The position numbers and the translations under genes are program-made. From NCBI RefSeq assembly GCF_003148475.1, contig NZ_QGGG01000010.1:124001-188000 (forward strand): a stretch of DNA of 64,000 nucleotides, written 5' to 3'. This document shows positions 1-64,000 of the stretch, piece after piece. Source of the DNA: Pseudaminobacter salicylatoxidans. GTDB taxonomy: Bacteria; Pseudomonadota; Alphaproteobacteria; Rhizobiales; Rhizobiaceae. The notes beneath the pieces are model-generated. The model did not search any database, was not told the DNA's origin, and saw nothing but the letters and a program-made list of their open reading frames with translations. Numbering within the stretch: the stretch's first letter is position 1; every line of letters starts with the position of its first letter.

Positions 1-1021
1 GGCGTGACAGCATGCACTCATAGACGAGGCGTCCGACGATCTGCCCGTGCTCCAGAATGAACGGCACTTCGTGGCTGCGCACTTCCAGTACCGCGCGGCT
101 GCCCGTGCCGCCGGCTGAGGAATGACCGAAACCCGGATCGAAGAACCCGGCATAGTGGACACGGAATTCACCCACCAGCGGATCGAACGGGGTCATCTCG
201 GCCGCGTGCCCCGGCGGCACGTGCACGGCTTCGCGGCTGACGAGGATGTAGAACTCATCCGGATCGAGAACCAACTCGCCAGCGCCGCGTCGATAGAGCG
301 GTTCCCAGAAGTCATCGGCGTCCTGAGCGGCACGCTTGTCGACATCGATCAGCCCGGTGTGGTGCTTGGCGCGATAGCCTATCAGCCCTTCCCTGCCCCC
401 TTGGAGATCGATCGAAAGCGCGATGCCACCGCCCGATATATTCGGAGTCTCGGAGGCCACCAGCGTCTCCGCGCCGTGCAGTTCATGCAGTTCGGCTTCC
501 GTCAGGATCGCCTTGCCGATGCGGAAACGGATTTGAGACAGGCGCGAACCGGTGCGCACGATGATCGGGAAGGTGCGCGGGCTGACTTCCATATAAAGCG
601 GCCCGGCATAACCCGCCGGAATCTTGTCGAACTCCTGCCCATGGTCGGTCATCACGCGCGTGAAAATATCGAGGCGACCCGTGGAACTCTTCGGATTGGC
701 CGAGGCGGAAATGTCAGCCGGCAGCACCAGCCCCTCCAGGAGCGGCACAATGTAGACGCAGCCGGTTTCCAGCACAGCGCCCTCAGTCAGGTCTATCTCG
801 TGCAGCTTCAGGCGCTCGAGTTTTTCGCCAACCCTGTGGCCGGGTCCGGGAAGGAAGCTCGCACGCACACGATACGCCTTTTCGCCCAGACGCAGATCGA
901 GACTGGCCGGCTGGATCTGGTCGGCGTCGAGCGGGCGTGCGGAGGTCAGTGCCCCCGACTGGAAGAGTGCCGCGATGTCCCGATCCGGGAGAATGCCTGC
1001 CTTGGCCAATACGTGCTCCAT
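1..1021 (-). CDS. dcd: 2'-deoxycytidine 5'-triphosphate deaminase, C-terminus cut by window edge
   Basis: This cytoplasmic enzyme deaminates dCTP to dUTP, feeding dTMP synthesis. Reading the minus strand from the ATG at 1021 gives an open frame to the window edge, about 340 residues, that begins MEHVLAKAGILPDRDIAALF. It contains the family's IQPASLDLRLG segment near residues 36-46 and the ASANPKSSTGRLD segment near residues 106-118. The family's alphaproteobacterial form is about 360-370 residues, so roughly 20-30 residues are missing beyond position 1. No good ribosome binding site precedes the ATG, and no other in-frame start lies in the 39 bases upstream. It is divergent from the metZ leader. 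A long plus-strand open frame over the same bases is a shadow. Confidence 0.9.
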   Translation of the reverse strand, partial: MEHVLAKAGILPDRDIAALFQSGALTSARPLDADQIQPASLDLRLGEKAYRVRASFLPGPGHRVGEKLERLKLHEIDLTEGAVLETGCVYIVPLLEGLVLPADISASANPKSSTGRLDIFTRVMTDHGQEFDKIPAGYAGPLYMEVSPRTFPIIVRTGSRLSQIRFRIGKAILTEAELHELHGAETLVASETPNISGGGIALSIDLQGGREGLIGYRAKHHTGLIDVDKRAAQDADDFWEPLYRRGAGELVLDPDEFYILVSREAVHVPPGHAAEMTPFDPLVGEFRVHYAGFFDPGFGHSSAGGTGSRAVLEVRSHEVPFILEHGQIVGRLVYECMLSR

Positions 1022-1044
1022 GAAATTTGGTCGAAGGAGGTTTA

Positions 1045-1083
1045 ATGATGTGTGCCATTGACGCAAGCCGGCACGAGGTCTAA
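1045..1083 (+). other. possible 12-residue leader ORF ahead of the SAM-II riboswitch
   Basis: A perfect Shine-Dalgarno sequence AAGGAGG at 1034-1040 is followed by ATG ATG and a 12-codon frame (MMCAIDASRHEV) that stops at 1081-1083, just before the riboswitch. It begins with two methionines followed by cysteine, which is suggestive for a methionine-biosynthesis leader, but so short a frame can arise by chance. It may instead be the remnant of another start. Function is not shown. Confidence 0.2.
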
Positions 1084-1090
1084 AGGGGCG

Positions 1091-1150
1091 TTATCCCGTG
1101 GTGATTTGCCGGTCGGCTTGCAGCCACGTTAAACAAGTCGCTAAAGGGCC
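1091..1150 (+). promoter_or_regulatory. SAM-II (SAM-alpha) riboswitch controlling metZ
   Basis: The segment matches the SAM-II riboswitch known upstream of metA, metX and metZ in Alphaproteobacteria. Stem P1 is CGTGG (1097-1101) paired with CCACG (1124-1128). The conserved loop GTGATTTG (1101-1108), the GCTTGCAGCC run (1116-1125), and the pseudoknot strand ACAAGTCGCTAAA (1133-1145) are all present. Binding of S-adenosylmethionine should lower metZ expression. Confidence 0.9.
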
Positions 1151-1156
1151 GTTTGC

Positions 1157-1191
1157 AAACCGGCATGCGACTTTTCGCGGCCGGTTTTTTT
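1157..1191 (+). terminator. intrinsic terminator hairpin between riboswitch and metZ
   Basis: AAACCGGC (1157-1164) pairs with GCCGGTTT (1180-1187), and GCGA (1167-1170) pairs with TCGC (1175-1178) inside it. A run of seven T (1185-1191) follows. The start of metZ is 18 bases further on. The layout suggests that the SAM-II switch here acts at least partly by transcription termination; this is an inference. Confidence 0.6.
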
Positions 1192-1208
1192 GTGTTTGGA
1201 TCAGGGCT

Positions 1209-2402
1209 ATGACGAACGATAAGCGCGATTGGAAACCTGCAACCCAACTTGTCCATTCCGGAGTGCTTCGCTCCGAATTCGGCGAAACTGCCGAGGCGAT
1301 GTTTCTCACGCAGGGGTATGTCTACGAGACCGCAGAAGCGGCGGAAGCCCGATTCAAGGGCGAAAATCCCGGCTTCATCTATTCGCGCTACGCCAATCCG
1401 ACCGTCGACATGTTCGAAAAGCGCATGTGCGCGCTGGAAGGCGCGGAAGAAGCTCGCGCGTTGGCGTCCGGCATGGCAGCGGTAACGGCCGCGATCCTGT
1501 GCAGCCTGAAGGCAGGGGACCACATCGTGGCGGCGCGCGCGCTGTTCGGCTCCTGTCGTTGGGTGGTGGAGACCCTCGCGCCCCGCTACGGCATCGAGGC
1601 AACCCTGGTAGACGGCCGCGACATCGCCAACTGGGAACGGGCCGTGCGGCCCAACACGAAGATATTCTTCCTCGAAAGTCCGACCAATCCAACGCTCGAA
1701 GTGGTGGACATTGCGGCGGTGGCGGCCCTTGCCAACTCCATCGGCGCGCGGCTCATCGTCGACAATGTCTTCGCGACCCCGCTGATGCAGAAGCCGCTGC
1801 AGCTTGGTGCGCATGTCGTCGTCTATTCGGCCACCAAGCATATCGACGGCCAGGGCCGATGCCTCGGCGGCGTTATCCTTTCCGACAAGCAATGGATCGA
1901 GGAAAGCCTGCAGGATTATTTCCGCCATACCGGCCCGAGCCTTTCGCCATTCAACGCCTGGACGATGTTGAAGGGCCTTGAGACGCTGCCGCTGCGCGTG
2001 CGCCAGCAGTCGGAAAATGCCGCCAGGGTAGCCGATTTTCTGGCCGAACGTCCGGAGGTGGCACGCGTTATCTATCCGGGCCGCGCCGACCACCCACAGG
2101 CCGACATTGTCAGGAAGCAGATGAAGGGCGGCTCAACGATGATCTGCTTCGACCTCAAGGGCGGCAAGAAATCGGCCTTCGCCTTTGAAAATGCGCTCGA
2201 CGTGATCGTCATTTCCAACAATCTCGGCGACTCCAAGAGCCTGATCACGCATCCGGCCACCACCACGCACAAAAACCTGACAGACGAAGCGCGGACTGAA
2301 CTCGGCATCAGCGACGGCACGCTGCGCCTGTCGCTGGGCATCGAGGATGCAGATGACCTGCTGAAGGATATCGACCGCGCGCTGAAGGCGGCGGCAGCCT
2401 AA
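1209..2402 (+). CDS. metZ: O-succinylhomoserine sulfhydrylase
   Basis: This PLP enzyme makes homocysteine from O-succinylhomoserine and sulfide, the direct-sulfhydrylation branch of methionine synthesis. The protein has 397 residues. The substrate and PLP motif SRYANPT is near residues 59-65, LESPTNPTLEVVD near 155-167, and the PLP-binding lysine K210 lies in YSATKHIDGQGR. The start at 1209 is chosen because the open frame upstream of it passes through the riboswitch. The SAM-II element and terminator immediately upstream mean feedback control by S-adenosylmethionine. Met-gamma-lyase or cystathionine enzymes are close relatives, but the riboswitch and the alphaproteobacterial form favour MetZ. 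Confidence 0.93.
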   Translation: MTNDKRDWKPATQLVHSGVLRSEFGETAEAMFLTQGYVYETAEAAEARFKGENPGFIYSRYANPTVDMFEKRMCALEGAEEARALASGMAAVTAAILCSLKAGDHIVAARALFGSCRWVVETLAPRYGIEATLVDGRDIANWERAVRPNTKIFFLESPTNPTLEVVDIAAVAALANSIGARLIVDNVFATPLMQKPLQLGAHVVVYSATKHIDGQGRCLGGVILSDKQWIEESLQDYFRHTGPSLSPFNAWTMLKGLETLPLRVRQQSENAARVADFLAERPEVARVIYPGRADHPQADIVRKQMKGGSTMICFDLKGGKKSAFAFENALDVIVISNNLGDSKSLITHPATTTHKNLTDEARTELGISDGTLRLSLGIEDADDLLKDIDRALKAAAA

Positions 2403-2422
2403 AAACTGAATTCGTGGGCGAT

Positions 2423-2439
2423 GGCGGCGCAATGCCGCC
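2423..2439 (+). terminator. short hairpin after metZ, possible terminator
   Basis: GGCGGC (2423-2428) and GCCGCC (2434-2439) form a six-pair stem with loop GCAAT. Only a mixed TTGCCTTCGATTTT tract follows, so this is a weak terminator candidate. Confidence 0.3.
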
Positions 2440-2493
2440 TTGCCTTCGATTTTCTTCGGCGATGCCGCTATCATCCATTGGAAGGAGGATCGA

Positions 2494-2973
2494 ATGCCCC
2501 CCAGAAGAATGGATACCGCCTCGGGCATCGTGCACGCCCCGCCGCGGGTCATCTATCAGGCGCTGCTCGACCCTGACGCCGTCGTGAAATGGCGCCCGCC
2601 TGCGGGAATGACGGCACGAATTCATGCCTTCGACGCGCGGGAAGGCGGGTCGTTTCGCATGGCCTTCATCTACTCCGGCGACGACCACGCAGTGCAGGGC
2701 AAGACGACCAGGGACGCCGATATATTCGAGGGGCAATTCCAGGAATTGGTTCCCGACCAGCGCGTGGTGGAAATCATCGAGTTCTTATCCGACGATCCCG
2801 CATTCTCCGGAAAGATGACCGTCACTACCAGCCTGCGACCGGTTCCGGGCGGCACCGAAGTAACCATTTCATGCGAGAACGTACCGGAGGGCATACGGGT
2901 CGAGGATCATCAGGCGGGCATGGCCTCCACACTCGGCAATCTCGCGGCCTATACGGAAGAGCCCACCTCCTGA
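2494..2973 (+). CDS. SRPBCC / AHSA1-family protein
   Basis: The protein has 159 residues and the START-like SRPBCC fold signature of the AHSA1 family: an N-terminal strand followed by PPRVIYQALLDPDAVVKWRPP, then GGSFRM, and a C-terminal helix after ISCENVP. Such proteins bind hydrophobic ligands or act as Hsp90 co-chaperone-like factors, and the ligand here is unknown. AGGAGG at 2483-2488, about five bases before the ATG at 2494, fixes the start; the upstream in-frame start at 2440 has no site. It stands alone between metZ and a convergent gene. Confidence 0.75.
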   Translation: MPPRRMDTASGIVHAPPRVIYQALLDPDAVVKWRPPAGMTARIHAFDAREGGSFRMAFIYSGDDHAVQGKTTRDADIFEGQFQELVPDQRVVEIIEFLSDDPAFSGKMTVTTSLRPVPGGTEVTISCENVPEGIRVEDHQAGMASTLGNLAAYTEEPTS

Positions 2974-2994
2974 ACCTGTTGCGAGACACCCTGC

Positions 2995-3600
2995 CTATCC
3001 GCCGTTCACCAGAGCGAGGATGAGCTGGTGAACATTGCCGCCGTCGCTCATTTCGACCTGGTCGAAATCGCGGCTACGCTGCCGCTGCATCAGAGAAATC
3101 TCGGCAAGACGTTTCGTCAGCTCCGTCCTGATCTTGCGGCAATCCGGATCGTCTGGAGCGGAAAAGCCGATGCTGACTTTCTCGATCTCCCTGACCATAT
3201 CCTTGATCATCTCGCCATGCACCCGCTCATGAGCATGCACACCGGCGTAGAATATATCCCAGTTCTTGCGGATCAGGGCCGGCAGCTTCCCGCGCGGCTT
3301 GGGCAGCATGTAGGTGATGGCAAGATTGGGCCGCGCTGAAACCAGCACGCAGGAGCCGTCATCCTGCCGCTGATAATTCCGCGACCAGGTGAGCTTGAAG
3401 TTGGTGTGCGCGATGGTGCGCAGCTTGAGGCTTCCGACCTGCGGGCCGTGCTCGCCTATCGAGGCATAGAGTTCCGGCCCCGTCTTGCCCTTGATTGCAT
3501 AGGTCTGAACCTTCTCGACTGCCTGCCACTGGCCCTGTGCGGCCGCCGGTGTCGCGGCGCAAAAGGCCATGACCAGCCAACACCAAAGAACTGATTTCAC
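2995..3600 (-). CDS. secreted DUF922-type putative zinc protease
   Basis: The product has 201 residues with a signal peptide of about 21 residues (hydrophobic core LWCWLVMAFCAATPA, cut after AAA). The mature part carries HERVH at residues 124-128, an HExxH zinc-peptidase motif followed by GE. This fits the DUF922 / predicted secreted Zn-dependent protease family (COG5661). Location is likely periplasmic. Substrate is unknown, and activity is inferred only from the motif. The gene is convergent with the SRPBCC gene (22-base gap). Confidence 0.75.
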   Translation of the reverse strand: MKSVLWCWLVMAFCAATPAAAQGQWQAVEKVQTYAIKGKTGPELYASIGEHGPQVGSLKLRTIAHTNFKLTWSRNYQRQDDGSCVLVSARPNLAITYMLPKPRGKLPALIRKNWDIFYAGVHAHERVHGEMIKDMVREIEKVSIGFSAPDDPDCRKIRTELTKRLAEISLMQRQRSRDFDQVEMSDGGNVHQLILALVNGG

Positions 3601-3837
3601 ACGAATCCCCTGACCTCTCCTTGCAGAAGGCTATGATATGGAGGCCGCAAGCGCGACAGGGTTTTCGCACGGGCTACGGACCAGGCAACGCTGGAGAAAG
3701 CCAGCTGCGGCATTGCGCCCGATGGACGCGGCGCGCCGCCATGCGGAAATCACAATCGCGATGATGATGCCGGAAGCTGTTGACCCTGCCGGGCATAGCA
3801 ACAGATTCTGTCGCAGGGATTGAGGAGTGCCGATGCC

Positions 3838-4230
3838 ATGTACCGCGCCATAACGCGCAACATCGAAGTGAGCGTCGAGCCGTTCTATCTCGAGGAACGC
3901 TCCGACCCGGAGGAAAACCGCTATGTCTGGGCCTATCGGGTAACGATCGCCAACCAGTCGGACGATTTCGTGCAATTGCTTTCACGCTACTGGCACATCA
4001 CCGACGCGCTGGGACGCGTGGAGGAAGTACGCGGGGCAGGCGTTGTCGGCGAACAGCCCGAACTCAACCCCGGCGACAGTTATCAGTATATGTCGGGTTG
4101 CCCACTTACCACACCGTCGGGCATCATGGTCGGCCGCTACACCATGCGCAACGAACGCGACGAACTGTTCGATGTGGACATTCCCGCCTTCTCGCTCGAC
4201 CTGCCCGATACGTCGCGCACGGTGAACTGA
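3838..4230 (+). CDS. apaG: Co2+/Mg2+ efflux protein ApaG
   Basis: The protein has 130 residues, the usual length for ApaG, with the single fibronectin-III-like domain. [24 protein letters not shown] near residues 29-52, and [17 protein letters not shown] followed by PSGIMVGRY, are diagnostic. GAGGAG at 3822-3827 sits upstream of the ATG at 3838, and an earlier ATG at 3833 is out of frame. Its biochemical role is still poorly defined; it is linked to cobalt and magnesium homeostasis in enterobacteria. The 237 bases before it hold no gene. Confidence 0.9.
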
Positions 4231-4250
4231 CCTCCCTTACAGGCATGCTG

Positions 4251-4283
4251 CCCATGGTTCCGGCCGCTCGCCGGAACCATGGG
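4251..4283. terminator. perfect 13-bp hairpin between convergent apaG and hslO
   Basis: CCCATGGTTCCGG (4251-4263) pairs exactly with CCGGAACCATGGG (4271-4283) over a seven-base loop. It lies between two convergent genes and can serve both strands, though there is no T tract. Confidence 0.55.
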
Positions 4284-4296
4284 AGCATCGCGCAGA

Positions 4297-5289
4297 TCAA
4301 GCGGTAGGGGCTAATTGCGCTGCCTCGAATTCGTATTTCTTCGAGCAGAATTCGCAATTGACGCGGATCACGCCGCCATCTTCCACACTTTCGGCGATCT
4401 CTTCGGCCGAAAACCCGCCCAGGATGCCCTGAATCTTCTCGCGCGAGCACGAGCACTGGTCACGCACCTCGATGCTGTCGAAGACACGCACCCCATGCTC
4501 GTTGAAGAGCCGGAACAGCAGCCGCTCGCTCCCAACCATGGGGTCGAGCAATTCGGTCGGCTCTATCGTCGCCGACAGCGCCAGTAGTTCCTGCCAGGCA
4601 TTGTCGGCCAACTCACGCGGGGCATGGTCGTGATCGCCATCCCCGCCATGAATGTCGGGCGTGCGCATACGCTCCGGCGCCTTGGGCAGGAACTGCGCAA
4701 GGAGGCCGCCGGCGCGCCAGTGCTCACGGCCGCCGGAGCCCGGAACGACCTGCTTGCCCACGGCAAGGCGCACATCGGTCGGGATTTGTTCCGACTGGCG
4801 GAAATAGGTCTTGGCCGCTTCCTCCAGCGAGGTGTTTTCAAGCTGCACGACGCCCTGGTAGCGCTGGGTGTGCGGCCCCTGGTCGATGGTAAGCGCCAGA
4901 ACACCGCTGCCCAGCAGCGTTTCGGGTGCGCTTTCGCCGGCGGCCAGCAGCGTTTCCAGCCGTTCGGCATCGAAGCGCGCATAGGCGCGCACGGCATGAG
5001 GCGTGGCAAAATCGGCCACCAGCATATCGACCGGTCCGTCCGTGCGCGTCTGCAGGATGAACTTGCCCTCGAATTTCAGCGAAGTGCCGAGCAGCACGGT
5101 GACGACGACGGCCTCGGCCAGAAGCCGCGCCACCGGCTCGGGGTAGTCGTGCCGCGCCAGGATCGTGTCCAGAAGCGGCCCGATCTGCACGATGCGCCCG
5201 CGCACATCGAGCGGGCCGACCTCGAAGGGCACAACCGCGTCGTCTCCGGCGAAGCCGAATTCGCCAAGCTTGCGTTCTTTATCAGCCAA
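4297..5289 (-). CDS. hslO: redox-regulated chaperone Hsp33
   Basis: Hsp33 is a cytoplasmic holdase that is activated when its zinc site is oxidised. The N-terminal domain holds VPFEVGPLDVRGR and LLGTSLKFEGKF. The C-terminal redox switch has the CSC pair in DQCSCSREK and the CEFC pair in NCEFCSKKY, all four zinc cysteines present. I place the start at the TTG at 5287-5289, because AAGGGA lies about nine bases before it and this gives the family's normal N-terminus. An in-frame ATG at 5337 would add 16 residues but has no ribosome binding site. The gene follows argF on the same strand with a gap of about 165 bases. Confidence 0.9.
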   Translation of the reverse strand: MADKERKLGEFGFAGDDAVVPFEVGPLDVRGRIVQIGPLLDTILARHDYPEPVARLLAEAVVVTVLLGTSLKFEGKFILQTRTDGPVDMLVADFATPHAVRAYARFDAERLETLLAAGESAPETLLGSGVLALTIDQGPHTQRYQGVVQLENTSLEEAAKTYFRQSEQIPTDVRLAVGKQVVPGSGGREHWRAGGLLAQFLPKAPERMRTPDIHGGDGDHDHAPRELADNAWQELLALSATIEPTELLDPMVGSERLLFRLFNEHGVRVFDSIEVRDQCSCSREKIQGILGGFSAEEIAESVEDGGVIRVNCEFCSKKYEFEAAQLAPTA

Positions 5290-5454
5290 TGGACCAAATC
5301 CCTTGTCGCGGCATCCGGCGATGTCGCCGGGCCGCATGTTTCAGCGTAAATACGAGTGTGATGTGGCGCAAATAGGCACGCAGGGCCGCCGGATCAAGCT
5401 TTTGCGCGCCGCCGGAGTTCGCTCGTCCTGTCGTGCGGCTTCACGCCATCGGGA

Positions 5455-6378
5455 TCACGCGTGGGCGCCCAGACACCAGGCCATCACAGCCTTTTGGGCG
5501 TGCAGGCGGTTTTCGGCTTCGTCGAACACCACCGAATGCGGCCCGTCGATCACCTCGTCGGTCACTTCCTCGCCGCGATGGGCAGGCAGGCAGTGCATGA
5601 ACAGCGCATCGGATTTGGCACGCTTCATCAGCGCCTCGTTGACCTGATAGGGCAAGAAGACGTTGTGGCCGCGCGCACGATGCTCCTGGCCCATGGATAC
5701 CCAGCAATCGGTGACGATGCAGTCCACGCCCTCGACCGCTTCCTCGGCGCTGCGCGTGAAATGCAGCTTGCCGCCATTGTCGCGCGACCAGTCGATGAAT
5801 TTCTGCATCGGCTCGCTGCCTTCCGGCACGGCGACATTGAGGTTGAAGCTGAAACGGGCCGATGCCTCCAGAAGCGAATGCAGCACGTTGTTGCCGTCGC
5901 CTACCCAGGCGAAGGTTTTGCCGGCAACCGGGCCGCGATGCTCCTCGAAGGTCAACACGTCCGCCATGATCTGGCAGGGATGGGTATCGTCGGTGAGGCC
6001 GTTGATAACCGGCACCGTCGCGTTCTCGGTGAGTTCGACCAGCCGGTCATGCGACGTGGTGCGGATCATGATCGCGTCCACATAGCGTGACAGTACCTTC
6101 GCGGTGTCGGCGATGGTCTCCGAACGGCCAAGCTGCATTTCCGTGCCGGTGAGCATGATGGTCTCGCCGCCCAATTGGCGCATGCCGACATCGAACGACA
6201 CGCGCGTGCGGGTCGAGGGTTTGTCGAAGATCATGGCCAGAACCTTGCCGTCCAGCGGTCGCGATCGTTCACCGGCCTTCAGCCTTCCCTTGCGCGCCTT
6301 GGCATCGTCGAGAATGCCGCGCAGCGTGCCTGCGGAAATGGTGGAAAGGTCGGTGAAGTGGCGGATACCACTGGTCAT
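5455..6378 (-). CDS. argF: ornithine carbamoyltransferase
   Basis: This enzyme transfers the carbamoyl group from carbamoyl phosphate to ornithine, giving citrulline for arginine synthesis. The 307-residue protein shows the carbamoyl-phosphate motif STRTR (near residues 55-59), HPCQ (near 132-135) and the ornithine-site motif HCLP near residue 270. It starts 25 bases after argD, and the two form an operon. Confidence 0.95.
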
Positions 6379-6403
6379 TTCGAACCTCTGGCTCGGTTTC
6401 AGC

Positions 6404-7588
6404 TTATGCGGTGGTTTCGGACAGGCTCCCGGCTGCCGATCGGATTCGCTCCAGCGCCTCGCGGATCTCGTCGTCCGAGACCGTCAGCGGCGGCAGAAGG
6501 CGGATCACATTGTCGCCGGCGGGAACCGCCAGCAACTTCTGGTCACGCAGGGCAGCGTTGACCGTGCCATTGGGCATCCTGCATTTCAGGCCGAGCATCA
6601 GGCCCGAGCCGCGCACGCCCTCGATGACGTCCGGGAACTCGTCGGCCACGGCCGCCAGCCCCTGCTTCATCAGCAGCGCCTTGCGCTGCACATCTTCGAG
6701 GAAACCCTCTTCCAGCACCACGTCCAGCACGGCATTGCCGACCGCCATGGCGAGTTGATTGCCGCCGAAGGTGGTGCCGTGGACGCCGGCCGTCATGCCT
6801 TCGGCCGCCCTGGCCGTGGCAAGGCAGGCGCCTACGGGGAAGCCGCCGCCGATGCCCTTGGCGATCGCCATGATGTCGGGCGCGACGCCGCTCCACTCAT
6901 AGGCGAACAGCTTGCCGGTGCGCCCGATGCCGCTCTGCACCTCGTCGAGGATAAGCAGCAGGCCATGCTCGTCGCACAGTTCGCGCAGCCGCTTCAGGAA
7001 TGACACCGCCACCTCGCGGATGCCGCCCTCGCCCTGAACAGGCTCGATCAGGAGGGCCGCGGTCTCGGGCGTGATGGCTTTCTGAAGCGCTTCAAGGTCG
7101 CCGAACGGTACCTGATCGAAGCCTTCGACCTTCGGGCCAAAACCTTCGAGGTATTTCTGCTGGCCGCCGGCGGCGATCGTCGCCAGCGTGCGGCCATGGA
7201 AGGCGCCCTCGAAGGTGATGATGCGGAACTTTTCCGGGTGGCCATTCGCATACTGGTAGCGGCGCGCGGTCTTGATGGCGCATTCCAGCGCCTCGGCGCC
7301 CGAATTGGTGAAGAACACCTTGTCGGCGAAGGTCGCAGCCGCCAGCCGCTCGCTCAGGCGCGTCTGGCCGGGGATTTCATAGAGGTTGGAGGTGTGCCAC
7401 AGCTTGCCGGCCTGCTCGGTCAGCGCGGCAACCAGCGCCGGATGACCGTGGCCCAACGAATTGACGGCAATGCCGCCGGCAAAATCGAGATATCGCTGTC
7501 CGTCCTGCGTGATCAGCCAGGAACCCTCGCCCCGCTCGAAGGCCAGGGGCGCGCGCGCGAAAGTATCGTATAGCGCCGAACCGCTCAT
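6404..7588 (-). CDS. argD: acetylornithine aminotransferase
   Basis: This class III PLP aminotransferase makes N-acetylornithine in arginine synthesis. The protein has 394 residues, with [17 protein letters not shown] (phosphate contact), [14 protein letters not shown] (Asp for PLP N1) and the Schiff-base lysine in [13 protein letters not shown]. The start at 7588 is preceded by GGAG; a longer in-frame frame from 7666 would read through a leader hairpin and is not favoured. It is the first gene of the argD-argF operon and is divergent from gcrA. Confidence 0.94.
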
Positions 7589-7615
7589 TGCATGCATCTC
7601 CAGATGCCGAAAACC

Positions 7616-7637
7616 AAAAAGCCGCCCAAATGGCGGC
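7616..7637 (-). promoter_or_regulatory. terminator-like hairpin in the argD leader
   Basis: On the minus strand GCCGCC and GGCGGC form a six-pair stem (7621-7626 with 7632-7637), followed by TTTTT (7620-7616), 28 bases before the argD start. This is the shape of an intrinsic terminator in a 5' leader and may be an attenuator. Confidence 0.35.
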
Positions 7638-7766
7638 CTTGACCGGCATATTTCGTTTTCGGCCATGAAGTCAACGAAAACGTCGCCTACAAGTATTGAA
7701 CCAGCCGAATTCCCCGCGATCTGCGGACCGATTTCGCGGGCAAGTTGGGGAAAACCCCAAAATACG

Positions 7767-7912
7767 GATTCGTGTGGCTTCTCGGACTCTTGTCACCGAG
7801 TCGGCCGATAAGCTAATTTGCGATCAAGAAATAACTAGATTTCGTGCGGCAAACTCATTCACCCGTGTATATGTGGTGTCGACCCGGCATTGGCCGGGGC
7901 GGGAATGGATTC
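7767..7912. promoter_or_regulatory. cluster of four GANTC (CcrM) sites upstream of gcrA
   Basis: GATTC at 7767-7771, GACTC at 7785-7789, GAGTC at 7798-7802 and GATTC at 7908-7912 lie in the argD-gcrA intergenic region. GANTC is the site methylated by CcrM, and GcrA acts on methylated GANTC promoters, so methylation-dependent control of gcrA is plausible. Confidence 0.5.
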
Positions 7913-7946
7913 CGGGAGCCGCACTTTGCAGCAGGAGCACATTCTC

Positions 7947-8471
7947 ATGTGGACTGACGAGCGCGTCGAAACCTTACGAAAACTCTGGGCCGAAGGCCTG
8001 AGTGCCAGCCAGATCGCAGCACAACTCGGCGGCGTCAGCCGCAATGCGGTCATCGGCAAAGTGCACCGTCTCAAGCTGTCGAGCCGTGGCCGCGCAACCG
8101 CCGCCCCGGCTCGCCAGAAAAAGACCGTGCAGGCGCCGACCGCCACCGCGGTGAAGACCGCGCCGCGCCCGGCCGCCGCGCCCACGCGCACCATCACCGC
8201 CACGGTTGGCGCAACCGCGCTGCAGGCGCAGTTCGACGCCGAGCCGGTCGCTCGCCAGTATCTGCGTCCGGTGGAAGACGTCGTGGTGCCGATCTCGCGC
8301 CGCCTGCAGCTCGTCGAGCTTACCGAGCGCACCTGCAAATGGCCGAACGGCGACCCGCTGACGGAAGAATTTCACTTCTGCGGCAACGAAGCCGGCGAGA
8401 CCGGCCCCTATTGCAGGTACCACTCCAAGATCGCTTTCCAGCCGGCCGCGGAGCGCCGCCGCGCGCGCTGA
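7947..8471 (+). CDS. gcrA: cell cycle regulator GcrA
   Basis: GcrA binds sigma-70 RNA polymerase and activates promoters that carry methylated GANTC sites during the alphaproteobacterial cell cycle. The protein has 174 residues and starts MWTDERVETLRKLWAEGLSA, the family's helix-turn-helix. SRNAVIGKVHRLKLSSR follows, then an alanine-proline-rich linker (near residues 55-105) and the C-terminal cysteine motif TCKWPNGDP...FCGN...YCRYH. AGGAG lies about ten bases before the ATG at 7947. Confidence 0.95.
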   Translation: MWTDERVETLRKLWAEGLSASQIAAQLGGVSRNAVIGKVHRLKLSSRGRATAAPARQKKTVQAPTATAVKTAPRPAAAPTRTITATVGATALQAQFDAEPVARQYLRPVEDVVVPISRRLQLVELTERTCKWPNGDPLTEEFHFCGNEAGETGPYCRYHSKIAFQPAAERRRAR

Positions 8472-8501
8472 CCCCGATTACCGCAGAATGCTCCCACCTC
8501 G

Positions 8502-8528
8502 CGCCGGGCTTTTTGCCCGGCGTTTTTT
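8502..8528 (+). terminator. intrinsic terminator of gcrA
   Basis: CGCCGGGC (8502-8509) pairs with GCCCGGCG (8515-8522) over a TTTTT loop and is followed by six T. Confidence 0.85.
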
Positions 8529-8542
8529 ATTGGGGGCAAACC

Positions 8543-9262
8543 CTATTTGTGCTCCACAGGCAGCGTCACGTGGTGACTCTTGTCTTCCTTGGGGCGGTCG
8601 GCGGGCATCTGATCGCCGGTGACGACATAGAAGATCGTCTCGGCGATGTTGGTGGCGTGGTCGCCGATACGCTCGATGTTCTTGGCGCAGAACAGCAGAT
8701 GCGTGCAGGGCGTAATGTTGCGCGGGTCTTCCATCATGTAGGTCAGCAGTTCGCGGAACAGCGAGGTGTACATGGCGTCGATCTGGTTGTCGCGGGCGCG
8801 TACGAACTCGATGCGTTCCACGGAACGCGAGGCATAGACGTCGAGCACTTCCTTGAGCTGGGTCAGCGCCAGTTCGGCCAGTGCCTCGAGCCCCCGGAAC
8901 AGACTGACCGGCTGACGCCCTTCCGCCACCGCCACGACACGCTTAGCGACATTCTTGGCGAGATCGCCGACGCGCTCCAGATCAGCTGCGATGCGAATAG
9001 CGCCTATGATCTCGCGAAGGTCCGCCGCCACCGGCTGGCGCCTGGCGATGATGAGGATGGACTTGTCGTCGATCTCACGCTGCGCCTGATCGAGAATGGC
9101 GTCATCCTCGATCACCTTGCGCGCCAGCGAGGTGTCTGAATTCACCAGCGCCGCCACCGACTGATCGACCAGCCGTTCGGCATGGCCGCCCATCGCCGCG
9201 ATCTTGCGCGTCAGATATTTCAGTTCGTCGTCGTAAGCGCGGACAATGTGATGTGACTGCAT
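8543..9262 (-). CDS. phoU: phosphate signalling protein PhoU
   Basis: PhoU links the Pst transporter to the PhoR-PhoB system and restrains phosphate uptake. The protein has 239 residues with the two PhoU helical repeats. The metal-cluster motifs EIIGAIRIAADLERVGD (near residues 84-100) and CAKNIERIGDHATNIAE (near 190-206) are both intact. The usual neighbours pstSCAB and phoB are not here; the next genes on this strand are a beta-lactamase and phoR. Confidence 0.93.
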   Translation of the reverse strand: MQSHHIVRAYDDELKYLTRKIAAMGGHAERLVDQSVAALVNSDTSLARKVIEDDAILDQAQREIDDKSILIIARRQPVAADLREIIGAIRIAADLERVGDLAKNVAKRVVAVAEGRQPVSLFRGLEALAELALTQLKEVLDVYASRSVERIEFVRARDNQIDAMYTSLFRELLTYMMEDPRNITPCTHLLFCAKNIERIGDHATNIAETIFYVVTGDQMPADRPKEDKSHHVTLPVEHK

Positions 9263-9480
9263 GGATGCATTTCCTCGAATGCCCCGTCAGGGAATCTTGA
9301 TCCTGAATCCCAGTTCATACGCCACCTGCATGACGGAAAAAAGAATGCTTAGCCGGGGACGACTTCAGCGCACAGCATTGTCCGGCTTTTGCGGGCGATG
9401 CTACGCAAGAACATTGATGAGACAGGCTGCCTGCCGCGAACGGACAAGCGCCGACACAGCGACGCTTGTCTTTCCAGCAT

Positions 9481-10305
9481 CTATTTCATCAGTGCCGGCA
9501 ACTCGTCGAGGAAACGCGCTCTAAGTTCCGGTCCCTTGGGCGAGCTTGCCCTCCCGGTGCCCACCTGCATACGCGCGAAAGTGATCCGGCGATTGTCCCG
9601 CTCCGCCCAACCAACGAACCAGCCAAGGGAACGGTTTCGGTCGGCCTTGCCATCCCTGCCCGGCAGCCAGCCGGTGCCGGTCTTGCCATGGACAACCCAG
9701 CCATTCCCTGTCTGGAACTGCGGGATGATGGCGGCGGTCATGGCATAGGCCTTGCCCGACACCGGAAGTTCCCGGACGAGCATACGCCGTACGAAAGCGG
9801 CCTGCTCGTCGGGAGAAATCTTCAGCGACGACATAAGCCATGCATTGGTAAGGCCGTTGTTCTTTCCCGGATCGCCGGAAGCATCCATGTTGCCGTACTG
9901 GAGCTTCGAAACGTAACGGGAAAAGCGCTCTTCGCCCAGGCGCCGCGTGATCTCGCGCGAGAACCAGAGAACGGAGTCCCTTTCCCATATCGTCGGATCG
10001 ACCGTCTTCCGGTCGCGTTTGACCGCCTTGAATTCAGGCTTGTAGTCCCAGTTCGGCGTGTGCGCATCCTCGAGGATATCCGCATCATAGCCGATCAGCG
10101 CCAGCGGTAGCTTGAAGGTCGAAAAAGGGTTGAACCGCTCGCCGCACGCCCCTTCCCGGTAAAGCGCCTTGCCGGACGCCGCATCGAGAATGACTGTGCA
10201 TTCGGGAACCTTGCCCTTGGAAGCGGCGAAGGCCTGGGCGGGACTGAAAAGGCTCGCGATCGCGAGAAGCCTCAGCCAGCGTACCGTTCGAGACATTGTT
10301 GTCAT
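9481..10305 (-). CDS. class D (OXA-type) serine beta-lactamase
   Basis: This enzyme is a predicted periplasmic beta-lactam hydrolase of 274 residues. A signal peptide covers about residues 1-28 ([17 protein letters not shown]). The class D motifs are S62-T-F-K65 (acylated serine and the lysine that is carbamylated), S111-V-L in place of the usual SxV, Y137-G-N, and K208-T-G. The SxV to SVL change is at a position that contacts the carbamylated lysine; its effect cannot be read from sequence. The start at 10305 is where the signal peptide begins. It lies between phoR and phoU, 40 bases after phoR on the same strand. Substrate range is unknown. Confidence 0.87.
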
Positions 10306-10345
10306 TGGAGTATCCTCGTCCGCGCCCTGGCCGAGCAACCGCATA

Positions 10346-11614
10346 TCACTCCGGCGGAAAATGAACGGTAAAGGCTGCACCCTCGCCCAGCTTCGAGCTG
10401 ATCGACAGCCATGCCTTGTGACGGGTGAGGATGTGCTTGACGATGGCCAGACCGAGGCCGGTCCCCTTCTGCGCGCGGCTGGTTTCGGCATCTATGCGAT
10501 AGAAGCGCTCGGTGACGCGCGGGATGTGCTCCTCAGGGATGCCCGGCCCGAAATCGCGAACCGTCACCGTCGTTTCACCTTCCGGATCGGCCTCCGGTCC
10601 CGCGACGGACACCACGACGCGCCCGCCCTTCTGGCCGTATTTGCAGGCATTTTCCACGAGGTTCTCGAATACCTGGATAAGCTCGTCACGGTCGCCGAAC
10701 ACCGCTGACGCGGTGTCGGAGAAGTCGCGCTCGATGACGACCTCGGAATCGGCCGCGAGCGGCGCCAGCGAGGCGATAACGCTGTCCAGAACGTCCTTCA
10801 GCTCGACTTTTGCGCCGGTCCTGAAATAGGGTTTCATTTCCAGCCGCGACAGCGAGAGCAGGTCGTCGATCAGGCGGGCCATGCGCGCCGTCTGCGCCTG
10901 CATGATCTGCAGGAACTGCTCGCGCGCGGCGACATCGTCACGGGCGGGGCCGCGCAGCGTCTCGATGAAGCCCGAAACGGAGGCCAGCGGGGTGCGCAAC
11001 TCATGGCTGGCATTGGCGATGAAGTCGGCCCGCATGCGGTCGATGCGGCGCGCCTCGCTCTGGTCCTTGAAGACCATGACGTAAAGGCCGGTATTGCGCC
11101 CCACCGCCGAGGCCGTGACACGATAAACGCGCTCGATCGGCACACGCTCGACATAGTCGGTCTCGCGCGCGGTTTCGCGGCCGAAAAGGACTGCCTGGAT
11201 CGTCTCCTGCATCTCGGGCGCGCGGAATTTGAGCAACAGCAGGATGCCCGGCGACAGCGCGCCGAAGGCTGCCGACGCGGCAGCGTTGGCATGCACCACG
11301 GCACCCGCGCCATCGAACACGATCAGCGGATCTGTGACGGCTGCGGCAAGATTTTCACTCGACAGGCCGGCAAGCCCGGCGCCATTGGCGACCTCGGCCG
11401 CCTCTACACGTCTCTGGTCGGCGGTGCGGCTCGGCGCCAGCGCGGCAACCACGAAGAGCGCCAGAACACCTGCCACCAGCCATGCGCCCGAGGGGGCGGT
11501 CAGATGCACGGCGATAGCCACCGCAAGTGCCGCCGCCAGCATCCAGCGGTTCTGGCGGAACCGATGGACCAAAAGCCTGAAAAGCCTGTCGCGCCCGCTG
11601 CCCTTTTCGCTCAT
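10346..11614 (-). CDS. phoR: phosphate regulon sensor histidine kinase PhoR
   Basis: This is a membrane sensor kinase of 422 residues. Two membrane segments lie at about residues 25-40 and 45-60, a PAS-like domain at about 80-185, then HisKA with the phosphorylated H204 in [10 protein letters not shown] and an HATPase domain with N box ([11 protein letters not shown]), G1 ([10 protein letters not shown]) and G2 ([12 protein letters not shown]). PhoR is called from this arrangement and from the nearby phoU and ppk2; the cognate phoB is not in the window. It is divergent from ppk2. Confidence 0.85.
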
Positions 11615-11693
11615 GCGACGTCCCGACTCCAATTCTGGACCAGATGCCCTGCACCCAATAGCATGAGTTGCGAAACAGGAAAGGCTCCCCGGC

Positions 11694-12596
11694 ATGGAAA
11701 GCGCCCCCGAAGCAACCGCTCGCATCGAACCACTCGCGCTCAGGGTGGACGGGCGCGAACGCGTGTTCGACATAGCAGACCCGAAACTGCCCGACTGGAT
11801 CGACAAGAAGGCCCTCAAGTCGGGCGGTTACCCTTATGACGAAAAGATGCCGCTGAAAGAATACCAGGAAATGCAGGAGCGCCTGCAGATCGAACTGGTG
11901 AAGTTGCTGGCCTGGATGCAGAAGACCGGCGAGCGCGTGATGGTGTTGTTCGAGGGCCGTGACGCCGCAGGCAAGGGCGGCACCATCAGCGTGTTGCGCT
12001 CCTATATGAACCCGCGCATCGCGCGCAACGTGGCGCTGACCAAGCCGACCGAAAGAGAGAGCGGACAATGGTATTACCAGCGCTATGTCGAGCATTTCCC
12101 GACCTCGGGCGAGTTCGTGACCTTCGACCGCTCCTGGTACAACCGCGCGGGCGTCGAGCCGGTGATGGGTTTTTGCACGCCCGAGCAGCACGAGCACTTT
12201 CTTGCCGAAACCCCGCGCTTCGAAAAGCAGATCGTTCGCGACGGCGTCCGCTTCTTCAAATTCTGGCTCGACATCGGTCAGGAAATGCAACTCAAGCGCT
12301 TCCATGACCGCGTGCACAGCCCGCTGACCAACTGGAAGTTCTCGCCGATGGATGTCGCCGGCATGATACGCTGGGATGACTACACGAAAGCGCGCGACCA
12401 GATGGTCGAGCGCACCCATTCCGACCACGCGCCATGGACGATCGTACGTGCCAACGACAAGCGCCGCGCCCGGCTGGCGGTGATGCGGCACATTCTGCTC
12501 GAACTGCCCTATCCGGGACGCGATGCCGATGGCATCGGCGTGCCCGACAAGAAGATCATCGGTAAGGGAACGAAATTCCTGAAGAAGATTTCCTGA
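11694..12596 (+). CDS. ppk2: polyphosphate kinase 2
   Basis: PPK2 enzymes use polyphosphate to phosphorylate nucleotides, usually GDP or ADP. The protein has 300 residues. Walker A is [11 protein letters not shown] near residues 83-93. The lid-proximal and Walker B region [18 protein letters not shown] is near residues 143-160, and the C-terminal [12 protein letters not shown] is typical. It sits divergent from phoR, next to other phosphate genes, which supports a phosphate-storage role. Only three bases separate its end from the convergent glycosyltransferase. Confidence 0.93.
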
Positions 12597-12599
12597 ATT

Positions 12600-14549
12600 T
12601 CACTTCGCCCTGAACGGTGCCGGGCTGCGATGCGGCGTCTTCTCCCAATGATGGGGACACCGCCAAAATTGCCATATCGCACGCCAGGCAGCAGCGGAGA
12701 TCATCAACCAGTAGACAGGCACGAACAGGATGATCTTCCAGAAGCCCCGGCGCTCACGCGAGCGCAGCGTGTACCAGCCGAGCAGCAGAAAGGAGATATA
12801 GCCGAAGGCAATGTTGGCCATGTCGAACGGCAACAGCACGGCGCGCCAGGCACCCAACGGCTGCCCTGCCCTTATGTCCACAAGCACATCGAGCAACATC
12901 ACCGCCAGGAGCGGATGCATCATTGCCGAGACGATCAGCCCGGCAAAGAGCACCTGCGCCACCGCATAAGAGCCCCAGCCCACCTCTTCGGCAAGCCGCC
13001 CGGGATTGCGCATATGCACCAGCCACGTCTGCACCCATCCCTTGAACCATCTGGTCCTCTGAGGCAGCCAGGTGCCGAAATCTTCCGGAGCGTCCTCCAG
13101 CGTCGGACAATCGATCGTCTCGGCCCGATAGCCGCAGCGCGTCAGTCTCAGGCCAAGATCGGCATCTTCCGTCACATTGTACGGATCCCAGCCGCCGACA
13201 GCCTCCAGCGCTTCGCGCCGGAAATGGTTCGACGTACCACCCAAAGGCAGCATCAACCCCCGGCGCGACAACCAGGGCAGCAGCCCGCGAAACAGTGTTG
13301 CATATTCGAAGAAGAACATGCGCGAGATGACAGACGCCTCGCGGTTGGCGATTTCCAACGGCGCCTGCACGCAGGCCAGTTCCGGGCCACGGTCGCGAAA
13401 TCTTTGCCAGGCCTCGATCAACTGCGCCGGATGCGGACGATCCTCGGCATCATACAACACGATCAGGTCGCCGCGCGTGACAGGCAGCGCATAGGAGAGC
13501 GCCTTGGGCTTCGTGCGCAGCGCGTGCGGCGGCGTCTCGATCACCTCGATATGGGAAGGCAACGCGCAGGCGCGAATGGCAGCGAGCGTCGACCGGTCGT
13601 CGGCTTCACAGCAGAGCTTTATTTCCAGCTTGCTGCGCGGCCATTCGATACGCTCCAGTGCCGCCAGCAGACTCGGCACCATGACGGCTTCATCGTAAAG
13701 GGCAATGAGTACGGAATAGACCGGCATTTCGCGCCGTTCCGCCGGTGAAATGCGCGGCCGCAACGGTGGCGTGACGAAACGGGCAGCGACGAAGCGCAAG
13801 GCGATGCAGGCAATAAAGCACAGCGAAAACAGGCCATGTGCCACCGCATATGCAATATCGCGCGCCAGAACCATCGCTATGACGAAGGCCGTGACCAGCA
13901 CGCCCCACACCATGCCCTGCCACGCGGTGATGCCAATGCGCGCGGAGTATTCGGGATAGCGGTCGAACAGGTCGCGGACGGCGATGCGCATCAACGGTTG
14001 CTCGGCTCGCTTCAGCAACGCGGAACGCAACTCTCCGGTCGTCGTAGCCCGCAACCTGCCACGCACACCCGGATTTCGCCTCAACAGAGCATGCAGCACG
14101 CTGATCCGAGTCCGCTCGGGGGCGACCAGATAGGCGATGCCGTCGGCTTCCTCGACCTTCACCAGCCTGCGGCCGTCATTCCGACGCAGGAGCATCAGAC
14201 ATTGCTCCTCGCGAATGATGAGCTTGTCAGGGTCGATCCTGCTCACGAAAGGTAGCCCGAGATCGTCCGCCAGCGCGCGGAAGAATGCCTCCTCGCTCAC
14301 GGCTCCCGAGGCGAGAAGCTCGCTTTGGAAATCCGTGTCATTGACGTTCGCCTGCATGGCGATGCGCAACGCGGCATCGGAAGGCAATCCCATGCGCTCG
14401 ATCAGCGGGCGCCATTCCGCGTGACCGGAGAACGCCTGCGATGTCGGAGCGCCAGCGCGAACCGCGTCACGTGCGCCAGCGCGGCGTTGCTTCAGCTGCG
14501 GTAGCGGGGCCGCACGCCAGCCATGGGCGGAAACATCAATGAGAGCCAT
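12600..14549 (-). CDS. membrane glycosyltransferase family 2 with N-terminal MSHEN/GspE-N-like domain
   Basis: The product has 649 residues. Residues about 45-180 look like the GspE N-terminal (MSHEN) domain, with LASGAVSEEAFFRALADDLG. Two membrane segments follow at about 208-252. The GT2 catalytic domain has VLIALYDEA, the DAED motif at 367-370, TEDADLG near 460, and QRTRW at 497-501, the (Q/R)xxRW motif of processive synthases. Further membrane segments make up the C-terminus. GGAGGT ten bases before the ATG at 14549 sets the start. The sugar and product are unknown; an exopolysaccharide is likely. Confidence 0.82.
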   Translation of the reverse strand: MALIDVSAHGWRAAPLPQLKQRRAGARDAVRAGAPTSQAFSGHAEWRPLIERMGLPSDAALRIAMQANVNDTDFQSELLASGAVSEEAFFRALADDLGLPFVSRIDPDKLIIREEQCLMLLRRNDGRRLVKVEEADGIAYLVAPERTRISVLHALLRRNPGVRGRLRATTTGELRSALLKRAEQPLMRIAVRDLFDRYPEYSARIGITAWQGMVWGVLVTAFVIAMVLARDIAYAVAHGLFSLCFIACIALRFVAARFVTPPLRPRISPAERREMPVYSVLIALYDEAVMVPSLLAALERIEWPRSKLEIKLCCEADDRSTLAAIRACALPSHIEVIETPPHALRTKPKALSYALPVTRGDLIVLYDAEDRPHPAQLIEAWQRFRDRGPELACVQAPLEIANREASVISRMFFFEYATLFRGLLPWLSRRGLMLPLGGTSNHFRREALEAVGGWDPYNVTEDADLGLRLTRCGYRAETIDCPTLEDAPEDFGTWLPQRTRWFKGWVQTWLVHMRNPGRLAEEVGWGSYAVAQVLFAGLIVSAMMHPLLAVMLLDVLVDIRAGQPLGAWRAVLLPFDMANIAFGYISFLLLGWYTLRSRERRGFWKIILFVPVYWLMISAAAWRAIWQFWRCPHHWEKTPHRSPAPFRAK

Positions 14550-14897
14550 CGCGCCACCTCCGAAGCCGGTTGCCCGAAACCGCGTTGTGCAGCACGGGCA
14601 AACAACGCGGCCTTCGGACACCAGAGCTTCCCGTCGGCGCCGGGCAAAGCCCCACGCCGGCATACCTGGATGGCGTTTTCAAACAATCGCCCACGGCAAC
14701 ACACCCTCAATGTTGCAGACCCCGTCGAATCGTAGGCATGCTTTTGTAACTGTTGCCACTTACTTAAAGTTGAATATTTTGCCCAGGTGGACAACACCCC
14801 GGAACCGCGACGACAGGGTGGGAATCGCCATCGTTTGGCGCTATGAAAACAGGCAGGGTCAATCGTCCCCATCCTTTCGCGCAACCCAGAGAGGCCT
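14550..14897. other. 348-base intergenic stretch, no gene seen
   Basis: This region lies between two divergent genes. It contains an AT-rich patch (14735-14790, with ACTTACTTAAAGTTGAATA) that probably holds promoter elements, but no convincing start codon with a ribosome binding site. Confidence 0.4.
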
Positions 14898-15740
14898 GTG
14901 AAACTTCGTCCGCTATCCCTCGCCATCATGTGCGCCCTCGCCTTCTGCGGCAGCATGTCACGAGCCGAGGAACCGCGAGCGCCGATATTGTGGGACGCGA
15001 AGGAAAAGCTTGCCAGGCTCGACCTTGCGACACTCCCGCGGCTGCGTTTCCTGACCACCACGGATTTCCCGCCCTTCAATTTCCTCGATCGCGAAGGCAG
15101 GCTGTCGGGCCTGCATGTAGATCTGGCCCGCGCGATCTGCGCCGAACTGGAAATTGCCGACAAATGCCAGATCCAGGCATTGCCGTGGGGCGAACTCGAC
15201 GGCGCGCTGCAAAAGGATGAAGGAGAAGCGATCATCGCGGGCATTGCGGTGACGCAGGAAGCGCGGACAAAATATGCCTTTTCTCGACCCTATCTACGGT
15301 TTCCGGCACGTTTCGTGATGCCGACGACATCGGCCTTGAACGAACCGCTCTATGGTAAACTGACCGGCAAGCAGATCGGCGTGGTCGCCGGCTCGGCGCA
15401 TGAGAGGATGCTGCGGGATTATTTTCCCAACGTGAAAGCCGCGACCTATGCCAGTCAGGACATGATGTTCAACGACCTCAAGGCGGGCAAGATCGCCGGC
15501 ATTTTCGGCGACGGCATGAAGCTCGGTTTCTGGCTTGCCGGCTCGGACGCGGCCGGCTGCTGCAGCTTTGCCGGCGGTCCCTATATGGCGCCCGAATATC
15601 TGGGCACCGGGCTCGCTATAGCAGTGAAGGCGAATAATCCCGCGCTGGCGAACGCACTCAACTATGCGTTGCATTCCATCTCCGTGAAGGGCACCTTCAC
15701 GGAACTCTATCTGCGCTATTTTCCGGTGAGCTTTTACTAG
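14898..15740 (+). CDS. periplasmic amino-acid-type solute-binding protein (SBP_bac_3)
   Basis: The product has 280 residues with a signal peptide ending around residue 23 (CGSMSRAEE). It then has the family 3 binding-protein pattern: LRFLTTTDFPPFNFLDREGRL near residues 49-69, GLHVDLARAICAEL, GEAIIAGIAVTQEA, and TGLAIAVKANNP near the C-terminus. The start is GTG with AGAGAGG upstream. No permease or ATPase genes are adjacent, so it may work with a transporter elsewhere or serve another binding role. Ligand is unknown. Confidence 0.82.
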   Translation: MKLRPLSLAIMCALAFCGSMSRAEEPRAPILWDAKEKLARLDLATLPRLRFLTTTDFPPFNFLDREGRLSGLHVDLARAICAELEIADKCQIQALPWGELDGALQKDEGEAIIAGIAVTQEARTKYAFSRPYLRFPARFVMPTTSALNEPLYGKLTGKQIGVVAGSAHERMLRDYFPNVKAATYASQDMMFNDLKAGKIAGIFGDGMKLGFWLAGSDAAGCCSFAGGPYMAPEYLGTGLAIAVKANNPALANALNYALHSISVKGTFTELYLRYFPVSFY

Positions 15741-15756
15741 GGCACGCGCCAGGACA

Positions 15757-16170
15757 TCAGGTGAGCATGCGATGGCGAGCCTTGGTCGTGCGCTCGATCG
15801 CCGTGACGATCAGCGGATCAAGCCCCAAATGGCGACGCAGCAATTGCAGAACGCGCACTTCCTCCAGCCGCATTTCGAGGTCGACCGTCGCCACCTCCAG
15901 CGCAGCCGCGTAAGCCGTATCGTGGAGCCGGGGCGCAATGGCCTTGGCGGCAATCGCCATGATGCCTTCAAGCCCCTTCGGCTCATGCAGCAATTTCTGG
16001 CAATCCTGCGCCACGCTGATCAGCCTGTTCTCGTCAAAATCCTCGAATACCGGCCAAGTGCGCACCACGTCGCCGATGCGCGCCAGTTCCACATCCGTCA
16101 TGTCGCTGTCGGAAGCGGAGGTGACCACCATGAGATAGATGATGGCTTCATGAGCAGTGGGGGTCTTCAT
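15757..16170 (-). CDS. TerB-like tellurite-resistance family protein
   Basis: The protein has 137 residues and is all-helical, with the TerB-type pattern: EAIIYLMVVTSASDSDMTDVEL with acidic residues near 19-27, later a second acidic helix, and LRRHLGLDPLIV near the C-terminus. The cellular role of stand-alone TerB proteins is unclear. It is convergent with the solute-binding protein gene (16 bases). Confidence 0.65.
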   Translation of the reverse strand: MKTPTAHEAIIYLMVVTSASDSDMTDVELARIGDVVRTWPVFEDFDENRLISVAQDCQKLLHEPKGLEGIMAIAAKAIAPRLHDTAYAAALEVATVDLEMRLEEVRVLQLLRRHLGLDPLIVTAIERTTKARHRMLT

Positions 16171-16391
16171 TCTTGCGAAAAATCCTCGTTGCGGGCGGGT
16201 CGAAGGTAGGAAGCCACCCGGCCCGCCGCAAGGAAAAACCGCGCAGATCGTTGACGCCTTCTCCCCGCACGCTTACAGACCTGTGATGACCTCCCTCGCC
16301 AGCGCCGCTGGCCGGCAGGCAGAATGACGAAACCCTCCACACACACGCTGCGCCGGCTGACAATGCCGGCAAACGATGCAGGAACAGCGAC

Positions 16392-18044
16392 ATGACGGGA
16401 TCAAACATGATCGATCTCAACCCCGAAATCCTCGCGGCGGCCGCCGAAAGCAAAGCCTGGCCGTTCGAGGAGGCGCGCAAGATCATCGCGCGCTACAAAG
16501 GTCGCGAGTTCCCCAAAACGGTTCTGTTCGAAACCGGCTACGGCCCTTCGGGCCTGCCGCATATCGGCACGTTCGGCGAAGTGGCGCGCACGACCATGGT
16601 GCGCCACGCCTTCCGCGTGCTGACCGAAAACAAGGTAGCCACCAAGCTCATCTGCTTTTCCGACGACATGGACGGAATGCGCAAGATTCCCGACAGCGTA
16701 CCGGACCGTGCCGCGCTCGAACCCTACCTGCACATTCCGCTTTCGGCGGTGCCGAACCCATTCGGCGGCGATTATGAAAGCTTTGCGGACCACAATAATG
16801 CAATGCTGTGCCGCTTCCTCGACACTTTCGGCTTCGACTACGAGTTTGCCAGCGCAACGCAATACTACAAGTCCGGCCGCTTCGATGAGATGCTGCTGCG
16901 TGCGGCCGAATGCTACGACAAGATCATGGCGGTGATGCTGCCGACACTGGGCGAGGAACGACAGGCGACCTACAGCCCCTTCCTGCCGATCTCGCCGAAA
17001 TCCGGCCGTGTGCTCTACGTGCCCATGAAGCATGTCGATGCCAAGGCCGGCACCATCACTTTCGACGACGAGGACGGAACCGAAACCACGCTTTCGGTCA
17101 AGGGCGGCAATGTGAAGCTGCAGTGGAAGCCGGACTTCGGCATGCGCTGGGCCGCCCTCGGCATCGATTTCGAGATGTTCGGCAAGGATCACCAGACCAA
17201 TGCCTCCATCTACGACCGCATCTGCAATATTCTCGGCGGGCGGGCGCCGGAGCATTTCGTCTACGAGCTGTTCCTGGACGAGAACGGCCAGAAGATCTCC
17301 AAGTCGAAGGGCAATGGCCTGACCATCGACGAATGGCTGACCTATGCGCCGACCGAAAGCCTGGGGCTCTATATGTTCCAGCGGCCGCGACAGGCCAAGA
17401 AGCTCTATTTCGACGTCATCCCCAAGGCGGTGGATGAGTACTACGCCTTCCTTGCGGCCTATCCGAAGCAGGACTGGAAGAACCGCCTCGGCAACCCGGT
17501 CTGGCACATGCATGACGGCAACCCACCGGCCATCGACCTGCCGGTGCCATTCTCGCTTCTGCTCAATCTGGTCAGCGCGTCCAATGCGCAGAACAAGGAT
17601 GTATTGTGGGGTTTCATCTCGCGCTATGCGCCGGGTGTCACCCCCGCCTCGCATCCCGAACTGGACAAGCTGGCGGACTACGCGATCCGCTACTTCGACG
17701 ACTTCGTGAAGCCGACCAAATCCTACCGCGCGCCCGATGACGTCGAGCGCGACGCGCTGGCGCAGCTTTCCGATGCGTTGGCTGCGTTGCCGGAAGGCGC
17801 CGACGGCGAGGCGGTGCAGAATGCCGCGCTCAACGTCGCGCGCCAGATCGAACGCTATCAGGACCACGCCAAGAAGAGCCCCGAAGGTGGCCCGGGCGTG
17901 TCCGTGGCTTTCTTCCAGATGATCTATCAGGTCCTTATCGGGCAGGAACGCGGGCCGCGCTTCGGTTCCTTCGTCGCGCTCTACGGCATCGCCGAAACGC
18001 GCGAACTCATTCAGAAGGCCCTGAAAGGTCAGCTGGCGGCGTAG
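16392..18044 (+). CDS. lysS: class I lysyl-tRNA synthetase
   Basis: This enzyme charges tRNA-Lys. It is the class I form found in archaea and Alphaproteobacteria, unrelated to the class II LysRS of most bacteria. The protein has 550 residues, with the HIGH-type motif PHIG at 56-59 and the KMSKS-type motif KISKS at 301-305, followed by KGNG. AGGAAC before the ATG at 16392 supports the start. Its 3' end overlaps the convergent downstream gene by 38 bases. A 611-residue antisense frame is a shadow. Confidence 0.94.
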
Positions 18045-18825
18045 CCGTAATATCGGGCGCCGGCAGTGGTTCGGGCAGGTTGGCGGCTTCCGGCGAAACC
18101 AGGGTTTCGGGCATGAGAGCCGGCGGCTTGCCGAACACGCCGCGCTTTGCATCCTGCGCCTGCTTGCCGAGCCCGGCATAGGGGCCCGCCGTTTCAGCGC
18201 GGGCCCAGCCGTTTTCCACCAGCCACTTGCCGGCATCGTCCGTCCCGATATGGCAGTGCGTCGAGATCGCGCGGCTCGACGGCTCGGTCGGCACCTCGCA
18301 GGTCACCGCCCGGTCGCGCAGCCAGGCACGGAATTCAGTGCGCGCACGCACGCCACACGGCCACGCCTTGCCCTCGAAATCGCATTTGGCTTCCGGCTCG
18401 AGCGGAATGACGCCGGCTATGACCAGCCGATAGCCCATCGCATCGATGGTACCGGCATCGACCGCAACCGGTCGATAGAGGGTCTTCTTCTTGTATTGCA
18501 TGGCGGTGGCGTTGGACCCGCTGCTTGTTGCCGCGGGGGCGTCAGGCGCTACGGCCTGCTGTGTGGCCGCCTGCGCGAGCGTTTTCCCGCTTGCGCCGAC
18601 CCGTTCGTTGGGATGATGTGTTCCGACAAGCGCATCGACAACGGCATCGGCAGCCGTATCCAGCGGGCCGGGCTCCTTCTGTTCGAAGCTGCCGAAGACG
18701 GCCTCGTCCTCCCCCGGTGTCGACGATGCCGCCTGGTCGGAACTCACCGCTTGGCCGCCCGCCATGATGGCAATGCCAAGACCCGCGATGAAAACGACGG
18801 AACCGAGAAAGATACCAGGACGCAT
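18007..18825 (-). CDS. membrane-anchored or secreted thermonuclease-like (SNase) protein
   Basis: The product has 272 residues. An N-terminal hydrophobic segment ([19 protein letters not shown], about residues 5-23) is followed by a low-complexity linker and an SNase-like domain at about residues 120-240 ([17 protein letters not shown], then [18 protein letters not shown]-type text and [13 protein letters not shown]). The catalytic Arg/Glu/Arg triad of staphylococcal nuclease is not clearly kept, so nuclease activity is uncertain. AAGGAA precedes the ATG at 18825. The gene starts 20 bases after the S24 regulator and may be co-transcribed with it. Confidence 0.7.
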
Positions 18826-18845
18826 CGCCCGTTCCTTTCGATATG

Positions 18846-19496
18846 TTATTGGCTCGCCCAGACGATGCGCGCCAGCCACTCCACTTCTTCAATACCGAGA
18901 TTGCGGTTCGGATGCTCGGGGTTGAGCGAAACCAGTTCGATTGCGTTCGACGACCGGCGCGCCAGAACCTTGGCCATCACCTCGCCCGAGCGCGTCTTGA
19001 CCACCACGCGGTCGCCCTTGTGAACGGTTGCGTCCGGCTCCACGATCAGCACGTCGCCGTCGCGATAGAGCGGCAACATGGAATCGCCCTGCACCTGCAG
19101 CGCATAGGAACTGCCCGAGGTCCGCACGGGCGCATCGATCATGTCCCAGCCATGGCCTGCGGGGAAACCGGCATCGTCGAAGAAACCGCCAGCACCCGCC
19201 TGCGCAAACCCGATAAGCGGCACGGAGGAAGCCTGCACAGGAAGGCCTTCGCTCTTCACGCGCGGTTCAATCAGACCCAGGAATTCCTCCAGCGAGGAAT
19301 TCGTCGCCTCGATGATCTTGGCCAGCGATTCCGTAGACGGCCAGCGCGGGCGACCGTCCGGCGAAGCCCGCTTCGACTTGTTGAAGGCGGTGGAATCGAG
19401 TCCCGCCCGCTTCGCCAAGCCAGAGGCCGAAAGCGAATAGCGCTCGGCCAACGCATCGATAGCGGCCCAAACCCGTTCATGCGAGAGCATAGTCAT
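18846..19496 (-). CDS. helix-turn-helix S24-family (LexA/CI-like) transcriptional regulator
   Basis: The protein has 216 residues: an XRE-type helix-turn-helix in the first 75, then a LexA/CI peptidase S24 domain. The probable self-cleavage pair is A100-G101. The catalytic serine S139 is in VQGDSMLPL and the general-base lysine K176 in GEVMAKVLAR. It could be a stress repressor that inactivates itself when RecA filaments form, but many S24 proteins of this chromosomal type are not SOS regulators. Targets are unknown. Confidence 0.82.
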   Translation of the reverse strand: MTMLSHERVWAAIDALAERYSLSASGLAKRAGLDSTAFNKSKRASPDGRPRWPSTESLAKIIEATNSSLEEFLGLIEPRVKSEGLPVQASSVPLIGFAQAGAGGFFDDAGFPAGHGWDMIDAPVRTSGSSYALQVQGDSMLPLYRDGDVLIVEPDATVHKGDRVVVKTRSGEVMAKVLARRSSNAIELVSLNPEHPNRNLGIEEVEWLARIVWASQ

Positions 19497-19629
19497 GGTC
19501 CTGTGTCGTGAAACAGGAAAAAATACCTTTCCTTTTATCTACCGCCCGGCATAGGGCTTGTCCAGAGTCGCGCTGTTTCCATTGCGCCAAGCGCCCTCTT
19601 TCCTCCTTTGGTGATGGCCGGCGGCACGT

Positions 19630-19929
19630 TCACATCGCCTCCAGCATCGCCTTGAGGCCGGTCCTCATGTCCTCGACGTTCATCACCGGCATCATATCCA
19701 TCGTCGCGTTGAAGCCCATGAAAAGCGGCTCGGCGATTGCAGGCATCGCCGTCGTATCCTTCAGGTCGAAGACGATGAAGGCGGTTCGATTGCCGCTTTC
19801 GAGCGTGAAATAGGCCGCTTCCGGCTGAAGCTGGCCAAGCAGCTTCTCGATGATCTTGGGGAGACTGCCATCCTTGATGGCGCGATTGCCCTCGGCAACC
19901 GGGATCGAGACTTTCAGCAACATACGCAT
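19630..19929 (-). CDS. small conserved protein of unknown function
   Basis: The product has 99 residues, starts MRMLLKVSIPVAEGNRAIKD, and contains EAAYFTLESGNRTAFIVFDLKDTTAMPAIAEPLF. It resembles small alpha/beta proteins widespread in rhizobia (some databases carry the doubtful name 'panthothenate synthetase'). AAGGA eight bases upstream supports this start rather than the one at 19959. No catalytic motif is seen. Confidence 0.6.
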   Translation of the reverse strand: MRMLLKVSIPVAEGNRAIKDGSLPKIIEKLLGQLQPEAAYFTLESGNRTAFIVFDLKDTTAMPAIAEPLFMGFNATMDMMPVMNVEDMRTGLKAMLEAM

Positions 19930-20088
19930 TGTCAATCCTTTCAGGCCTGACATACGCAATTACCGGACCAATCTAGCACTTCGTCGCCCCTGGTGAAAGC
20001 AATGTGGCGCCGGCAGTATCGATCATTTGACCGTGCGGATCGGCGCCACATATCCATAACCTTGGCCGCCAACCGGTTCGAGACAGCT

Positions 20089-20562
20089 ATGTATGCCGTG
20101 ACCATTCTGCTTGTGATGGTGATCCTGCCGATCGGGTCGATCCTGTCGGAATATGCCAGTCTGGAGAGTACCGCTGCGCTGCTACCGCTCGTGGGCCGGT
20201 GGTTCGTGTTCTGGATGGTCGGCATCAGGCTTCTGCTGGCGGGGCTCAACCAGTTCTTCAAGCCCGGCTTCACCTCCAGGCAGATATTCGGCATCGAAAA
20301 CAACGATGCGCTGCCCTTCGTACGCGAGCTTGGCGTGGCGAATTTTTCGACAGGCGTCGTCGGCGCGCTGTCGCTTGCCGCGCCGAGCTTCGTGATGCCG
20401 ATGGCAATCGCGGGCACGCTCTTTTATGGCATAGCGGGTGTTCGCCATGCCACGGACACCGACCGGAACATCAAGCAGAACGTCGCGATGATCAGCGACC
20501 TGTTCGCCTGCGCGGTGCTGGCGGGGTTCATCGTGCTGACGCTGTGGATGCGCCTGTTTTAA
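20089..20562 (+). CDS. DUF6790-type integral membrane protein
   Basis: The product is 157 residues from the ATG at 20089. It has about four membrane segments: YAVTILLVMVILPIGSI at the N-terminus, then FVFWMVGIRLLLAG, the segment around LSLAAPSFVMPMAIAG, and CAVLAGFIVLTLWM at the end. HATDTDRNIKQN lies in a loop. In-frame starts at 19993 (GTG) and 20002 exist, but they lack a ribosome binding site and add a basic N-terminus, so the start is uncertain. Function is unknown. Confidence 0.55.
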   Translation: MYAVTILLVMVILPIGSILSEYASLESTAALLPLVGRWFVFWMVGIRLLLAGLNQFFKPGFTSRQIFGIENNDALPFVRELGVANFSTGVVGALSLAAPSFVMPMAIAGTLFYGIAGVRHATDTDRNIKQNVAMISDLFACAVLAGFIVLTLWMRLF

Positions 20563-20567
20563 GGGGA

Positions 20568-21113
20568 CTAACCACCTTGCTTTGCCAAAACACGCAGACC
20601 CGCATGGGAAGCCATGAAAATGCGTTCGGCTTCCGTCGGCGGGCGCGGCGTGGCACAGCGGCCGAGCGCGGTGAGCACCTCGTCGAACTCCATGAAGCGG
20701 CGATTGCGGCGGTCATAGATGCCGGCTGTGGTCAGGATCAACGCTGCCGTCTCGCCCGTGTCGAGCACGAATTTGTGTCGGCCGACGATCTGCGTGCCTT
20801 CCCACGTCTCGACGGTAGAGACGACATCGAATTTGCGCCATAGCCGGATTTCGCGCACGAAGACGGTCTGCAACCCGCCGAGCATCGGCGCCCAGCCCTT
20901 CTCGCGCGCCCTGGCAATCAGCCCGGCACGGAAGAAGATATCGATGCGGCCGACATCGGCCAGCATCATGTAGCGCGCATTGTTGAGGTGCCAGTTGAAA
21001 TCGATGTCGGTGGGCAGGCAGCGGAAGCTCAACCGGCTTTCGTCGCCCATGCGATAGTCGCCGCGACGGCCGGTTGTGAGTGCCATCCTGGCAAGACGTG
21101 CCCAGACATACAT
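20568..21113 (-). CDS. acyl-CoA thioesterase, hot-dog fold
   Basis: The protein has 181 residues with the 4HBT/YbgC-type signature DIDFNWHLNNARYMMLADVGR near residues 36-56, where the Asp and His are the catalytic pair of this family. FVREIRLWRKFDVVSTVETW forms the central strands. It lies downstream of the beta-oxidation operon on the same strand, so a role in acyl-CoA turnover fits, but a 130-base gap means it may have its own promoter. Confidence 0.75.
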   Translation of the reverse strand: MYVWARLARMALTTGRRGDYRMGDESRLSFRCLPTDIDFNWHLNNARYMMLADVGRIDIFFRAGLIARAREKGWAPMLGGLQTVFVREIRLWRKFDVVSTVETWEGTQIVGRHKFVLDTGETAALILTTAGIYDRRNRRFMEFDEVLTALGRCATPRPPTEAERIFMASHAGLRVLAKQGG

Positions 21114-21243
21114 TTCAATTCACCTGTGTGATGCCGCCATGTGTCCCGCATCAGGGAAGCGACGATTTATGCAGCAAGCCGACGAGGTCGAAATCTCGCC
21201 CGGCCTGCGATCTATCTGTCTCAGGAGGAGTGAGCAACCCGCC

Positions 21244-23466
21244 TCAGGCTGCCTTCCTGGCCTCGTCCTTCGGATAGGGGTTGAAGCGCTGGTAGAAGGT
21301 CTCGCCCTTCTCGGCCATGTCGTGGAGCAGCCTGGGGGCCTTGAACTCCGCGCCATATTTCTTCTGCAACGCCTTGGCGAGCTTGACGAATTCTTTCGCG
21401 CCGACGCCGTCGATGTAGGAAAGTGTACCCCCCGTATAGGGCGCGAAGCCGAAGGCCAGGATCGAGCCGACATCGGCCTCGCGCGGGTCGGTGACGATGC
21501 CCTCTTCCATCACGCGCGCGGCCTCGAGCGCGATGACGACGAGGAAGCGCTGCTTCAATTCTTCGTAGTCGATCTTGTCGGGGTTCTGCTGCTTGTAGAG
21601 GTCCTTCAGGCCCGGCCAGAGGTGCTTCCTGGCGGGCTTTTCAGGGTAGTCATAAAAACCCTTGCCGTTCTTGCGGCCGAAGCGGCCATGCTTGTCGACC
21701 ATCGTGTCGATGAGCTTCATCTGCTCGGGATCGACCGCCTTTTCGCCAAGATCGCGAATGGTCTGCTTCATGATCTTCTGGGCAAGGTCGATGGCCGTCT
21801 CGTCGGCAAGCGCCAGCGGGCCGACCGGCATGCCCGCCGCGCGCGCGGCGTTCTCGATCATGGGGGCAGGTACACCCTCGATCAGCATCTTGAAGGCTTC
21901 CGACATGTAGCGCAGCACGCAGCGGTTGACGTAGAAGCCGCGCGTGTCATTGACCACGATAGGCGTCTTCCTGATGGCGCGGACATAGTCGATCGCCATG
22001 GCAAGGGTCTTGTCGCCGGTCTTCTTGCCGAGGATGATTTCCACCAGCATCATCTTGTCGACCGGCGAGAAGAAGTGGATGCCGACGAAATTCTTCGGCC
22101 GCGCCGAGTTCCTGGCAAGCGAGGTGATCGGGATGGTCGATGTGTTGGAGGCAAAGATCGCCGACGACTTCAGCACCGCCTCGGCCTTCCCGGTGGCCGT
22201 CTTCTTGACCTCGGAATCCTCGAACACCGCCTCGATGACGAGGTCGCAGCCATCCAGCGCGGCGTAGTCGTCGCTCGGCGTGATAAGCGAGAGCAGTTTT
22301 TCCTTCTCCTCCGGCTTGGCGCGGCCCTTCTTGACCAGACCGTCCATCAGGTCGGCGGAGTGCACCTTGCCCTTCTCGGCCGCGGGCATGTCGCGGTCGA
22401 TGAGCACGACCGGGATACCAGTCCTGGCGGTGACATAGGCAATGCCCGCGCCCATGAAGCCGGCGCCGATAACGCCGATCTTCCTGAACTTGGTGGGAGC
22501 AACGCCCTCGGGGCGGCGCGCGCCCTTGTTGAGCTCCTGCAGCGAGACGAAGAGCGAGCGGATCATCGCCGCCGCCTCCCTGCTCCGCATGATCTCGGTG
22601 AAGTAGCGCTGCTCGATCCTAAGGCCTGTGTCGAAGGGCACCAGCAGGCCCTCATAGACGCATTTCAGGATAGCGGCGGCGGCGGGATAGTTGCCGTAGG
22701 TTTCGCGGCGCAGGATGGCGATTGCCGGTGGCCAGAGATTGGCACCCGCAGCCGAATAGACCGGCCCGCCCGGCAGCTTGAAGCCTTTCTCGTCCCAGGG
22801 CTGCACCGGCTTCAGGCCGGCGGCAATCATCGCCTTGGCAGCCTCGATAAGCTTTGCAGGATCGGCCACGGCGTGAATGAGGCCCATGGCCTTGGCGCGC
22901 TGCGGTGAGAGGTTCTGGCCCGAAGTGAGCATCTGCAGCGCATCCTGCGGATTGGCAAGGCGCGGCACGCGCTGGGTGCCGCCGGCGCCCGGAAAGATGC
23001 CGACCTTCACCTCCGGCAGAGCCATCTTGACGTTGTCGCCCTCGGCCGCAACGCGGCCATGGCAAGCCAGCGACATCTCGAAAGCACCCCCCATGCAGAT
23101 GCCGTTGATGGCCGAGACCCATGGCTTGCCGGAGGTTTCGAGCTTGCGGAAAAGCTGGCTCATGCGGCCGGCATTGTCGAACAGAAGCTTGATCGCCTTT
23201 TCGGGATCCCTGGCCTTCTCCTTGTAGAACAGGCCGAGCATCTTCTGCAGCATGGTAAGGTCCGCACCGCCCGAGAAAGACTCCTTGCCGGAGGTGATGA
23301 CCGCGCCCCTGATTGCCGCGTCACTGGCGACCTGATCGATGATCGTGTTGAGCTCGTCCAACACCTCTTCGGTGAAGACGTTCATCGACCGGTCAGGTAT
23401 GTCCCAGGTGACGAGAGCGATGCCGTCCGGGTCGGTTTCGACGGTGAAATTCTTGTATTCAGCCAT
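21244..23466 (-). CDS. fadJ: bifunctional enoyl-CoA hydratase / 3-hydroxyacyl-CoA dehydrogenase
   Basis: This enzyme performs steps two and three of fatty-acid beta-oxidation. The 740-residue protein has an N-terminal crotonase domain with both catalytic glutamates (E130 in GGAFEMSLA and E152 in ALPEVKVGIFPGAGG). The NAD-binding motif GVIGAGFMGAG begins near residue 331, and VGIHFFSPVDKM and the C-terminal dehydrogenase domain follow. It is the last gene of the operon headed by the acyl-CoA dehydrogenases and is paired with the thiolase upstream. FadB and FadJ names are interchangeable here without a phylogeny. Confidence 0.9.
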   Translation of the reverse strand: MAEYKNFTVETDPDGIALVTWDIPDRSMNVFTEEVLDELNTIIDQVASDAAIRGAVITSGKESFSGGADLTMLQKMLGLFYKEKARDPEKAIKLLFDNAGRMSQLFRKLETSGKPWVSAINGICMGGAFEMSLACHGRVAAEGDNVKMALPEVKVGIFPGAGGTQRVPRLANPQDALQMLTSGQNLSPQRAKAMGLIHAVADPAKLIEAAKAMIAAGLKPVQPWDEKGFKLPGGPVYSAAGANLWPPAIAILRRETYGNYPAAAAILKCVYEGLLVPFDTGLRIEQRYFTEIMRSREAAAMIRSLFVSLQELNKGARRPEGVAPTKFRKIGVIGAGFMGAGIAYVTARTGIPVVLIDRDMPAAEKGKVHSADLMDGLVKKGRAKPEEKEKLLSLITPSDDYAALDGCDLVIEAVFEDSEVKKTATGKAEAVLKSSAIFASNTSTIPITSLARNSARPKNFVGIHFFSPVDKMMLVEIILGKKTGDKTLAMAIDYVRAIRKTPIVVNDTRGFYVNRCVLRYMSEAFKMLIEGVPAPMIENAARAAGMPVGPLALADETAIDLAQKIMKQTIRDLGEKAVDPEQMKLIDTMVDKHGRFGRKNGKGFYDYPEKPARKHLWPGLKDLYKQQNPDKIDYEELKQRFLVVIALEAARVMEEGIVTDPREADVGSILAFGFAPYTGGTLSYIDGVGAKEFVKLAKALQKKYGAEFKAPRLLHDMAEKGETFYQRFNPYPKDEARKAA

Positions 23467-23540
23467 TGGAGTGGTCCCTCCTTGAAATCCGGTGGCGTCA
23501 GCGCATGGTCGTGACGGTGGCTGTGCCCTTCATCATAATT

Positions 23541-23594
23541 CCCACCCCGGCGCAGACGCGCCGACCCGCCCCACAAGGGGAGGGTAAGGGGTGG
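23541..23594. repeat. two-hairpin palindromic repeat, copy A
   Basis: CACCCCGGCGC starts the unit. GGCGC/GCGCC-type arms make hairpin one, and CCGCCCC-ACAA-GGGGAGG makes hairpin two. It is closely similar to the copy inside the helicase gene at 37380. It lies between the thiolase and fadJ genes. Confidence 0.65.
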
Positions 23595-24803
23595 TCAGAC
23601 GCGTTCGATGATCGTCGCGGTGCCCATGCCCGCACCAATGCAGAGCGTGACAAGCGCGGTGTTGAGGTCGCGTCGCTCCAGTTCGTCGAGCACGGTGCCG
23701 AAGATCATCGCGCCGGTGGCGCCGAGCGGGTGGCCCATCGCGATGGCGCCGCCATTGACGTTGATCCTGTCATGCGGAATGTCGAAAGCCTGGCAGTAGC
23801 GCAGCACGACCGAGGCGAAGGCCTCGTTGAGCTCGAACAGGTCAATATCCGACAGCTTCATCTTCGCGCGCTTGAGCAGCTTTTCGGTGACGTCAACCGG
23901 GCCGGTCAGCATCAGCACCGGCTCGGAGCCGATATTGGCGAACGCGCGGATGCGGGCGCGGGGTTTCAGTCCCATCGCCTTGCCGGCCTTCTTGGAACCG
24001 AGCAGCACGGCAGCGGCACCGTCGACGATGCCGGACGAGTTGCCGGCGTGGTGCACATGGTTGACCGCCTCGATCTCGGGATGCTTCTGCACGGCGACCG
24101 CGTCGAAGCCGCCCATCTCACCCGGCATGACGAAGGATGGGTTGAGAGAGGCCAACCCCTGCATGTCGGTGGTCGGGCGCATATGCTCGTCATGGTCGAG
24201 AATAGTGAGGCCGTTCTGGTCTTTCACCGGGATCACCGACTTCTTGAAGTAGCCTTTTTCCCAGGAATTGGCGGCGCGCCTCTGGCTCTCAACCGCATAG
24301 GCGTCCACGTCATCACGCGAAAAACCGTATTTGGTGGCGATAAGGTCGGCCGAGATGCCCTGCGGCACGAACCAGGCCGGCAGACCGACCGAAGGATCCA
24401 TGAACCAGGCGCCGCCCGACATGCCCATGCCGACGCGGCTCATGCTCTCGACCCCGCCAGCGATCACGATGTCATCGGCGCCTTGGGCGATCTTGGCCGC
24501 GCCCAGGTTGATGGCGTCGAGGCCGGATGCGCAGAAGCGCGAAATCTGCATGCCGGGCGCTCGTGTGTCGTAGCCGGCCTCGAAGGCGGCCGCGCGCGGG
24601 ATGACCGCGCCCGCCTCACCGACCGGATCGACGCAGCCGAAGATGATGTCATCGACCGCCGAGGTGTCGAGCCCGTTGCGATCACGGATGGCTTCCAGCG
24701 TGCGGGCCGCCAGCCGCACGGCCGGGACCTCATGCAGCGAGCCATCCTTCTTGCCGCGTCCGCGCGGGGTGCGCACGGCATCATAGACAAAAGCGTCAGC
24801 CAT
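23595..24803 (-). CDS. fadA: acetyl-CoA C-acyltransferase (thiolase)
   Basis: This is the thiolytic last step of beta-oxidation. The protein has 402 residues with the acylated cysteine C91 in [15 protein letters not shown]358 in [14 protein letters not shown] and C388 in CIGAGMG, the full thiolase triad. GAGGAG lies eight bases before the ATG at 24803; the longer open frame from 24938 reads through a palindromic repeat and is rejected. It sits between an acyl-CoA dehydrogenase and fadJ on one strand. Some members of this family act as acetyl-CoA acetyltransferases, but the context favours fatty-acid degradation. Confidence 0.88.
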
Positions 24804-24880
24804 ATTTTTCTCCTCGAAAGCGAAACCTGACGACGGTGCCATGGCTTCGCTTGCATCATTCGCCCCGTCCGGGCCTCGCC

Positions 24881-24933
24881 TCGACACCTCCGCCGGATCG
24901 GCAGGAGCGGGGTGGCCGGAAGGGCCGGGGTGG
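24881..24933. repeat. diverged palindromic repeat, copy C
   Basis: Read on the minus strand, CACCCCGGCCCTTCCGGCC gives hairpin one (GGCC-CTTCC-GGCC). CTCCTGCCGATCCGGCGGAG gives a GC-rich second arm pair. The opening CACCCCGG and the two-hairpin plan match copies A and B, but the sequence is diverged. Confidence 0.4.
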
Positions 24934-24947
24934 TTCAACTTTCCTCG

Positions 24948-26120
24948 TCACAAACTCCGCGCGATCAGCAGTTTCATGATCTCGTTGGTGCCGCCATAGA
25001 TGCGCTGCACGCGGGCGTCCCGATACATGCGCGCGATCGGGTATTCATTCATGTAGCCATAGCCGCCGTGCAATTGCAGGCACTCGTCCACGACCTTGCC
25101 CTGCAATTCGCTCAGCCAGTATTTGGCCATGGATGCCGTGACCGGGTCGAGCCCGCCATTGATGTGGCGCTGGACACAGTCATTGTAGAAGACGCGGCCG
25201 ATGGTGGCCTCCGTTTTCAGTTCGGCCAGCTTGAACTGGGTGTTCTGGAATTCGAGGATAGGCTTGCCGAACGCCTGACGCTCCCTGACATAGTCGATGG
25301 TCACGGCCAGTGCGCGCTCGATCATGGCAATGGCGGTTGCGCCGATCTGCAAGCGCTCCTGCGGCAGTTGCTGCATGAGCTGGACGAACCCCTGCCCTTC
25401 CTCGGCTCCGAGCAGATTGGAGGTCGGCACGCGCACATCGTTGAAGAAGAGTTCCGACGTGTCGTTGGACTTCAGGCCGATCTTGTCGAGGTTGCGGCCG
25501 CGCTCGAAACCCTCGGCCTCGTCGGTCTCGATCACGATCAGCGAGGTGCCCTTGGCGCCCCTGGACGGATCCGTCTTGGTGACGAGCACGATGAGATTGG
25601 CGAGCTGGCCGTTGGTGATGAAGATTTTGGAGCCGTTGATGCGATACTGGCTGCCGTCTCTGACAGCGGAAGTTTTTGCGCCCTGCAGGTCGGAGCCTGC
25701 GCCCGGCTCGGTCATGGCGATGGCGCCGATCAACTCACCGGTCGCCATCTTCGGCAGCCATTTTGTCTTCTGCTCCTCCGAACCATAGTGGAGGATGTAG
25801 GGCGCAACGATGGAATTGTGCAGCGCGATGCCAAAACCATCGACACCGACATGGCTGATGGCTTCCATGATCGCACTTTCATGCGCAAACGTGCCGCCCG
25901 AGCCACCATATTCCTCCGGCATGGAGGCGCAGAGCAGCCCCGCCTCGCCGGCCTTCCACCAGCTTTCGCGGTCGAAGATTTCGGCCTTCTCGAATTCCTC
26001 GTAACGCGGCGCGATCTCGGCCGCGAGGAACTTGGTCGCCATGTCGTAGAGCATCGCGACATCTTCGGTGGCCCAGGCGGGTTTGGGCAGGCTAAGCACT
26101 TCGGCGGGATTGGTCGTCAT
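24948..26120 (-). CDS. acyl-CoA dehydrogenase, long-chain type
   Basis: This FAD enzyme of 390 residues performs the first step of beta-oxidation. GAIAMTEPGAGSDLQGAKTSA is the FAD/substrate loop. The C-terminal motif is IYGGTNEIMKLLIARSL, with glycine at the place where MCAD has its catalytic Glu; the same is true of the long-chain (LCAD/IVD-like) group, where the base lies earlier in the chain. It starts 67 bases after the preceding acyl-CoA dehydrogenase. Confidence 0.87.
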   Translation of the reverse strand: MTTNPAEVLSLPKPAWATEDVAMLYDMATKFLAAEIAPRYEEFEKAEIFDRESWWKAGEAGLLCASMPEEYGGSGGTFAHESAIMEAISHVGVDGFGIALHNSIVAPYILHYGSEEQKTKWLPKMATGELIGAIAMTEPGAGSDLQGAKTSAVRDGSQYRINGSKIFITNGQLANLIVLVTKTDPSRGAKGTSLIVIETDEAEGFERGRNLDKIGLKSNDTSELFFNDVRVPTSNLLGAEEGQGFVQLMQQLPQERLQIGATAIAMIERALAVTIDYVRERQAFGKPILEFQNTQFKLAELKTEATIGRVFYNDCVQRHINGGLDPVTASMAKYWLSELQGKVVDECLQLHGGYGYMNEYPIARMYRDARVQRIYGGTNEIMKLLIARSL

Positions 26121-26187
26121 CGAGCAGATCTCCTCTTTTGAGAGGGGGCGACGTAGGCATGACGATTAACTCCTAAAGGAATTGAGG

Positions 26188-27987
26188 TTAAAACGCCTCC
26201 GCCGGCAGCGCCATCATGGCGTCCGCTCCGGTCGATATGCGGGCCAGATGCGCTCCCGTCTCGGGCATGGCGCGCTCCATGAAGTAACGGCCAGTGACCA
26301 GCTTGTGCTCGTAGAAGGCTGCGTTATCGCCCGCGCCGTTGGCCAGCTTGTCATGGGCGGCCCTGACCATGCGGCCCCACATATAACCAAGCGCGACGAG
26401 GCCGAAGAGATGCAGATAGTCGGTAGAGGCCGCGCCCGCATTGTCTGGCTTGGCCATGGCGTTCTGCATCAGCCACATGGTGGCGGCCTGCAGATCGTTG
26501 AGGCCCTTCTTCAGCGTCTTGGTGTAGGGAGCCATCTCCTCGTCGGCGCGATTTTCCTCGCAGAAATCGCCGACCTCCTTGAAGAACGCCTGCAGCGCGC
26601 GGCCGCCATCCAGAGCCAGCTTGCGGCCGACGAGGTCGAGCGCCTGGATGCCGTTGGCACCTTCATAGATCATGGCGATGCGGGCATCGCGCACGAACTG
26701 ACTCATGCCGTGCTCTTCAATGTAGCCGTGACCACCGAACACCTGCTGCGCCATCACAGCATGCTCGAAACCCTTGTCGGTGAGCATGCCCTTCACCACC
26801 GGCGTCATCAGTCCGACATAGTCGCCCGCCGCCTGCCGCTGATCTTCGTCGTCCGCGCGGTGCGAGATGTCGGAATTCAGCGCCGTCCAGAGCACCAGCG
26901 CACGGCCGGCCTCGTTGAATGCCTTCATGGTCATCAGGTTGCGGCGGATGTCGGGGTGCACGATGATCGGATCGGCCGGCTTGTCGGGCGCCTTGGGGCC
27001 GGACAGGGAGCGGCCCTGCAAGCGCTCCTTCGCATAGGCGGTCGCGGCCTGATAGGCAGCTTCCGACAATGCCAGGCCCTGCAGGCCGACGCCGAGACGG
27101 GCCTCGTTCATCATGGTGAACATGGCCTTCAGCCCGCCATTCTCTTCGCCCAGCAGATAGCCGATGGCATCATCATAATTCATGACGCAGGTGGCATTGC
27201 CGTGGATGCCCATCTTTTCCTCTATGGAGCCGCAGGAGACGCCATTGCGCTTGCCCGGCAAACTGTTTGCATCAAGCAGGAATTTCGGCACGATGAACAG
27301 CGATATGCCCTTGGTGCCCGCGGGGGCACCCTCGATGCGGGCCAGCACCAGATGCACGATGTTGGCGGACAGGTCGTGTTCGCCTGCCGAGATGAAGATC
27401 TTCTGGCCGGAAATCCTGTAGCTGCCGTCGCTATTGGGCACCGCCTTTGTGCGCAGCAGGCCAAGATCGGTGCCGCAATGGGGTTCGGTCAGGTTCATGG
27501 TACCAGTCCACGAGCCTTCGACCAGCCTGGGCAGCCAGGTGTCCTTCTGCTCGTCGGTTCCGTGGGCGACGAGTGCAGCGATAGCGCCCTGTGTAAGCCC
27601 CGGATACATCATCAACGCCATGTTGGCCGAAACCATATATTCGGTAACCGCCGAATGGATCGTGTAGGGAAGGCCTTGCCCGCCATATTCGACCGGCGCG
27701 GCAAGCCCCAGCCAACCGCCTTCGCAATATTGCCCGTATGCCTCCTTGAACGCCGCCGGCGTCGTCACCGAGGCGTCATCATGGCGCGCACAACCCTCGA
27801 TATCGCCGGTGCGATTGGTGGGCTGGATCACGTTTTCGGCAAGTTTTGCGCCTTCGGCAAGGATGGCCTCCAGCACATCGGGCGAGGCGTCGGAAAATCC
27901 GGGAAGGTTGCTGTGCCGGTCGTAACCGAGCACCTCCCTGAGCACGAAAAGCGTATCGGCAACCGGCGCCCTGTATGACGGCATCAC
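26188..27987 (-). CDS. acyl-CoA dehydrogenase with AcdC C-terminal domain
   Basis: The protein has 599 residues, longer than ordinary acyl-CoA dehydrogenases because of a C-terminal domain. MNLTEPHCGTDLGLLRTKAVP is the FAD/substrate loop, and the catalytic glutamate is in IYEGANGIQALDLVGRKL. DmdC (3-methylmercaptopropionyl-CoA dehydrogenase) belongs to the same family, but the fad neighbours point to general fatty-acid oxidation. It is the first gene of the operon and starts ATGATG after GGAGG, downstream of the palindromic operator at 28061. Confidence 0.86.
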   Translation of the reverse strand: MMPSYRAPVADTLFVLREVLGYDRHSNLPGFSDASPDVLEAILAEGAKLAENVIQPTNRTGDIEGCARHDDASVTTPAAFKEAYGQYCEGGWLGLAAPVEYGGQGLPYTIHSAVTEYMVSANMALMMYPGLTQGAIAALVAHGTDEQKDTWLPRLVEGSWTGTMNLTEPHCGTDLGLLRTKAVPNSDGSYRISGQKIFISAGEHDLSANIVHLVLARIEGAPAGTKGISLFIVPKFLLDANSLPGKRNGVSCGSIEEKMGIHGNATCVMNYDDAIGYLLGEENGGLKAMFTMMNEARLGVGLQGLALSEAAYQAATAYAKERLQGRSLSGPKAPDKPADPIIVHPDIRRNLMTMKAFNEAGRALVLWTALNSDISHRADDEDQRQAAGDYVGLMTPVVKGMLTDKGFEHAVMAQQVFGGHGYIEEHGMSQFVRDARIAMIYEGANGIQALDLVGRKLALDGGRALQAFFKEVGDFCEENRADEEMAPYTKTLKKGLNDLQAATMWLMQNAMAKPDNAGAASTDYLHLFGLVALGYMWGRMVRAAHDKLANGAGDNAAFYEHKLVTGRYFMERAMPETGAHLARISTGADAMMALPAEAF

Positions 27988-28060
27988 ACCACCTCCACAA
28001 CTTCGCGGCAGTTGGCGCTTGCCAGTGAAGCGTCAAGTCCGCTTTCCGGTCACCAGCAAT

Positions 28061-28086
28061 AATTGACGTTTGCGTAAACGTCAATT
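28061..28086. promoter_or_regulatory. palindromic operator for the fad operon (MerR/LiuR-like site)
   Basis: The left arm AATTGACGTTTGC and the right arm GTAAACGTCAATT match each other's complement at 12 of 13 positions. The site lies between the MerR gene and the first acyl-CoA dehydrogenase gene and includes a TTGACG that could serve as the -35 box. The ACGTTTnCGTAAA core recurs at 28801. Confidence 0.6.
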
Positions 28087-28136
28087 CGTAACGTATTCAC
28101 AGCCTCGAAAGCCAGTTGCATCAAGCACTGTGCGCC

Positions 28137-28177
28137 AAAAAGAAAAAGCCGCGCGGCGCCAGTGGCGTCACGCGGCT
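28137..28177 (-). terminator. intrinsic terminator of the MerR gene
   Basis: On the minus strand AGCCGCG (28177-28171) pairs with CGCGGCT (28153-28147), with an inner GC-rich hairpin, and TTTTTCTTTTT follows (28147-28137). It separates merR from the fad promoter. Confidence 0.75.
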
Positions 28178-28202
28178 CCAATAGCCGTGGCAGTGGACAG
28201 GT

Positions 28203-28670
28203 TCAGCCGTTGGCTGCGACAGGCATCGGGCGCGCCTCGGCGAGCCTCTCACGCACCACCGTCATCACTTCAGTCAGTTCCCCGATGGCCTCGTCGATTG
28301 CCTGGCGCTGCTTGTTCAGCCGGCCGAGCTGTTTTTCGGACTTGTCGAGCGCAAGGCGAAGCTGCTTCACATTGCTTCCCTGCGGCTCATAGAGGTCGAG
28401 CATCTGCTTCACGTCGCGCAGCGAGAAGCCGACCTTGCGGCCAAGCAGGATGAGCTTCAGGCGCACCTCTTCGCGACGGGTGTAGAGGCGGGTGGCACCG
28501 TCGCGCTTGGGGCTCAGCAACCCCTTGTCCTCATAAAAGCGAAGCGTGCGCAGGGTAACGCCATATTTCTTGGCGATCTCGCCAATGCGGGCGAGTTCGT
28601 CGGCGGTTTCATCATTGGCGGCGTCATGCGTCGCGGCTGGCTTGTCGGCCTTCATCAGTTTCATCGTCAT
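28203..28670 (-). CDS. MerR-family regulator of the adjacent fatty-acid degradation operon
   Basis: From the ATG at 28670 the protein has 155 residues. The helix-turn-helix is ARIGEIAKKYGVTLRTLRFYEDKGLLSP near residues 25-52, followed by GATRLYTRREEVRLKLI and a long dimerisation coiled coil (about residues 95-140). No metal-binding cysteines are seen, so it is not a metal sensor. It resembles the LiuR/FadR-type MerR proteins that repress acyl-CoA degradation genes in Proteobacteria. Its own promoter region and that of the fad operon carry the same palindrome core. A start at 28793 is possible but adds an unconserved-looking tail. Confidence 0.78.
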   Translation of the reverse strand: MTMKLMKADKPAATHDAANDETADELARIGEIAKKYGVTLRTLRFYEDKGLLSPKRDGATRLYTRREEVRLKLILLGRKVGFSLRDVKQMLDLYEPQGSNVKQLRLALDKSEKQLGRLNKQRQAIDEAIGELTEVMTVVRERLAEARPMPVAANG

Positions 28671-28798
28671 TTTCTGTTTGCCCGTTTGGCACGCGTCGAC
28701 AAGCGACGCGCTAGGGAAGCTGCGGGGCTGCGGCTCCTGTCGCGTGGCTTCCGGTTTCTTCAGGATTTCAGCGTCAGCGGGCGCATATCGCACACCGC

Positions 28799-28818
28799 TT
28801 ACGTTTACGTAAATGCTA
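28799..28818. promoter_or_regulatory. second copy of the fad-type palindrome, upstream of merR
   Basis: TTACGTTTACGTAAATG shares the ACGTTT-n-CGTAAA core with the operator at 28061, with a weaker right arm. It lies just upstream of the MerR gene, which suggests autoregulation. Confidence 0.5.
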
Positions 28819-28909
28819 TACTTACCAAGCCTTCGTCTGGCAAGCGTCCATAAGAAGAAACTGTTTTAACGTCTTTTCGGGCGCAATCATGACCGACACC
28901 ACCTTCGGG

Positions 28910-28924
28910 TTAACGCGTTGTTTA
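28910..28924 (+). promoter_or_regulatory. near-consensus CtrA box upstream of podJ
   Basis: TTAA (28910-28913), seven bases, then TTTA (28921-28924) differs by one base from the CtrA consensus TTAA-N7-TTAA. It lies 31 bases before the possible GTG start and 190 before the ATG of podJ. Confidence 0.35.
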
Positions 28925-29099
28925 CCACGTTGGAGGAAAGGTGCGCTTGTCGGCCTGTCGTGAATTATCCCGTATCGATTTGTTCACGCCTTCCGGAGAG
29001 CGGGGCAAACTCTCGACACGTTATCGCAGGGGCAAGCGCGCAATCCGTTCCGACGCAGGATTTCCTACTGGCTATCGCCAGCAACCGGCGGACGTTTCG

Positions 29100-32000
29100 A
29101 TGAACAGCAAGCGCTCCTATCTCGACACCCTCAACGCCGGGCGGCCACGCAGGTCGTATTCCACGCTGGAGGAGCTGAACCGCTCGCTGGAGGATTTGCA
29201 GCAGCGCCTGAACCGCCACACCGAGCCGGAAGAGGCACCCCGCGAGCAGGTCATCCCCCCGCGCGTCGCGCCGGTTCGCGAACAGCCGCGCAGTTTTGCC
29301 GAGCTGCGCGAGCGCGAAAGCCGCATGACGGCTGCCGGCGAAGCGCCCTACCAGGACCTTGCCCGCGATCTCGAGCGCATCCGCGCGCAGGAAGACAGCG
29401 TTGCCGCTTTCGGCAAGATCGCAACCGAATTGCAGGCCCTGCGCGAAGATCTGCGCGGACAGGTCGCCTCCGGCATGCGCCGCGAATTCGAAGCCATGCG
29501 GCACGATATCGAGCGCACGAACCAACCGACCGCCACCCCAGACACGGAAGAGCTTGCCGTCGAGTTCGAACGCCTGTCCGGTGCGATCCACGCGCTCTCA
29601 GAACGCGCGGACGACAAGAGCCTCAACCTGCTGCGGCTGGAACTGGAGCAGGTGAAGGGCGCGCTGGATACGCTCGCTCGCGAAGAGACGGTTCGCTCTG
29701 TCGATCGCCGCTGGGACGAATTCGACCGCCGCTGGACCGATTTCGAAGGACGCGTGGCCGCGCAATCGCATGACCCGGCGATCGATGCGCTGACCCTGCG
29801 GCTGGAACAGATCAGCCAGGCCCTCGACAACCTGCCGGAATCGCTCTCGCTGCGCTCACTGGAAGAAAAGGTGCGCATGCTGGCAGGGGCAGTGGATCAC
29901 TTCGCCCGCCAGAGCGAGCACGGCAGCAGCGAGACCTTCAGCCAGATCGAGGAGCGGCTGGATGAAATCTCGCGCGCCATCGTGGCGTCCACGGCGACCA
30001 TCAGCCAGACCAGCTTCGACCCCGAACCCTTCCAGCGCATCGAAGCCAGGATTTCGTCGCTGGCCAGGCAGATCGAGGAAGTGGTTGTCGAGGATCGGCC
30101 CAACCGTGAAGTGATGGAGCGACTGAACCTGCTGTCGCAGCGTGTTGACGATATCTCCCAGCACACACATTTGCCCGAAGCGGCGGTGGAACGGCTGGGC
30201 CAGCAGCTCGCGACCATAGCCGACAAGATCGACCATGCGCCAGCCGCGCCGGACGCCGACCGCATCTTCCAGGGCATCGAGCAGCGGCTCGACCTGTTTT
30301 CAAGCATGATCGAGCGTCGCCAGGACGACGTTCTGCAACAGGGCAACATATTGTTCCGCGATCTGGAGCGGCGGCTGGACGAAGTGGCCGACCGGCTGGA
30401 TCAGCGCGGGCAGACCGCCAGCTTCGACGATACCGGCCTCATGGAAGCCATCGATGCCCGCTTTGCCGCACTTGCCGACCGCATCGGCGCGGAAAAGTCC
30501 GCAGCCGACGACGAGTCCATTCGCGGGCTGGAGGTGCGGCTCGACGACATTTCTCGCCGTCTCGACTATTCCGCGCAGCAGTTTGCCGGCATCGACCCCG
30601 ATCTGGTCCGCAACCTCGAGGCGCAGGTCACCGCGCTGTCCGAGCATCTGGCACGGCCTGCAAGCCCGCTGCCCGAGTTCGAAGACATCGCGCCACGCCT
30701 GGACGACATCGAACGCTCCATCGCCAACAGCCACGAAACGCTGCTGGAAGCGGCCCGCCATGCCGCCGAGAACGCCGTGCGCTCCCTCACCGGCTCGACA
30801 GTGCAGAACGAAGCGGTTTCGGGTCTCGCGGAAGACCTGCGCGTGCTGGAAACGCTCACCCGGCGCTCCGATGAGCGCAATACCAAGACCTTCGAGGCGA
30901 TCCACGACACGCTGCTCAAGATCGTCGACCGGCTCGGCTCGCTCGAACAGAGCCAGCATGACACGCCCGTGCCGCAGTCCGAGCCCGCTGCCAAGGCCAA
31001 GCTTGCCCTTCTGGAAACGCCCTCACTCGACGTCGATGCGCCGCTGCCGCTGGCGGGCGCACCGATCGATGACGCCGTGCAGACGCCGGAGGCAGACGAC
31101 GGCAAGCGCACACCGGCGCAGGCAGCCCATGCCGCCGTCGCCGCCGCTCTTGGCGACGAGACGGCGGATGACGCCGAGCCCACTGCCCGCCCCCGCTTCG
31201 GCGGCCTGTTCCGGCGCAAGCGCGACAAGACCATCAAGTCCGAGGACCAGCCGGAAGCCGCGACTGCCCTTGCCGAAACTGCTCCCGCCGTGGATCTCGA
31301 CGAGTCGCTGGATCCGGCTTTCGCAAATCGCCCGCTGGAACCCGGTTCCGGCGCGCCAGACCTCAACGCGATCATGCGGCGCGTGCGCGACGAGCGCCAG
31401 CAGGTCAAGCCCGTCGAGACGGACGCCGCAAAGGCCGACTTCATCGCCGCCGCCCGCCGCGCGGCACAGGCAGCCGCGGCCGAAGCCGAGACGCTGAAGC
31501 GCGGCACTGAAGCCGGAGGCCCCGTGCGCGCCGTGCGTATCGGCGAGTTCATCAAGTCCCGGCGCAAGCCGATCCTGATGGCCGCCGCCGCGATCATGAT
31601 GGCGCTGGCCGGGCTGCAGATCGGCAAGACGCTGATGGCCGATGCCACGAAAATCGCCACTGATGCGCCCGCGCCTTCCTTCCAAACCACGGCGAACGCG
31701 CCCGCCAGGGCGGAAAACGTTGCCGCCGAGGGGGGCGCCACGGCTGTGGCCACCACCGCCACAACGTCGACCGACACGACAACTCAGCCCGAGTCTGCTG
31801 CCGCCCCCGTTGCTATGCCGCTCGAACCCCTGTCGCCTGCGACAGAACCGGATCCGGCTGCTGCCGGCACGCCTGCGTCCGAGATGGATCAGCCCGATAC
31901 CAGCACGGTGACCGGTTCGCTTCCGACAGCATCGGCCCCCGGCTCGCAGATCGCCACCAGTGGCATCGTGATCCCGCTCGAAATCGGACCGGTGGCGCTG

Positions 32001-32816
32001 CGCGAAGCCGCTGAGACCGGCGACGCCAAGGCATTATTCGAGATCGCCTCGCGCTATGCCGATGGCCGCGAGGTCGCAGCCGACATGAAGACCGCAGCCG
32101 ACTGGTACGAAAAGGCCGCGCAAACGGGCTTCGCCCCGGCGCAATACCGCATCGGCAATTTCTACGAAAAGGGCCTCGGCGTCGAAACCGACCTTGCCAA
32201 GGCCAAGATGTGGTATCAGCTCGCCGCCAATCAGGGCAATGCCAGCGCCATGCACAATCTGGCGGTGCTGTTTGCCATGGGTGCCGATGGCACGCCCGAC
32301 AACGAGGCAGCCGTGCGCTGGTTCAACCGCGCGGCCGAGCTCGGGATCACGGACAGCCAGTTCAATCTGGGCATCCTCGCCGCCAAGGGCGTCGGCATGA
32401 CGCAGAACCTCGAGGAGTCCTACAAATGGTTCGCGCTGGTGGCCAAGGCCGGCGACAAGGACGCCGCCAACAAGCGCGATGAGATCGCGAAGGCGCTGAA
32501 GCCCGAGCAGTTCAGCCGCGCCAAGGCCGCCGCCGAGTTGTGGAAGCCCATGCCGCTCGACGCCGCCGTCAACACGGTCGATATTCCGGAAGCCTGGCAG
32601 CTTGACCAGATCACCACCGCCTCGATGGACATGAAGCAGGCGGTGCGTACGATCCAGGACATCCTCAACAAGAACGGCTACGACGCCGGCAACGCCGACG
32701 GCATGATGGGCCAGAAGACCAGGAACGCGCTGGCCGCGTTCCAGAAAGCCAATGGCCTGGAGCCGACCGGCGAGGTTGACGAGAAGGTCGTGCGTGCCCT
32801 GACGGCACTGAAATAA
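29100..32816 (+). CDS. podJ: PodJ-like polar localisation protein with Sel1 repeats and peptidoglycan-binding domain
   Basis: The protein has 1238 residues and marks the pole in Alphaproteobacteria. About residues 1-650 are coiled-coil (starting MNSKRSYLDTLNAGRPRRSY), then a low-complexity acidic region, one membrane segment (PILMAAAAIMMALAGLQIG, about 823-845), and a Pro/Ala/Thr-rich periplasmic linker. Sel1-type repeats lie at about 967-1134 (ALFEIASRYADG, AQYRIGNFYEKG, AMHNLAVLFAMG, SQFNLGILAAKG), and a C-terminal peptidoglycan-binding domain ends the chain (GYDAGNADGMMGQKTRNAL). This order matches Caulobacter PodJ. A GTG at 28941 with GGAGG upstream would add 53 residues and cannot be excluded. 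Confidence 0.85.
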   Translation: MNSKRSYLDTLNAGRPRRSYSTLEELNRSLEDLQQRLNRHTEPEEAPREQVIPPRVAPVREQPRSFAELRERESRMTAAGEAPYQDLARDLERIRAQEDSVAAFGKIATELQALREDLRGQVASGMRREFEAMRHDIERTNQPTATPDTEELAVEFERLSGAIHALSERADDKSLNLLRLELEQVKGALDTLAREETVRSVDRRWDEFDRRWTDFEGRVAAQSHDPAIDALTLRLEQISQALDNLPESLSLRSLEEKVRMLAGAVDHFARQSEHGSSETFSQIEERLDEISRAIVASTATISQTSFDPEPFQRIEARISSLARQIEEVVVEDRPNREVMERLNLLSQRVDDISQHTHLPEAAVERLGQQLATIADKIDHAPAAPDADRIFQGIEQRLDLFSSMIERRQDDVLQQGNILFRDLERRLDEVADRLDQRGQTASFDDTGLMEAIDARFAALADRIGAEKSAADDESIRGLEVRLDDISRRLDYSAQQFAGIDPDLVRNLEAQVTALSEHLARPASPLPEFEDIAPRLDDIERSIANSHETLLEAARHAAENAVRSLTGSTVQNEAVSGLAEDLRVLETLTRRSDERNTKTFEAIHDTLLKIVDRLGSLEQSQHDTPVPQSEPAAKAKLALLETPSLDVDAPLPLAGAPIDDAVQTPEADDGKRTPAQAAHAAVAAALGDETADDAEPTARPRFGGLFRRKRDKTIKSEDQPEAATALAETAPAVDLDESLDPAFANRPLEPGSGAPDLNAIMRRVRDERQQVKPVETDAAKADFIAAARRAAQAAAAEAETLKRGTEAGGPVRAVRIGEFIKSRRKPILMAAAAIMMALAGLQIGKTLMADATKIATDAPAPSFQTTANAPARAENVAAEGGATAVATTATTSTDTTTQPESAAAPVAMPLEPLSPATEPDPAAAGTPASEMDQPDTSTVTGSLPTASAPGSQIATSGIVIPLEIGPVALREAAETGDAKALFEIASRYADGREVAADMKTAADWYEKAAQTGFAPAQYRIGNFYEKGLGVETDLAKAKMWYQLAANQGNASAMHNLAVLFAMGADGTPDNEAAVRWFNRAAELGITDSQFNLGILAAKGVGMTQNLEESYKWFALVAKAGDKDAANKRDEIAKALKPEQFSRAKAAAELWKPMPLDAAVNTVDIPEAWQLDQITTASMDMKQAVRTIQDILNKNGYDAGNADGMMGQKTRNALAAFQKANGLEPTGEVDEKVVRALTALK

Positions 32817-32836
32817 CCCGCACGCTGCCGCAATCA

Positions 32837-32874
32837 GCCAAGGCCCTGTCACCGGAAGGTGGCGGGGCCTTGGC
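32837..32874 (+). terminator. hairpin after podJ
   Basis: GCCAAGGCCC (32837-32846) pairs with GGGGCCTTGGC (32864-32874), and CACC with GGTG inside. No T tract follows, so the assignment is moderate. Confidence 0.45.
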
Positions 32875-33061
32875 CTGTCCACCAAGGTCCTGGATGGCGC
32901 TATGTGACCAGCCAAACGCCGCGAATGTTAACCTGTTGACATGCTTTTCGTTTTAGAGTGCAGCGAAGTTATGCTTCGCCGCATTGTCGGCGCAAGTGCG
33001 TGCAATCACCCAAGGCAAGAAACAGGCTTCGCCGGCGGGCGCATAGTTGTAGAGTTTAACG

Positions 33062-33991
33062 GTGGGAATTTATCTCCCGATCGCGGAATTGTCGGCTAAC
33101 ATCGCAGTGCTTCTGGCCATGGGAGCGGCGGTCGGATTCCTGTCGGGCATGTTCGGGGTGGGCGGCGGCTTCCTCATCACCCCGCTCCTGATCTTCTACA
33201 ACATTCCACCCGCAATCGCAGTGGCGACCGGCGCCAATCAGGTCATCGCCTCATCGTTTTCCGGCGCGCTGGCCCACGTCAAACGCGGCACGCTCGACTT
33301 CAAGCTCGGCACGATGCTGCTTTTGGGGGGCATATTCGGCTCCACATTCGGCATCTATGTGTTCTCGGTGCTGCGCGCCATCGGCCAACTCGACCTGTTC
33401 ATCTCTCTGCTTTATGTGATCCTGCTCGGCTCGGTGGGCGGCATGATGCTGGTGGAAAGCGTCAACGCCATCCGCCAGACCAAAAGCGGCGCTGCACCGA
33501 CGCTCAAGAAGTCGGGGCAGCACAACTGGATACACCGCCTGCCGCTGAAGATGCGCTTTCGCGCTTCCAAGCTTTTCGTCAGCGTCATCCCCGTGCTGGG
33601 GCTGGGGGCGGCAATCGGCTTCCTGTCGTCCATCATGGGCGTGGGCGGCGGCTTCATCATGGTGCCGGCGCTGATCTATCTGCTGAAAGTGCCGACCAAT
33701 GTCGTTATCGGCACGTCGCTGTTCCAGATCATCTTCGTGTCGGCCTACACCACGATCGTGCACGCCACCACGAACCAGACGGTCGACATCGTGCTGGCCT
33801 TCGTGCTGATGGTGGGTGGCGTGGCGGGCGCGCAATATGGCGCCAAGGCCGGCCAGAAATTGCGCGGCGAGCAATTGCGCGCCCTGCTGGCGATGCTGGT
33901 GCTGGCGGTGGCGCTGCGCCTGGCCTTCGACCTGTTCGTGAAACCGGCCAATCTCTATTCGCTCAGCGGCCTCAGCGGAGGCCATCTATGA
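33062..33991 (+). CDS. TauE/SafE-family sulfite/organosulfonate exporter
   Basis: This is an integral membrane protein of 309 residues with two homologous halves. Each carries the family's glycine motif: FLSGMFGVGGGFLITPLL near residues 26-43 and FLSSIMGVGGGFIMVPAL near residues 187-204. The start is GTG. The next gene overlaps it by four bases (ATGA), so the two are translated together. The substrate is not known; sulfur oxyanions or sulfonates are typical. Confidence 0.88.
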   Translation: MGIYLPIAELSANIAVLLAMGAAVGFLSGMFGVGGGFLITPLLIFYNIPPAIAVATGANQVIASSFSGALAHVKRGTLDFKLGTMLLLGGIFGSTFGIYVFSVLRAIGQLDLFISLLYVILLGSVGGMMLVESVNAIRQTKSGAAPTLKKSGQHNWIHRLPLKMRFRASKLFVSVIPVLGLGAAIGFLSSIMGVGGGFIMVPALIYLLKVPTNVVIGTSLFQIIFVSAYTTIVHATTNQTVDIVLAFVLMVGGVAGAQYGAKAGQKLRGEQLRALLAMLVLAVALRLAFDLFVKPANLYSLSGLSGGHL

Positions 33992-34776
33992 AGCTGGCGG
34001 CGGCGGTTGCCGCCCTCGCTTTCACATTCTCGTCTGTCATCGCTCCCGCACTTGCCATCGAGCCGCCGCTGGAAACGATCCAGATCGGCCTTTCCACCGA
34101 CCGCATCGCCATCACCGCCGACTTCGCCGGCGCCGACCTGACCATTTTCGGAGCGATCGAAAATTCCGATCCGCTTCTGGCCCGTCAGGGGCGCTACGAC
34201 GTGATCGTGGTGCTGGAAGGGCCGAGCAAACCGGTTGTCGTGCGCCGCAAGGATCGCGTGCTCGGCATGTGGATCAACACCGCGTCCGAGACCTTCGACA
34301 ACGTGCCCTCTTCCTACTCGGTTGCCACCACCCGGCCCTGGCAGGATATTTCCGAGCCGGAGAAATACCGGCAGCTTTCGCTGGGTGCCAACAACCTGCA
34401 CATCCAGCCGGCCGACACCACCGACAATCCGGCCACGATACAGGAGTTCACGCAGGCGCTGCGCGAACTCAAGAAGAAAACCGGCCTCTACAGCGAGCGC
34501 ATCGGCGGCGTGCAGTTCCTGTCGGCAAACCTGTTTCGCGCGCGCCTGTTGCTGGCCCCCAACGTGCCGGTAGGCACGCATCGCGCGCGGGCCTTCCTGT
34601 TCCGCAACAGCGTGTTCGTGAAGGAAACCTCGGCGCAGCTCGCCATCTACAAGTCGGGCTTCGAGCAGACCATCTACCGCTTCGCCACCAACCACAGCCT
34701 GTCCTTCGGCATATTGGCGGTGCTGCTCGCCATGCTCACCGGCTGGCTCGGGCGTATCATCTTCAGGAAGGATTGA
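33988..34776 (+). CDS. TIGR02186-family membrane-anchored protein
   Basis: The product has 262 residues. A signal peptide of about 23 residues (AVAALAFTFSSVIAPALA) is followed by a periplasmic domain with ITADFAGADLTIFGAIEN, and a C-terminal membrane segment (FGILAVLLAMLTGWLGRIIF) ends the chain. This is the conserved partner usually found beside TauE/SafE exporters in Rhizobiales, coupled here by an ATGA overlap. Its exact role is not established. Confidence 0.83.
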   Translation: MKLAAAVAALAFTFSSVIAPALAIEPPLETIQIGLSTDRIAITADFAGADLTIFGAIENSDPLLARQGRYDVIVVLEGPSKPVVVRRKDRVLGMWINTASETFDNVPSSYSVATTRPWQDISEPEKYRQLSLGANNLHIQPADTTDNPATIQEFTQALRELKKKTGLYSERIGGVQFLSANLFRARLLLAPNVPVGTHRARAFLFRNSVFVKETSAQLAIYKSGFEQTIYRFATNHSLSFGILAVLLAMLTGWLGRIIFRKD

Positions 34777-34779
34777 GGC

Positions 34780-35493
34780 CTATCCCGGCATCAGCATGGC
34801 GCCGGAAATAGCGAAGATGCGGCTGGAGCCCATCATATAGGCACGGAAACTCTCCCAGTTGAAAAGCCCGTGATAGGCACGGTCGAGCACATTGAGCGAG
34901 CCGGTATAGGCGCCGAAAGCCGGCATGACGATACGGCTGCCGTCGCTGGCGAAGCAGCGCCGGCGCACAGAGCGCCCACGCTGGACGATGCGGGCGCAAG
35001 GATGCAGGTGACCGGCGACCTCACCCTCGACAGGCATGGCAGATGGTTCATGACGGAAGCTTAAGCCCCCGACATGGATTTCCGCCACCGTGTCGCCGGG
35101 CAGGCCGGCGGGTGCCTGAGGATCATGATTTCCGGCGACCCAGAACCAGTCACGGCCTGCCATCAGCGCTTCCAGCCTGCGGCGGAAGATTTCAGGCAGG
35201 CGCGCGGCTCCCTCGCCATCGTGAAAGCTGTCGCCAAGGCTGATCACGTTGCGGGGATTGTAATGCTCGATGACGGCCGCAAGATGCGAAAGCGTGGTAG
35301 CCGTGTCATAGGGCGGCAGCAGCGCGCCGCGCCGCGCATAAGACGACCCCTTTTCCAGATGCAGGTCGGAGACCACCAGCAGGTCGAGATCGGGCGCAAA
35401 CAGCACGCCGCGCCTATCACACACCACGCGCTCGCCGGCGATCACGATTATCTCATCGCGCGGTTGACGCGCCCGCTGCGCCAGACTGCTCAT
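34780..35493 (-). CDS. pdeM: ligase-associated metallophosphoesterase PdeM
   Basis: The protein has 237 residues with the calcineurin-type motifs: SDLHLEKG (D-x-H) near residues 42-49, LGDSFHDG near 86-93, GNHDPQ near 120-125, and GHLHP near residues 161-165. It is the 'ligase-associated DNA damage response endonuclease PdeM' of a conserved repair cassette. Its start overlaps the end of the helicase gene by four bases, so the two are co-translated. Confidence 0.9.
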   Translation of the reverse strand: MSSLAQRARQPRDEIIVIAGERVVCDRRGVLFAPDLDLLVVSDLHLEKGSSYARRGALLPPYDTATTLSHLAAVIEHYNPRNVISLGDSFHDGEGAARLPEIFRRRLEALMAGRDWFWVAGNHDPQAPAGLPGDTVAEIHVGGLSFRHEPSAMPVEGEVAGHLHPCARIVQRGRSVRRRCFASDGSRIVMPAFGAYTGSLNVLDRAYHGLFNWESFRAYMMGSSRIFAISGAMLMPG

Positions 35494-38087
35494 TGGGTGC
35501 CCATGGCGTCTTTGATCATGTCCTCGGCTTCCAGGAGCAGTGTGTCATCGGCATCGCCCTGCACCGATTCCTTGCCCACCTCCAGCATGATCGGCACGGC
35601 CAGCGGCGAGATCTGCTCCAGCCCCTTATGCACGATTCGACCGTGTATACGCGAGAGCATGTCGCCAAGCCTCCTGACATCGAGAAGCCCCATGGCGGCA
35701 TCCGCGCGCGTGGCCTGCAAGAGAATATGATCGGGCTCATGGCTGCGAAGCACGTCATAAATGAGGTCGGCCGAGACATTCACCTGCCGGCCGCTTTTTT
35801 CCTGCCCCGGATGGCGCTTTTCGATAAGCCCCGAGATCAGCGCGCAATTGCGGAAGGTGCGCTTGAGCATCCAGCTATCGGCCAGCCAGGCGTCGAGATC
35901 GTCGCCCAGCATGTCCTCGTCGAAAAGCTGGCCGAGCGGCAGTTCCCCGCGCCCGAACATGCGGCCCATGTCGCCGAGCGACCAGATCGCCAGCGCATAG
36001 TCGGTAGCAACGAAGCCAAGCGGACGCGCACCGGCCCGCTCCAGCCGGCGTGTCAGCAGCATGCCGAGCGTCTGGTGCGCCGGCCGCCCTTCGAAGGGAT
36101 AGGCCACCATGTAGTGGCGCCCGCCGCGCGGGAAAGTTTCGATCAGCAGATCCTCCCGTTTCGGCAGGATGGATTTTTCCGATTGCAGGCGCAGCCAGTC
36201 CGATACCTGATCGGGCAATTGCTTCCAGCGCCGCGGATCGGCGAGCATGGCGCGCACCACCTCGGCCAGATAGGTGGAAAGCGGGAACTTGCCGCCGCCA
36301 TAATAGGGCACCTTGGCATCCTTGCCCGGCGCATTGGAGACAAAGCATTCGTTTTCGCGGATGCCTTCGAAACGCAGCACCTTGCCGGAAAACAGGAAGG
36401 TGTCGCCCGGCACCAGCGTTTCCAGAAACGCCTCCTCGATCTTGCCAAGCGCCGGCCCGCCGCGCGCCACCATGCCCCTGCCCTCGCGCACATAGCGCAC
36501 GGTAAGCGCCGGCACCTCGATGATGGTGCCGACATTGAGCCTGTATTGCTGGGCAACGCGCGGATGGCTGATGCGCCAGGTGCCGTCTTTCGTCAGCTTG
36601 ATGCGGGCATAGCGCTCGTAGCTTTTCAGTGCGTAGCCGCCGGTGGCGACGAAATCGACCACACGGTCGAAAGTGTGGCGGTCGAGCGCAGCATAGGGCG
36701 CTGCCGTGCGCACCTCCTTGAAAAGATCGTCGGCGTGGAAAGGCGCGCCAACCGCGCTGCCCAATACATGCTGGCACAGCACGTCGAGCGCGCCTTCAAC
36801 CAGCGGCGGCGTGTCCTGCGCGCCGATATAGTTGGCTTCCACGGCCGCCCGGCACTCCAGCACCTCGAAGCGGTTGGCGGGGACGAGGATCGCCTGGCTG
36901 GGCTCGTCCATGCGGTGGTTGGAGCGGCCGATGCGCTGGGCGAGCCGGCTCGCACCTTTCGGCGCGCCGACATGGATGACCAGATCGACATCGCCCCAGT
37001 CGATACCGAGGTCGAGCGTGGAGGTGGCGACGATGGCGCGCAGGCTGTTCGTCTCCATCGCCTTCTCGACGCGACGACGCTGGCTGACATCGAGCGAGCC
37101 ATGATGCAGCGCGATCGGAAGATTGTCGTCGTTGGCGCGCCACAGTTCCTGAAACAGGAACTCGGCCTGGCTGCGGGTGTTGACGAAAAGCAGCGTGGTC
37201 GTGTGCCGCCGGATGGCGCCATAGATTTCGGGGATGGCATAGCGCGCCGAGTGACCCGCCCACGGCACGCGCTCTTGCGAGTCCAGAATGCTGATTTCCG
37301 GCTTCGCGCCACCGGCCACCTCGATCAGGTCGGCCATGGGCGTCTTACGCTCGGGAGGGGCGTCCGCAGAAGGGGTTATCTCCACCCCGGCGCTTTGTGC
37401 CGATCCTCCCCACAAGCGGGAGGATAAATCCTGCGGCACCAGCCAGCGGCGCAGTTCATCCGGATCGGAGACTGTAGCCGACAGCCCGATTGCCTGAAGA
37501 CCGGGCACGAAGCGGCGGAGCCGCGCCAGCCCGAGCGACAAAAGATGGCCGCGCTTGGAAGTCACCAGAGAATGCAGCTCGTCGAGCACGATGTAGCGCA
37601 GGTCCTCGAAGAAGCGCGGCGCATCCGACGAGGCGATCAGCAGCGCAAGCTGCTCCGGCGTGGTCATCAATATGTCCGGCGGCACCAGCTTCTGGCGCTG
37701 GCGCTTGTGCGCGGGCGTGTCGCCCGTGCGCGTCTCCAGGGTGATCGGCAGGCCGATCTCGGCCACCGGCTTGCCGAGATTGCGTTCGATGTCGACGGCC
37801 AGCGCCTTGAGCGGTGATATATAGAGCGTATGGACACCTCGCCGCGCCTGCCCCGGCCGGCGCTTCGGCCGGTTCGCCAGATCGACCAGCGTGGGCAGGA
37901 AGCCAGCCAACGTCTTGCCCGCTCCCGTCGGCGCAATCAACAGCACCGATTTTCCAGCTTGCGCACGCGCCAGCAGATCGAGCTGATGCGCGCGCGGCTG
38001 CCAGCCACGGCCGGCGAACCATTTCAGAAACGGTTCAGGCAGGATGGCGGATTGCTCGCTCGGCTCGGGTCGGCTCTGGTCGTTCAC
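35490..38087 (-). CDS. ligase-associated DEXH-box DNA helicase (Lhr family) with in-frame repeat insertion
   Basis: The protein has 865 residues: RecA-like helicase domains with Walker A APTGAGKT (52-59), DELH (169-172), SAT (203-205) and QRIGRSNHR (motif VI), then the Lhr winged-helix and C-terminal domain. Residues about 219-249 (DLSSRLWGGSAQSAGVEI and the stretch after it, up to MADL) are encoded by a two-hairpin palindromic repeat and interrupt an otherwise ordinary segment of domain one; the frame is kept. The start is GTG at 38087. It is divergent from the exonuclease-ligase pair, the standard cassette layout. Confidence 0.92.
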   Translation of the reverse strand: MNDQSRPEPSEQSAILPEPFLKWFAGRGWQPRAHQLDLLARAQAGKSVLLIAPTGAGKTLAGFLPTLVDLANRPKRRPGQARRGVHTLYISPLKALAVDIERNLGKPVAEIGLPITLETRTGDTPAHKRQRQKLVPPDILMTTPEQLALLIASSDAPRFFEDLRYIVLDELHSLVTSKRGHLLSLGLARLRRFVPGLQAIGLSATVSDPDELRRWLVPQDLSSRLWGGSAQSAGVEITPSADAPPERKTPMADLIEVAGGAKPEISILDSQERVPWAGHSARYAIPEIYGAIRRHTTTLLFVNTRSQAEFLFQELWRANDDNLPIALHHGSLDVSQRRRVEKAMETNSLRAIVATSTLDLGIDWGDVDLVIHVGAPKGASRLAQRIGRSNHRMDEPSQAILVPANRFEVLECRAAVEANYIGAQDTPPLVEGALDVLCQHVLGSAVGAPFHADDLFKEVRTAAPYAALDRHTFDRVVDFVATGGYALKSYERYARIKLTKDGTWRISHPRVAQQYRLNVGTIIEVPALTVRYVREGRGMVARGGPALGKIEEAFLETLVPGDTFLFSGKVLRFEGIRENECFVSNAPGKDAKVPYYGGGKFPLSTYLAEVVRAMLADPRRWKQLPDQVSDWLRLQSEKSILPKREDLLIETFPRGGRHYMVAYPFEGRPAHQTLGMLLTRRLERAGARPLGFVATDYALAIWSLGDMGRMFGRGELPLGQLFDEDMLGDDLDAWLADSWMLKRTFRNCALISGLIEKRHPGQEKSGRQVNVSADLIYDVLRSHEPDHILLQATRADAAMGLLDVRRLGDMLSRIHGRIVHKGLEQISPLAVPIMLEVGKESVQGDADDTLLLEAEDMIKDAMGTQ
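37380..37430. repeat. palindromic repeat copy B, translated within the helicase gene
   Basis: TCCACCCCGGCGC opens the unit. CGGCGCTTTGTGCCG forms hairpin one, and TCCTCCCC-ACAAGC-GGGAGGA forms hairpin two. It aligns with copy A (23541) over most of its length, with changes in the loops and paired changes in the stems. Confidence 0.7.
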
Positions 38088-38210
38088 GCGCCAGAACTAG
38101 CGCGACAGAACCAAACCGCCAAGCGATTTTGCGAACAAAACGGGATCATTCTTTAGCTGCGTCTGTCACGCCGGGCTTTTCCCGCCTGCGCAAATACCTA
38201 TGTTGAGCCA

Positions 38211-39221
38211 ATGCGCGCAGCCGACCTTCTCTCCCCCCGGCCGGAAGGCCTTTATTGTCCGCCGGGCGATTTCTTCATCGATCCGGTGCGGCCGGTGCCG
38301 AGCGCGCTGATTACGCATGGCCATTCCGACCACGCCCGCGCAGGGCATGGCGCGGTGCTTGCAACCGCCGAAACGCTCGACATCATGGCGCTGCGCTACG
38401 GCCAGGAATTCGCCGGATCGACGCAGGCAATGCGCCTCGGCGAAACGATTTCATTGAATGACGTGAAGGTGACGTTCCAGCCCGCTGGCCACGTACTGGG
38501 CTCCGCACAGATCTGCGTGGAACATCGCGGCATGCGCATCGTCGCCTCCGGCGACTACAAACGTCAGCCTGATGCGACCTGCGCGCCGTTCATTCCAATC
38601 CCCTGCGACGTGTTCATCACCGAAGCGACCTTCGGATTGCCGGTATTCCGCCACCCGCACCCGTCCGACGAGATCGCAAGGCTCCTGAAATCGGCCGAGC
38701 AATTTCCCGACCGAACGCATCTCGTCGGCGCCTATGCGCTGGGCAAGGCGCAGCGGGTCATCAGCCTGCTTCGGCAGGCCGGGTATGAGCGTACCATCTA
38801 TATTCACGGAGCACTGGCAAAGCTCTGCGACTATTATCAAAGTCGAGGCGTCGAACTGGGCGATCTCCAACCGGCAACGGTCGAGACCGGCGACAGGCAG
38901 GACTTCGCCGGCGAGATCGTGATCGGCCCGCCCGCAGCGTTCTCCGACCGCTGGGCGCGGCGTTTTCCCGATCCCGTCGCCTGCTTTGCGTCGGGCTGGA
39001 TGCGCATTCGACAGCGCGCCCGGCAGCGCGGCGTGGAACTGCCACTGATCATCTCCGACCATTCCGACTGGGACGAACTCACCGAAACCATCACCGAAAC
39101 CGGTGCGGGCGAAGTGTGGGTGACGCATGGCCGCGAAGAGGCTCTGGTGCGGTGGTGCGAACTGGACGGCATCGCCGCCAAGCCGCTGCATCTGGTGGGC
39201 TACGAGGACGAGGGCGATTGA
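38211..39221 (+). CDS. ligase-associated MBL-fold DNA exonuclease
   Basis: The protein has 336 residues and belongs to the SNM1/Artemis-like metallo-beta-lactamase group. The zinc motif is THGHSDHARAGH near residues 33-44, with further ligands around AGHVLGSAQI, ASGDYK and ISDHSDW. It is the 'ligase-associated DNA damage response exonuclease'. Its stop codon shares one base with the ATG of the ligase gene, so translation is coupled. Confidence 0.9.
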   Translation: MRAADLLSPRPEGLYCPPGDFFIDPVRPVPSALITHGHSDHARAGHGAVLATAETLDIMALRYGQEFAGSTQAMRLGETISLNDVKVTFQPAGHVLGSAQICVEHRGMRIVASGDYKRQPDATCAPFIPIPCDVFITEATFGLPVFRHPHPSDEIARLLKSAEQFPDRTHLVGAYALGKAQRVISLLRQAGYERTIYIHGALAKLCDYYQSRGVELGDLQPATVETGDRQDFAGEIVIGPPAAFSDRWARRFPDPVACFASGWMRIRQRARQRGVELPLIISDHSDWDELTETITETGAGEVWVTHGREEALVRWCELDGIAAKPLHLVGYEDEGD

Positions 39222-40822
39222 TGCATCGCTTCGCCGAACTGCTCGATCGCCTCGTGCTGACGCCTGCCCGCAATGGCAAGCTGACCCTGCTGACCGACTA
39301 TTTCCACACCGTCGAAGACCCCGACCGGGGGTTGGCGCTTGCAGCACTCACCGGCGAGCTGTCGATTGCGGCAGTCAAGCCAGCCATGCTGCGCACGCTG
39401 GCAACCGAGCGTATGGACCCGGTTCTGTTCGGTTATTCCTACGACTATGTCGGCGACCTTGCCGAGACCGTGTCCCTCGTATGGCCCGAGCCGCCCGCAT
39501 ATCATACTTTAAATATCCGTCCTACACTGGCCGATGTGGTGGGCGCGCTGCAAGCCGCCAGCCGGTCCGACGGCCCGCGCGTTCTGGCCCGCCTGCTCGA
39601 CCGCGCCGACATTTCGGCCCGCTACGCCATCATCAAGCTTGTGACAGGGGGCTTGCGCATCGGCGTTTCGGCGCGACTCGCAAAGCAGGCGCTCGCAAAC
39701 CTCGGAAATGTCGATGTCTCCCAAATCGAGGAACTTTGGCACGGGCTCACGCCGCCCTACACCGAGCTGTTTGCCTGGCTGGAAGGCAAAGGTCCGAAAC
39801 CGGAAACGGCCGCAAAGGCCCTTTTTCGTCCCGTCATGCTCGCCAACCCGGTGAGCGACGGCGATCTCGAAAAGCTTGATCCGGCTGATTATGCCGCCGA
39901 ATGGAAATGGGACGGCATCCGCGTTCAGGCAGTGTGTGAAAGCGGCATCCGCCGGCTCTATTCGCGCAGCGGCGATGACATCTCGCCGACCTTCCCCGAT
40001 CTGGTGGAGGCGATCAGCTTCGAAGGGGCGCTCGACGGGGAATTGCTGGTGGGCGACCCGCAGCGCGAGACCGGCAGCTTTTCAGACCTTCAACAGCGAC
40101 TGAACCGCAAGACGGTTTCCACAAAGATGCGTGAACGCTATCCCGTCTTCATCCGCTGCTACGACCTGTTGCAGGAAGGCCCGGAAGATATCCGCACCCT
40201 GCCCTTTCTGGAGCGCCGGGCGCGGCTTGAGGACTTCGTCAGCCGGCTCGACCCAGCTCGTTTCGATCTCTCGCCGCTGGCGCTGTTTTCCGACTGGCCG
40301 GCGCTGCAAGAGATGCGCAGCAACCCGCCACATCCGATCATCGAGGGTGTGATGCTGAAGCGGCGCGATTCCGCTTATCTCGCCGGCCGGCCGAAGGGCC
40401 CCTGGTTCAAATGGAAGCGCGACCCTTTCACCGTGGACGCGGTGTTGATGTATGCGCAGCGCGGCCACGGTAAGCGCTCCAGCTTCTATTCCGACTACAC
40501 ATTCGGCGTCTGGACCGGGCCGGACGGCGGGGAAGAACTGGTGCCGGTGGGCAAAGCCTATTTCGGCTTCACCGATGAGGAACTGCTCCAGATCGACAAG
40601 TTCGTGCGCGACAACACGATCGAGCGCTTCGGCCCGGTACGCTCGGTGCGCGCCGACCGCCAGCATGGGTTGGTGCTGGAAATCGCCTTCGAAGGGCTGA
40701 ACCGCTCGACGCGGCATAAATCCGGCGTGGCCATGCGCTTTCCACGCATCTCGCGGCTGCGCTGGGACAAACCGGCCGGCGAGGCCGACCGTATCGAGAC
40801 GCTGCAGGCATTGCTGGATTGA
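39221..40822 (+). CDS. ATP-dependent DNA ligase (repair cassette)
   Basis: The protein has 533 residues. It has the ligase N-terminal domain, then the nucleotidyl-transferase domain with adenylated lysine K229 in EWKWDGIRVQ, RLYSRSGDDISPTF (motif Ia/III region), EGVMLKRRDSAY (motif IV) and WFKWKRDPFTVDAVLM (motif V), and a C-terminal OB domain. It seals breaks in the repair system formed with the exonuclease, helicase and PdeM. It ends four bases before the convergent gene. Confidence 0.92.
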   Translation: MHRFAELLDRLVLTPARNGKLTLLTDYFHTVEDPDRGLALAALTGELSIAAVKPAMLRTLATERMDPVLFGYSYDYVGDLAETVSLVWPEPPAYHTLNIRPTLADVVGALQAASRSDGPRVLARLLDRADISARYAIIKLVTGGLRIGVSARLAKQALANLGNVDVSQIEELWHGLTPPYTELFAWLEGKGPKPETAAKALFRPVMLANPVSDGDLEKLDPADYAAEWKWDGIRVQAVCESGIRRLYSRSGDDISPTFPDLVEAISFEGALDGELLVGDPQRETGSFSDLQQRLNRKTVSTKMRERYPVFIRCYDLLQEGPEDIRTLPFLERRARLEDFVSRLDPARFDLSPLALFSDWPALQEMRSNPPHPIIEGVMLKRRDSAYLAGRPKGPWFKWKRDPFTVDAVLMYAQRGHGKRSSFYSDYTFGVWTGPDGGEELVPVGKAYFGFTDEELLQIDKFVRDNTIERFGPVRSVRADRQHGLVLEIAFEGLNRSTRHKSGVAMRFPRISRLRWDKPAGEADRIETLQALLD

Positions 40823-40826
40823 GGCG

Positions 40827-41852
40827 CTACTGCGCCACGGACACCCGGATCTCGTAAATGTCGACCGACTTGCCCTCGCCGGTCACATCCGAATTGACGG
40901 CAATGGTGCCGCCTGCGCCAGGGCTTTGCGCGCGGAAATCGAGCTCGAACAGAAAATCCCCCTGATCGGCGCCCACGGCATAGCGCTTGCGGCCGCACCC
41001 ACCGAGGCCGCCGAAATTGCATTCCACCGACATCTGCGTCGGCTTGCCATCGGCGCCGCGCGCGACGACGTCGAAGGTTGCCTGCTTGCCTGCAAGCCTT
41101 TCCAGCACACCTTGACCGACATCGAACAGAACGGCCGCGTCCGGGCCACCTGAGCGGATGCGCAGGAAACTGCCCGAGCCATCCTGCATCACATCGGCCG
41201 CGGTCTGCCCCGGCGCCGTCACGCTGGATGCGTCGGCCGGCGTGAACACATCGATCCACGCCCGGCTCGGGTCCGATTGTCCGGGCTTCAGAGGCGCACC
41301 ATCGCCTCCCTGGCCCTGGCTTATCCGGGCAGGTCCGTCATTGCCGTTGCCGGCCGGCTTCAACAGATCTGCCTGCCACGCCCACCAGCCACCAAAGCCA
41401 ATCACGGCAAGAACCACCAGCGTGCTGAGCAGCCCTGCGAACGGAAAGCGCGAGCGGCGCGGCCGGCGCTCTGACCGTGCGTCTTTTGCCTTGCCTGCAG
41501 GCGCAGCCTTGCCACGTACCGAGGCGTTTCCGGTTCGCCGCTCGATGGCGACATCAGGCGCCATGCCGCCCCTTCCGGGCCGCACCTCATCGAGGCTCGG
41601 CGCGGTACGGGCAGCTCCGGCTGCCGGATCGAGCGCCGCTACTGCAGGCTGGAATTCGGATTCGATGTCGGTAATCCTGGCCTGCAGCGCCTTGCGGCGG
41701 TTGATGGCCGCCTCGACGGTGAGATCGGGATTCGCCTTCAGGGCGCGATCGAGCGCGGCAAAGGCCGCCCGGTAGACTTTCTCGCGAAAATCCCGGTCGT
41801 CGGCGTTTCCTTTTTCGAAGGCGTTGCGGATCGCCTTTTCGATCGGGTCCAA
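40827..41852 (-). CDS. conserved hypothetical protein with one membrane segment
   Basis: The product has 341 residues. The first 75 are helical and acidic (MDPIEKAIRNAFEKGNADD), then a basic low-complexity stretch leads to a single membrane segment (FAGLLSTLVVLAVIGFGGWWAW, about residues 138-159). The outer domain has two cysteines (SVECNFGGLGGCG). I do not recognise a catalytic family. The topology suggests an inner-membrane anchored periplasmic domain; such proteins are common in rhizobia. Confidence 0.6.
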   Translation of the reverse strand: MDPIEKAIRNAFEKGNADDRDFREKVYRAAFAALDRALKANPDLTVEAAINRRKALQARITDIESEFQPAVAALDPAAGAARTAPSLDEVRPGRGGMAPDVAIERRTGNASVRGKAAPAGKAKDARSERRPRRSRFPFAGLLSTLVVLAVIGFGGWWAWQADLLKPAGNGNDGPARISQGQGGDGAPLKPGQSDPSRAWIDVFTPADASSVTAPGQTAADVMQDGSGSFLRIRSGGPDAAVLFDVGQGVLERLAGKQATFDVVARGADGKPTQMSVECNFGGLGGCGRKRYAVGADQGDFLFELDFRAQSPGAGGTIAVNSDVTGEGKSVDIYEIRVSVAQ

Positions 41853-42262
41853 ACCGGTTTCCTCATGATGCGGGTCGTTCCTGCATGATGGTTAGACGCC
41901 GCCGGCCCATCAGGCAACGCCCGGCGGCATCAATATAAGGTTTCGGCCGGTATTTTGGCGGGGAAAAGGCCTGGAACTTCCGCGGCTGCCCCGACCTTCA
42001 CCCTTCGCGAAACCGCGCCCTGTTGCTGCCGAGCAGCCATCCGGACTGATTGCGGAGCAAACGAATCATGGCCAATCAGAACGTTCCAGCATCATCCAAC
42101 GCCCGATGCGTCGCACCTTTGGCCGGAAAGACATCTCCACCGGAACAGACGGAAACGCCATCATGCAACTCTGTGAAGAATCCGCGCGAAGGCCGCTTGA
42201 ATTTGCCGCGCAATGCGGCTATCACCCGCTCACCGTTTCGCGCCACGTTGCGAAAGCCGGTC
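41853..42262. other. 410-base intergenic stretch before the tRNA, no gene seen
   Basis: Several short open frames exist, but none has a ribosome binding site and a coding-like composition. One runs directly into the tRNA fragment. The region probably holds the promoter of the split tRNA gene. Confidence 0.4.
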
Positions 42263-42301
42263 GCCGCCTTAGCTCAGTTGGTAGAGCACATCATTCGTAA
42301 T
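42263..42301 (+). pseudogene. 5' half of a split tRNA-Thr(CGT)
   Basis: The acceptor strand GCCGCCT, the D arm GCTC-AGTTGGTA-GAGC and the 5' anticodon strand CATCA are followed by loop TTCGTAA with anticodon CGT (42296-42298). After ATTCGTAAT the sequence leaves the tRNA and no 3' half follows. The missing 3' half, with the complementary TGATG, is found at 61468. Confidence 0.8.
42293..42301. repeat. attL core of the integrated element
   Basis: ATTCGTAAT, the anticodon loop and first paired base, is identical to 61460-61468. The host-side sequence is tRNA-like on the left, and the element-side sequence (TAGCGGGTCCG) is not. Confidence 0.65.
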
Positions 42302-42398
42302 TAGCGGGTCCGCCCCGAGAATGAGGTTCGAAGCCAGCGGGTTGGCGGAGGAGTGAAGAAAATAGTAGGGCTATAGTAGGTTGCCCTGCGCTTGGTGA

Positions 42399-42474
42399 GC
42401 CGCCTTAGCTCAGTCGGTAGAGCATCGCATTCGTAATGCGAGGGTCGCGTGTTCGAGTCACGCAGGCGGCACCA
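42399..42474 (+). tRNA. tRNA-Thr, anticodon CGT
   Basis: A full cloverleaf: acceptor GCCGCCT/AGGCGGC, D arm GCTC/GAGC, anticodon stem TCGCA/TGCGA with loop TTCGTAA (CGT), T arm GCGTG/CACGC with TTCGAGT, discriminator A and encoded CCA. All stems are perfectly paired. It reads ACG threonine codons. It lies 98 bases inside the left end of the island, so the element appears to bring its own copy. Confidence 0.95.
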
Positions 42475-42477
42475 CTT
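42429..42477. repeat. attachment-site-like direct repeat within the intact tRNA-Thr
   Basis: From ATTCGTAATG through the encoded CCA and CTT, this 49-base stretch matches 61460-61508 with four mismatches (three in the anticodon-stem/variable region, one in the acceptor). It could serve as an alternative recombination site. Confidence 0.6.
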
Positions 42478-42504
42478 CCCCGATCTCCCCACGGATCGTC
42501 ATCC

Positions 42505-42813
42505 CTATGTCCGCTTGTCCTGTAGCCGCCGCCTGACGGCTTTCCGCACCCGATTCCAATAGGTCTGCTCCGCACCGTCGCTGTCGTACCACGCGCGCTC
42601 ATGGCGGGTGAACGCCTCCAGTTCTGGGTCGGGATAGTTGGCGATGATATCATCAGCCACGCGGTCGATGTCTGCGGCGGGGATCAACCTCGGCTTGATG
42701 GCATCGTTCCAGATCGTCCACAGGATCAGACTGATGAAAATGACGGCCTGCCCGCCGAAGAAGGCGATCAGCAGCCAGCCTACAGCCTTGAGTAGAATAT
42801 CACCAACCATCAA
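42505..42813 (-). CDS. small membrane protein, paralogue of the gene at 62799
   Basis: The product has 102 residues. An N-terminal membrane segment (AVGWLLIAFFGGQAVIFISLILWTI, split about 10-34) is followed by IKPRLIPAADIDRVADDIIANY and a basic C-terminus. The sequence HERAWYDSDGAEQTYW is identical in the protein encoded at 62799-63092, and most of the C-terminal half is shared. Function is unknown. It is the first gene inside the intact tRNA. Confidence 0.65.
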   Translation of the reverse strand: MMVGDILLKAVGWLLIAFFGGQAVIFISLILWTIWNDAIKPRLIPAADIDRVADDIIANYPDPELEAFTRHERAWYDSDGAEQTYWNRVRKAVRRRLQDKRT

Positions 42814-42938
42814 GAACTAAACCACAGCATCCTGTTTGATATGAAAGAGATTTAATAGTTCTCATTTATGAGAATACAAAGCTCTCATTTCTCGATTTGT
42901 GTCCTGCGTTGCCGCCTCTGTCCGAGAGAGGTGCGCGT

Positions 42939-43265
42939 ATGGAGCTTCAACGACTATTCGGCGCGAATGTGCGTCATCGTCGGAAAGCCAAGGGTTGGAC
43001 CCTTGAACAGCTTTCCGGGCAGACCGGTATTTCACGCGAGACCATCGGCAAGATCGAGCGGGGTGTGGCTGCACCGCTTTTCGAGACGGCCGAGAAGATT
43101 GCGACCGCACTCGACATCCCCGCATCCGTCCTGTTCGGCGCCGACGCAATGCCGGGCACCGGGGAGCGGGCACGGCTTCTAACCGATATTCACCGCACCC
43201 TGTCCCGGATGAACGACGACCAACTCGACCGCGCCGCGAAGATGCTGAAGGCGTTTGTGGGGTAA
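42939..43265 (+). CDS. XRE-family helix-turn-helix repressor
   Basis: The product has 108 residues: a complete XRE domain (FGANVRHRRKAKGWTLEQLS, then SRETIGKIERGVAAPLFETAEKIATAL) followed by a short helical tail that may form the dimer interface (RMNDDQLDRAAKMLKAF). Start MELQ at 42939; earlier in-frame starts lack a site. It is divergent from the small membrane protein gene and likely controls the element's own promoters. Confidence 0.75.
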   Translation: MELQRLFGANVRHRRKAKGWTLEQLSGQTGISRETIGKIERGVAAPLFETAEKIATALDIPASVLFGADAMPGTGERARLLTDIHRTLSRMNDDQLDRAAKMLKAFVG

Positions 43266-43570
43266 CGGCTTCGGAGGACATCTGAGGGGCGCCAGACGCG
43301 GCAGCATACCCGCCGCGCCAGCCCTCAACCTGCCCAACCCGCGCCAGCGGCGCTCTGAGGGGCGTCTGAAGCCATTGCAGTCATCGCCGGCTCACAAAGC
43401 CCAAAGCGCAGGCGGCATTGCCCGGCGCGTAACTTGTAACCTGTAACTTAAGGTCTGAAAGTTATAAGAAACCGGGGGAGTGGTGCACTCCCCCGGCCAA
43501 TTGGCGCTGCAAAATGTTGCCGGGCTTAGGTTGGCGTTACAGGTTACGGCCAGCCTGTCCGCAAGCATCG
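43266..43570. other. 305-base intergenic region with inverted repeats and a strong hairpin
   Basis: GTAACCTGTAAC (43436-43447) and GTTACAGGTTAC (43536-43547) are exact inverted copies, 88 bases apart, flanking a ten-pair hairpin. A related GTAACTTGTAAC overlaps the first at 43429-43440. Such repeats beside a primase gene are a candidate replication origin of the element. No gene is seen. Confidence 0.45.
43472..43496 (-). terminator. hairpin terminator downstream of the primase gene
   Basis: CCGGGGGAGT (43472-43481) pairs exactly with ACTCCCCCGG (43487-43496). On the minus strand TTTCTTAT follows, so it fits as terminator of the alpA-primase operon. Confidence 0.55.
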
Positions 43571-45871
43571 TCAAAACGGCGGCTCCTTTTGGGCAGCAGG
43601 ATTGGTAAGCGGCACCAATGTCGTCATGCCGCCTTCGCCCCGCTTCGCCAGCCACTCTACCTTGCGCTCATCGAGCCTCCCGCGCGCGAAGCCGCGCCTT
43701 TGGGTCTGCTCGCGCTGCGCAAGATCGTAGAGGCGATTGGTGCGGTCTTCCCAGCCGAGGCGCGCCATCTCAGCCTTGATCCGCTGTACCTCGACAGACG
43801 AGAGCCTGCCGCCCTCGAAGCCAAGCAGGAACTTCACGCTGTCCATCGAGACGCGGCCCGTCTTGCCTGCAAACCAATCTTCCAGAACGCCGGCGAAGGC
43901 GTCTTCGACCAGTCGCAAGTTCTGGAGTTCGCACGCGGCGCTCCACAAATGCTCGGACAGCGAAATGGATTCGCCCGCAGCCTCGCGCACCACCGCTTCG
44001 GCCCGTAATTGATACAGGTCGGCGCGGAGCTTGTCGAGTTGGATACGCCCGCCGCGCACCGGCCAGAAGCGCCGGTTCCCCGTCTGGTCGAACAGGTATT
44101 TCTCATCGTTGGTGCTGCCGATAATCACGTACTGGCGCGGATAGGTGCGAGCATCCCGACCGTAGGCGCGGCGATATTTGTCCCGCCGCGTCGACAGAAA
44201 CTTCTTCAACTCGTGCGACGACGCCTTTCGGATGCCATCCATCTCCTGCACCTCGACGATCCACGCGCCGGCCAAAAGCTCGGCCTTGGTCTTGTCGTCG
44301 CTCTTGAGGCTTAAGCTTCCGCAAAACCATTCGTCACGCACGGCGAGAGTTTCAGCAAAGCTGGACTTGCCCGTGCCTTGACTGCCCTCGAACACAAGCA
44401 TCGTGTCGAACTTGACGCCGGGCCGCTTCACGCGGCGTACGCCGGCAATCATGAACTTGGCTCCGAACTCGCGATTCAGTTCCGTGTCGTCGGCGCCGGC
44501 ATAGTCGCGCAATAGGCCATCGATGCGAGGCTTTCCATCCCATACAAGGCCATCGAAATACTCGATGATCGGATGATAGGTCTGCTCGTGGCCGATGGCG
44601 ACAAGCTCGGTCTTGATCGCCGCCGTCGAAGCCTTGAACTTGAGGCTGAGTTGAAAGCGGCTGCTCAGGATGTCTGCCACGTCATTGAGGTCGCGGCCTT
44701 CTAGCCCGATGCCTTCTACGTCATTCGTGAAGGAGAAGATATTGCGCCGTACTTCGACGCCAAGGCGTGCCAGCGCATAACGTATGTTGGCGGGATGGTC
44801 CCTGATCGGCTGGAGCTTTTCGTCCACCTCCGGCCAGTCCTCTCGACCCGCCTGGATCGTCATCAGCGCGCGGGCGACTTGACGCTGGCCGTAGCGCAGC
44901 GAGTTGGGTTTCTCGCGGACATGCGCGCCGATGGCATAGTCGGGATCGAGCAGGATCGACAGGGCATGTCCCGGCTGAACGCCGTTGCCAAGCATCCAGC
45001 ATAGGCAGGCCATCATACGTTCCGAGCGGGACGGATAGGTCTTGTCGGGCGGGTCTTCGCCCGTAACCATGACTTGCACCCATTTCAGGTTCGACGGAAT
45101 GATCTCGCCAAGATCTTCGGGTAGCGGAAGCGGCGCTATTTCAGTCGGCATGATGTCGGTTTGCCTACTTCCTGGTACGGTCAGCGCCTTATCCTTCGGC
45201 AGCCGCAGCTTGAAATCTTCGGCCCGGTAGGTCGTAGGCGGCTTCGAGAAATTCGGCGGGTCCAGCAACAGCGCCGATGCCGGTTTGCGTCCATCCGCGC
45301 GTTTCCCATCATTCAACCAATTCACCGTCCCCGGTAGGCGTAATAGCTGGCTGACGGCGATTGGCCCCGACGCGCCGCCGAAGGCTTCGAGAAGCGCCCT
45401 GTTCATGTTTTCAGCCTGCTCGGAGGGAATCGGTTCGCTGAGCTTCCACAGCGCCTGATAGCCGCCGCCGCTGAATATGATGGCCGTCGGCGGCGGCACG
45501 CCCTTGGGTCTCCGCTTGTCCTCTGTCAGCAGCGCGAGGATCGTATCCAACCGCTCGGCTTCATTGCCGGGGAAATGCTTGCCGTCGAGGTCTGCCCAGA
45601 GAAAATCCGAGCCGGACACATTGGCCTTGGCGCGCTTTCCGTTCAGCAGCCGCGCATTGGGCATGTAATAGAGGTTCCGCTGAAACTCGTGCCCGTTATT
45701 GGCGGTCACGAACCGCTTGGCGGAATCGGCATCGTGCTGCTGGTATGTTTCCACAGTGGGACTTTCTCGCCCGGCACTTTCCATGTGTTCCAGATAGATC
45801 GGCGCATCGGGGTTAATCCAGAGAAGGTAGTTAATCGCGTGATCGGAATTAGGTTCGAGACGGTCAGCCAT
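43571..45871 (-). CDS. VapE/RepB-like primase-helicase of the mobile element
   Basis: From the ATG at 45871 the protein has 766 residues. The N-terminal half holds a primase-like region with FLWADLDGKH (about 90-99), followed by a PriCT-like segment. The C-terminal half is a virulence-associated-E (VapE) superfamily-3-type helicase with Walker A FEGSQGTGKSSF near residues 494-505, WIVEVQEMDGI (Walker B) and YVIIGSTNDEKYLFD (sensor). It likely starts replication of the excised element. GGAGGA precedes the start, and the first eight bases overlap the end of alpA, so the two are translated together. Confidence 0.82.
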   Translation of the reverse strand: MADRLEPNSDHAINYLLWINPDAPIYLEHMESAGRESPTVETYQQHDADSAKRFVTANNGHEFQRNLYYMPNARLLNGKRAKANVSGSDFLWADLDGKHFPGNEAERLDTILALLTEDKRRPKGVPPPTAIIFSGGGYQALWKLSEPIPSEQAENMNRALLEAFGGASGPIAVSQLLRLPGTVNWLNDGKRADGRKPASALLLDPPNFSKPPTTYRAEDFKLRLPKDKALTVPGSRQTDIMPTEIAPLPLPEDLGEIIPSNLKWVQVMVTGEDPPDKTYPSRSERMMACLCWMLGNGVQPGHALSILLDPDYAIGAHVREKPNSLRYGQRQVARALMTIQAGREDWPEVDEKLQPIRDHPANIRYALARLGVEVRRNIFSFTNDVEGIGLEGRDLNDVADILSSRFQLSLKFKASTAAIKTELVAIGHEQTYHPIIEYFDGLVWDGKPRIDGLLRDYAGADDTELNREFGAKFMIAGVRRVKRPGVKFDTMLVFEGSQGTGKSSFAETLAVRDEWFCGSLSLKSDDKTKAELLAGAWIVEVQEMDGIRKASSHELKKFLSTRRDKYRRAYGRDARTYPRQYVIIGSTNDEKYLFDQTGNRRFWPVRGGRIQLDKLRADLYQLRAEAVVREAAGESISLSEHLWSAACELQNLRLVEDAFAGVLEDWFAGKTGRVSMDSVKFLLGFEGGRLSSVEVQRIKAEMARLGWEDRTNRLYDLAQREQTQRRGFARGRLDERKVEWLAKRGEGGMTTLVPLTNPAAQKEPPF

Positions 45872-46085
45872 GACGCGTCTCCTCCGGGTCGAACTCCTGC
45901 GAGGCAAGCCAAAGCTCGACATCGGCAGGCCGGTAGAGGATTTTGCCGGCGCGCTTGCCGGACTTAACGCGGATGAAGGGTGGGCCATAGCCGTAAATGC
46001 GGCCCTTCTCGAAGAAGCTCCGGCTCAGACCCGTGATGTCCGGCAATTGCTTGGTGGTGAGCAGTCGATTTGATCGGTCGGACAT
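45864..46085 (-). CDS. AlpA-type helix-turn-helix excisionase/regulator
   Basis: The product has 73 residues. LLTTKQLPDITGLSRSFFEK is the MerR-like helix-turn-helix of the AlpA/excisionase superfamily, and ILYRPADVELWLAS is the usual wing and final helix. Such proteins steer integrase activity or activate satellite genes. Its end overlaps the start of the primase gene by eight bases. Confidence 0.8.
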   Translation of the reverse strand: MSDRSNRLLTTKQLPDITGLSRSFFEKGRIYGYGPPFIRVKSGKRAGKILYRPADVELWLASQEFDPEETRHG

Positions 46086-46161
46086 GGCGTCCTCCTGTTG
46101 TTGATAGGAGGACGATGCCGTGTCGAGCTGCCTGGAAATATCACCGGAAATCGGGCTGGAT

Positions 46162-46863
46162 TCAGCCCCGATAAGCGGAAAGCGCCTTCGCCGTCGATTT
46201 CAACTTGGAAAGGTCGTCTCGCAAGCCTTTGAGCCGGCGAAGACCGACATAAACGCGCTCGGTCCAGCGGGTGATCGGAGTTGGGAAAGCGGTATGGAAG
46301 ACGATGGCGGTGCCGGTCTTTCCTGCCAGAAGCCAGAATTGCTGACAGGCGACACAGAAGTCACGAACCCAATCTTCGTTTGGCCGACGCCCGGCGCGTC
46401 CTTCAAGGTTCGCCGCCCGGTTGCAGGTTTCCAGCAGGGACAGCAGGGCTTCGTAATGTTCATCCATCGCCCCTGAATTATCGGAGTGGTGCAGCACGGC
46501 GCCGAGCGTTTCGTTATCCGGGACTTCGCGAAGGATTGCCGCCGCCTCGGCCAGATGGTCCCGCAGCCGTTCCAACCTGTCATGCGTCGATTTGAATTCT
46601 GGCTGATCGGTCGGCACACCCACCTTGCCGTTGCTGATGGCAACTGCTGAGCCGGTTTCCATCAGCAGCCACATGCGGACCAGAAAGGCATAGAGCAGAT
46701 CAGCGTCTTCAAAGTCGAATTCAATGGCGACATCCGCCGCGAATTCCTGAAGCTTGCGCTGTTGGCCATCAGTGGCAATGCGGGCGCTGGAGCGGCGCTC
46801 GCGGTCAAGCCGCCCATCGGCGTAAGGGGTGGCCAAGCTCCCCGATTTGTCCTCATTTTGCAT
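46162..46863 (-). CDS. hypothetical protein of the mobile element
   Basis: The product is 233 residues from the ATG at 46863, which overlaps the last codons of the integrase gene by 11 bases. It is mainly helical, with LQEFAADVAIEFDFEDADLLYAFLVRMW near residues 36-63, a cluster of cysteines and aromatic residues (FCVACQQFWLLAG) near 170, and no known motif. The overlap suggests co-translation with the integrase. Confidence 0.6.
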   Translation of the reverse strand: MQNEDKSGSLATPYADGRLDRERRSSARIATDGQQRKLQEFAADVAIEFDFEDADLLYAFLVRMWLLMETGSAVAISNGKVGVPTDQPEFKSTHDRLERLRDHLAEAAAILREVPDNETLGAVLHHSDNSGAMDEHYEALLSLLETCNRAANLEGRAGRRPNEDWVRDFCVACQQFWLLAGKTGTAIVFHTAFPTPITRWTERVYVGLRRLKGLRDDLSKLKSTAKALSAYRG

Positions 46864-48016
46864 TGGCCAACTCCAATATCCGGGCTGCGACCAATTCCAC
46901 CGGCCCGCGCAGGCGCTCGGCATTCACGACGATATAGCCGCCCGTCACGTCGCCGTTAGCACGATGGTTCAGCAGGCGCTTGAGCGCATAGTAAGGAACG
47001 TCGAGGCTTTCGGCGATGGTGATGAAGGTGCGCCGAAGGTCGTGCAGCGTGAAGCTGACGCCGGACCCCGCGCTGACCCGGAGCAGGAACTTCTTCGTTT
47101 CCATCACGTGCCCCTGTTTACCAGGGCCGGGGAACACGAATGCTGACTCGCCCGCGTGCCTTTTGCGCTCCGTCAGCAGGTCCACGAGAAACCCTGACAG
47201 AGGCAGGTTCAGCGGATCGCCGTTCTTGGTCGTCGGCAGGTGCAGCGTACGAGCGATCAGGTCCACGTTGTCCCAACGCAGGGCCGTCAACTCGCCCCGG
47301 CGCATCCCGGTAAACAGCGCCATGAGCAGGAAGTCGCGCGAATAGTCCGGCTCGGCCATGACGGCCTTCCACCACATCGGCAGGTCCAGCGCCGCCACGA
47401 CTGTCTGCCGACGCTGCTCGCGGTGCCATGCCCGAGCCTGAGTCAGAATCTGCACCGGGTTCGGCGGAAGCTCGTCGTGGGTCGCGGCGGCAAAATTGTA
47501 GACCGACCGTAGATGCCGCATCACGTTGTTGGCCGTGGTCTTCCCGATCTCGGTGGAAAGCTCCTGATGCCGTTTTAGCACCATCTGGCGGGTGATTTCG
47601 TTGATCGGCCTCTTGCGCCATGCCTTGAGGTGGAGCTTGGCGGTCCTCGTGTAGTTCAGCACCGTATGCGGCGAAAGGTGCGGACGAGCGATGAAGAAGC
47701 CATCGAACGCGTCAGCCAGCGTGACCTTGGCCACCGCCTCCTTGCGCTTCCCGGCGTTCGGGTCGTGGCCTTCCGCCATTTCGGCGAGGAGCGCCATCGC
47801 CCGCTTGCGGGCGATTTCCGCCGCGAACAGATCGGCCCGGCCGATGGTGACGCGCCGGGTCTGCCGGTTCACGTACCCCTCGGCGTAGTAGACCTTGGAT
47901 TGCTTGCCGACGCGAAGACCGAAGCCGGTCAGCGTAGTGTCGCGGTAGAAAACTTGGCCGCTGGCGGGATGGGGAATTTCATCAACTGCGCGGCGTGTCA
48001 GACGTAAGTTTGGCAT
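46853..48016 (-). CDS. tyrosine site-specific integrase
   Basis: The protein has 387 residues and is of the P4-type integrase group. An N-terminal arm-binding DUF4102-like segment starts LTRRAVDEIPHP, then a core-binding SAM-like domain, then the catalytic domain with R239 (TGMRRGEL), K264 (TTKNGDP), H325-xx-R328 (LHDLRRTF), H351 (LLNHRAN) and Y361 (GGYIVV). All catalytic residues are present. It should cut the tRNA-Thr core ATTCGTAAT. The 204-base stretch upstream holds repeated AACGT boxes (48044-48061) that could be regulator or arm sites. Confidence 0.92.
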   Translation of the reverse strand: MPNLRLTRRAVDEIPHPASGQVFYRDTTLTGFGLRVGKQSKVYYAEGYVNRQTRRVTIGRADLFAAEIARKRAMALLAEMAEGHDPNAGKRKEAVAKVTLADAFDGFFIARPHLSPHTVLNYTRTAKLHLKAWRKRPINEITRQMVLKRHQELSTEIGKTTANNVMRHLRSVYNFAAATHDELPPNPVQILTQARAWHREQRRQTVVAALDLPMWWKAVMAEPDYSRDFLLMALFTGMRRGELTALRWDNVDLIARTLHLPTTKNGDPLNLPLSGFLVDLLTERKRHAGESAFVFPGPGKQGHVMETKKFLLRVSAGSGVSFTLHDLRRTFITIAESLDVPYYALKRLLNHRANGDVTGGYIVVNAERLRGPVELVAARILELANAK

Positions 48017-48220
48017 TGAGACCTCCTGTTGGCCTCAACTCAACGTAACGTCAATAACGTGAAATTACTAGTGATATCAGAGACTTATGACATAAAAAGA
48101 GTTTTGATCCAAAGACAGAAAACCCTGTCCAACGCCATCCGATATGCGCACGCGCGCGAGCGGACGCAACATGAGCAACGGCCGTTTCAGTTTAGCCAGT
48201 GGCCCTCATCCTAATCGCCG

Positions 48221-48661
48221 TTAGCTGGTATGGCTTTGCTCGCCGCTGCAAATTTCTTCGGCGATTTCAATCGATCTGGCCGCCACTTTTTCGGCGGAGC
48301 CAAGATCGCATTCCCAAGCGATTATCACTCGCCACCCGGACCTCTTCAACTCCTCAGCCGTTGCCGCATCACGCAAAGTGTTCCGATTAAATTTTTCTAC
48401 CCAAAACTCGGTGTTGGTCTTGGGTGTCGTGGCAATCTTACAACCTTCGTGTCGATGCCAGAAACAACCATGCACGAATATAACGGTGCGATACTTCGGC
48501 AAGACGATGTCGGGTTTGCCTGGCAGGCGACGTCCATGCAGGCGAAACCGAAAGCCTAGTCGGTGGAGCGCTTTTCGGAGCGCGACTTCCGGCTTTGTAT
48601 TGGCCGACCGAATTCGCGACATACGTTCTGAACGCTGAGCAGGGGTTAGAGTGTCCACCAT
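48221..48661 (-). CDS. vsr: very-short-patch mismatch endonuclease Vsr
   Basis: Vsr nicks DNA 5' of a T:G mismatch made when 5-methylcytosine deaminates. The protein has 146 residues. The catalytic D51 is in GKPDIVLPKYRTV, and the FWHRH segment carries W68, H69 and H71. It is the last gene of the methyltransferase operon, nine bases after the giant ATPase gene, although its natural partner, the C5 methyltransferase, is the first gene. This links the whole run as one unit. Confidence 0.93.
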   Translation of the reverse strand: MVDTLTPAQRSERMSRIRSANTKPEVALRKALHRLGFRFRLHGRRLPGKPDIVLPKYRTVIFVHGCFWHRHEGCKIATTPKTNTEFWVEKFNRNTLRDAATAEELKRSGWRVIIAWECDLGSAEKVAARSIEIAEEICSGEQSHTS

Positions 48662-48670
48662 CCCAACTAT

Positions 48671-51600
48671 TTACCCGTTCCCAGTACCCCGGCGTGCCTC
48701 GAGCTCGAAGAAGGGCAAGCCCCGAACCACTTCGCCTGGTACGTCAAACGACTTATATAGGCACTGGTGGACTTGGAGCGATTTGACCCGTTCGGCCATC
48801 TCGGCGGCGCTGCCCGTCAACCCGAGCGCGGAAAGCTCAGCCGGGGTGACATTCGGGACCTTGTGGACAAACCAACTAAGCAGCGGCTCACGGTAGTCCG
48901 TCGCATTCACCTTGAAATGCCGTAGGTATTGCGATGCCAGGATAACGCCGGTCCCAAACTCTCGGCCTTGTAACAGCAACTTGCGCAGTACGTCGAATTC
49001 ATACCGCATGATGTTGTCGGCTTCGTCGACCAACAGGTAGGAGTCCACTGCACGAAGCTGCGGGCCTTTGCCAATGAAAGGTCGTTTGGGCGTGCGAAGC
49101 ATGTTCTCGTAGAACATGTTGAGCATTACCGCTACGAGCATGTTCTTGCTGCGATCGTCCTGGCCTAGGGCATCGAGCGAGATGACTACGACGCCATCTA
49201 GAAACTCGTCGAATGGTTGTGTCTCACTTGTCTTGGCAGCAAACACCTCCATGTCGACGAGGTCGTCGATGATCGCCATAGGCGAATCCGACTTACCATC
49301 AAGCAGTTCGGCATAGGCAGCATGGACATCGTAGAGCGTTGGTTGCTGCCCAGGTAGGCATGCGTCATAGGCAGCGCGGACGGCTCGCTTGAGCTTGTCA
49401 CGCTGTACGGGGCCGATGCCAGTATAGATCTTGTCGAGCACGTCGGCAAAGAAGCGGAACCGATCGAGCCAGGGCGCGGCGGCATCGCCGATAGTGCTCG
49501 TGTCGAACAAGTTGAGCGGCAGTCGGTATGGCTTCACCACGCGTGCGCCCGTGGCCTTGACGAATTCCGGGCTGCTATAGTCCCGCTTATAGTCAAAGAT
49601 CAGGAAGCGCGGCCGGATGCCGCGATTGGCAGCCGATGCATCAGATATTTGCAAAATCAGCGACTTCAGCAACTGCGTCTTGCCAGTGCCCAGATCGCCG
49701 ACCACGCCCATGTTGAGCTGATTCAATCGGGTATCCGAAATATTTAGTTGGACATCGCCGGGTCGGAAACTGTCAACAGTGGTGCCAATCGACAGCACGA
49801 TCCCAGTCGAAGCCTCGTCCGGCGTGGCCAAGGCAGAGCTCTCTGCCGAAGCTAGAACCGGCGCCAGCTCGACCGGCACCGCCCCCGCGACATCATCTCC
49901 GCTGGACTCCAACGGCGCCTCAGGGGTTGCTTTCACGTTAGGGTCGGTGTGGGGTTCCACGAGGCCGGTTGTGAACTCGCCGACGATTGGGAAGAGATCC
50001 CATTGCCCGACTTTAGCCCGGACACTTTCATAGAACGCCAGAGGATCGCCCGCGACGACTTGGCCAGCGTCACTACTGCCTATTGTGATGGTCTCATCGA
50101 AACCATCGTCGTCGCGATCGCGCGCTCCGCTGCGCGGACTGTCATCCACAATTATCAGCCGCCCGCGCTGATCGACCGAGACGCATGGTCGTGGATCGAG
50201 GATGGCTGATGCGATGCGTTCATGAAGCGACGTCCATTGTGCCTCCCGGCCAACAACATCTGGATGTTGGCTGTAGACTCGCATGCCGAAACCGATGATC
50301 GAGAGCAGCAGATGCTGAAACCCAATGGCCCAGGCGACAGGCTGACCGTCGTGCGGCAGCATGCTGGCAAGAAGCCTGGAGAAGGTTCGCGCTTGCTCCA
50401 ACGCGTCGTTCACCTCCGATTGCGGGAACACAGATCCAGGCCTGCACTTCACCTCGATAGGCGTGAGGTGAATTCGGACGCCATTTGTCCCGAGGTGGAT
50501 GCCCACGACCAGAAGGTCAGGACGAGAGAGAGACGCGTCTTTCCGATCCTTGCCCAAGGATTTTGCGAGGTCTGAGAAATATCCCCGAAATGGATCGACT
50601 GGCACGATTATGCAGACGGTGATGTCATCGCCTGAGCTGTCGATGACCGGAACTAGGCTCTCGCCTATGTTGGATAGCCTAAATCGATCCTGCAGCAACC
50701 GAACGGCTACGAACAAGCCCAGATCGCCCGTTGCGCCGGCATTGTCGCCGGCCAGGCCCCTAATCGTGGGGATGCCGCGCCGAGCAATCTCGAGCAAAAC
50801 GTCCTGAACTTGGTTCGGCTCGATGGCTGCGCATCCCGGGAGGCGGCTAAGCGCCTTTGAAAGAGCTTCGCGATCTGCCTGCTTGACCCTCGACAGCAGG
50901 TAGTAGCCGTTCGTATCGCCGGCCCGATGGGAATAGGATGGCATATCATAGTCCCAAAGATATGCGTCCTCCAGCCATCCGCCGAGGAAGCAAGCCGGAT
51001 CAATCGCTGAGGAGGAGACCGCGACGAAGTCGGTCCGGCGTGTCTCGAGCATGTCGCGCACCACATTGACGTTCGGCGCAAACCGCATTCCGGTGGGACG
51101 ATCGCCAAGGCTTTCCAAAGTGCCCAGGCAAGCGGCGACCTTGTCGGCGAGAACATCTCCAGAATTCGACCCCGGGAGCGACTGGCGCGTCTCGCTTAGG
51201 AACGCGCCAGGGAGTTGACGCCGGACACGATGCCGAAGTAGGCCGCCATGCCCGAGTGGTGATCGACCCGAAACCGCAGCGGTGCTGGGCTCGGACATGT
51301 CGAGTTGTGCGATAATACCTAGATCGGGCCGCGCCGTCGCTGGCTGTCCGTCGAACCACCGGACGCCGTTGCGGGTATCCTCCGATAAGTTTGCGATTGT
51401 TGCGTCGTCGGGACGCGAGTCCCCGTCGCGGTGGTCGTATATTTCGACGACGCGTGGCCCCGCCCCTTGGCGGAGTGCGCGGCCGTTGCCGTCGCGGTAA
51501 CGATCCGAGCACCAAGTGATAAGTCCCTCATTGCATGCATCAGTGGTGCCACCGGCACTCGCCACCACGACGCCAATAGCTGGTTTCGCCGCCAAAAGGC

Positions 51601-54142
51601 CCGACACGTCCTCCAGCGCGCGGGCGACCTGTGCCGCACTAAAGCCAACGGAAATGCCGCCGACTGAGATGCCGAAGCCCTCGCCGAAGGGGGCGATTCG
51701 AGAGCGGCTGGGAAGGCGACCAAGTCGCTCGCCATTCCACAAAACCGACCAATAGTCGGTGCCATTTTCAACTGCCAGGAAATCAACCTTCTCGATACCA
51801 CCCGGCGATCTAAGCGAGAGCGTCAAGAGGTCGGGGACACAGTCTGGATCTAGGACACTCACCGCAGGGCAAGGATTGCCGCCGGACTCAGCCTCTAGCA
51901 GCACACCTTGGGCAACCGCGTGCCATGCAAGACGCAGGGGGTGCAGCGGCGATAAGATAATCGCGTCGGGGACCCGGGATATTGTCCTGCGATCATCATC
52001 CAGCGACGTGACAATACCCACATCGACCCAGCATGCTACGTCGGGTTCGGCGGCCAGCCAAGCTTGGTAGGCATCGAGATACCGTTCGACAACGGCGCGG
52101 AAGTCCTCATCGCTAGCAAGCCACTTGCCGAGCTCGGCCGACTCCATCAGCCCGGTTTGGTCACCAGAACCCCGAATGCGCGCCGCAAGTTGCTGCCTCG
52201 CTTCCACGAAGCCAACTGGCGGCTGGAACTCGGTGGCGTCCGGGCGCGGGTCCTGCAGGAAACGCCCAGTTGAGAAGATTGGTCCGGTGCCAGTACCCCA
52301 GACGGGTTGGACCCAAGCATCTACATAGTCGTCGGCAAGCACGATCGGCAGGTACGATCTACCCACGGAGTCTTCGGATAGCATCCAATCCTGCAGGCTG
52401 GAAGCTCTGGCACTTCGGTTCAGCTGGACGACAGGCTTGGCTTCTGAAGGTTCGATTGCTCGGCGATTGGCACGAATCAATCGCTCAAATTCGCTCCGGC
52501 AGCCCTGCTCGACCACGTCCTCAACCGCGAGGAATACACGGCAGGTCTCGTGCGAGACCGAGCCGTCCGCCGCTGGCTTGCTGAAGCCAATGTCAACTTG
52601 ATAGTTCGTTTCTGCTTCAACTTCGATCTGATGAAGTCCCTGGCGCACAGGACGGACGAAAAGCTGCTGCATGGCATCAAGGCGATCCTCGGTATCGTCC
52701 GCGGTGCCAGTCGCCTCAGCAGCCAGGTTCACTCCCGGCGATGTGAACACCATCAGTTCGTAGCGTCCACCGCCAGGCACGGTCAGGCTGGCTTCCAGCT
52801 CTGGTGCCCCCTTGGCGCGACGCGTAGGTTTGCGTGGCGGGGTCAGCTTGCGGGCGAGCCGACAGGCAACGAAAATTCCGGGTTGCCAGGTCGCGAGCGA
52901 CACGATCTTGATCGCCCCGGGCTTGAAACCCTCGGCAGATGCCGCGTACCGAAGGGGCGTCCTGTGGTCCGGCGGCGCTTCGTCAAGGAAGGCAGTCTCC
53001 TCGTCGCCAACCCGAACCTCCCCAAGCTTGTTGCCCTTGCCGCGCTCAATTGACACGACGGTATCTGTCGCGTCCTTGCCCACTGTCTCGAAGGTAAGTG
53101 CAACACTGCCCTCCACGAGGATGGGCATGCCCTTTGCCAATGGGACAAGGCTATTCGAGCAACCCATTCGAATGTCGCCCTGCGCGGCGACATCCTCGGT
53201 GAGCAACTCCGACCACTTCTCGGTTGTCAGTGCGCTCCACCAATTCGGCGCTGCCGGCATATTCAAACCATTGTCCGGAGCGTAGTAGGCGGCCGTCGCC
53301 CTTTCGAAGGCCGTCGGAAGGTCGCAGGTCTCGCGCAAGTGGGTCAGGAAGGCATCGAGGTGGCGACTATCTTCATCGCTCGCGTTCTCCTGCGCACGGC
53401 GAACGCCGGGGCCAAATCCATCGGACATGGCATCCGCGATTTTCTCCAAGACGCCCAACTGATCGCGAGACGATATTCCGCCGTCATGCATCGGTGGCAT
53501 GCCGCAAGCAAGGCTGACCTGTTGTCCCGGCGTGAGGCCAGTCGAGCCCGGCGTCGCCGAGAATAGGCGCGACAGGACCTTCCAGGCTGCAGCGCGTTGG
53601 GTTCGCTCGGGATCCATTTCGTCTGCGGCAGAAGCCGCCCGGCCAATCAATATGAGCGCGTCGTCGCGCTGCTGCGGGTCCATGATACCCGCCTTACGAA
53701 TGCCGACGCGCACTAGTTCCTGAACGAACTCGTCTGCCCACCAATCCTCGAACGGCACGTTGCCTCCGTTGTTGGCGGCCGCGACGCCAAATTCGTCGGT
53801 CGTTGACGTCACCGAGCGCATGCTGTGGTGGCCCGGAGGAACAAGGGCCAGAAATGTGGGCTGGGAGGGTGAATTGCGTAGGTTGAGCAAGTGGGTGTCG
53901 TCACACCGACCAGACACGCCGACCGGTGGATTTTCCTCTCCCACGGCCAAACTAGGCAGCTGAAGCAATATGGGCACCCTAGAACCTACCACGCCATCGG
54001 CCGTTAATAGGTCAAAGACTTCGGACAATGTCTCCCTTTGAGGACCATGAAAGATCAAACGCACTTCGCCTTGGTCGCCGTCAGGCGATTGGGCGAGCTT
54101 GTCGCGAATGAGGTCCGCGATGGCAGATGCCAAATGATTCAT
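48671..54142 (-). CDS. 1823-aa HerA/FtsK-type ATPase with internal nuclease-like motif (DptH/DndH-like layout)
   Basis: This is a giant multidomain protein. The C-terminal third is a HerA/VirB4-class P-loop ATPase: Walker A GDLGTGKTQ near residue 1484, FLIFDYKRDY after it, Walker B YLLVDEADNI near 1706, and ILASQYLRHF as sensor. Near residues 1205-1232, RPDLLVV...TPIEVKCR has the D...ExK spacing of a PD-(D/E)xK nuclease. The N-terminal 1100 residues have no motif I recognise. Length, place in the operon and a C-terminal HerA ATPase match DptH/DndH of phosphorothioation-dependent restriction, but no dnd/ssp modification genes are present. It overlaps the previous gene by four bases. Confidence 0.75.
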   Translation of the reverse strand: MNHLASAIADLIRDKLAQSPDGDQGEVRLIFHGPQRETLSEVFDLLTADGVVGSRVPILLQLPSLAVGEENPPVGVSGRCDDTHLLNLRNSPSQPTFLALVPPGHHSMRSVTSTTDEFGVAAANNGGNVPFEDWWADEFVQELVRVGIRKAGIMDPQQRDDALILIGRAASAADEMDPERTQRAAAWKVLSRLFSATPGSTGLTPGQQVSLACGMPPMHDGGISSRDQLGVLEKIADAMSDGFGPGVRRAQENASDEDSRHLDAFLTHLRETCDLPTAFERATAAYYAPDNGLNMPAAPNWWSALTTEKWSELLTEDVAAQGDIRMGCSNSLVPLAKGMPILVEGSVALTFETVGKDATDTVVSIERGKGNKLGEVRVGDEETAFLDEAPPDHRTPLRYAASAEGFKPGAIKIVSLATWQPGIFVACRLARKLTPPRKPTRRAKGAPELEASLTVPGGGRYELMVFTSPGVNLAAEATGTADDTEDRLDAMQQLFVRPVRQGLHQIEVEAETNYQVDIGFSKPAADGSVSHETCRVFLAVEDVVEQGCRSEFERLIRANRRAIEPSEAKPVVQLNRSARASSLQDWMLSEDSVGRSYLPIVLADDYVDAWVQPVWGTGTGPIFSTGRFLQDPRPDATEFQPPVGFVEARQQLAARIRGSGDQTGLMESAELGKWLASDEDFRAVVERYLDAYQAWLAAEPDVACWVDVGIVTSLDDDRRTISRVPDAIILSPLHPLRLAWHAVAQGVLLEAESGGNPCPAVSVLDPDCVPDLLTLSLRSPGGIEKVDFLAVENGTDYWSVLWNGERLGRLPSRSRIAPFGEGFGISVGGISVGFSAAQVARALEDVSGLLAAKPAIGVVVASAGGTTDACNEGLITWCSDRYRDGNGRALRQGAGPRVVEIYDHRDGDSRPDDATIANLSEDTRNGVRWFDGQPATARPDLGIIAQLDMSEPSTAAVSGRSPLGHGGLLRHRVRRQLPGAFLSETRQSLPGSNSGDVLADKVAACLGTLESLGDRPTGMRFAPNVNVVRDMLETRRTDFVAVSSSAIDPACFLGGWLEDAYLWDYDMPSYSHRAGDTNGYYLLSRVKQADREALSKALSRLPGCAAIEPNQVQDVLLEIARRGIPTIRGLAGDNAGATGDLGLFVAVRLLQDRFRLSNIGESLVPVIDSSGDDITVCIIVPVDPFRGYFSDLAKSLGKDRKDASLSRPDLLVVGIHLGTNGVRIHLTPIEVKCRPGSVFPQSEVNDALEQARTFSRLLASMLPHDGQPVAWAIGFQHLLLSIIGFGMRVYSQHPDVVGREAQWTSLHERIASAILDPRPCVSVDQRGRLIIVDDSPRSGARDRDDDGFDETITIGSSDAGQVVAGDPLAFYESVRAKVGQWDLFPIVGEFTTGLVEPHTDPNVKATPEAPLESSGDDVAGAVPVELAPVLASAESSALATPDEASTGIVLSIGTTVDSFRPGDVQLNISDTRLNQLNMGVVGDLGTGKTQLLKSLILQISDASAANRGIRPRFLIFDYKRDYSSPEFVKATGARVVKPYRLPLNLFDTSTIGDAAAPWLDRFRFFADVLDKIYTGIGPVQRDKLKRAVRAAYDACLPGQQPTLYDVHAAYAELLDGKSDSPMAIIDDLVDMEVFAAKTSETQPFDEFLDGVVVISLDALGQDDRSKNMLVAVMLNMFYENMLRTPKRPFIGKGPQLRAVDSYLLVDEADNIMRYEFDVLRKLLLQGREFGTGVILASQYLRHFKVNATDYREPLLSWFVHKVPNVTPAELSALGLTGSAAEMAERVKSLQVHQCLYKSFDVPGEVVRGLPFFELEARRGTGNG

Positions 54143-55650
54143 GCGGTTATTTCCAGACGGTTAGGAAAAGGCGGCACGAGCAGCATGCCACTTTCTGCAT
54201 CAGGGCTGTCGAGCACCAACCCGAGCATGCGCAACTGGTGACCAAGGTCGTTCGTCGCGATATCCCTGTGGTCGACGATCGTCCCGTATCCGGCCAGATG
54301 CTGCGAAAGGCGGCGCACCGACCTTGGACCCGTGGTGCCTGCCAGGGAACAATGCACGAGCGCCAGGACGCTGACAGGACCCAGGCCGACGACCCAAGGG
54401 CTCGAATTGCTCGTCCCGCGCTTGCGAAGCACGAATCCCTGATCATATGCACGCAAGGCGGGGTTCGCAGCTTGCCGCTGGCCGAGGACATGGCGCGCGA
54501 ACTCCATGATGTTCGATCCGATTCCCTTTTTGCACAGCAGGGTACGGGTCTCACGTTCGGATACTTCGGCCAACGCCTCGCGAATTCCCGTCGCCTCTAT
54601 CTCTGTCACGCTCGCCCGCACACGCTTGCAAACCTCTGCGACGGCCCTTGCCGATGATATTGACGCAATCTCAATACCGACGGTTTGAAGTGCCCATAGA
54701 GTGGCGTTGAGCCCAAGACGGGCCTGCAGGAAGGCTGACGCGCGGTCCTTGATGCCGGGAAGGGCGCGATCACCATAGGACAGGAACTGGAATGTCTTGG
54801 GATAAATTGCTGAGCGCGCCGATGCTTCGTCGATGGGCCCGCCGCCGTCGAGCGCCCCTTTTATGCAATCCCACAACCTAGCATGGACGTCGCACAGCCA
54901 AGTTACATGCGCGACCGCAGCGAGCCTGACAATCGCCTCCAGAAGGGTGGTCCATTGTCGGCGGGTCATGGAATCCTTGGCGGAAATGATCGAGCCAAGG
55001 TCACGGACGAAGCGCCGTGCTGGGTAGTCCAGTCCACTTGTGTCGGTTGGATCGAGCGTCGATTGTTCGCCGGGCTCAACAGCCGCCCAGGCTGGCTGTG
55101 GCGACCAAGCCTCGATCTCGGCTTGCAGGAAGCGGGCGAATATGTCGTCGGCTTCGGCAACTGAAAGAGCCTCGAACAGCGCCTGCCAAGTAGCGTTCGC
55201 TATTGCCACGTCCGGCGCCCCAAGCCACACCATGCGCCTGATCAACGCACCAGCCGGCCAAGAATTGCTGCTGAGCCTCGCCGATCCGGAAAAGACGGTG
55301 GCTTGGGGCACGAGCGGAGTGACCTGCAAGAAACGCTTCGAGGATTGATTGGGGAGCTTGGGGCTTTCGAGGACGGAGTGGAGCAGCACGTGGAAGGTGT
55401 CTGCGTCGAGTGAAGCCGAATCTGGCTTGCGCGCGCGGTCGCGATACCATTGGACTTCCTTGTCGAGGTCGCGCCCGCGTTGGGGCACGGTGCGCTCAGT
55501 TGCACCCTCCAGACCGATGTGCCGGTACAACGAAGACAGAATGACTTCGGAGCTTGCATATTCGGGAGCAGGCGACATCGCGAGCGCTGAATCCTGATAG
55601 GCCGGATGGGAGGTGCGCCAGGGTTCGTCCCTGAATCTTGCTAGTGTCAT
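54139..55650 (-). CDS. 503-aa protein of unknown fold in the methyltransferase-ATPase operon
   Basis: I do not recognise a family. The chain is largely helical, has no membrane segment, no P-loop and no clear catalytic motif. WRTSHPAYQDSALAMSPAPEYASSEV is near the N-terminus, and RLSQHLAGYGTIVDHRDIATND near the C-terminus looks like a winged-helix segment. It overlaps both neighbours by four bases (ATGA), so it is made in step with the two ATPases. Its position between a mid-size P-loop protein and a giant HerA protein is that of DptG/DndG. Confidence 0.6.
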   Translation of the reverse strand: MTLARFRDEPWRTSHPAYQDSALAMSPAPEYASSEVILSSLYRHIGLEGATERTVPQRGRDLDKEVQWYRDRARKPDSASLDADTFHVLLHSVLESPKLPNQSSKRFLQVTPLVPQATVFSGSARLSSNSWPAGALIRRMVWLGAPDVAIANATWQALFEALSVAEADDIFARFLQAEIEAWSPQPAWAAVEPGEQSTLDPTDTSGLDYPARRFVRDLGSIISAKDSMTRRQWTTLLEAIVRLAAVAHVTWLCDVHARLWDCIKGALDGGGPIDEASARSAIYPKTFQFLSYGDRALPGIKDRASAFLQARLGLNATLWALQTVGIEIASISSARAVAEVCKRVRASVTEIEATGIREALAEVSERETRTLLCKKGIGSNIMEFARHVLGQRQAANPALRAYDQGFVLRKRGTSNSSPWVVGLGPVSVLALVHCSLAGTTGPRSVRRLSQHLAGYGTIVDHRDIATNDLGHQLRMLGLVLDSPDAESGMLLVPPFPNRLEITA

Positions 55651-57758
55651 CGACCCCCGCCTTCCTTTCGAACGGCGAATCCAGATCGCCGTTGAACAAC
55701 CGACATACCGCTTGACCCAATCCGAATGCGTGCGCGATCGAGTACGAGCTTGTCCCTGACGATCGGGCCTGAAAGGCGCGCTCGCGTCGTGTCCAGCAGC
55801 GCAAGCACGGTCCGGGGCAGCGACGCTACCGACATCCCTTTCTCAAGTTCCTTCACCGCCTTGAAGAGGTCGTAGGTTAACGCGATGGGCTGGCCCGACC
55901 TTCCATCGCCAACCATCAAGAAACAGATCGGAGACACGGGCCGGCCGGCCTTCTTGGAATCGTGTGGCTGCACCGAGCGCGACGGCACGACCAGAGTAGC
56001 GCGCCGAATCATCGGCGGAAGAGGTTGGCCAAACGTCGTCGTCAAAGAGATTTCGAAGTCCTGATTCCGGTTAAGCAACTGTTCGACTTCCTGCGCGACG
56101 TCGAATAGGTCATCGCCAGCGGTGTCCTCCACTACTCGCTGGAAGTCATTCAGGATCGGCGCGTCGAGTACGGCGCCGGTCCTCGCACCAAGGGCGCGTC
56201 GCACTAGGCGGCATGCAAAGTCACGGAGGAAGCGCTGGACATTGGTGGCAGACGCGGGCCGCTTTCGGCGTACGCCACCAAGCGAGAGCTCCGCGTCCAG
56301 CTTGGCCAGCCGTTCGATCAGGTCGACCTCAAGCCTGGAGAGCACTTGTAGTTTTCTAATATAGTCAAGGCCTTCAAGCACTGATCGGCTGAACCGAACG
56401 TCAAGCTCGCGCAGAGCAAAGCGGGTGTTTTTTGTGACCTGCACTTCCGTGTCGGGATCGGTAAGGGCGGGGTCCAGAAGCTCAGCCACTCCGTCGAGCG
56501 CGCTGCTTATCATTGCGGGCAAGTATGCCGTCCGACGAGACGACAAAAACCACTGCAAGCCCATTGCAGTATTGTCGTCTTCGAGCCCAAGCTCCTTGAT
56601 CTCTCGGAGGAGGGCGGGGCCAGCGTCGCGCTCCCAGCGGTGAAATAGCGCGTGCTGGTATTGCGACGCGACCAAGTGGAATATCGCGGTCGATTGTTCC
56701 CTCGACGGCTTGCCGCTCCGGCGCGCAATCTCGTCGAGACCGAAGAGCTTTCCCGCCCATTCGCACGGCTCTAGACTTGCTTCGCGTGGGGATACCCGGT
56801 GGCCGGCAAATAGGTAGGATGCAAGGGAGAACATATCGCGAAAGCTCCAGCGCTTTCCGCTTGCCACCTCGAACCATCGAAGAATCTGCAGGAGCGACGT
56901 TTCTGCGCGCCCGTGTGCTAGCCGCTCGCGACTTCCGCAGAACGGGCAGGAAGTGCCGCCAGCGCACGAGCCGGCTGCTGGCCACTTCTCCGCATCCAAT
57001 GCCGTGCGAAACAGGCTTCGCGCCGGTTCCTCACCGCCGGCCACCGGCCTTAGCAACAGCGATTCGGCGTCCATCGGCCAAACGGCTACGTCGGCAAACC
57101 CGGCAAGCGGCCAGCAGGAGGGCGCGTCTGGCGTCAGGCTAACTGCACGCGTGACGGCTTCAAGCAAGTGGCGCGGCCCCTCGCGCTCATGGTCGATCGC
57201 CTCGATCAGGGCATCGTCCAACACGCCACGGTTGACGCAGCACAAGTAGGCCTCCTCGGCGCCGGCGGCTTGGACTGCATCGAGTTCATCGAGCAAGAGC
57301 TGCGCGGCTTGCTTCCCAGTGGCACCGACTACCGCAGAGGCATCCTGAACGATCGACAAGCCAAGCCTTCGCGAGCGGCCCCCGAGACCCAATGTATCCA
57401 CGCGAACAAGCCTCGGTACGGCTGTGCCCTCAGGCGGGAAGAATGATTTCTTGAGCTTCGCTGCAAGCTCGCCTTCGGCGCCAAGCGCCGTGTCGAGCCA
57501 GCCTACGGTGGATTCGATTGCCTCAGTCTTCCCGTTCCCAGGCCCCCCCACCAGCAATAAGATGCGCGGGACCCCGTTGGACTCCGACGCAATCGATCTG
57601 GCCCATGCCTCAAGGCGATGCAAAAGGTTGGTCTCAAAGACAGCTTGGCCTGGCCGGCCGCTACCCGCGTCGAACAGGCGCCGCACGCCACCAGACCGGT
57701 TTCCGGCCCAATTCAGCAGTTGCGCCGGAAACGGCGCCTCGGTGATTTCCCCAGTCAT
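55647..57758 (-). CDS. 703-aa AAA-like P-loop ATPase (DptF/PglY-like layout)
   Basis: Walker A is LLVGGPGNGKTEA at residues 68-80, Walker B QLLLDELDAV near 153-162, and CCVNRGVL near 173-180 looks like the sensor strand. A probable zinc site has C265, C271 and C274 (CAGGTSCPFC). The remaining 400 residues are helical. The P-loop followed by an Asn-Arg-Gly sensor strand resembles DptF-type ATPases. It starts eight bases after the methyltransferase gene and overlaps the next gene by four. Confidence 0.7.
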   Translation of the reverse strand: MTGEITEAPFPAQLLNWAGNRSGGVRRLFDAGSGRPGQAVFETNLLHRLEAWARSIASESNGVPRILLLVGGPGNGKTEAIESTVGWLDTALGAEGELAAKLKKSFFPPEGTAVPRLVRVDTLGLGGRSRRLGLSIVQDASAVVGATGKQAAQLLLDELDAVQAAGAEEAYLCCVNRGVLDDALIEAIDHEREGPRHLLEAVTRAVSLTPDAPSCWPLAGFADVAVWPMDAESLLLRPVAGGEEPARSLFRTALDAEKWPAAGSCAGGTSCPFCGSRERLAHGRAETSLLQILRWFEVASGKRWSFRDMFSLASYLFAGHRVSPREASLEPCEWAGKLFGLDEIARRSGKPSREQSTAIFHLVASQYQHALFHRWERDAGPALLREIKELGLEDDNTAMGLQWFLSSRRTAYLPAMISSALDGVAELLDPALTDPDTEVQVTKNTRFALRELDVRFSRSVLEGLDYIRKLQVLSRLEVDLIERLAKLDAELSLGGVRRKRPASATNVQRFLRDFACRLVRRALGARTGAVLDAPILNDFQRVVEDTAGDDLFDVAQEVEQLLNRNQDFEISLTTTFGQPLPPMIRRATLVVPSRSVQPHDSKKAGRPVSPICFLMVGDGRSGQPIALTYDLFKAVKELEKGMSVASLPRTVLALLDTTRARLSGPIVRDKLVLDRARIRIGSSGMSVVQRRSGFAVRKEGGGR

Positions 57759-57766
57759 ACGCCCCC

Positions 57767-59095
57767 CTAGGCCGTCGCTGCTATTGGCAACTCCGCTATG
57801 CCCTGACCAACCGCCGATTTCTTACTCGCGACTTCTTCAAGGAGATTTTGAACGGCTATGCCAATAGCGCGCGCGAGATACGGCGGAACGGCGTTGCCGA
57901 CCTGTGTGTAGCGCGGACATTCCTTGGTGCGCCGGTCGCCCCCGGTCGTGAACTTTCCCTTGAACACAAACCAATCCGGGAAAGATTGGAGACGAGCGCT
58001 CTCGCGGACGGTTAATATTCGAGGTTCGCAGTAGTGCAGAATGTCATCTGGCAGGGTGGTCAGCGTCGGCGCTGGTTCGTCGCTCGCCATCGGGTAAATC
58101 CGGTGCTTCTTCAGGCCATAGGTTTTGCGGCTTTCGTTGTCCATGCGGACACCCTTGCGGCACTCGACCAGAATGCGACGAAACCGCTCCTGAACGTCGT
58201 CCCGATGCCGCGCAAGCCGCATGCTGTCCATGTTTCCCTGATGGCCAGCCTGCATGAGCTTCTGATATGTCGTAGTAGGCTTGCCATACTTTACCTCACG
58301 GAAGCCGCTGGAGGATTCCGGGTCTGTGCAGGCGATCATCTCGCGACCGACAGTCTCCAGGTCGGACAACGCGCTAGAGGCACTGACGGCCTCGGGAAGG
58401 CCAAGTTCCTGAAGCTGCGTGAGTCGCGCTTCGTCGAGCAGTACGAATAGTCTCCTAATTCCGCCATCTAGCCATTCGCACAAGTCCTTCCGGATACCGA
58501 CTGCTATTAAGCGCGAACGACGCTGGGGTACACCGAACCGCGAGGAATCCACCAACATTGCCTCCATCCTGTATCCAGCGACATCGAGGCTATCGACAAG
58601 CTTGTCATAGAAAGACCTTGGCTTTTCCGCGTGTTCACCAGGAACAGGAAGGCCCACTATGTTTCGACGGGCGTGGGCTACGCGCATCCCTGGTACGTTT
58701 TCCAGGATGAGGGCTTGTGGCTGGAGTGCGTCCACGACCTCCACGTATTTTTTGAAGAGGAGGTTCCGGGGGTCGTCCTCGACGCGACGTCCAGCAAAGC
58801 TAAAACCCTGGCAGGGTGGACCGCCAGCAAGCACGTCAATAGTGCCTCGCAGCTTGATCAGGTCATCCTTGTGCTGAGCAAGGAGGAGCTCAATGTCCCA
58901 CGCCCGCTTGGCGAGCCAATTCGGCCAATCAAAAGCGACCTTTGGCGAGGCGTTGTCTATGAAATTGGCCGAAAACGTCTCGAAGGCCATCGGATCGCGT
59001 TCAATCGCGAACTTGCCGTTCAGCCCTGCCAGCGACAGTCCAAGAGACAGCCCGCCGCAGCCTGAGAACAAATCCGCAAAACTATAAGACTTCAT
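57767..59095 (-). CDS. DNA (cytosine-5) methyltransferase
   Basis: The protein has 442 residues with the C5 methyltransferase motifs in order: I DLFSGCGGLSLG (8-19), IV GGPPCQGFS with catalytic C95, VI ENVPG, VIII QRRSRL, the target recognition region around residues 230-340, IX ARLQSFPD, and X QVGNAVPPYLA. The target sequence cannot be read from the protein. It heads an operon that continues with the two ATPases, the 503-aa protein and Vsr. The 235 bases upstream contain an AT-rich promoter-like patch. Confidence 0.93.
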   Translation of the reverse strand: MKSYSFADLFSGCGGLSLGLSLAGLNGKFAIERDPMAFETFSANFIDNASPKVAFDWPNWLAKRAWDIELLLAQHKDDLIKLRGTIDVLAGGPPCQGFSFAGRRVEDDPRNLLFKKYVEVVDALQPQALILENVPGMRVAHARRNIVGLPVPGEHAEKPRSFYDKLVDSLDVAGYRMEAMLVDSSRFGVPQRRSRLIAVGIRKDLCEWLDGGIRRLFVLLDEARLTQLQELGLPEAVSASSALSDLETVGREMIACTDPESSSGFREVKYGKPTTTYQKLMQAGHQGNMDSMRLARHRDDVQERFRRILVECRKGVRMDNESRKTYGLKKHRIYPMASDEPAPTLTTLPDDILHYCEPRILTVRESARLQSFPDWFVFKGKFTTGGDRRTKECPRYTQVGNAVPPYLARAIGIAVQNLLEEVASKKSAVGQGIAELPIAATA

Positions 59096-59102
59096 GTACG
59101 AT

Positions 59103-59124
59103 CCCGATATTACTATATTCCGGG
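59103..59124. promoter_or_regulatory. imperfect inverted repeat at the methyltransferase promoter
   Basis: CCCGATAT (59103-59110) and ATATTCCGGG (59115-59124) form a loose dyad directly before the methyltransferase start, in an AT-rich patch that continues to about 59165. It could be an operator for self-control by the methyltransferase or another element protein. Confidence 0.25.
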
Positions 59125-59330
59125 CATAGAGGCGCGATAATTTCCATTTTTACTTTATTGCGATCAACGAAAACTCGGGCCAATCCCTAACAGGCACAAT
59201 ATCTGGATTTGTCCAGAAGCGCCAGGACCATAACAACAGAGGGACGATCATCCTACAACAATTTCACAGGGAGCAAGCTTTGGTCGCCCACAAACCCAGC
59301 TCCGGCCCACTCGGCGTAGCGCATTGGCCT

Positions 59331-61061
59331 CTAGGCTTGCTCCTGCTCGACCGTGAAACGCAAGTTCCCGACAGTCCAAACACTGGACGGCTCCGGCAAA
59401 TACTCTTCCTCTTCCGGAGTACTCAGAACTTTCAGCTCCTTCATCAAATCGCCCATCGTGGCTTCGCCAGCTCGTCCTTGAAGCCTCGCTACTGCCGTGA
59501 CGAGCTGATTCCAGTTGGAAAATGTGGCATCGCCGCCCACAACTTTTCGGAGCGAATGCGCGTAATGCCGCGTGAGAATAAGTAGGCTAACCTCGGGTCT
59601 CGCAGAGCCGGATGCGAGCCGCAAAGTAGCACGAAGCTCGGCCGTGCTCACGGCGGCGAGCCACGAACGCACCTTGTGAACCCAGTCGCTAACTTGACGG
59701 TTGAGCCGGTCGGTTCTCGCCAGCATCGTCGCGAAATCTGCGCCGTATGGGTCTTGATGCTTTAGCTGCGCAAGAATCACGCGATTGTTTGCTGCGTCGA
59801 CGATCACCAGATCAATGTCCGTCAAAACCTTGTCGGCTTGCCTCAGCTTGATGTTGCCGCGGAATTCCAGCGCTGGGAGCACCGACAGAATAACCCTCTC
59901 AGCCGCTCGCTGCATCACGCCTTCCCGTGCCTGTTGAGCTCGGTCATATTCCTTCGGAAAACTATGCTGCAATGAATTCAGAAGGAACAGCATGACTTCA
60001 TCACTATCAGCGCCCGCAAGGGGTCTGATGACATGATCGTCGGAGCACTGGATCAACGGAGGTATCGGAGCCCCCGGCCGATCGAGCAGCGACAAATTTC
60101 GCCTGCTCACGGAAAGTACGTCGAAGATGCTGCGCACGGTGTCATTCGTGACGGGCTCGTGGCCGTAGAGCTGCTCGCCAAACTCATTGATAAACGCCTG
60201 CATTCCCTCGAGAAAACCTGGGGTCTCAACCGACACGGTGAGGACGTCCTCAATCCTGATCGAAGGCTCCTTGTCTAGGAGTGCTCGCACGTATGCACGG
60301 TGTTTCATTGCCACTGATACGATGAAGATAGCTGCAAGCTGGTAGTTCCCAAAGGTGATGCCACCGAAGGCTGTCGAGAAGTGGAATGTGTCAAAACCCT
60401 TTGCGAGCAGCATGTCGCTGTAAGCGGGACCGAAGAAATAGAAATCCAGCGTTGGATCGGCCTCGTACCCAATGAAGTGCTCCGCGAATGGATAGACGAG
60501 ATCGGTAAGCAGAGACCTGACTTCGTCGCCTATTTTGGCGCCGACCGTCGTTTCGTAGTCCTCCGCAAAAGTTCTTCGGTAGTGCCTCTTCTGAACACGC
60601 TCGAGCTCGCGTTCGTGCAGCTCGAGATCAGCTAGCTTCGCGGGCAGCACGATACGAAAACGATCGGGCAGCCTCTCTATCCACCCTCCCTTTGCGGTTA
60701 AGCTCTGCGCTATTCGTCGGCCGTGCTCGATTGCCCCGGCCACACCGATCAGCGAGAGCACCGCACCCGAGTATGTAAGGTTGCGCCGTATGGTGACAGT
60801 TGGCGCGTCAAAGCGAGCGTGTGCCTGCATCGCCAACTTAACGATTCGGACCACGCCGATGCGCATGAGGTACGATCGCTCTTCGTCGGCCCCGGTAGGC
60901 TCGGTTCCGACATCCACACCTTCGAAATCGAGATCAAGCTCATTGACCGCGATCCGCATCAGCAATCCGAGTCGATCGGTTGCGACTTCAGCCGCGAGAG
61001 CTCGCTCCTCCTGATTCAGGCTTTCGTAGAACTCTCGCAGGCTGTCAGTCACCCGATACAA
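59331..61061 (-). CDS. 576-aa protein with Mrr-like QxK nuclease motif
   Basis: About residues 1-380 are helical with no motif I recognise. Near residues 425-450 the text TDIDLVIVDAANNRVILAQLKHQ has an Asp followed, about 17 residues on, by Q-L-K, the D...QxK arrangement of Mrr-type restriction endonucleases in the PD-(D/E)xK fold. The protein could be the effector nuclease of the cassette. It is on the same strand as the methyltransferase operon, 235 bases upstream, and may have its own promoter. Confidence 0.6.
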   Translation of the reverse strand: MYRVTDSLREFYESLNQEERALAAEVATDRLGLLMRIAVNELDLDFEGVDVGTEPTGADEERSYLMRIGVVRIVKLAMQAHARFDAPTVTIRRNLTYSGAVLSLIGVAGAIEHGRRIAQSLTAKGGWIERLPDRFRIVLPAKLADLELHERELERVQKRHYRRTFAEDYETTVGAKIGDEVRSLLTDLVYPFAEHFIGYEADPTLDFYFFGPAYSDMLLAKGFDTFHFSTAFGGITFGNYQLAAIFIVSVAMKHRAYVRALLDKEPSIRIEDVLTVSVETPGFLEGMQAFINEFGEQLYGHEPVTNDTVRSIFDVLSVSRRNLSLLDRPGAPIPPLIQCSDDHVIRPLAGADSDEVMLFLLNSLQHSFPKEYDRAQQAREGVMQRAAERVILSVLPALEFRGNIKLRQADKVLTDIDLVIVDAANNRVILAQLKHQDPYGADFATMLARTDRLNRQVSDWVHKVRSWLAAVSTAELRATLRLASGSARPEVSLLILTRHYAHSLRKVVGGDATFSNWNQLVTAVARLQGRAGEATMGDLMKELKVLSTPEEEEYLPEPSSVWTVGNLRFTVEQEQA

Positions 61062-61459
61062 TTCCTAGCTGCAATATCCAGTCAGGGCAGCTTACCCATG
61101 ACCAGAGGTTGGGAAGCAATTCTGAAGCCGCAGCCACGCGCTGGCGGTATTAGGGCTGAATTCGACCGACCTTATCCTGTCGTTTCCGCGACATCCCGAC
61201 GCCAACGGACTCCCGCCCCCGGTCCAGACTGTGAACGCCGTTGATGGGGGGAGGTCCGGCGGGGGGGGGCGCTACCGATTAGTAGGGCACGCGGTGAACT
61301 GTAGGCTTCTAGTAGTGTCGCGGGATCAAAGGGGTGACAACAGGGTGATACCCCATGCTATCGCTCGACTCCTGAAAGTGAATTCTGGCCAATGGTTTGT
61401 CCAAGGGGGTCCAACGATTTCGCAGAGCATCTAAATCTCTGATATTGTTACGAAAAATA
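61062..61459. other. 398-base stretch at the right end of the island, with long G tracts
   Basis: G6 (61246-61251) and G9 (61261-61269) lie close together on the plus strand. No gene is supported here. It probably holds the promoter of the 576-aa gene and the right-arm sites of the integrase. Confidence 0.4.
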
Positions 61460-61505
61460 ATTCGTAATGATGGGGTCGCGTGTTCGAGTCACGCAAGCGG
61501 CACCA
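61460..61505 (+). pseudogene. 3' half of the split tRNA-Thr(CGT); attR
   Basis: ATTCGTAAT core, then TGATG (61468-61472), the variable loop, the T arm GCGTG-TTCGAGT-CACGC, AAGCGGC, discriminator A and CCA. No 5' half precedes it. TGATG pairs exactly with CATCA at 42289-42293, and not with TCGCA of the intact tRNA, so it belongs with the fragment at 42263. The rejoined acceptor stem would have one C-A mismatch at pair 6-67. Confidence 0.8.
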
Positions 61506-61511
61506 CTTCTC

Positions 61512-62102
61512 TCAGTCCTCAGCTACCCAGACGATTGCTCCGTCACGCCTGACAAGGGCGAGTTCAATTCCAGCTCGCGAACACCGTGACACCATCCGCG
61601 CAGCGAGGCGCTCAGTTTCTGGAGTCCAGGAAACCGCAGCGATTTCTCGCGCCCCATCAAAGGGACGGGCCATCAACAAGCCGACCGCTTCGCATAGCCC
61701 ACGGCGAAGGCGCGATAGCTGGCCAGCGTGAGTGCTGTTGATTGTGCCGCCCTTGCATTCGATGACGATGGACCGGCCGTCTACCACTCCTACCACGTCT
61801 CCGACGCCAGACCGAGGATTGACGATCACAGTCTCATGTCCACGCTGATAAGTTCCGCCGTAAGAAGTGCTGCCAAGCGACGCGGTTTTCTCGAATCCAG
61901 CGGTGCCAAGCCAAGCCGGAATATCGAAGCGCTTCGCGTGCTCGCCGTCAGGGTGGATCGACACCTTCGCTTCTGTGGCATTGTCGAGGATATAGCGGGC
62001 CATTGCGAGCATTATACTCGCCTCCGTCAACCGCTCCTCAACGCCCCCTTGCGCTTTGGCTTGCCGTTTTTCAGGTGGATCATACTGCGTCACATATTCC
62101 AT
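61512..62102 (-). CDS. small PD-(D/E)xK nuclease-like protein
   Basis: The product has 196 residues. GVGDVVGVVDGRSIVIECKGG near residues 112-132 has the D...ExK pattern of restriction-endonuclease-fold enzymes, and an upstream helix holds a conserved-looking glutamate (ASIMLAMARYILD region). A GGGGGGA sequence precedes the ATG at 62102. It lies 66 bases after the RHH/RAMA-like gene, probably in the same operon. Confidence 0.6.
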   Translation of the reverse strand: MEYVTQYDPPEKRQAKAQGGVEERLTEASIMLAMARYILDNATEAKVSIHPDGEHAKRFDIPAWLGTAGFEKTASLGSTSYGGTYQRGHETVIVNPRSGVGDVVGVVDGRSIVIECKGGTINSTHAGQLSRLRRGLCEAVGLLMARPFDGAREIAAVSWTPETERLAARMVSRCSRAGIELALVRRDGAIVWVAED

Positions 62103-62168
62103 CGGCTTCGTCCCCCCTTGCCGCCAACAACAACACACCCTCGGAATAACGCCTAGGCTTCCTGCTGT

Positions 62169-62654
62169 TCAGGCGGCCTTCGCCTTCCGGCGCAATCGCT
62201 GCTCATATTCCTTCAGCAACACCCAACCACTCTCGCCGGGTAGCCGGACCTGGATCAGTTCCTTGCCGTTGAGACGCGTTTTCCTACCGTCCCGCGTTCT
62301 GCAAAGCTCATCGGCAGCTCCAGACGGGCTGGAGAACCGCTGTCCTTCAAGCACAAGAGTACCGTTATCCACGTGCCCAGTGAACCGCTGGCCGTTATAG
62401 TCCATCTGGAGGTCGGTTCCATGAGGGAGGATCAACCCCGTCGACTTCCCCTTGCCAACCCAAGGGCGTCCGTTAGCGATGGGCGTGACCGACTCGGACT
62501 CAGGCCGTTGGGTTTCGGAAGCATCAATGCCCAGCATTCGCCGCAGCGCTTCGTTGGGCGTTTCATCGAAGCTCCAGCGCTCCAACTCAATCGCCTTGTG
62601 CACCTCGAAATCAATATCGATAGACCGTGTTTGCATTTCAGCACCTTTCCTCAT
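62169..62654 (-). CDS. ribbon-helix-helix protein with RAMA-like C-terminal domain
   Basis: From the ATG at 62654 the protein has 161 residues (a second start at 62636 is equally possible). RSIDIDFEVHKAIELERW...NEALRRMLGID is a SeqA-N/RHH-like DNA-binding segment. The C-terminal part, YNGQRFTGHVDNGTLVLEGQ followed by FSSPSGAADELC and SGWVLL, resembles the RAMA/DUF4357 type of domain linked to DNA-modification systems. It is upstream of the small nuclease gene on the same strand. Confidence 0.55.
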   Translation of the reverse strand: MRKGAEMQTRSIDIDFEVHKAIELERWSFDETPNEALRRMLGIDASETQRPESESVTPIANGRPWVGKGKSTGLILPHGTDLQMDYNGQRFTGHVDNGTLVLEGQRFSSPSGAADELCRTRDGRKTRLNGKELIQVRLPGESGWVLLKEYEQRLRRKAKAA

Positions 62655-62798
62655 TTCCCTCACATTAATCCTCAAATCGCTTAATGTTAAGAAATTAGGG
62701 GGATTAGAGGAGAGACGATTACCCAATGAGAAGTAGCGGTTGCAGGTTCGCTGCGAGGCGACCGAGGACATCGCCAACGTTCGGCGAGCGGACAGGTG

Positions 62799-63092
62799 TT
62801 ACGCCCGCTCTAGCCGCCGCCTGACGGCCTTCCGCACGCGATACCAATAGGTCTGCTCCGCGCCGTCGCTGTCGTACCACGCGCGCTCGTGGCGGGCGAA
62901 AGCCTCAAGCTCAGGGGCGCGATAGCTGGCAATAATGTCGTCAGCTACGCGGGCGATGACGTCGGCGGGGATTAGTCTCGGCTTGATCGCGTCGGTCCAG
63001 ATCGTCCAGAGCATGAGGCCGACGAAGACGAGTGCCTGTCCTCCGAAGAGATTAGTAGCAGCCACGAAAATGCTTGGACGAATGTATCCCAC
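62799..63092 (-). CDS. small membrane protein, paralogue of the gene at 42505
   Basis: The product has 97 residues. An N-terminal membrane segment (LFGGQALVFVGLMLWTIW) is followed by DAIKPRLIPADVIARVADDIIASY and a C-terminal half nearly the same as the 42505-42813 protein, including HERAWYDSDGAEQTYW. In both places the gene is on the minus strand with an XRE gene divergent beside it, which suggests two related elements. Function is unknown. Confidence 0.6.
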   Translation of the reverse strand: MGYIRPSIFVAATNLFGGQALVFVGLMLWTIWTDAIKPRLIPADVIARVADDIIASYRAPELEAFARHERAWYDSDGAEQTYWYRVRKAVRRRLERA

Positions 63093-63209
63093 ATCGCACC
63101 ATCCCCGATGAAAATGCGATGTAGCCTATAGTCAACGAGTGTAACTTGAAAGCAAAATGAGACTCACAGTCCGTTGTCTCATCGTCTACATATCTGCCCT
63201 ATCTTGGGC

Positions 63210-63426
63210 ATGGAAGACGTTTGCGCGATACTGGCCCGAAACATCAAGGCAGCCCGAGGCCTTCTGGGTTGGTCCCAGGAAGAGCTTGCCGACCTCAGAG
63301 ATCGACCGCACCTATATCTCGGGTGTTGAGCGGCAGGTGAGAAACCCCACGATCACCGTGGTCGCAAAGCTGGCCAAGGCGCTCGGCACCACCACGGCAG
63401 ACCTGCTGACTGACCGATCAAATTGA
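63210..63426 (+). pseudogene. frameshifted XRE-family regulator
   Basis: The first frame from ATG at 63210 reads an XRE start (ARNIKAARGLLGWSQEELAD) to about 63296. The family continuation EIDRTYISGVERQVRNPTITV is found in another frame from 63298 to the stop at 63426. The total of 217 bases is one more than a multiple of three, so one base was gained or two lost near 63297. It is divergent from the small membrane protein gene, as the intact XRE gene is at the left end of the island. Confidence 0.75.
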
Positions 63427-63448
63427 CCGCACGAGCACGGAATAGTGC

Positions 63449-63685
63449 CTAGTTCGTCTCCACCGCGACGAGACGGTCGGAGAGCTTGAGCGCCAGCCGG
63501 GACGTCTCCGTGGCATCGTGCAGCGTCTGCTCGATCTGCATTTGCATCGTCGCCAGCTTGTCGCCCTGCCAGTTCGAGCAGAGCCAGAAGATCAGCCCCA
63601 GCGTCGGTAGCGCCAGGAGCATCGACAACCGCGCCAGTGCGGTGACGATGACGCTATCGATGAGCTTCTGTGCGGATTGTCCCAT
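63449..63685 (-). CDS. small membrane protein, possibly phage-derived
   Basis: The product is 78 residues from the ATG at 63685, which has GAGGA upstream. One membrane segment (LSMLLALPTLGLIFWLCSNW, about residues 19-38) is followed by a helical tail (MQMQIEQTLHDATETSRLAL). The size and layout resemble small holin-like or lysis-accessory proteins, but there is no firm family. Confidence 0.45.
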   Translation of the reverse strand: MGQSAQKLIDSVIVTALARLSMLLALPTLGLIFWLCSNWQGDKLATMQMQIEQTLHDATETSRLALKLSDRLVAVETN

Positions 63686-63908
63686 CGCTTCCTCTTCCAT
63701 GTTCACTGCGAGCGTCCCCGATTTCCGAATGCTATTTCCGGCAAGCCGGCTGCGCCGCGCAGGTCCGGTTGTGGTCGGCGACCTGACGGGCAAATGGCTT
63801 GTCGTTGGTGATGATGAAGCTGGGCGATCACCACAGTACGGCCGCAGAAAACCGACATGGTGGACATGCTGCTGATGGTCGCGTTCGCAGGTGGGTGGTG
63901 GTGGCTGT

Positions 63909-64000
63909 TTAGGTAGATGGCCACAGTGCATCGTCCGCCACGTCTTCCGGCAGCGGGTCCATGGCCTTGATCGCCCACGACGTCTCATAGAGCGCAGAGA
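63909..64000 (-). CDS. C-terminal fragment of a hypothetical protein, cut by the window edge
   Basis: Reading the minus strand from the window edge gives SALYETSWAIKAMDPLPEDV and then ADDALWPST before a TAA at 63909-63911. The composition looks coding, but the rest of the gene is outside the window. Confidence 0.35.
   Translation of the reverse strand, partial: SALYETSWAIKAMDPLPEDVADDALWPST

Follow-up and report, generated by a model that had tools for sequence, protein, structure and literature searches.

What is the function of a gene row in which a C5 cytosine methyltransferase is followed, almost without gaps, by three large genes and a Vsr endonuclease? This question is raised by the window, that is, the whole 64,000-nucleotide stretch of Pseudaminobacter salicylatoxidans DNA analyzed here, whose open reading frame listing contains six minus-strand genes:

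59331..61061, minus strand: U, 576-aa protein with a DxD...QxK motif, an accessory neighbour and not core
57767..59095, minus strand: M, C5 cytosine DNA methyltransferase of 442 aa with intact PPCQ, ENV and QxR motifs (PF00145)
55647..57758, minus strand: F, 703-aa P-loop protein, by profile comparison a remote DptF/SspF homologue, with Walker A, DA[ST], N-x-G and C...CP in order
54139..55650, minus strand: G, 503-aa subunit with a confident, mostly helical model and no PDB match
48671..54142, minus strand: H, 1823-aa giant subunit with a predicted nuclease and HerA-type ATPase
48221..48661, minus strand: V, Vsr mismatch endonuclease of 146 aa (TIGR00632) that aligns to 1cw0

The gaps are 8 bases between M and F, -4 between F and G, -4 between G and H, 9 between H and V, and 235 between U and M. 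The preliminary description of six same-strand genes, five of them spaced by 8, -4, -4 and 9 bases, is exact to the base. The M-F-G-H-V order is not due to chance, because it recurs in many genomes.

The genes are located on an island of about 19 kb, flanked by a tRNA-Thr gene and a partial tRNA copy, which encloses all six of them together with two further genes:

42399..42474, plus strand: tRNA-Thr (CGT anticodon), left attachment site
43571..45988, minus strand: VapE-like/RepB-primase protein of the island (PF05272, 225 bits)
46853..48016, minus strand: tyrosine integrase of the island (PF00589, 53.6 bits)
61460..61509, plus strand: copy of the 3' part of the tRNA, right attachment site (92% over 50 bp)

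The island location claimed earlier holds, as the tRNA-Thr gene with its 50-bp, 92% copy, the integrase and the VapE/RepB-type protein were all found.

The recurrence of the gene set was examined in plasmids and genomes. A tblastn search of 72,556 plasmid records revealed H relatives with 69-74% identity in plasmids of Shinella, Sinorhizobium fredii and Rhizobium leguminosarum, whose loci have the M-F-G-H-V order, and one with 32% identity in a Pseudoalteromonas plasmid, where F-G-H is accompanied by a downstream M and Vsr is absent. For genomes, one per species was scanned with a query built from H residues 1-1400 of six aligned loci; excluding HerA avoided bias, and the query is blind to the methyltransferase. 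The scan works by two peptide patterns and therefore samples the family. It yielded 62 genome loci from at least seven phyla, as assigned from record titles: mostly Pseudomonadota, and also Planctomycetota, Verrucomicrobiota, Gemmatimonadota, Chloroflexota, Bacteroidota and Acidobacteriota. Four plasmid loci, the window and a single viral contig bring the total to 68 loci, which were examined with profile HMMs and are not independent, some being close copies; L071, a duplicate of the viral contig, and CP002245, another S. fredii plasmid record, were left out. Closer to the window, its own genome was the only one matched by the G query among 297 genomes of the order sample, and likewise the only one matched by the H query among 4 genomes of the genus. 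The family alignments, limited to proteins of 0.75 to 1.35 times the length of the window protein, contain 60 rows for M, 62 for F, 63 for G and 65 for H.

Curated models (Pfam, PADLOC, NCBIfam) recognize M, V and the C-terminal part of H. M matches PF00145 with 178 bits in the Pfam profile search, whereas V scores 148 bits against the TIGR00632 cut-off of 97.85 and aligns to E. coli Vsr 1cw0 (4e-32). H residues 1476-1814 match PADLOC DndH (2.5e-68), residues 1472-1814 match the solved DptH domain 7es4 (1.3e-43), and the HerA part also matches mad8 in PADLOC (1.1e-11). In hhalign, H residues 1206-1823 align with DptH over 572 columns (100%, E 7.4e-40); hhalign E-values, here and below, refer to one pair, and those of the single-sequence and SspFGH comparisons to sets of 3 to 65 sequences, so that all of these are optimistic. 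Once HerA is omitted, the nuclease stretch alone remains (38%, E 3.4e-4). Outside the C-terminal third, H matches DptH weakly, with one further weak profile block at residues 672-741, and it has no significant match to SspH of the one SspFGH locus compared (E. coli S10). Three parts of H can be delineated:

52523..53173, minus strand: residues 324-540, all-beta part of the model, with mostly beta-sandwich best Foldseek rows at low TM-scores
50357..50521, minus strand: residues 1208-1262, PD-(D/E)xK nuclease motif (P1208, D1209, E1230, K1232, Q1250)
48701..49729, minus strand: residues 1472-1814, HerA-type ATPase, from profile matches and Walker residues

The listed nuclease residues are invariant in 65 of 65 aligned H proteins and align with the same part of DptH. 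Walker A (G1487-K1488-T1489) is likewise present in 65/65 and Walker B (D1706-E1707) in 61/65, the other 4 rows having gaps. The structural model of residues 320-1345 (pLDDT 86.8), folded from an alignment of 49 of 52 candidate rows (L007, L008 and L028 left out), starts with the all-beta part; its best Foldseek rows, for which aligned ranges are not given, are mostly beta-sandwich proteins, and no methylase-like part is found among the best 50. In DptH, two beta-sandwiches, a target-recognition domain and an inactive methylase domain are described before the nuclease. As far as profile and residue comparison can tell, H shares the nuclease-HerA region of DptH.

The relationship of F is more distant. 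No PADLOC or NCBIfam model, the DptF models included, matches F at E <= 1, and its two P-loop matches in Pfam are both sub-threshold. Compared by hhalign with seven annotated DptF sequences, F scores 34% (E 4.2e-4, 210 columns), having scored 7% earlier with four. Single-sequence searches between F and DptF, run both ways, gave weak and mostly collinear matches, whereas the best E-value among crossed F/G pairs was 0.24. With SspF of E. coli S10, F shares three collinear blocks (hhalign 79%, E 1.6e-5; E 3.7e-5 in a 24-locus set). The F and DptF families (seven DptF) agree in the order Walker A, DA[ST], N-x-G, DP and differ in its spacing, and the C...CP pair of F is also found in 2 of the 7 DptF. 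Walker A (G71..K77) and N176 are present in 62/62 aligned F proteins, and we read N176 as the likely Walker B position. Since DndF is described as having an Asn in Walker B and, in some members, a zinc insert (PMC10853773), the motif order and the C...CP pair of F fit the published description. These profiles and motifs identify F as remotely homologous to SspF and DptF.

G behaves differently. Neither PADLOC nor NCBIfam (E <= 1) nor Pfam offers a match, its profile comparison with DptG gave 13% and then 2.5%, and it shows no significant match to SspG (one SspFGH locus, E. coli S10). The G model is confident (pLDDT 91.8) and mostly helical; a Foldseek search of the PDB returned 0 matches at E <= 0.001, and DptG 7exx is absent from the best 50 rows. 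DptG itself is described as a triple winged-helix protein. The earlier term DptFGH-like is supported for F and H of the trio; for G, neither profile nor structure comparison indicates a relation to DptG.

The QxK protein U had been counted as part of the system. Its motif is real, as D415, D417, Q432 and K434 are invariant in 6/6 aligned relatives. However, U occurs in 7 of the 68 loci including the window, one of these being an 86-aa fragment, and a relative adjoins a Dcm-Vsr-type II R-M locus in Rhizobium (L092). These two observations rule out U as a core component.

A C5 methyltransferase, in contrast, stands beside F-G-H in 62/68 loci, so that the conserved co-occurrence that the preliminary description proposed to look for is indeed observed. 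M lies a few bases from the trio in most loci, and its motif residues are intact in 60/60 aligned sequences. Among the loci lacking it, L053, L055, L066 and L068 start at a contig end, within G, H, H and F, respectively, and in L065 the contig carries, ahead of F, a C5 methyltransferase (about 15 kb upstream) and a Vsr (about 13.5 kb upstream). L059, a metagenome contig with H but without F, G or M, is an unexplained exception; a C5 methyltransferase was sought in its genome and none was seen. M is upstream in gene order in L046, as in the window, whereas in L008, L011, L027, L047, L063 and L069 the sole M of the stretch is downstream of H, four of these on the opposite strand. In 24 control loci (8 DptFGH, 13 SspBCD and 3 E. 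coli SspBCD), no M, Vsr or glycosylase profile matched at E 1e-3. Two Dam-type adenine methyltransferase genes adjoin DptFGH in the Natronorubrum control (L090), indicating that other kinds of methyltransferase can also be its neighbours.

The evolutionary distances of F, G and H agree closely (r 0.98-0.99, 58 loci), whereas those of M agree with F-G-H at r 0.57-0.60, a value reached in 0 of 999 permutations. M has, moreover, been replaced by other C5 methyltransferases in some loci, with no matching change in F, G or H. L024 carries the usual M and a second kind of C5 methyltransferase; L039 has this second kind and an 84-aa ORF weakly matching M (49%, 50 bits), and L027 has it downstream. 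L011 and L047 have a common third kind (48%), and the partner in L011 is uncertain because its genome holds a further C5 methyltransferase elsewhere. Among ten inspected relatives of the window, L011 has a different M, yet no local break was seen in its F-G-H. Either all kinds of M share one motif, or recognition by the trio is not tied to a single fixed sequence; the solved structure closest to M yields no target motif. Windowed partial correlation was applied to find a segment of F, G or H that tracks the M type, and none was convincing: several windows with partial r of 0.2-0.34, a level attained in 0 or 1 of 200 permutations, are scattered, and the r of 0.99 obtained for H 1401-1440 is an artefact, the number of pairs being small (47/200 permutations as high).

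This exchangeability of M, together with the failure of any F-G-H segment to track it, is what would be expected if F-G-H were a stand-alone machine triggered by cues from infection (phage nucleotides or transferring DNA, for instance), with M and Vsr serving, for example, island stabilisation or regulation. Such independence has been argued for DndFGH, which is said in the available part of PMC10853773 to act without an inbuilt modification module. We consider this explanation unlikely for the present loci, in view of the near-constant presence of M, its spacing of a few bases in most of them and its intact motifs.

The gene following the trio is also informative. Vsr occurs in 47/68 loci, mostly directly after H, and its Asp51 is kept in 47/47 relatives. 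It precedes M in L049, L051 and L064, follows the downstream M in L027 and is broken into two pieces in L045. Where Vsr is absent in L062, L067, L068, L069 and L070, an HhH-GPD glycosylase of the MutY/MIG type (220-244 aa) lies just after H; in L068 it comes after an HNH gene, and in L067 it is on the other strand. The glycosylase is thus found in 5 of 21 loci without Vsr versus 0 of 47 with it (Fisher p 0.002). The best solved relatives of the L070 glycosylase are MutY proteins (3e-31), and it matches over its full length the 221-aa 1kea, a "possible G-T mismatches repair enzyme" (7e-30). Neither enzyme is found in the stretch seen of 16/68 loci, several of which are cut, L065 having its distant Vsr. 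Both Vsr and the glycosylase could mend deaminated 5-methylcytosine, the latter if its substrate is as its relatives suggest, so that two unrelated repair enzymes would fill one accessory role. Either enzyme would be expected beside an M that does produce 5-methylcytosine, and their presence thus speaks for an active M.

We propose that the gene set is probably a restriction-modification-like defence system, in which an FGH machine uses 5-methylcytosine as its self mark. An FGH-type machine accompanied by a cytosine methyltransferase and, usually, a repair enzyme probably distinguishes self from invader by cytosine methylation. M would methylate a sequence motif of the host DNA to 5-methylcytosine, and F, G and H would form a machine of the DndFGH/SspFGH type. 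In this machine, F would bind nucleotide via its P-loop, G may be an accessory and perhaps DNA-binding subunit, and H would supply the PD-(D/E)xK nuclease and the HerA-type translocase. The machine would nick or cut DNA lacking the mark, thereby possibly protecting against phages, and Vsr, or the HhH-GPD glycosylase in other lineages, would repair the T:G mismatches arising from deamination of 5-methylcytosine. This mechanism is proposed because of the analogy with SspFGH, which damages DNA without PT and harms PT-less cells according to the sections available of PMC8092258, and with DndFGH, which in some cases can be toxic without its modification (PMC12707154, in part). C5 methylation as the self mark of a DptFGH-like trio, suggested earlier, is likewise favoured by the genomic comparison, in which M is common and the dnd and ssp genes are absent. 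Several observations count against this explanation: no relation of G to DptG or SspG was detected, H matches DptH weakly outside its C-terminal third, M tracks F-G-H less closely than these track each other and is exchanged in some loci, L059 has neither F, G nor M, and 16 loci show neither Vsr nor the glycosylase.

The opposite use of the mark should also be weighed. 5-Methylcytosine could switch the system on, F-G-H attacking methylated motifs sensed in a given context, as in SspE, whose activity is described as modification-dependent (PMC8092258, in part). The trio resembles the FGH modules, reported to attack unmarked DNA, rather than SspE, and without further control such an attack would be suicidal, since the carrier's own DNA bears the mark; we therefore regard activation by methylation as improbable. 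The set could also block invading DNA without cutting, in the manner of BREX, or serve chiefly for addiction, so that the island or plasmid is retained. Its location would suit this, being an integrase island in the window and plasmids in other cases, as would the report of no visible degradation products of SspFGH in Southern blots (PMC8092258, in part). With a PD-(D/E)xK motif invariant in 65/65 H proteins, we regard non-cutting or addiction as improbable, and we retain 5-methylcytosine-guided restriction as the preferred reading.

On a more speculative level, FGH trios may represent one old restriction platform that works with at least three self marks, namely double-stranded PT (Dnd), single-stranded PT (Ssp) and 5-methylcytosine. 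In this possible scheme, which we hold only tentatively, mismatch repair by Vsr or HhH-GPD would be a regular fifth part, and the trio may read the presence or density of the mark instead of one fixed sequence, because the methyltransferase swaps families while F, G and H show no matching change. The F-G-H family described here would have its own modification part in the form of an ordinary base methyltransferase, so that simple methylation tools could be used to ask how FGH machines separate self from non-self. Some of the C5 methyltransferase-Vsr pairs found next to large unnamed genes, in at least seven phyla, would thereby gain a function.

How, then, does the gene set compare with known systems? 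The preliminary description had reported BREX and DISARM to be absent, and PADLOC, scanned with nine window proteins (the six listed first and three neighbours), indeed gives no match of F, G, H, V or U to PglZ, BrxC/PglY or DrmA/B. M resembles DrmMII of DISARM only in being a C5 methyltransferase. MADS is a methylation-associated system. Its mad8 matches the HerA part of H, but no other mad protein was found among the nine window proteins (for M, among the best 25 of 63 families). Type II R-M and Dcm-Vsr loci, such as Rhizobium L092, also combine a methyltransferase with a nearby Vsr; here, restriction would fall to three proteins that total about 3000 residues and include two P-loop subunits, instead of a type II enzyme. 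Cytosine methylases accompany the CxC ABC ATPase-DndE systems according to the part consulted of PMC10853773, so that there, too, cytosine methylation replaces PT in a Dnd-related system, although with an ABC ATPase, DndE and an HKD nuclease-helicase instead of F-G-H.

SspFGH shares the three-gene F-G-H layout, and SspF is the nearest relative found of F. However, SspFGH is paired with SspBCD PT modification, as in E. coli S10, where the real SspFGH (605, 510 and 1803 aa) adjoins SspBCD, and its G and H have no significant match to ours. Plain SspFGH can be rejected as the identity of the trio, with ssp genes in 0/68 loci and only F matching the real SspFGH. No significant relative of F, G or H was found at 13 SspB/C/D loci, which come from plasmids, Pseudomonas and alphaproteobacterial genomes. 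As noted earlier, dnd and ssp genes are missing: profiles of DndB/C/D/E and SspB/C/D, which find their control loci, match in 0/68 loci and on no window ORF beyond base 40000. For 50 of the 62 genome loci the host genome was searched for DndC, which exceeded its cut-off in 2 and reached E 0.001 in 5. The published accounts, as available, differ on the relation of the two machines: sspFGH are homologues of dndFGH in PMC12707154, whereas PMC8092258 saw no sequence homology.

DndFGH and the present trio both have a P-loop protein, a subunit of about 450-500 aa and a subunit of about 1700 aa with nuclease and HerA/FtsK parts, encoded in the same order by overlapping genes, and F and the nuclease-HerA region of H are detectably related. 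They differ in that DptF and DptG models fail to recognise F and G, G being unrelated by the tests made, and in that the sampled canonical loci either contain dnd genes or lack modification genes altogether, a C5 methyltransferase or Vsr occurring in 0 of 8. PT modification genes are often absent even near DndFGH. A 2024 proposal in the available part of PMC10853773 calls DndFGH free of an inbuilt modification module. A description of a C5 methyltransferase coupled to F-G-H was not found in the literature within reach, which excluded preprints and most subscription papers, or in the available sections of PMC12839542 and PMC12907096. The gene set is thus unnamed in PADLOC-DB 2023, the database of the naming check, where F and G are unmatched, and in the literature searched. 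The machinery is not without relatives: F and H are related to DptF/SspF and DptH, placing it as a new branch of the DndFGH/SspFGH kind. We therefore see in the gene set not a categorically new system but, probably, the third branch of the FGH restriction machines.

The C5 methyltransferase of the operon (M) is not constant across the family, as a second kind of C5 methyltransferase is found either alongside the usual M or substituting for it (loci L024, L039 and L027). These arrangements look like stages in the replacement of M.

C5 methyltransferase genes in the three loci
L024, 3022-4758 and 4945-6333: C5 methyltransferases
L039, 4282-6230: region of the second-kind C5 methyltransferase
L027, 16034-17695: second-kind C5 methyltransferase

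At the H end of the operon, a gene for an HhH-GPD glycosylase of the MutY/MIG type adjoins H in five loci without Vsr.

HhH-GPD glycosylase genes adjoining H
L062, 15487-16185
L067, 15296-15958
L068, 8589-9299
L069, 15371-16093
L070, 15427-16161

Other neighbors were also observed. Related HNH endonuclease genes lie close to the operon in 8 of the 68 loci (L026, L028, L034, L040, L060, L061, L065 and L068), an assignment made by BLAST for all eight and checked against Pfam for five. In L065, from a verrucomicrobial genome, the stretch 3018-5407, located upstream of F-G-H, holds genes for a 665-aa reverse transcriptase and a DUF3127 protein. A relative (37%) of the QxK protein, the upstream neighbor of M in the window, is encoded on a Rhizobium plasmid (L092, 3481-8970), where it adjoins a Dcm-type methyltransferase, a Vsr-type gene and a type II restriction gene.

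At the island ends, the 5' half of the tRNA recurs in diverged form (window 42263-42310) immediately before the intact tRNA-Thr, and 38 bp from after the tRNA are repeated at 92% beyond the right attachment site (62811-62848). Both are perhaps traces of an earlier insertion.

Among the comparison loci, a helicase, ATP-binding and phospholipase D-like gene set adjoins the SspBCD genes (L104, L105, L106 and L114). In L104, L105 and L106, PADLOC gives weak hits to PbeA, MzaB and DrmC. Two genes for adenine methyltransferases of the Dam family flank the archaeal DptFGH genes of Natronorubrum (L090, 1-5075), and methylation of this kind is a possible further mark for an FGH trio.
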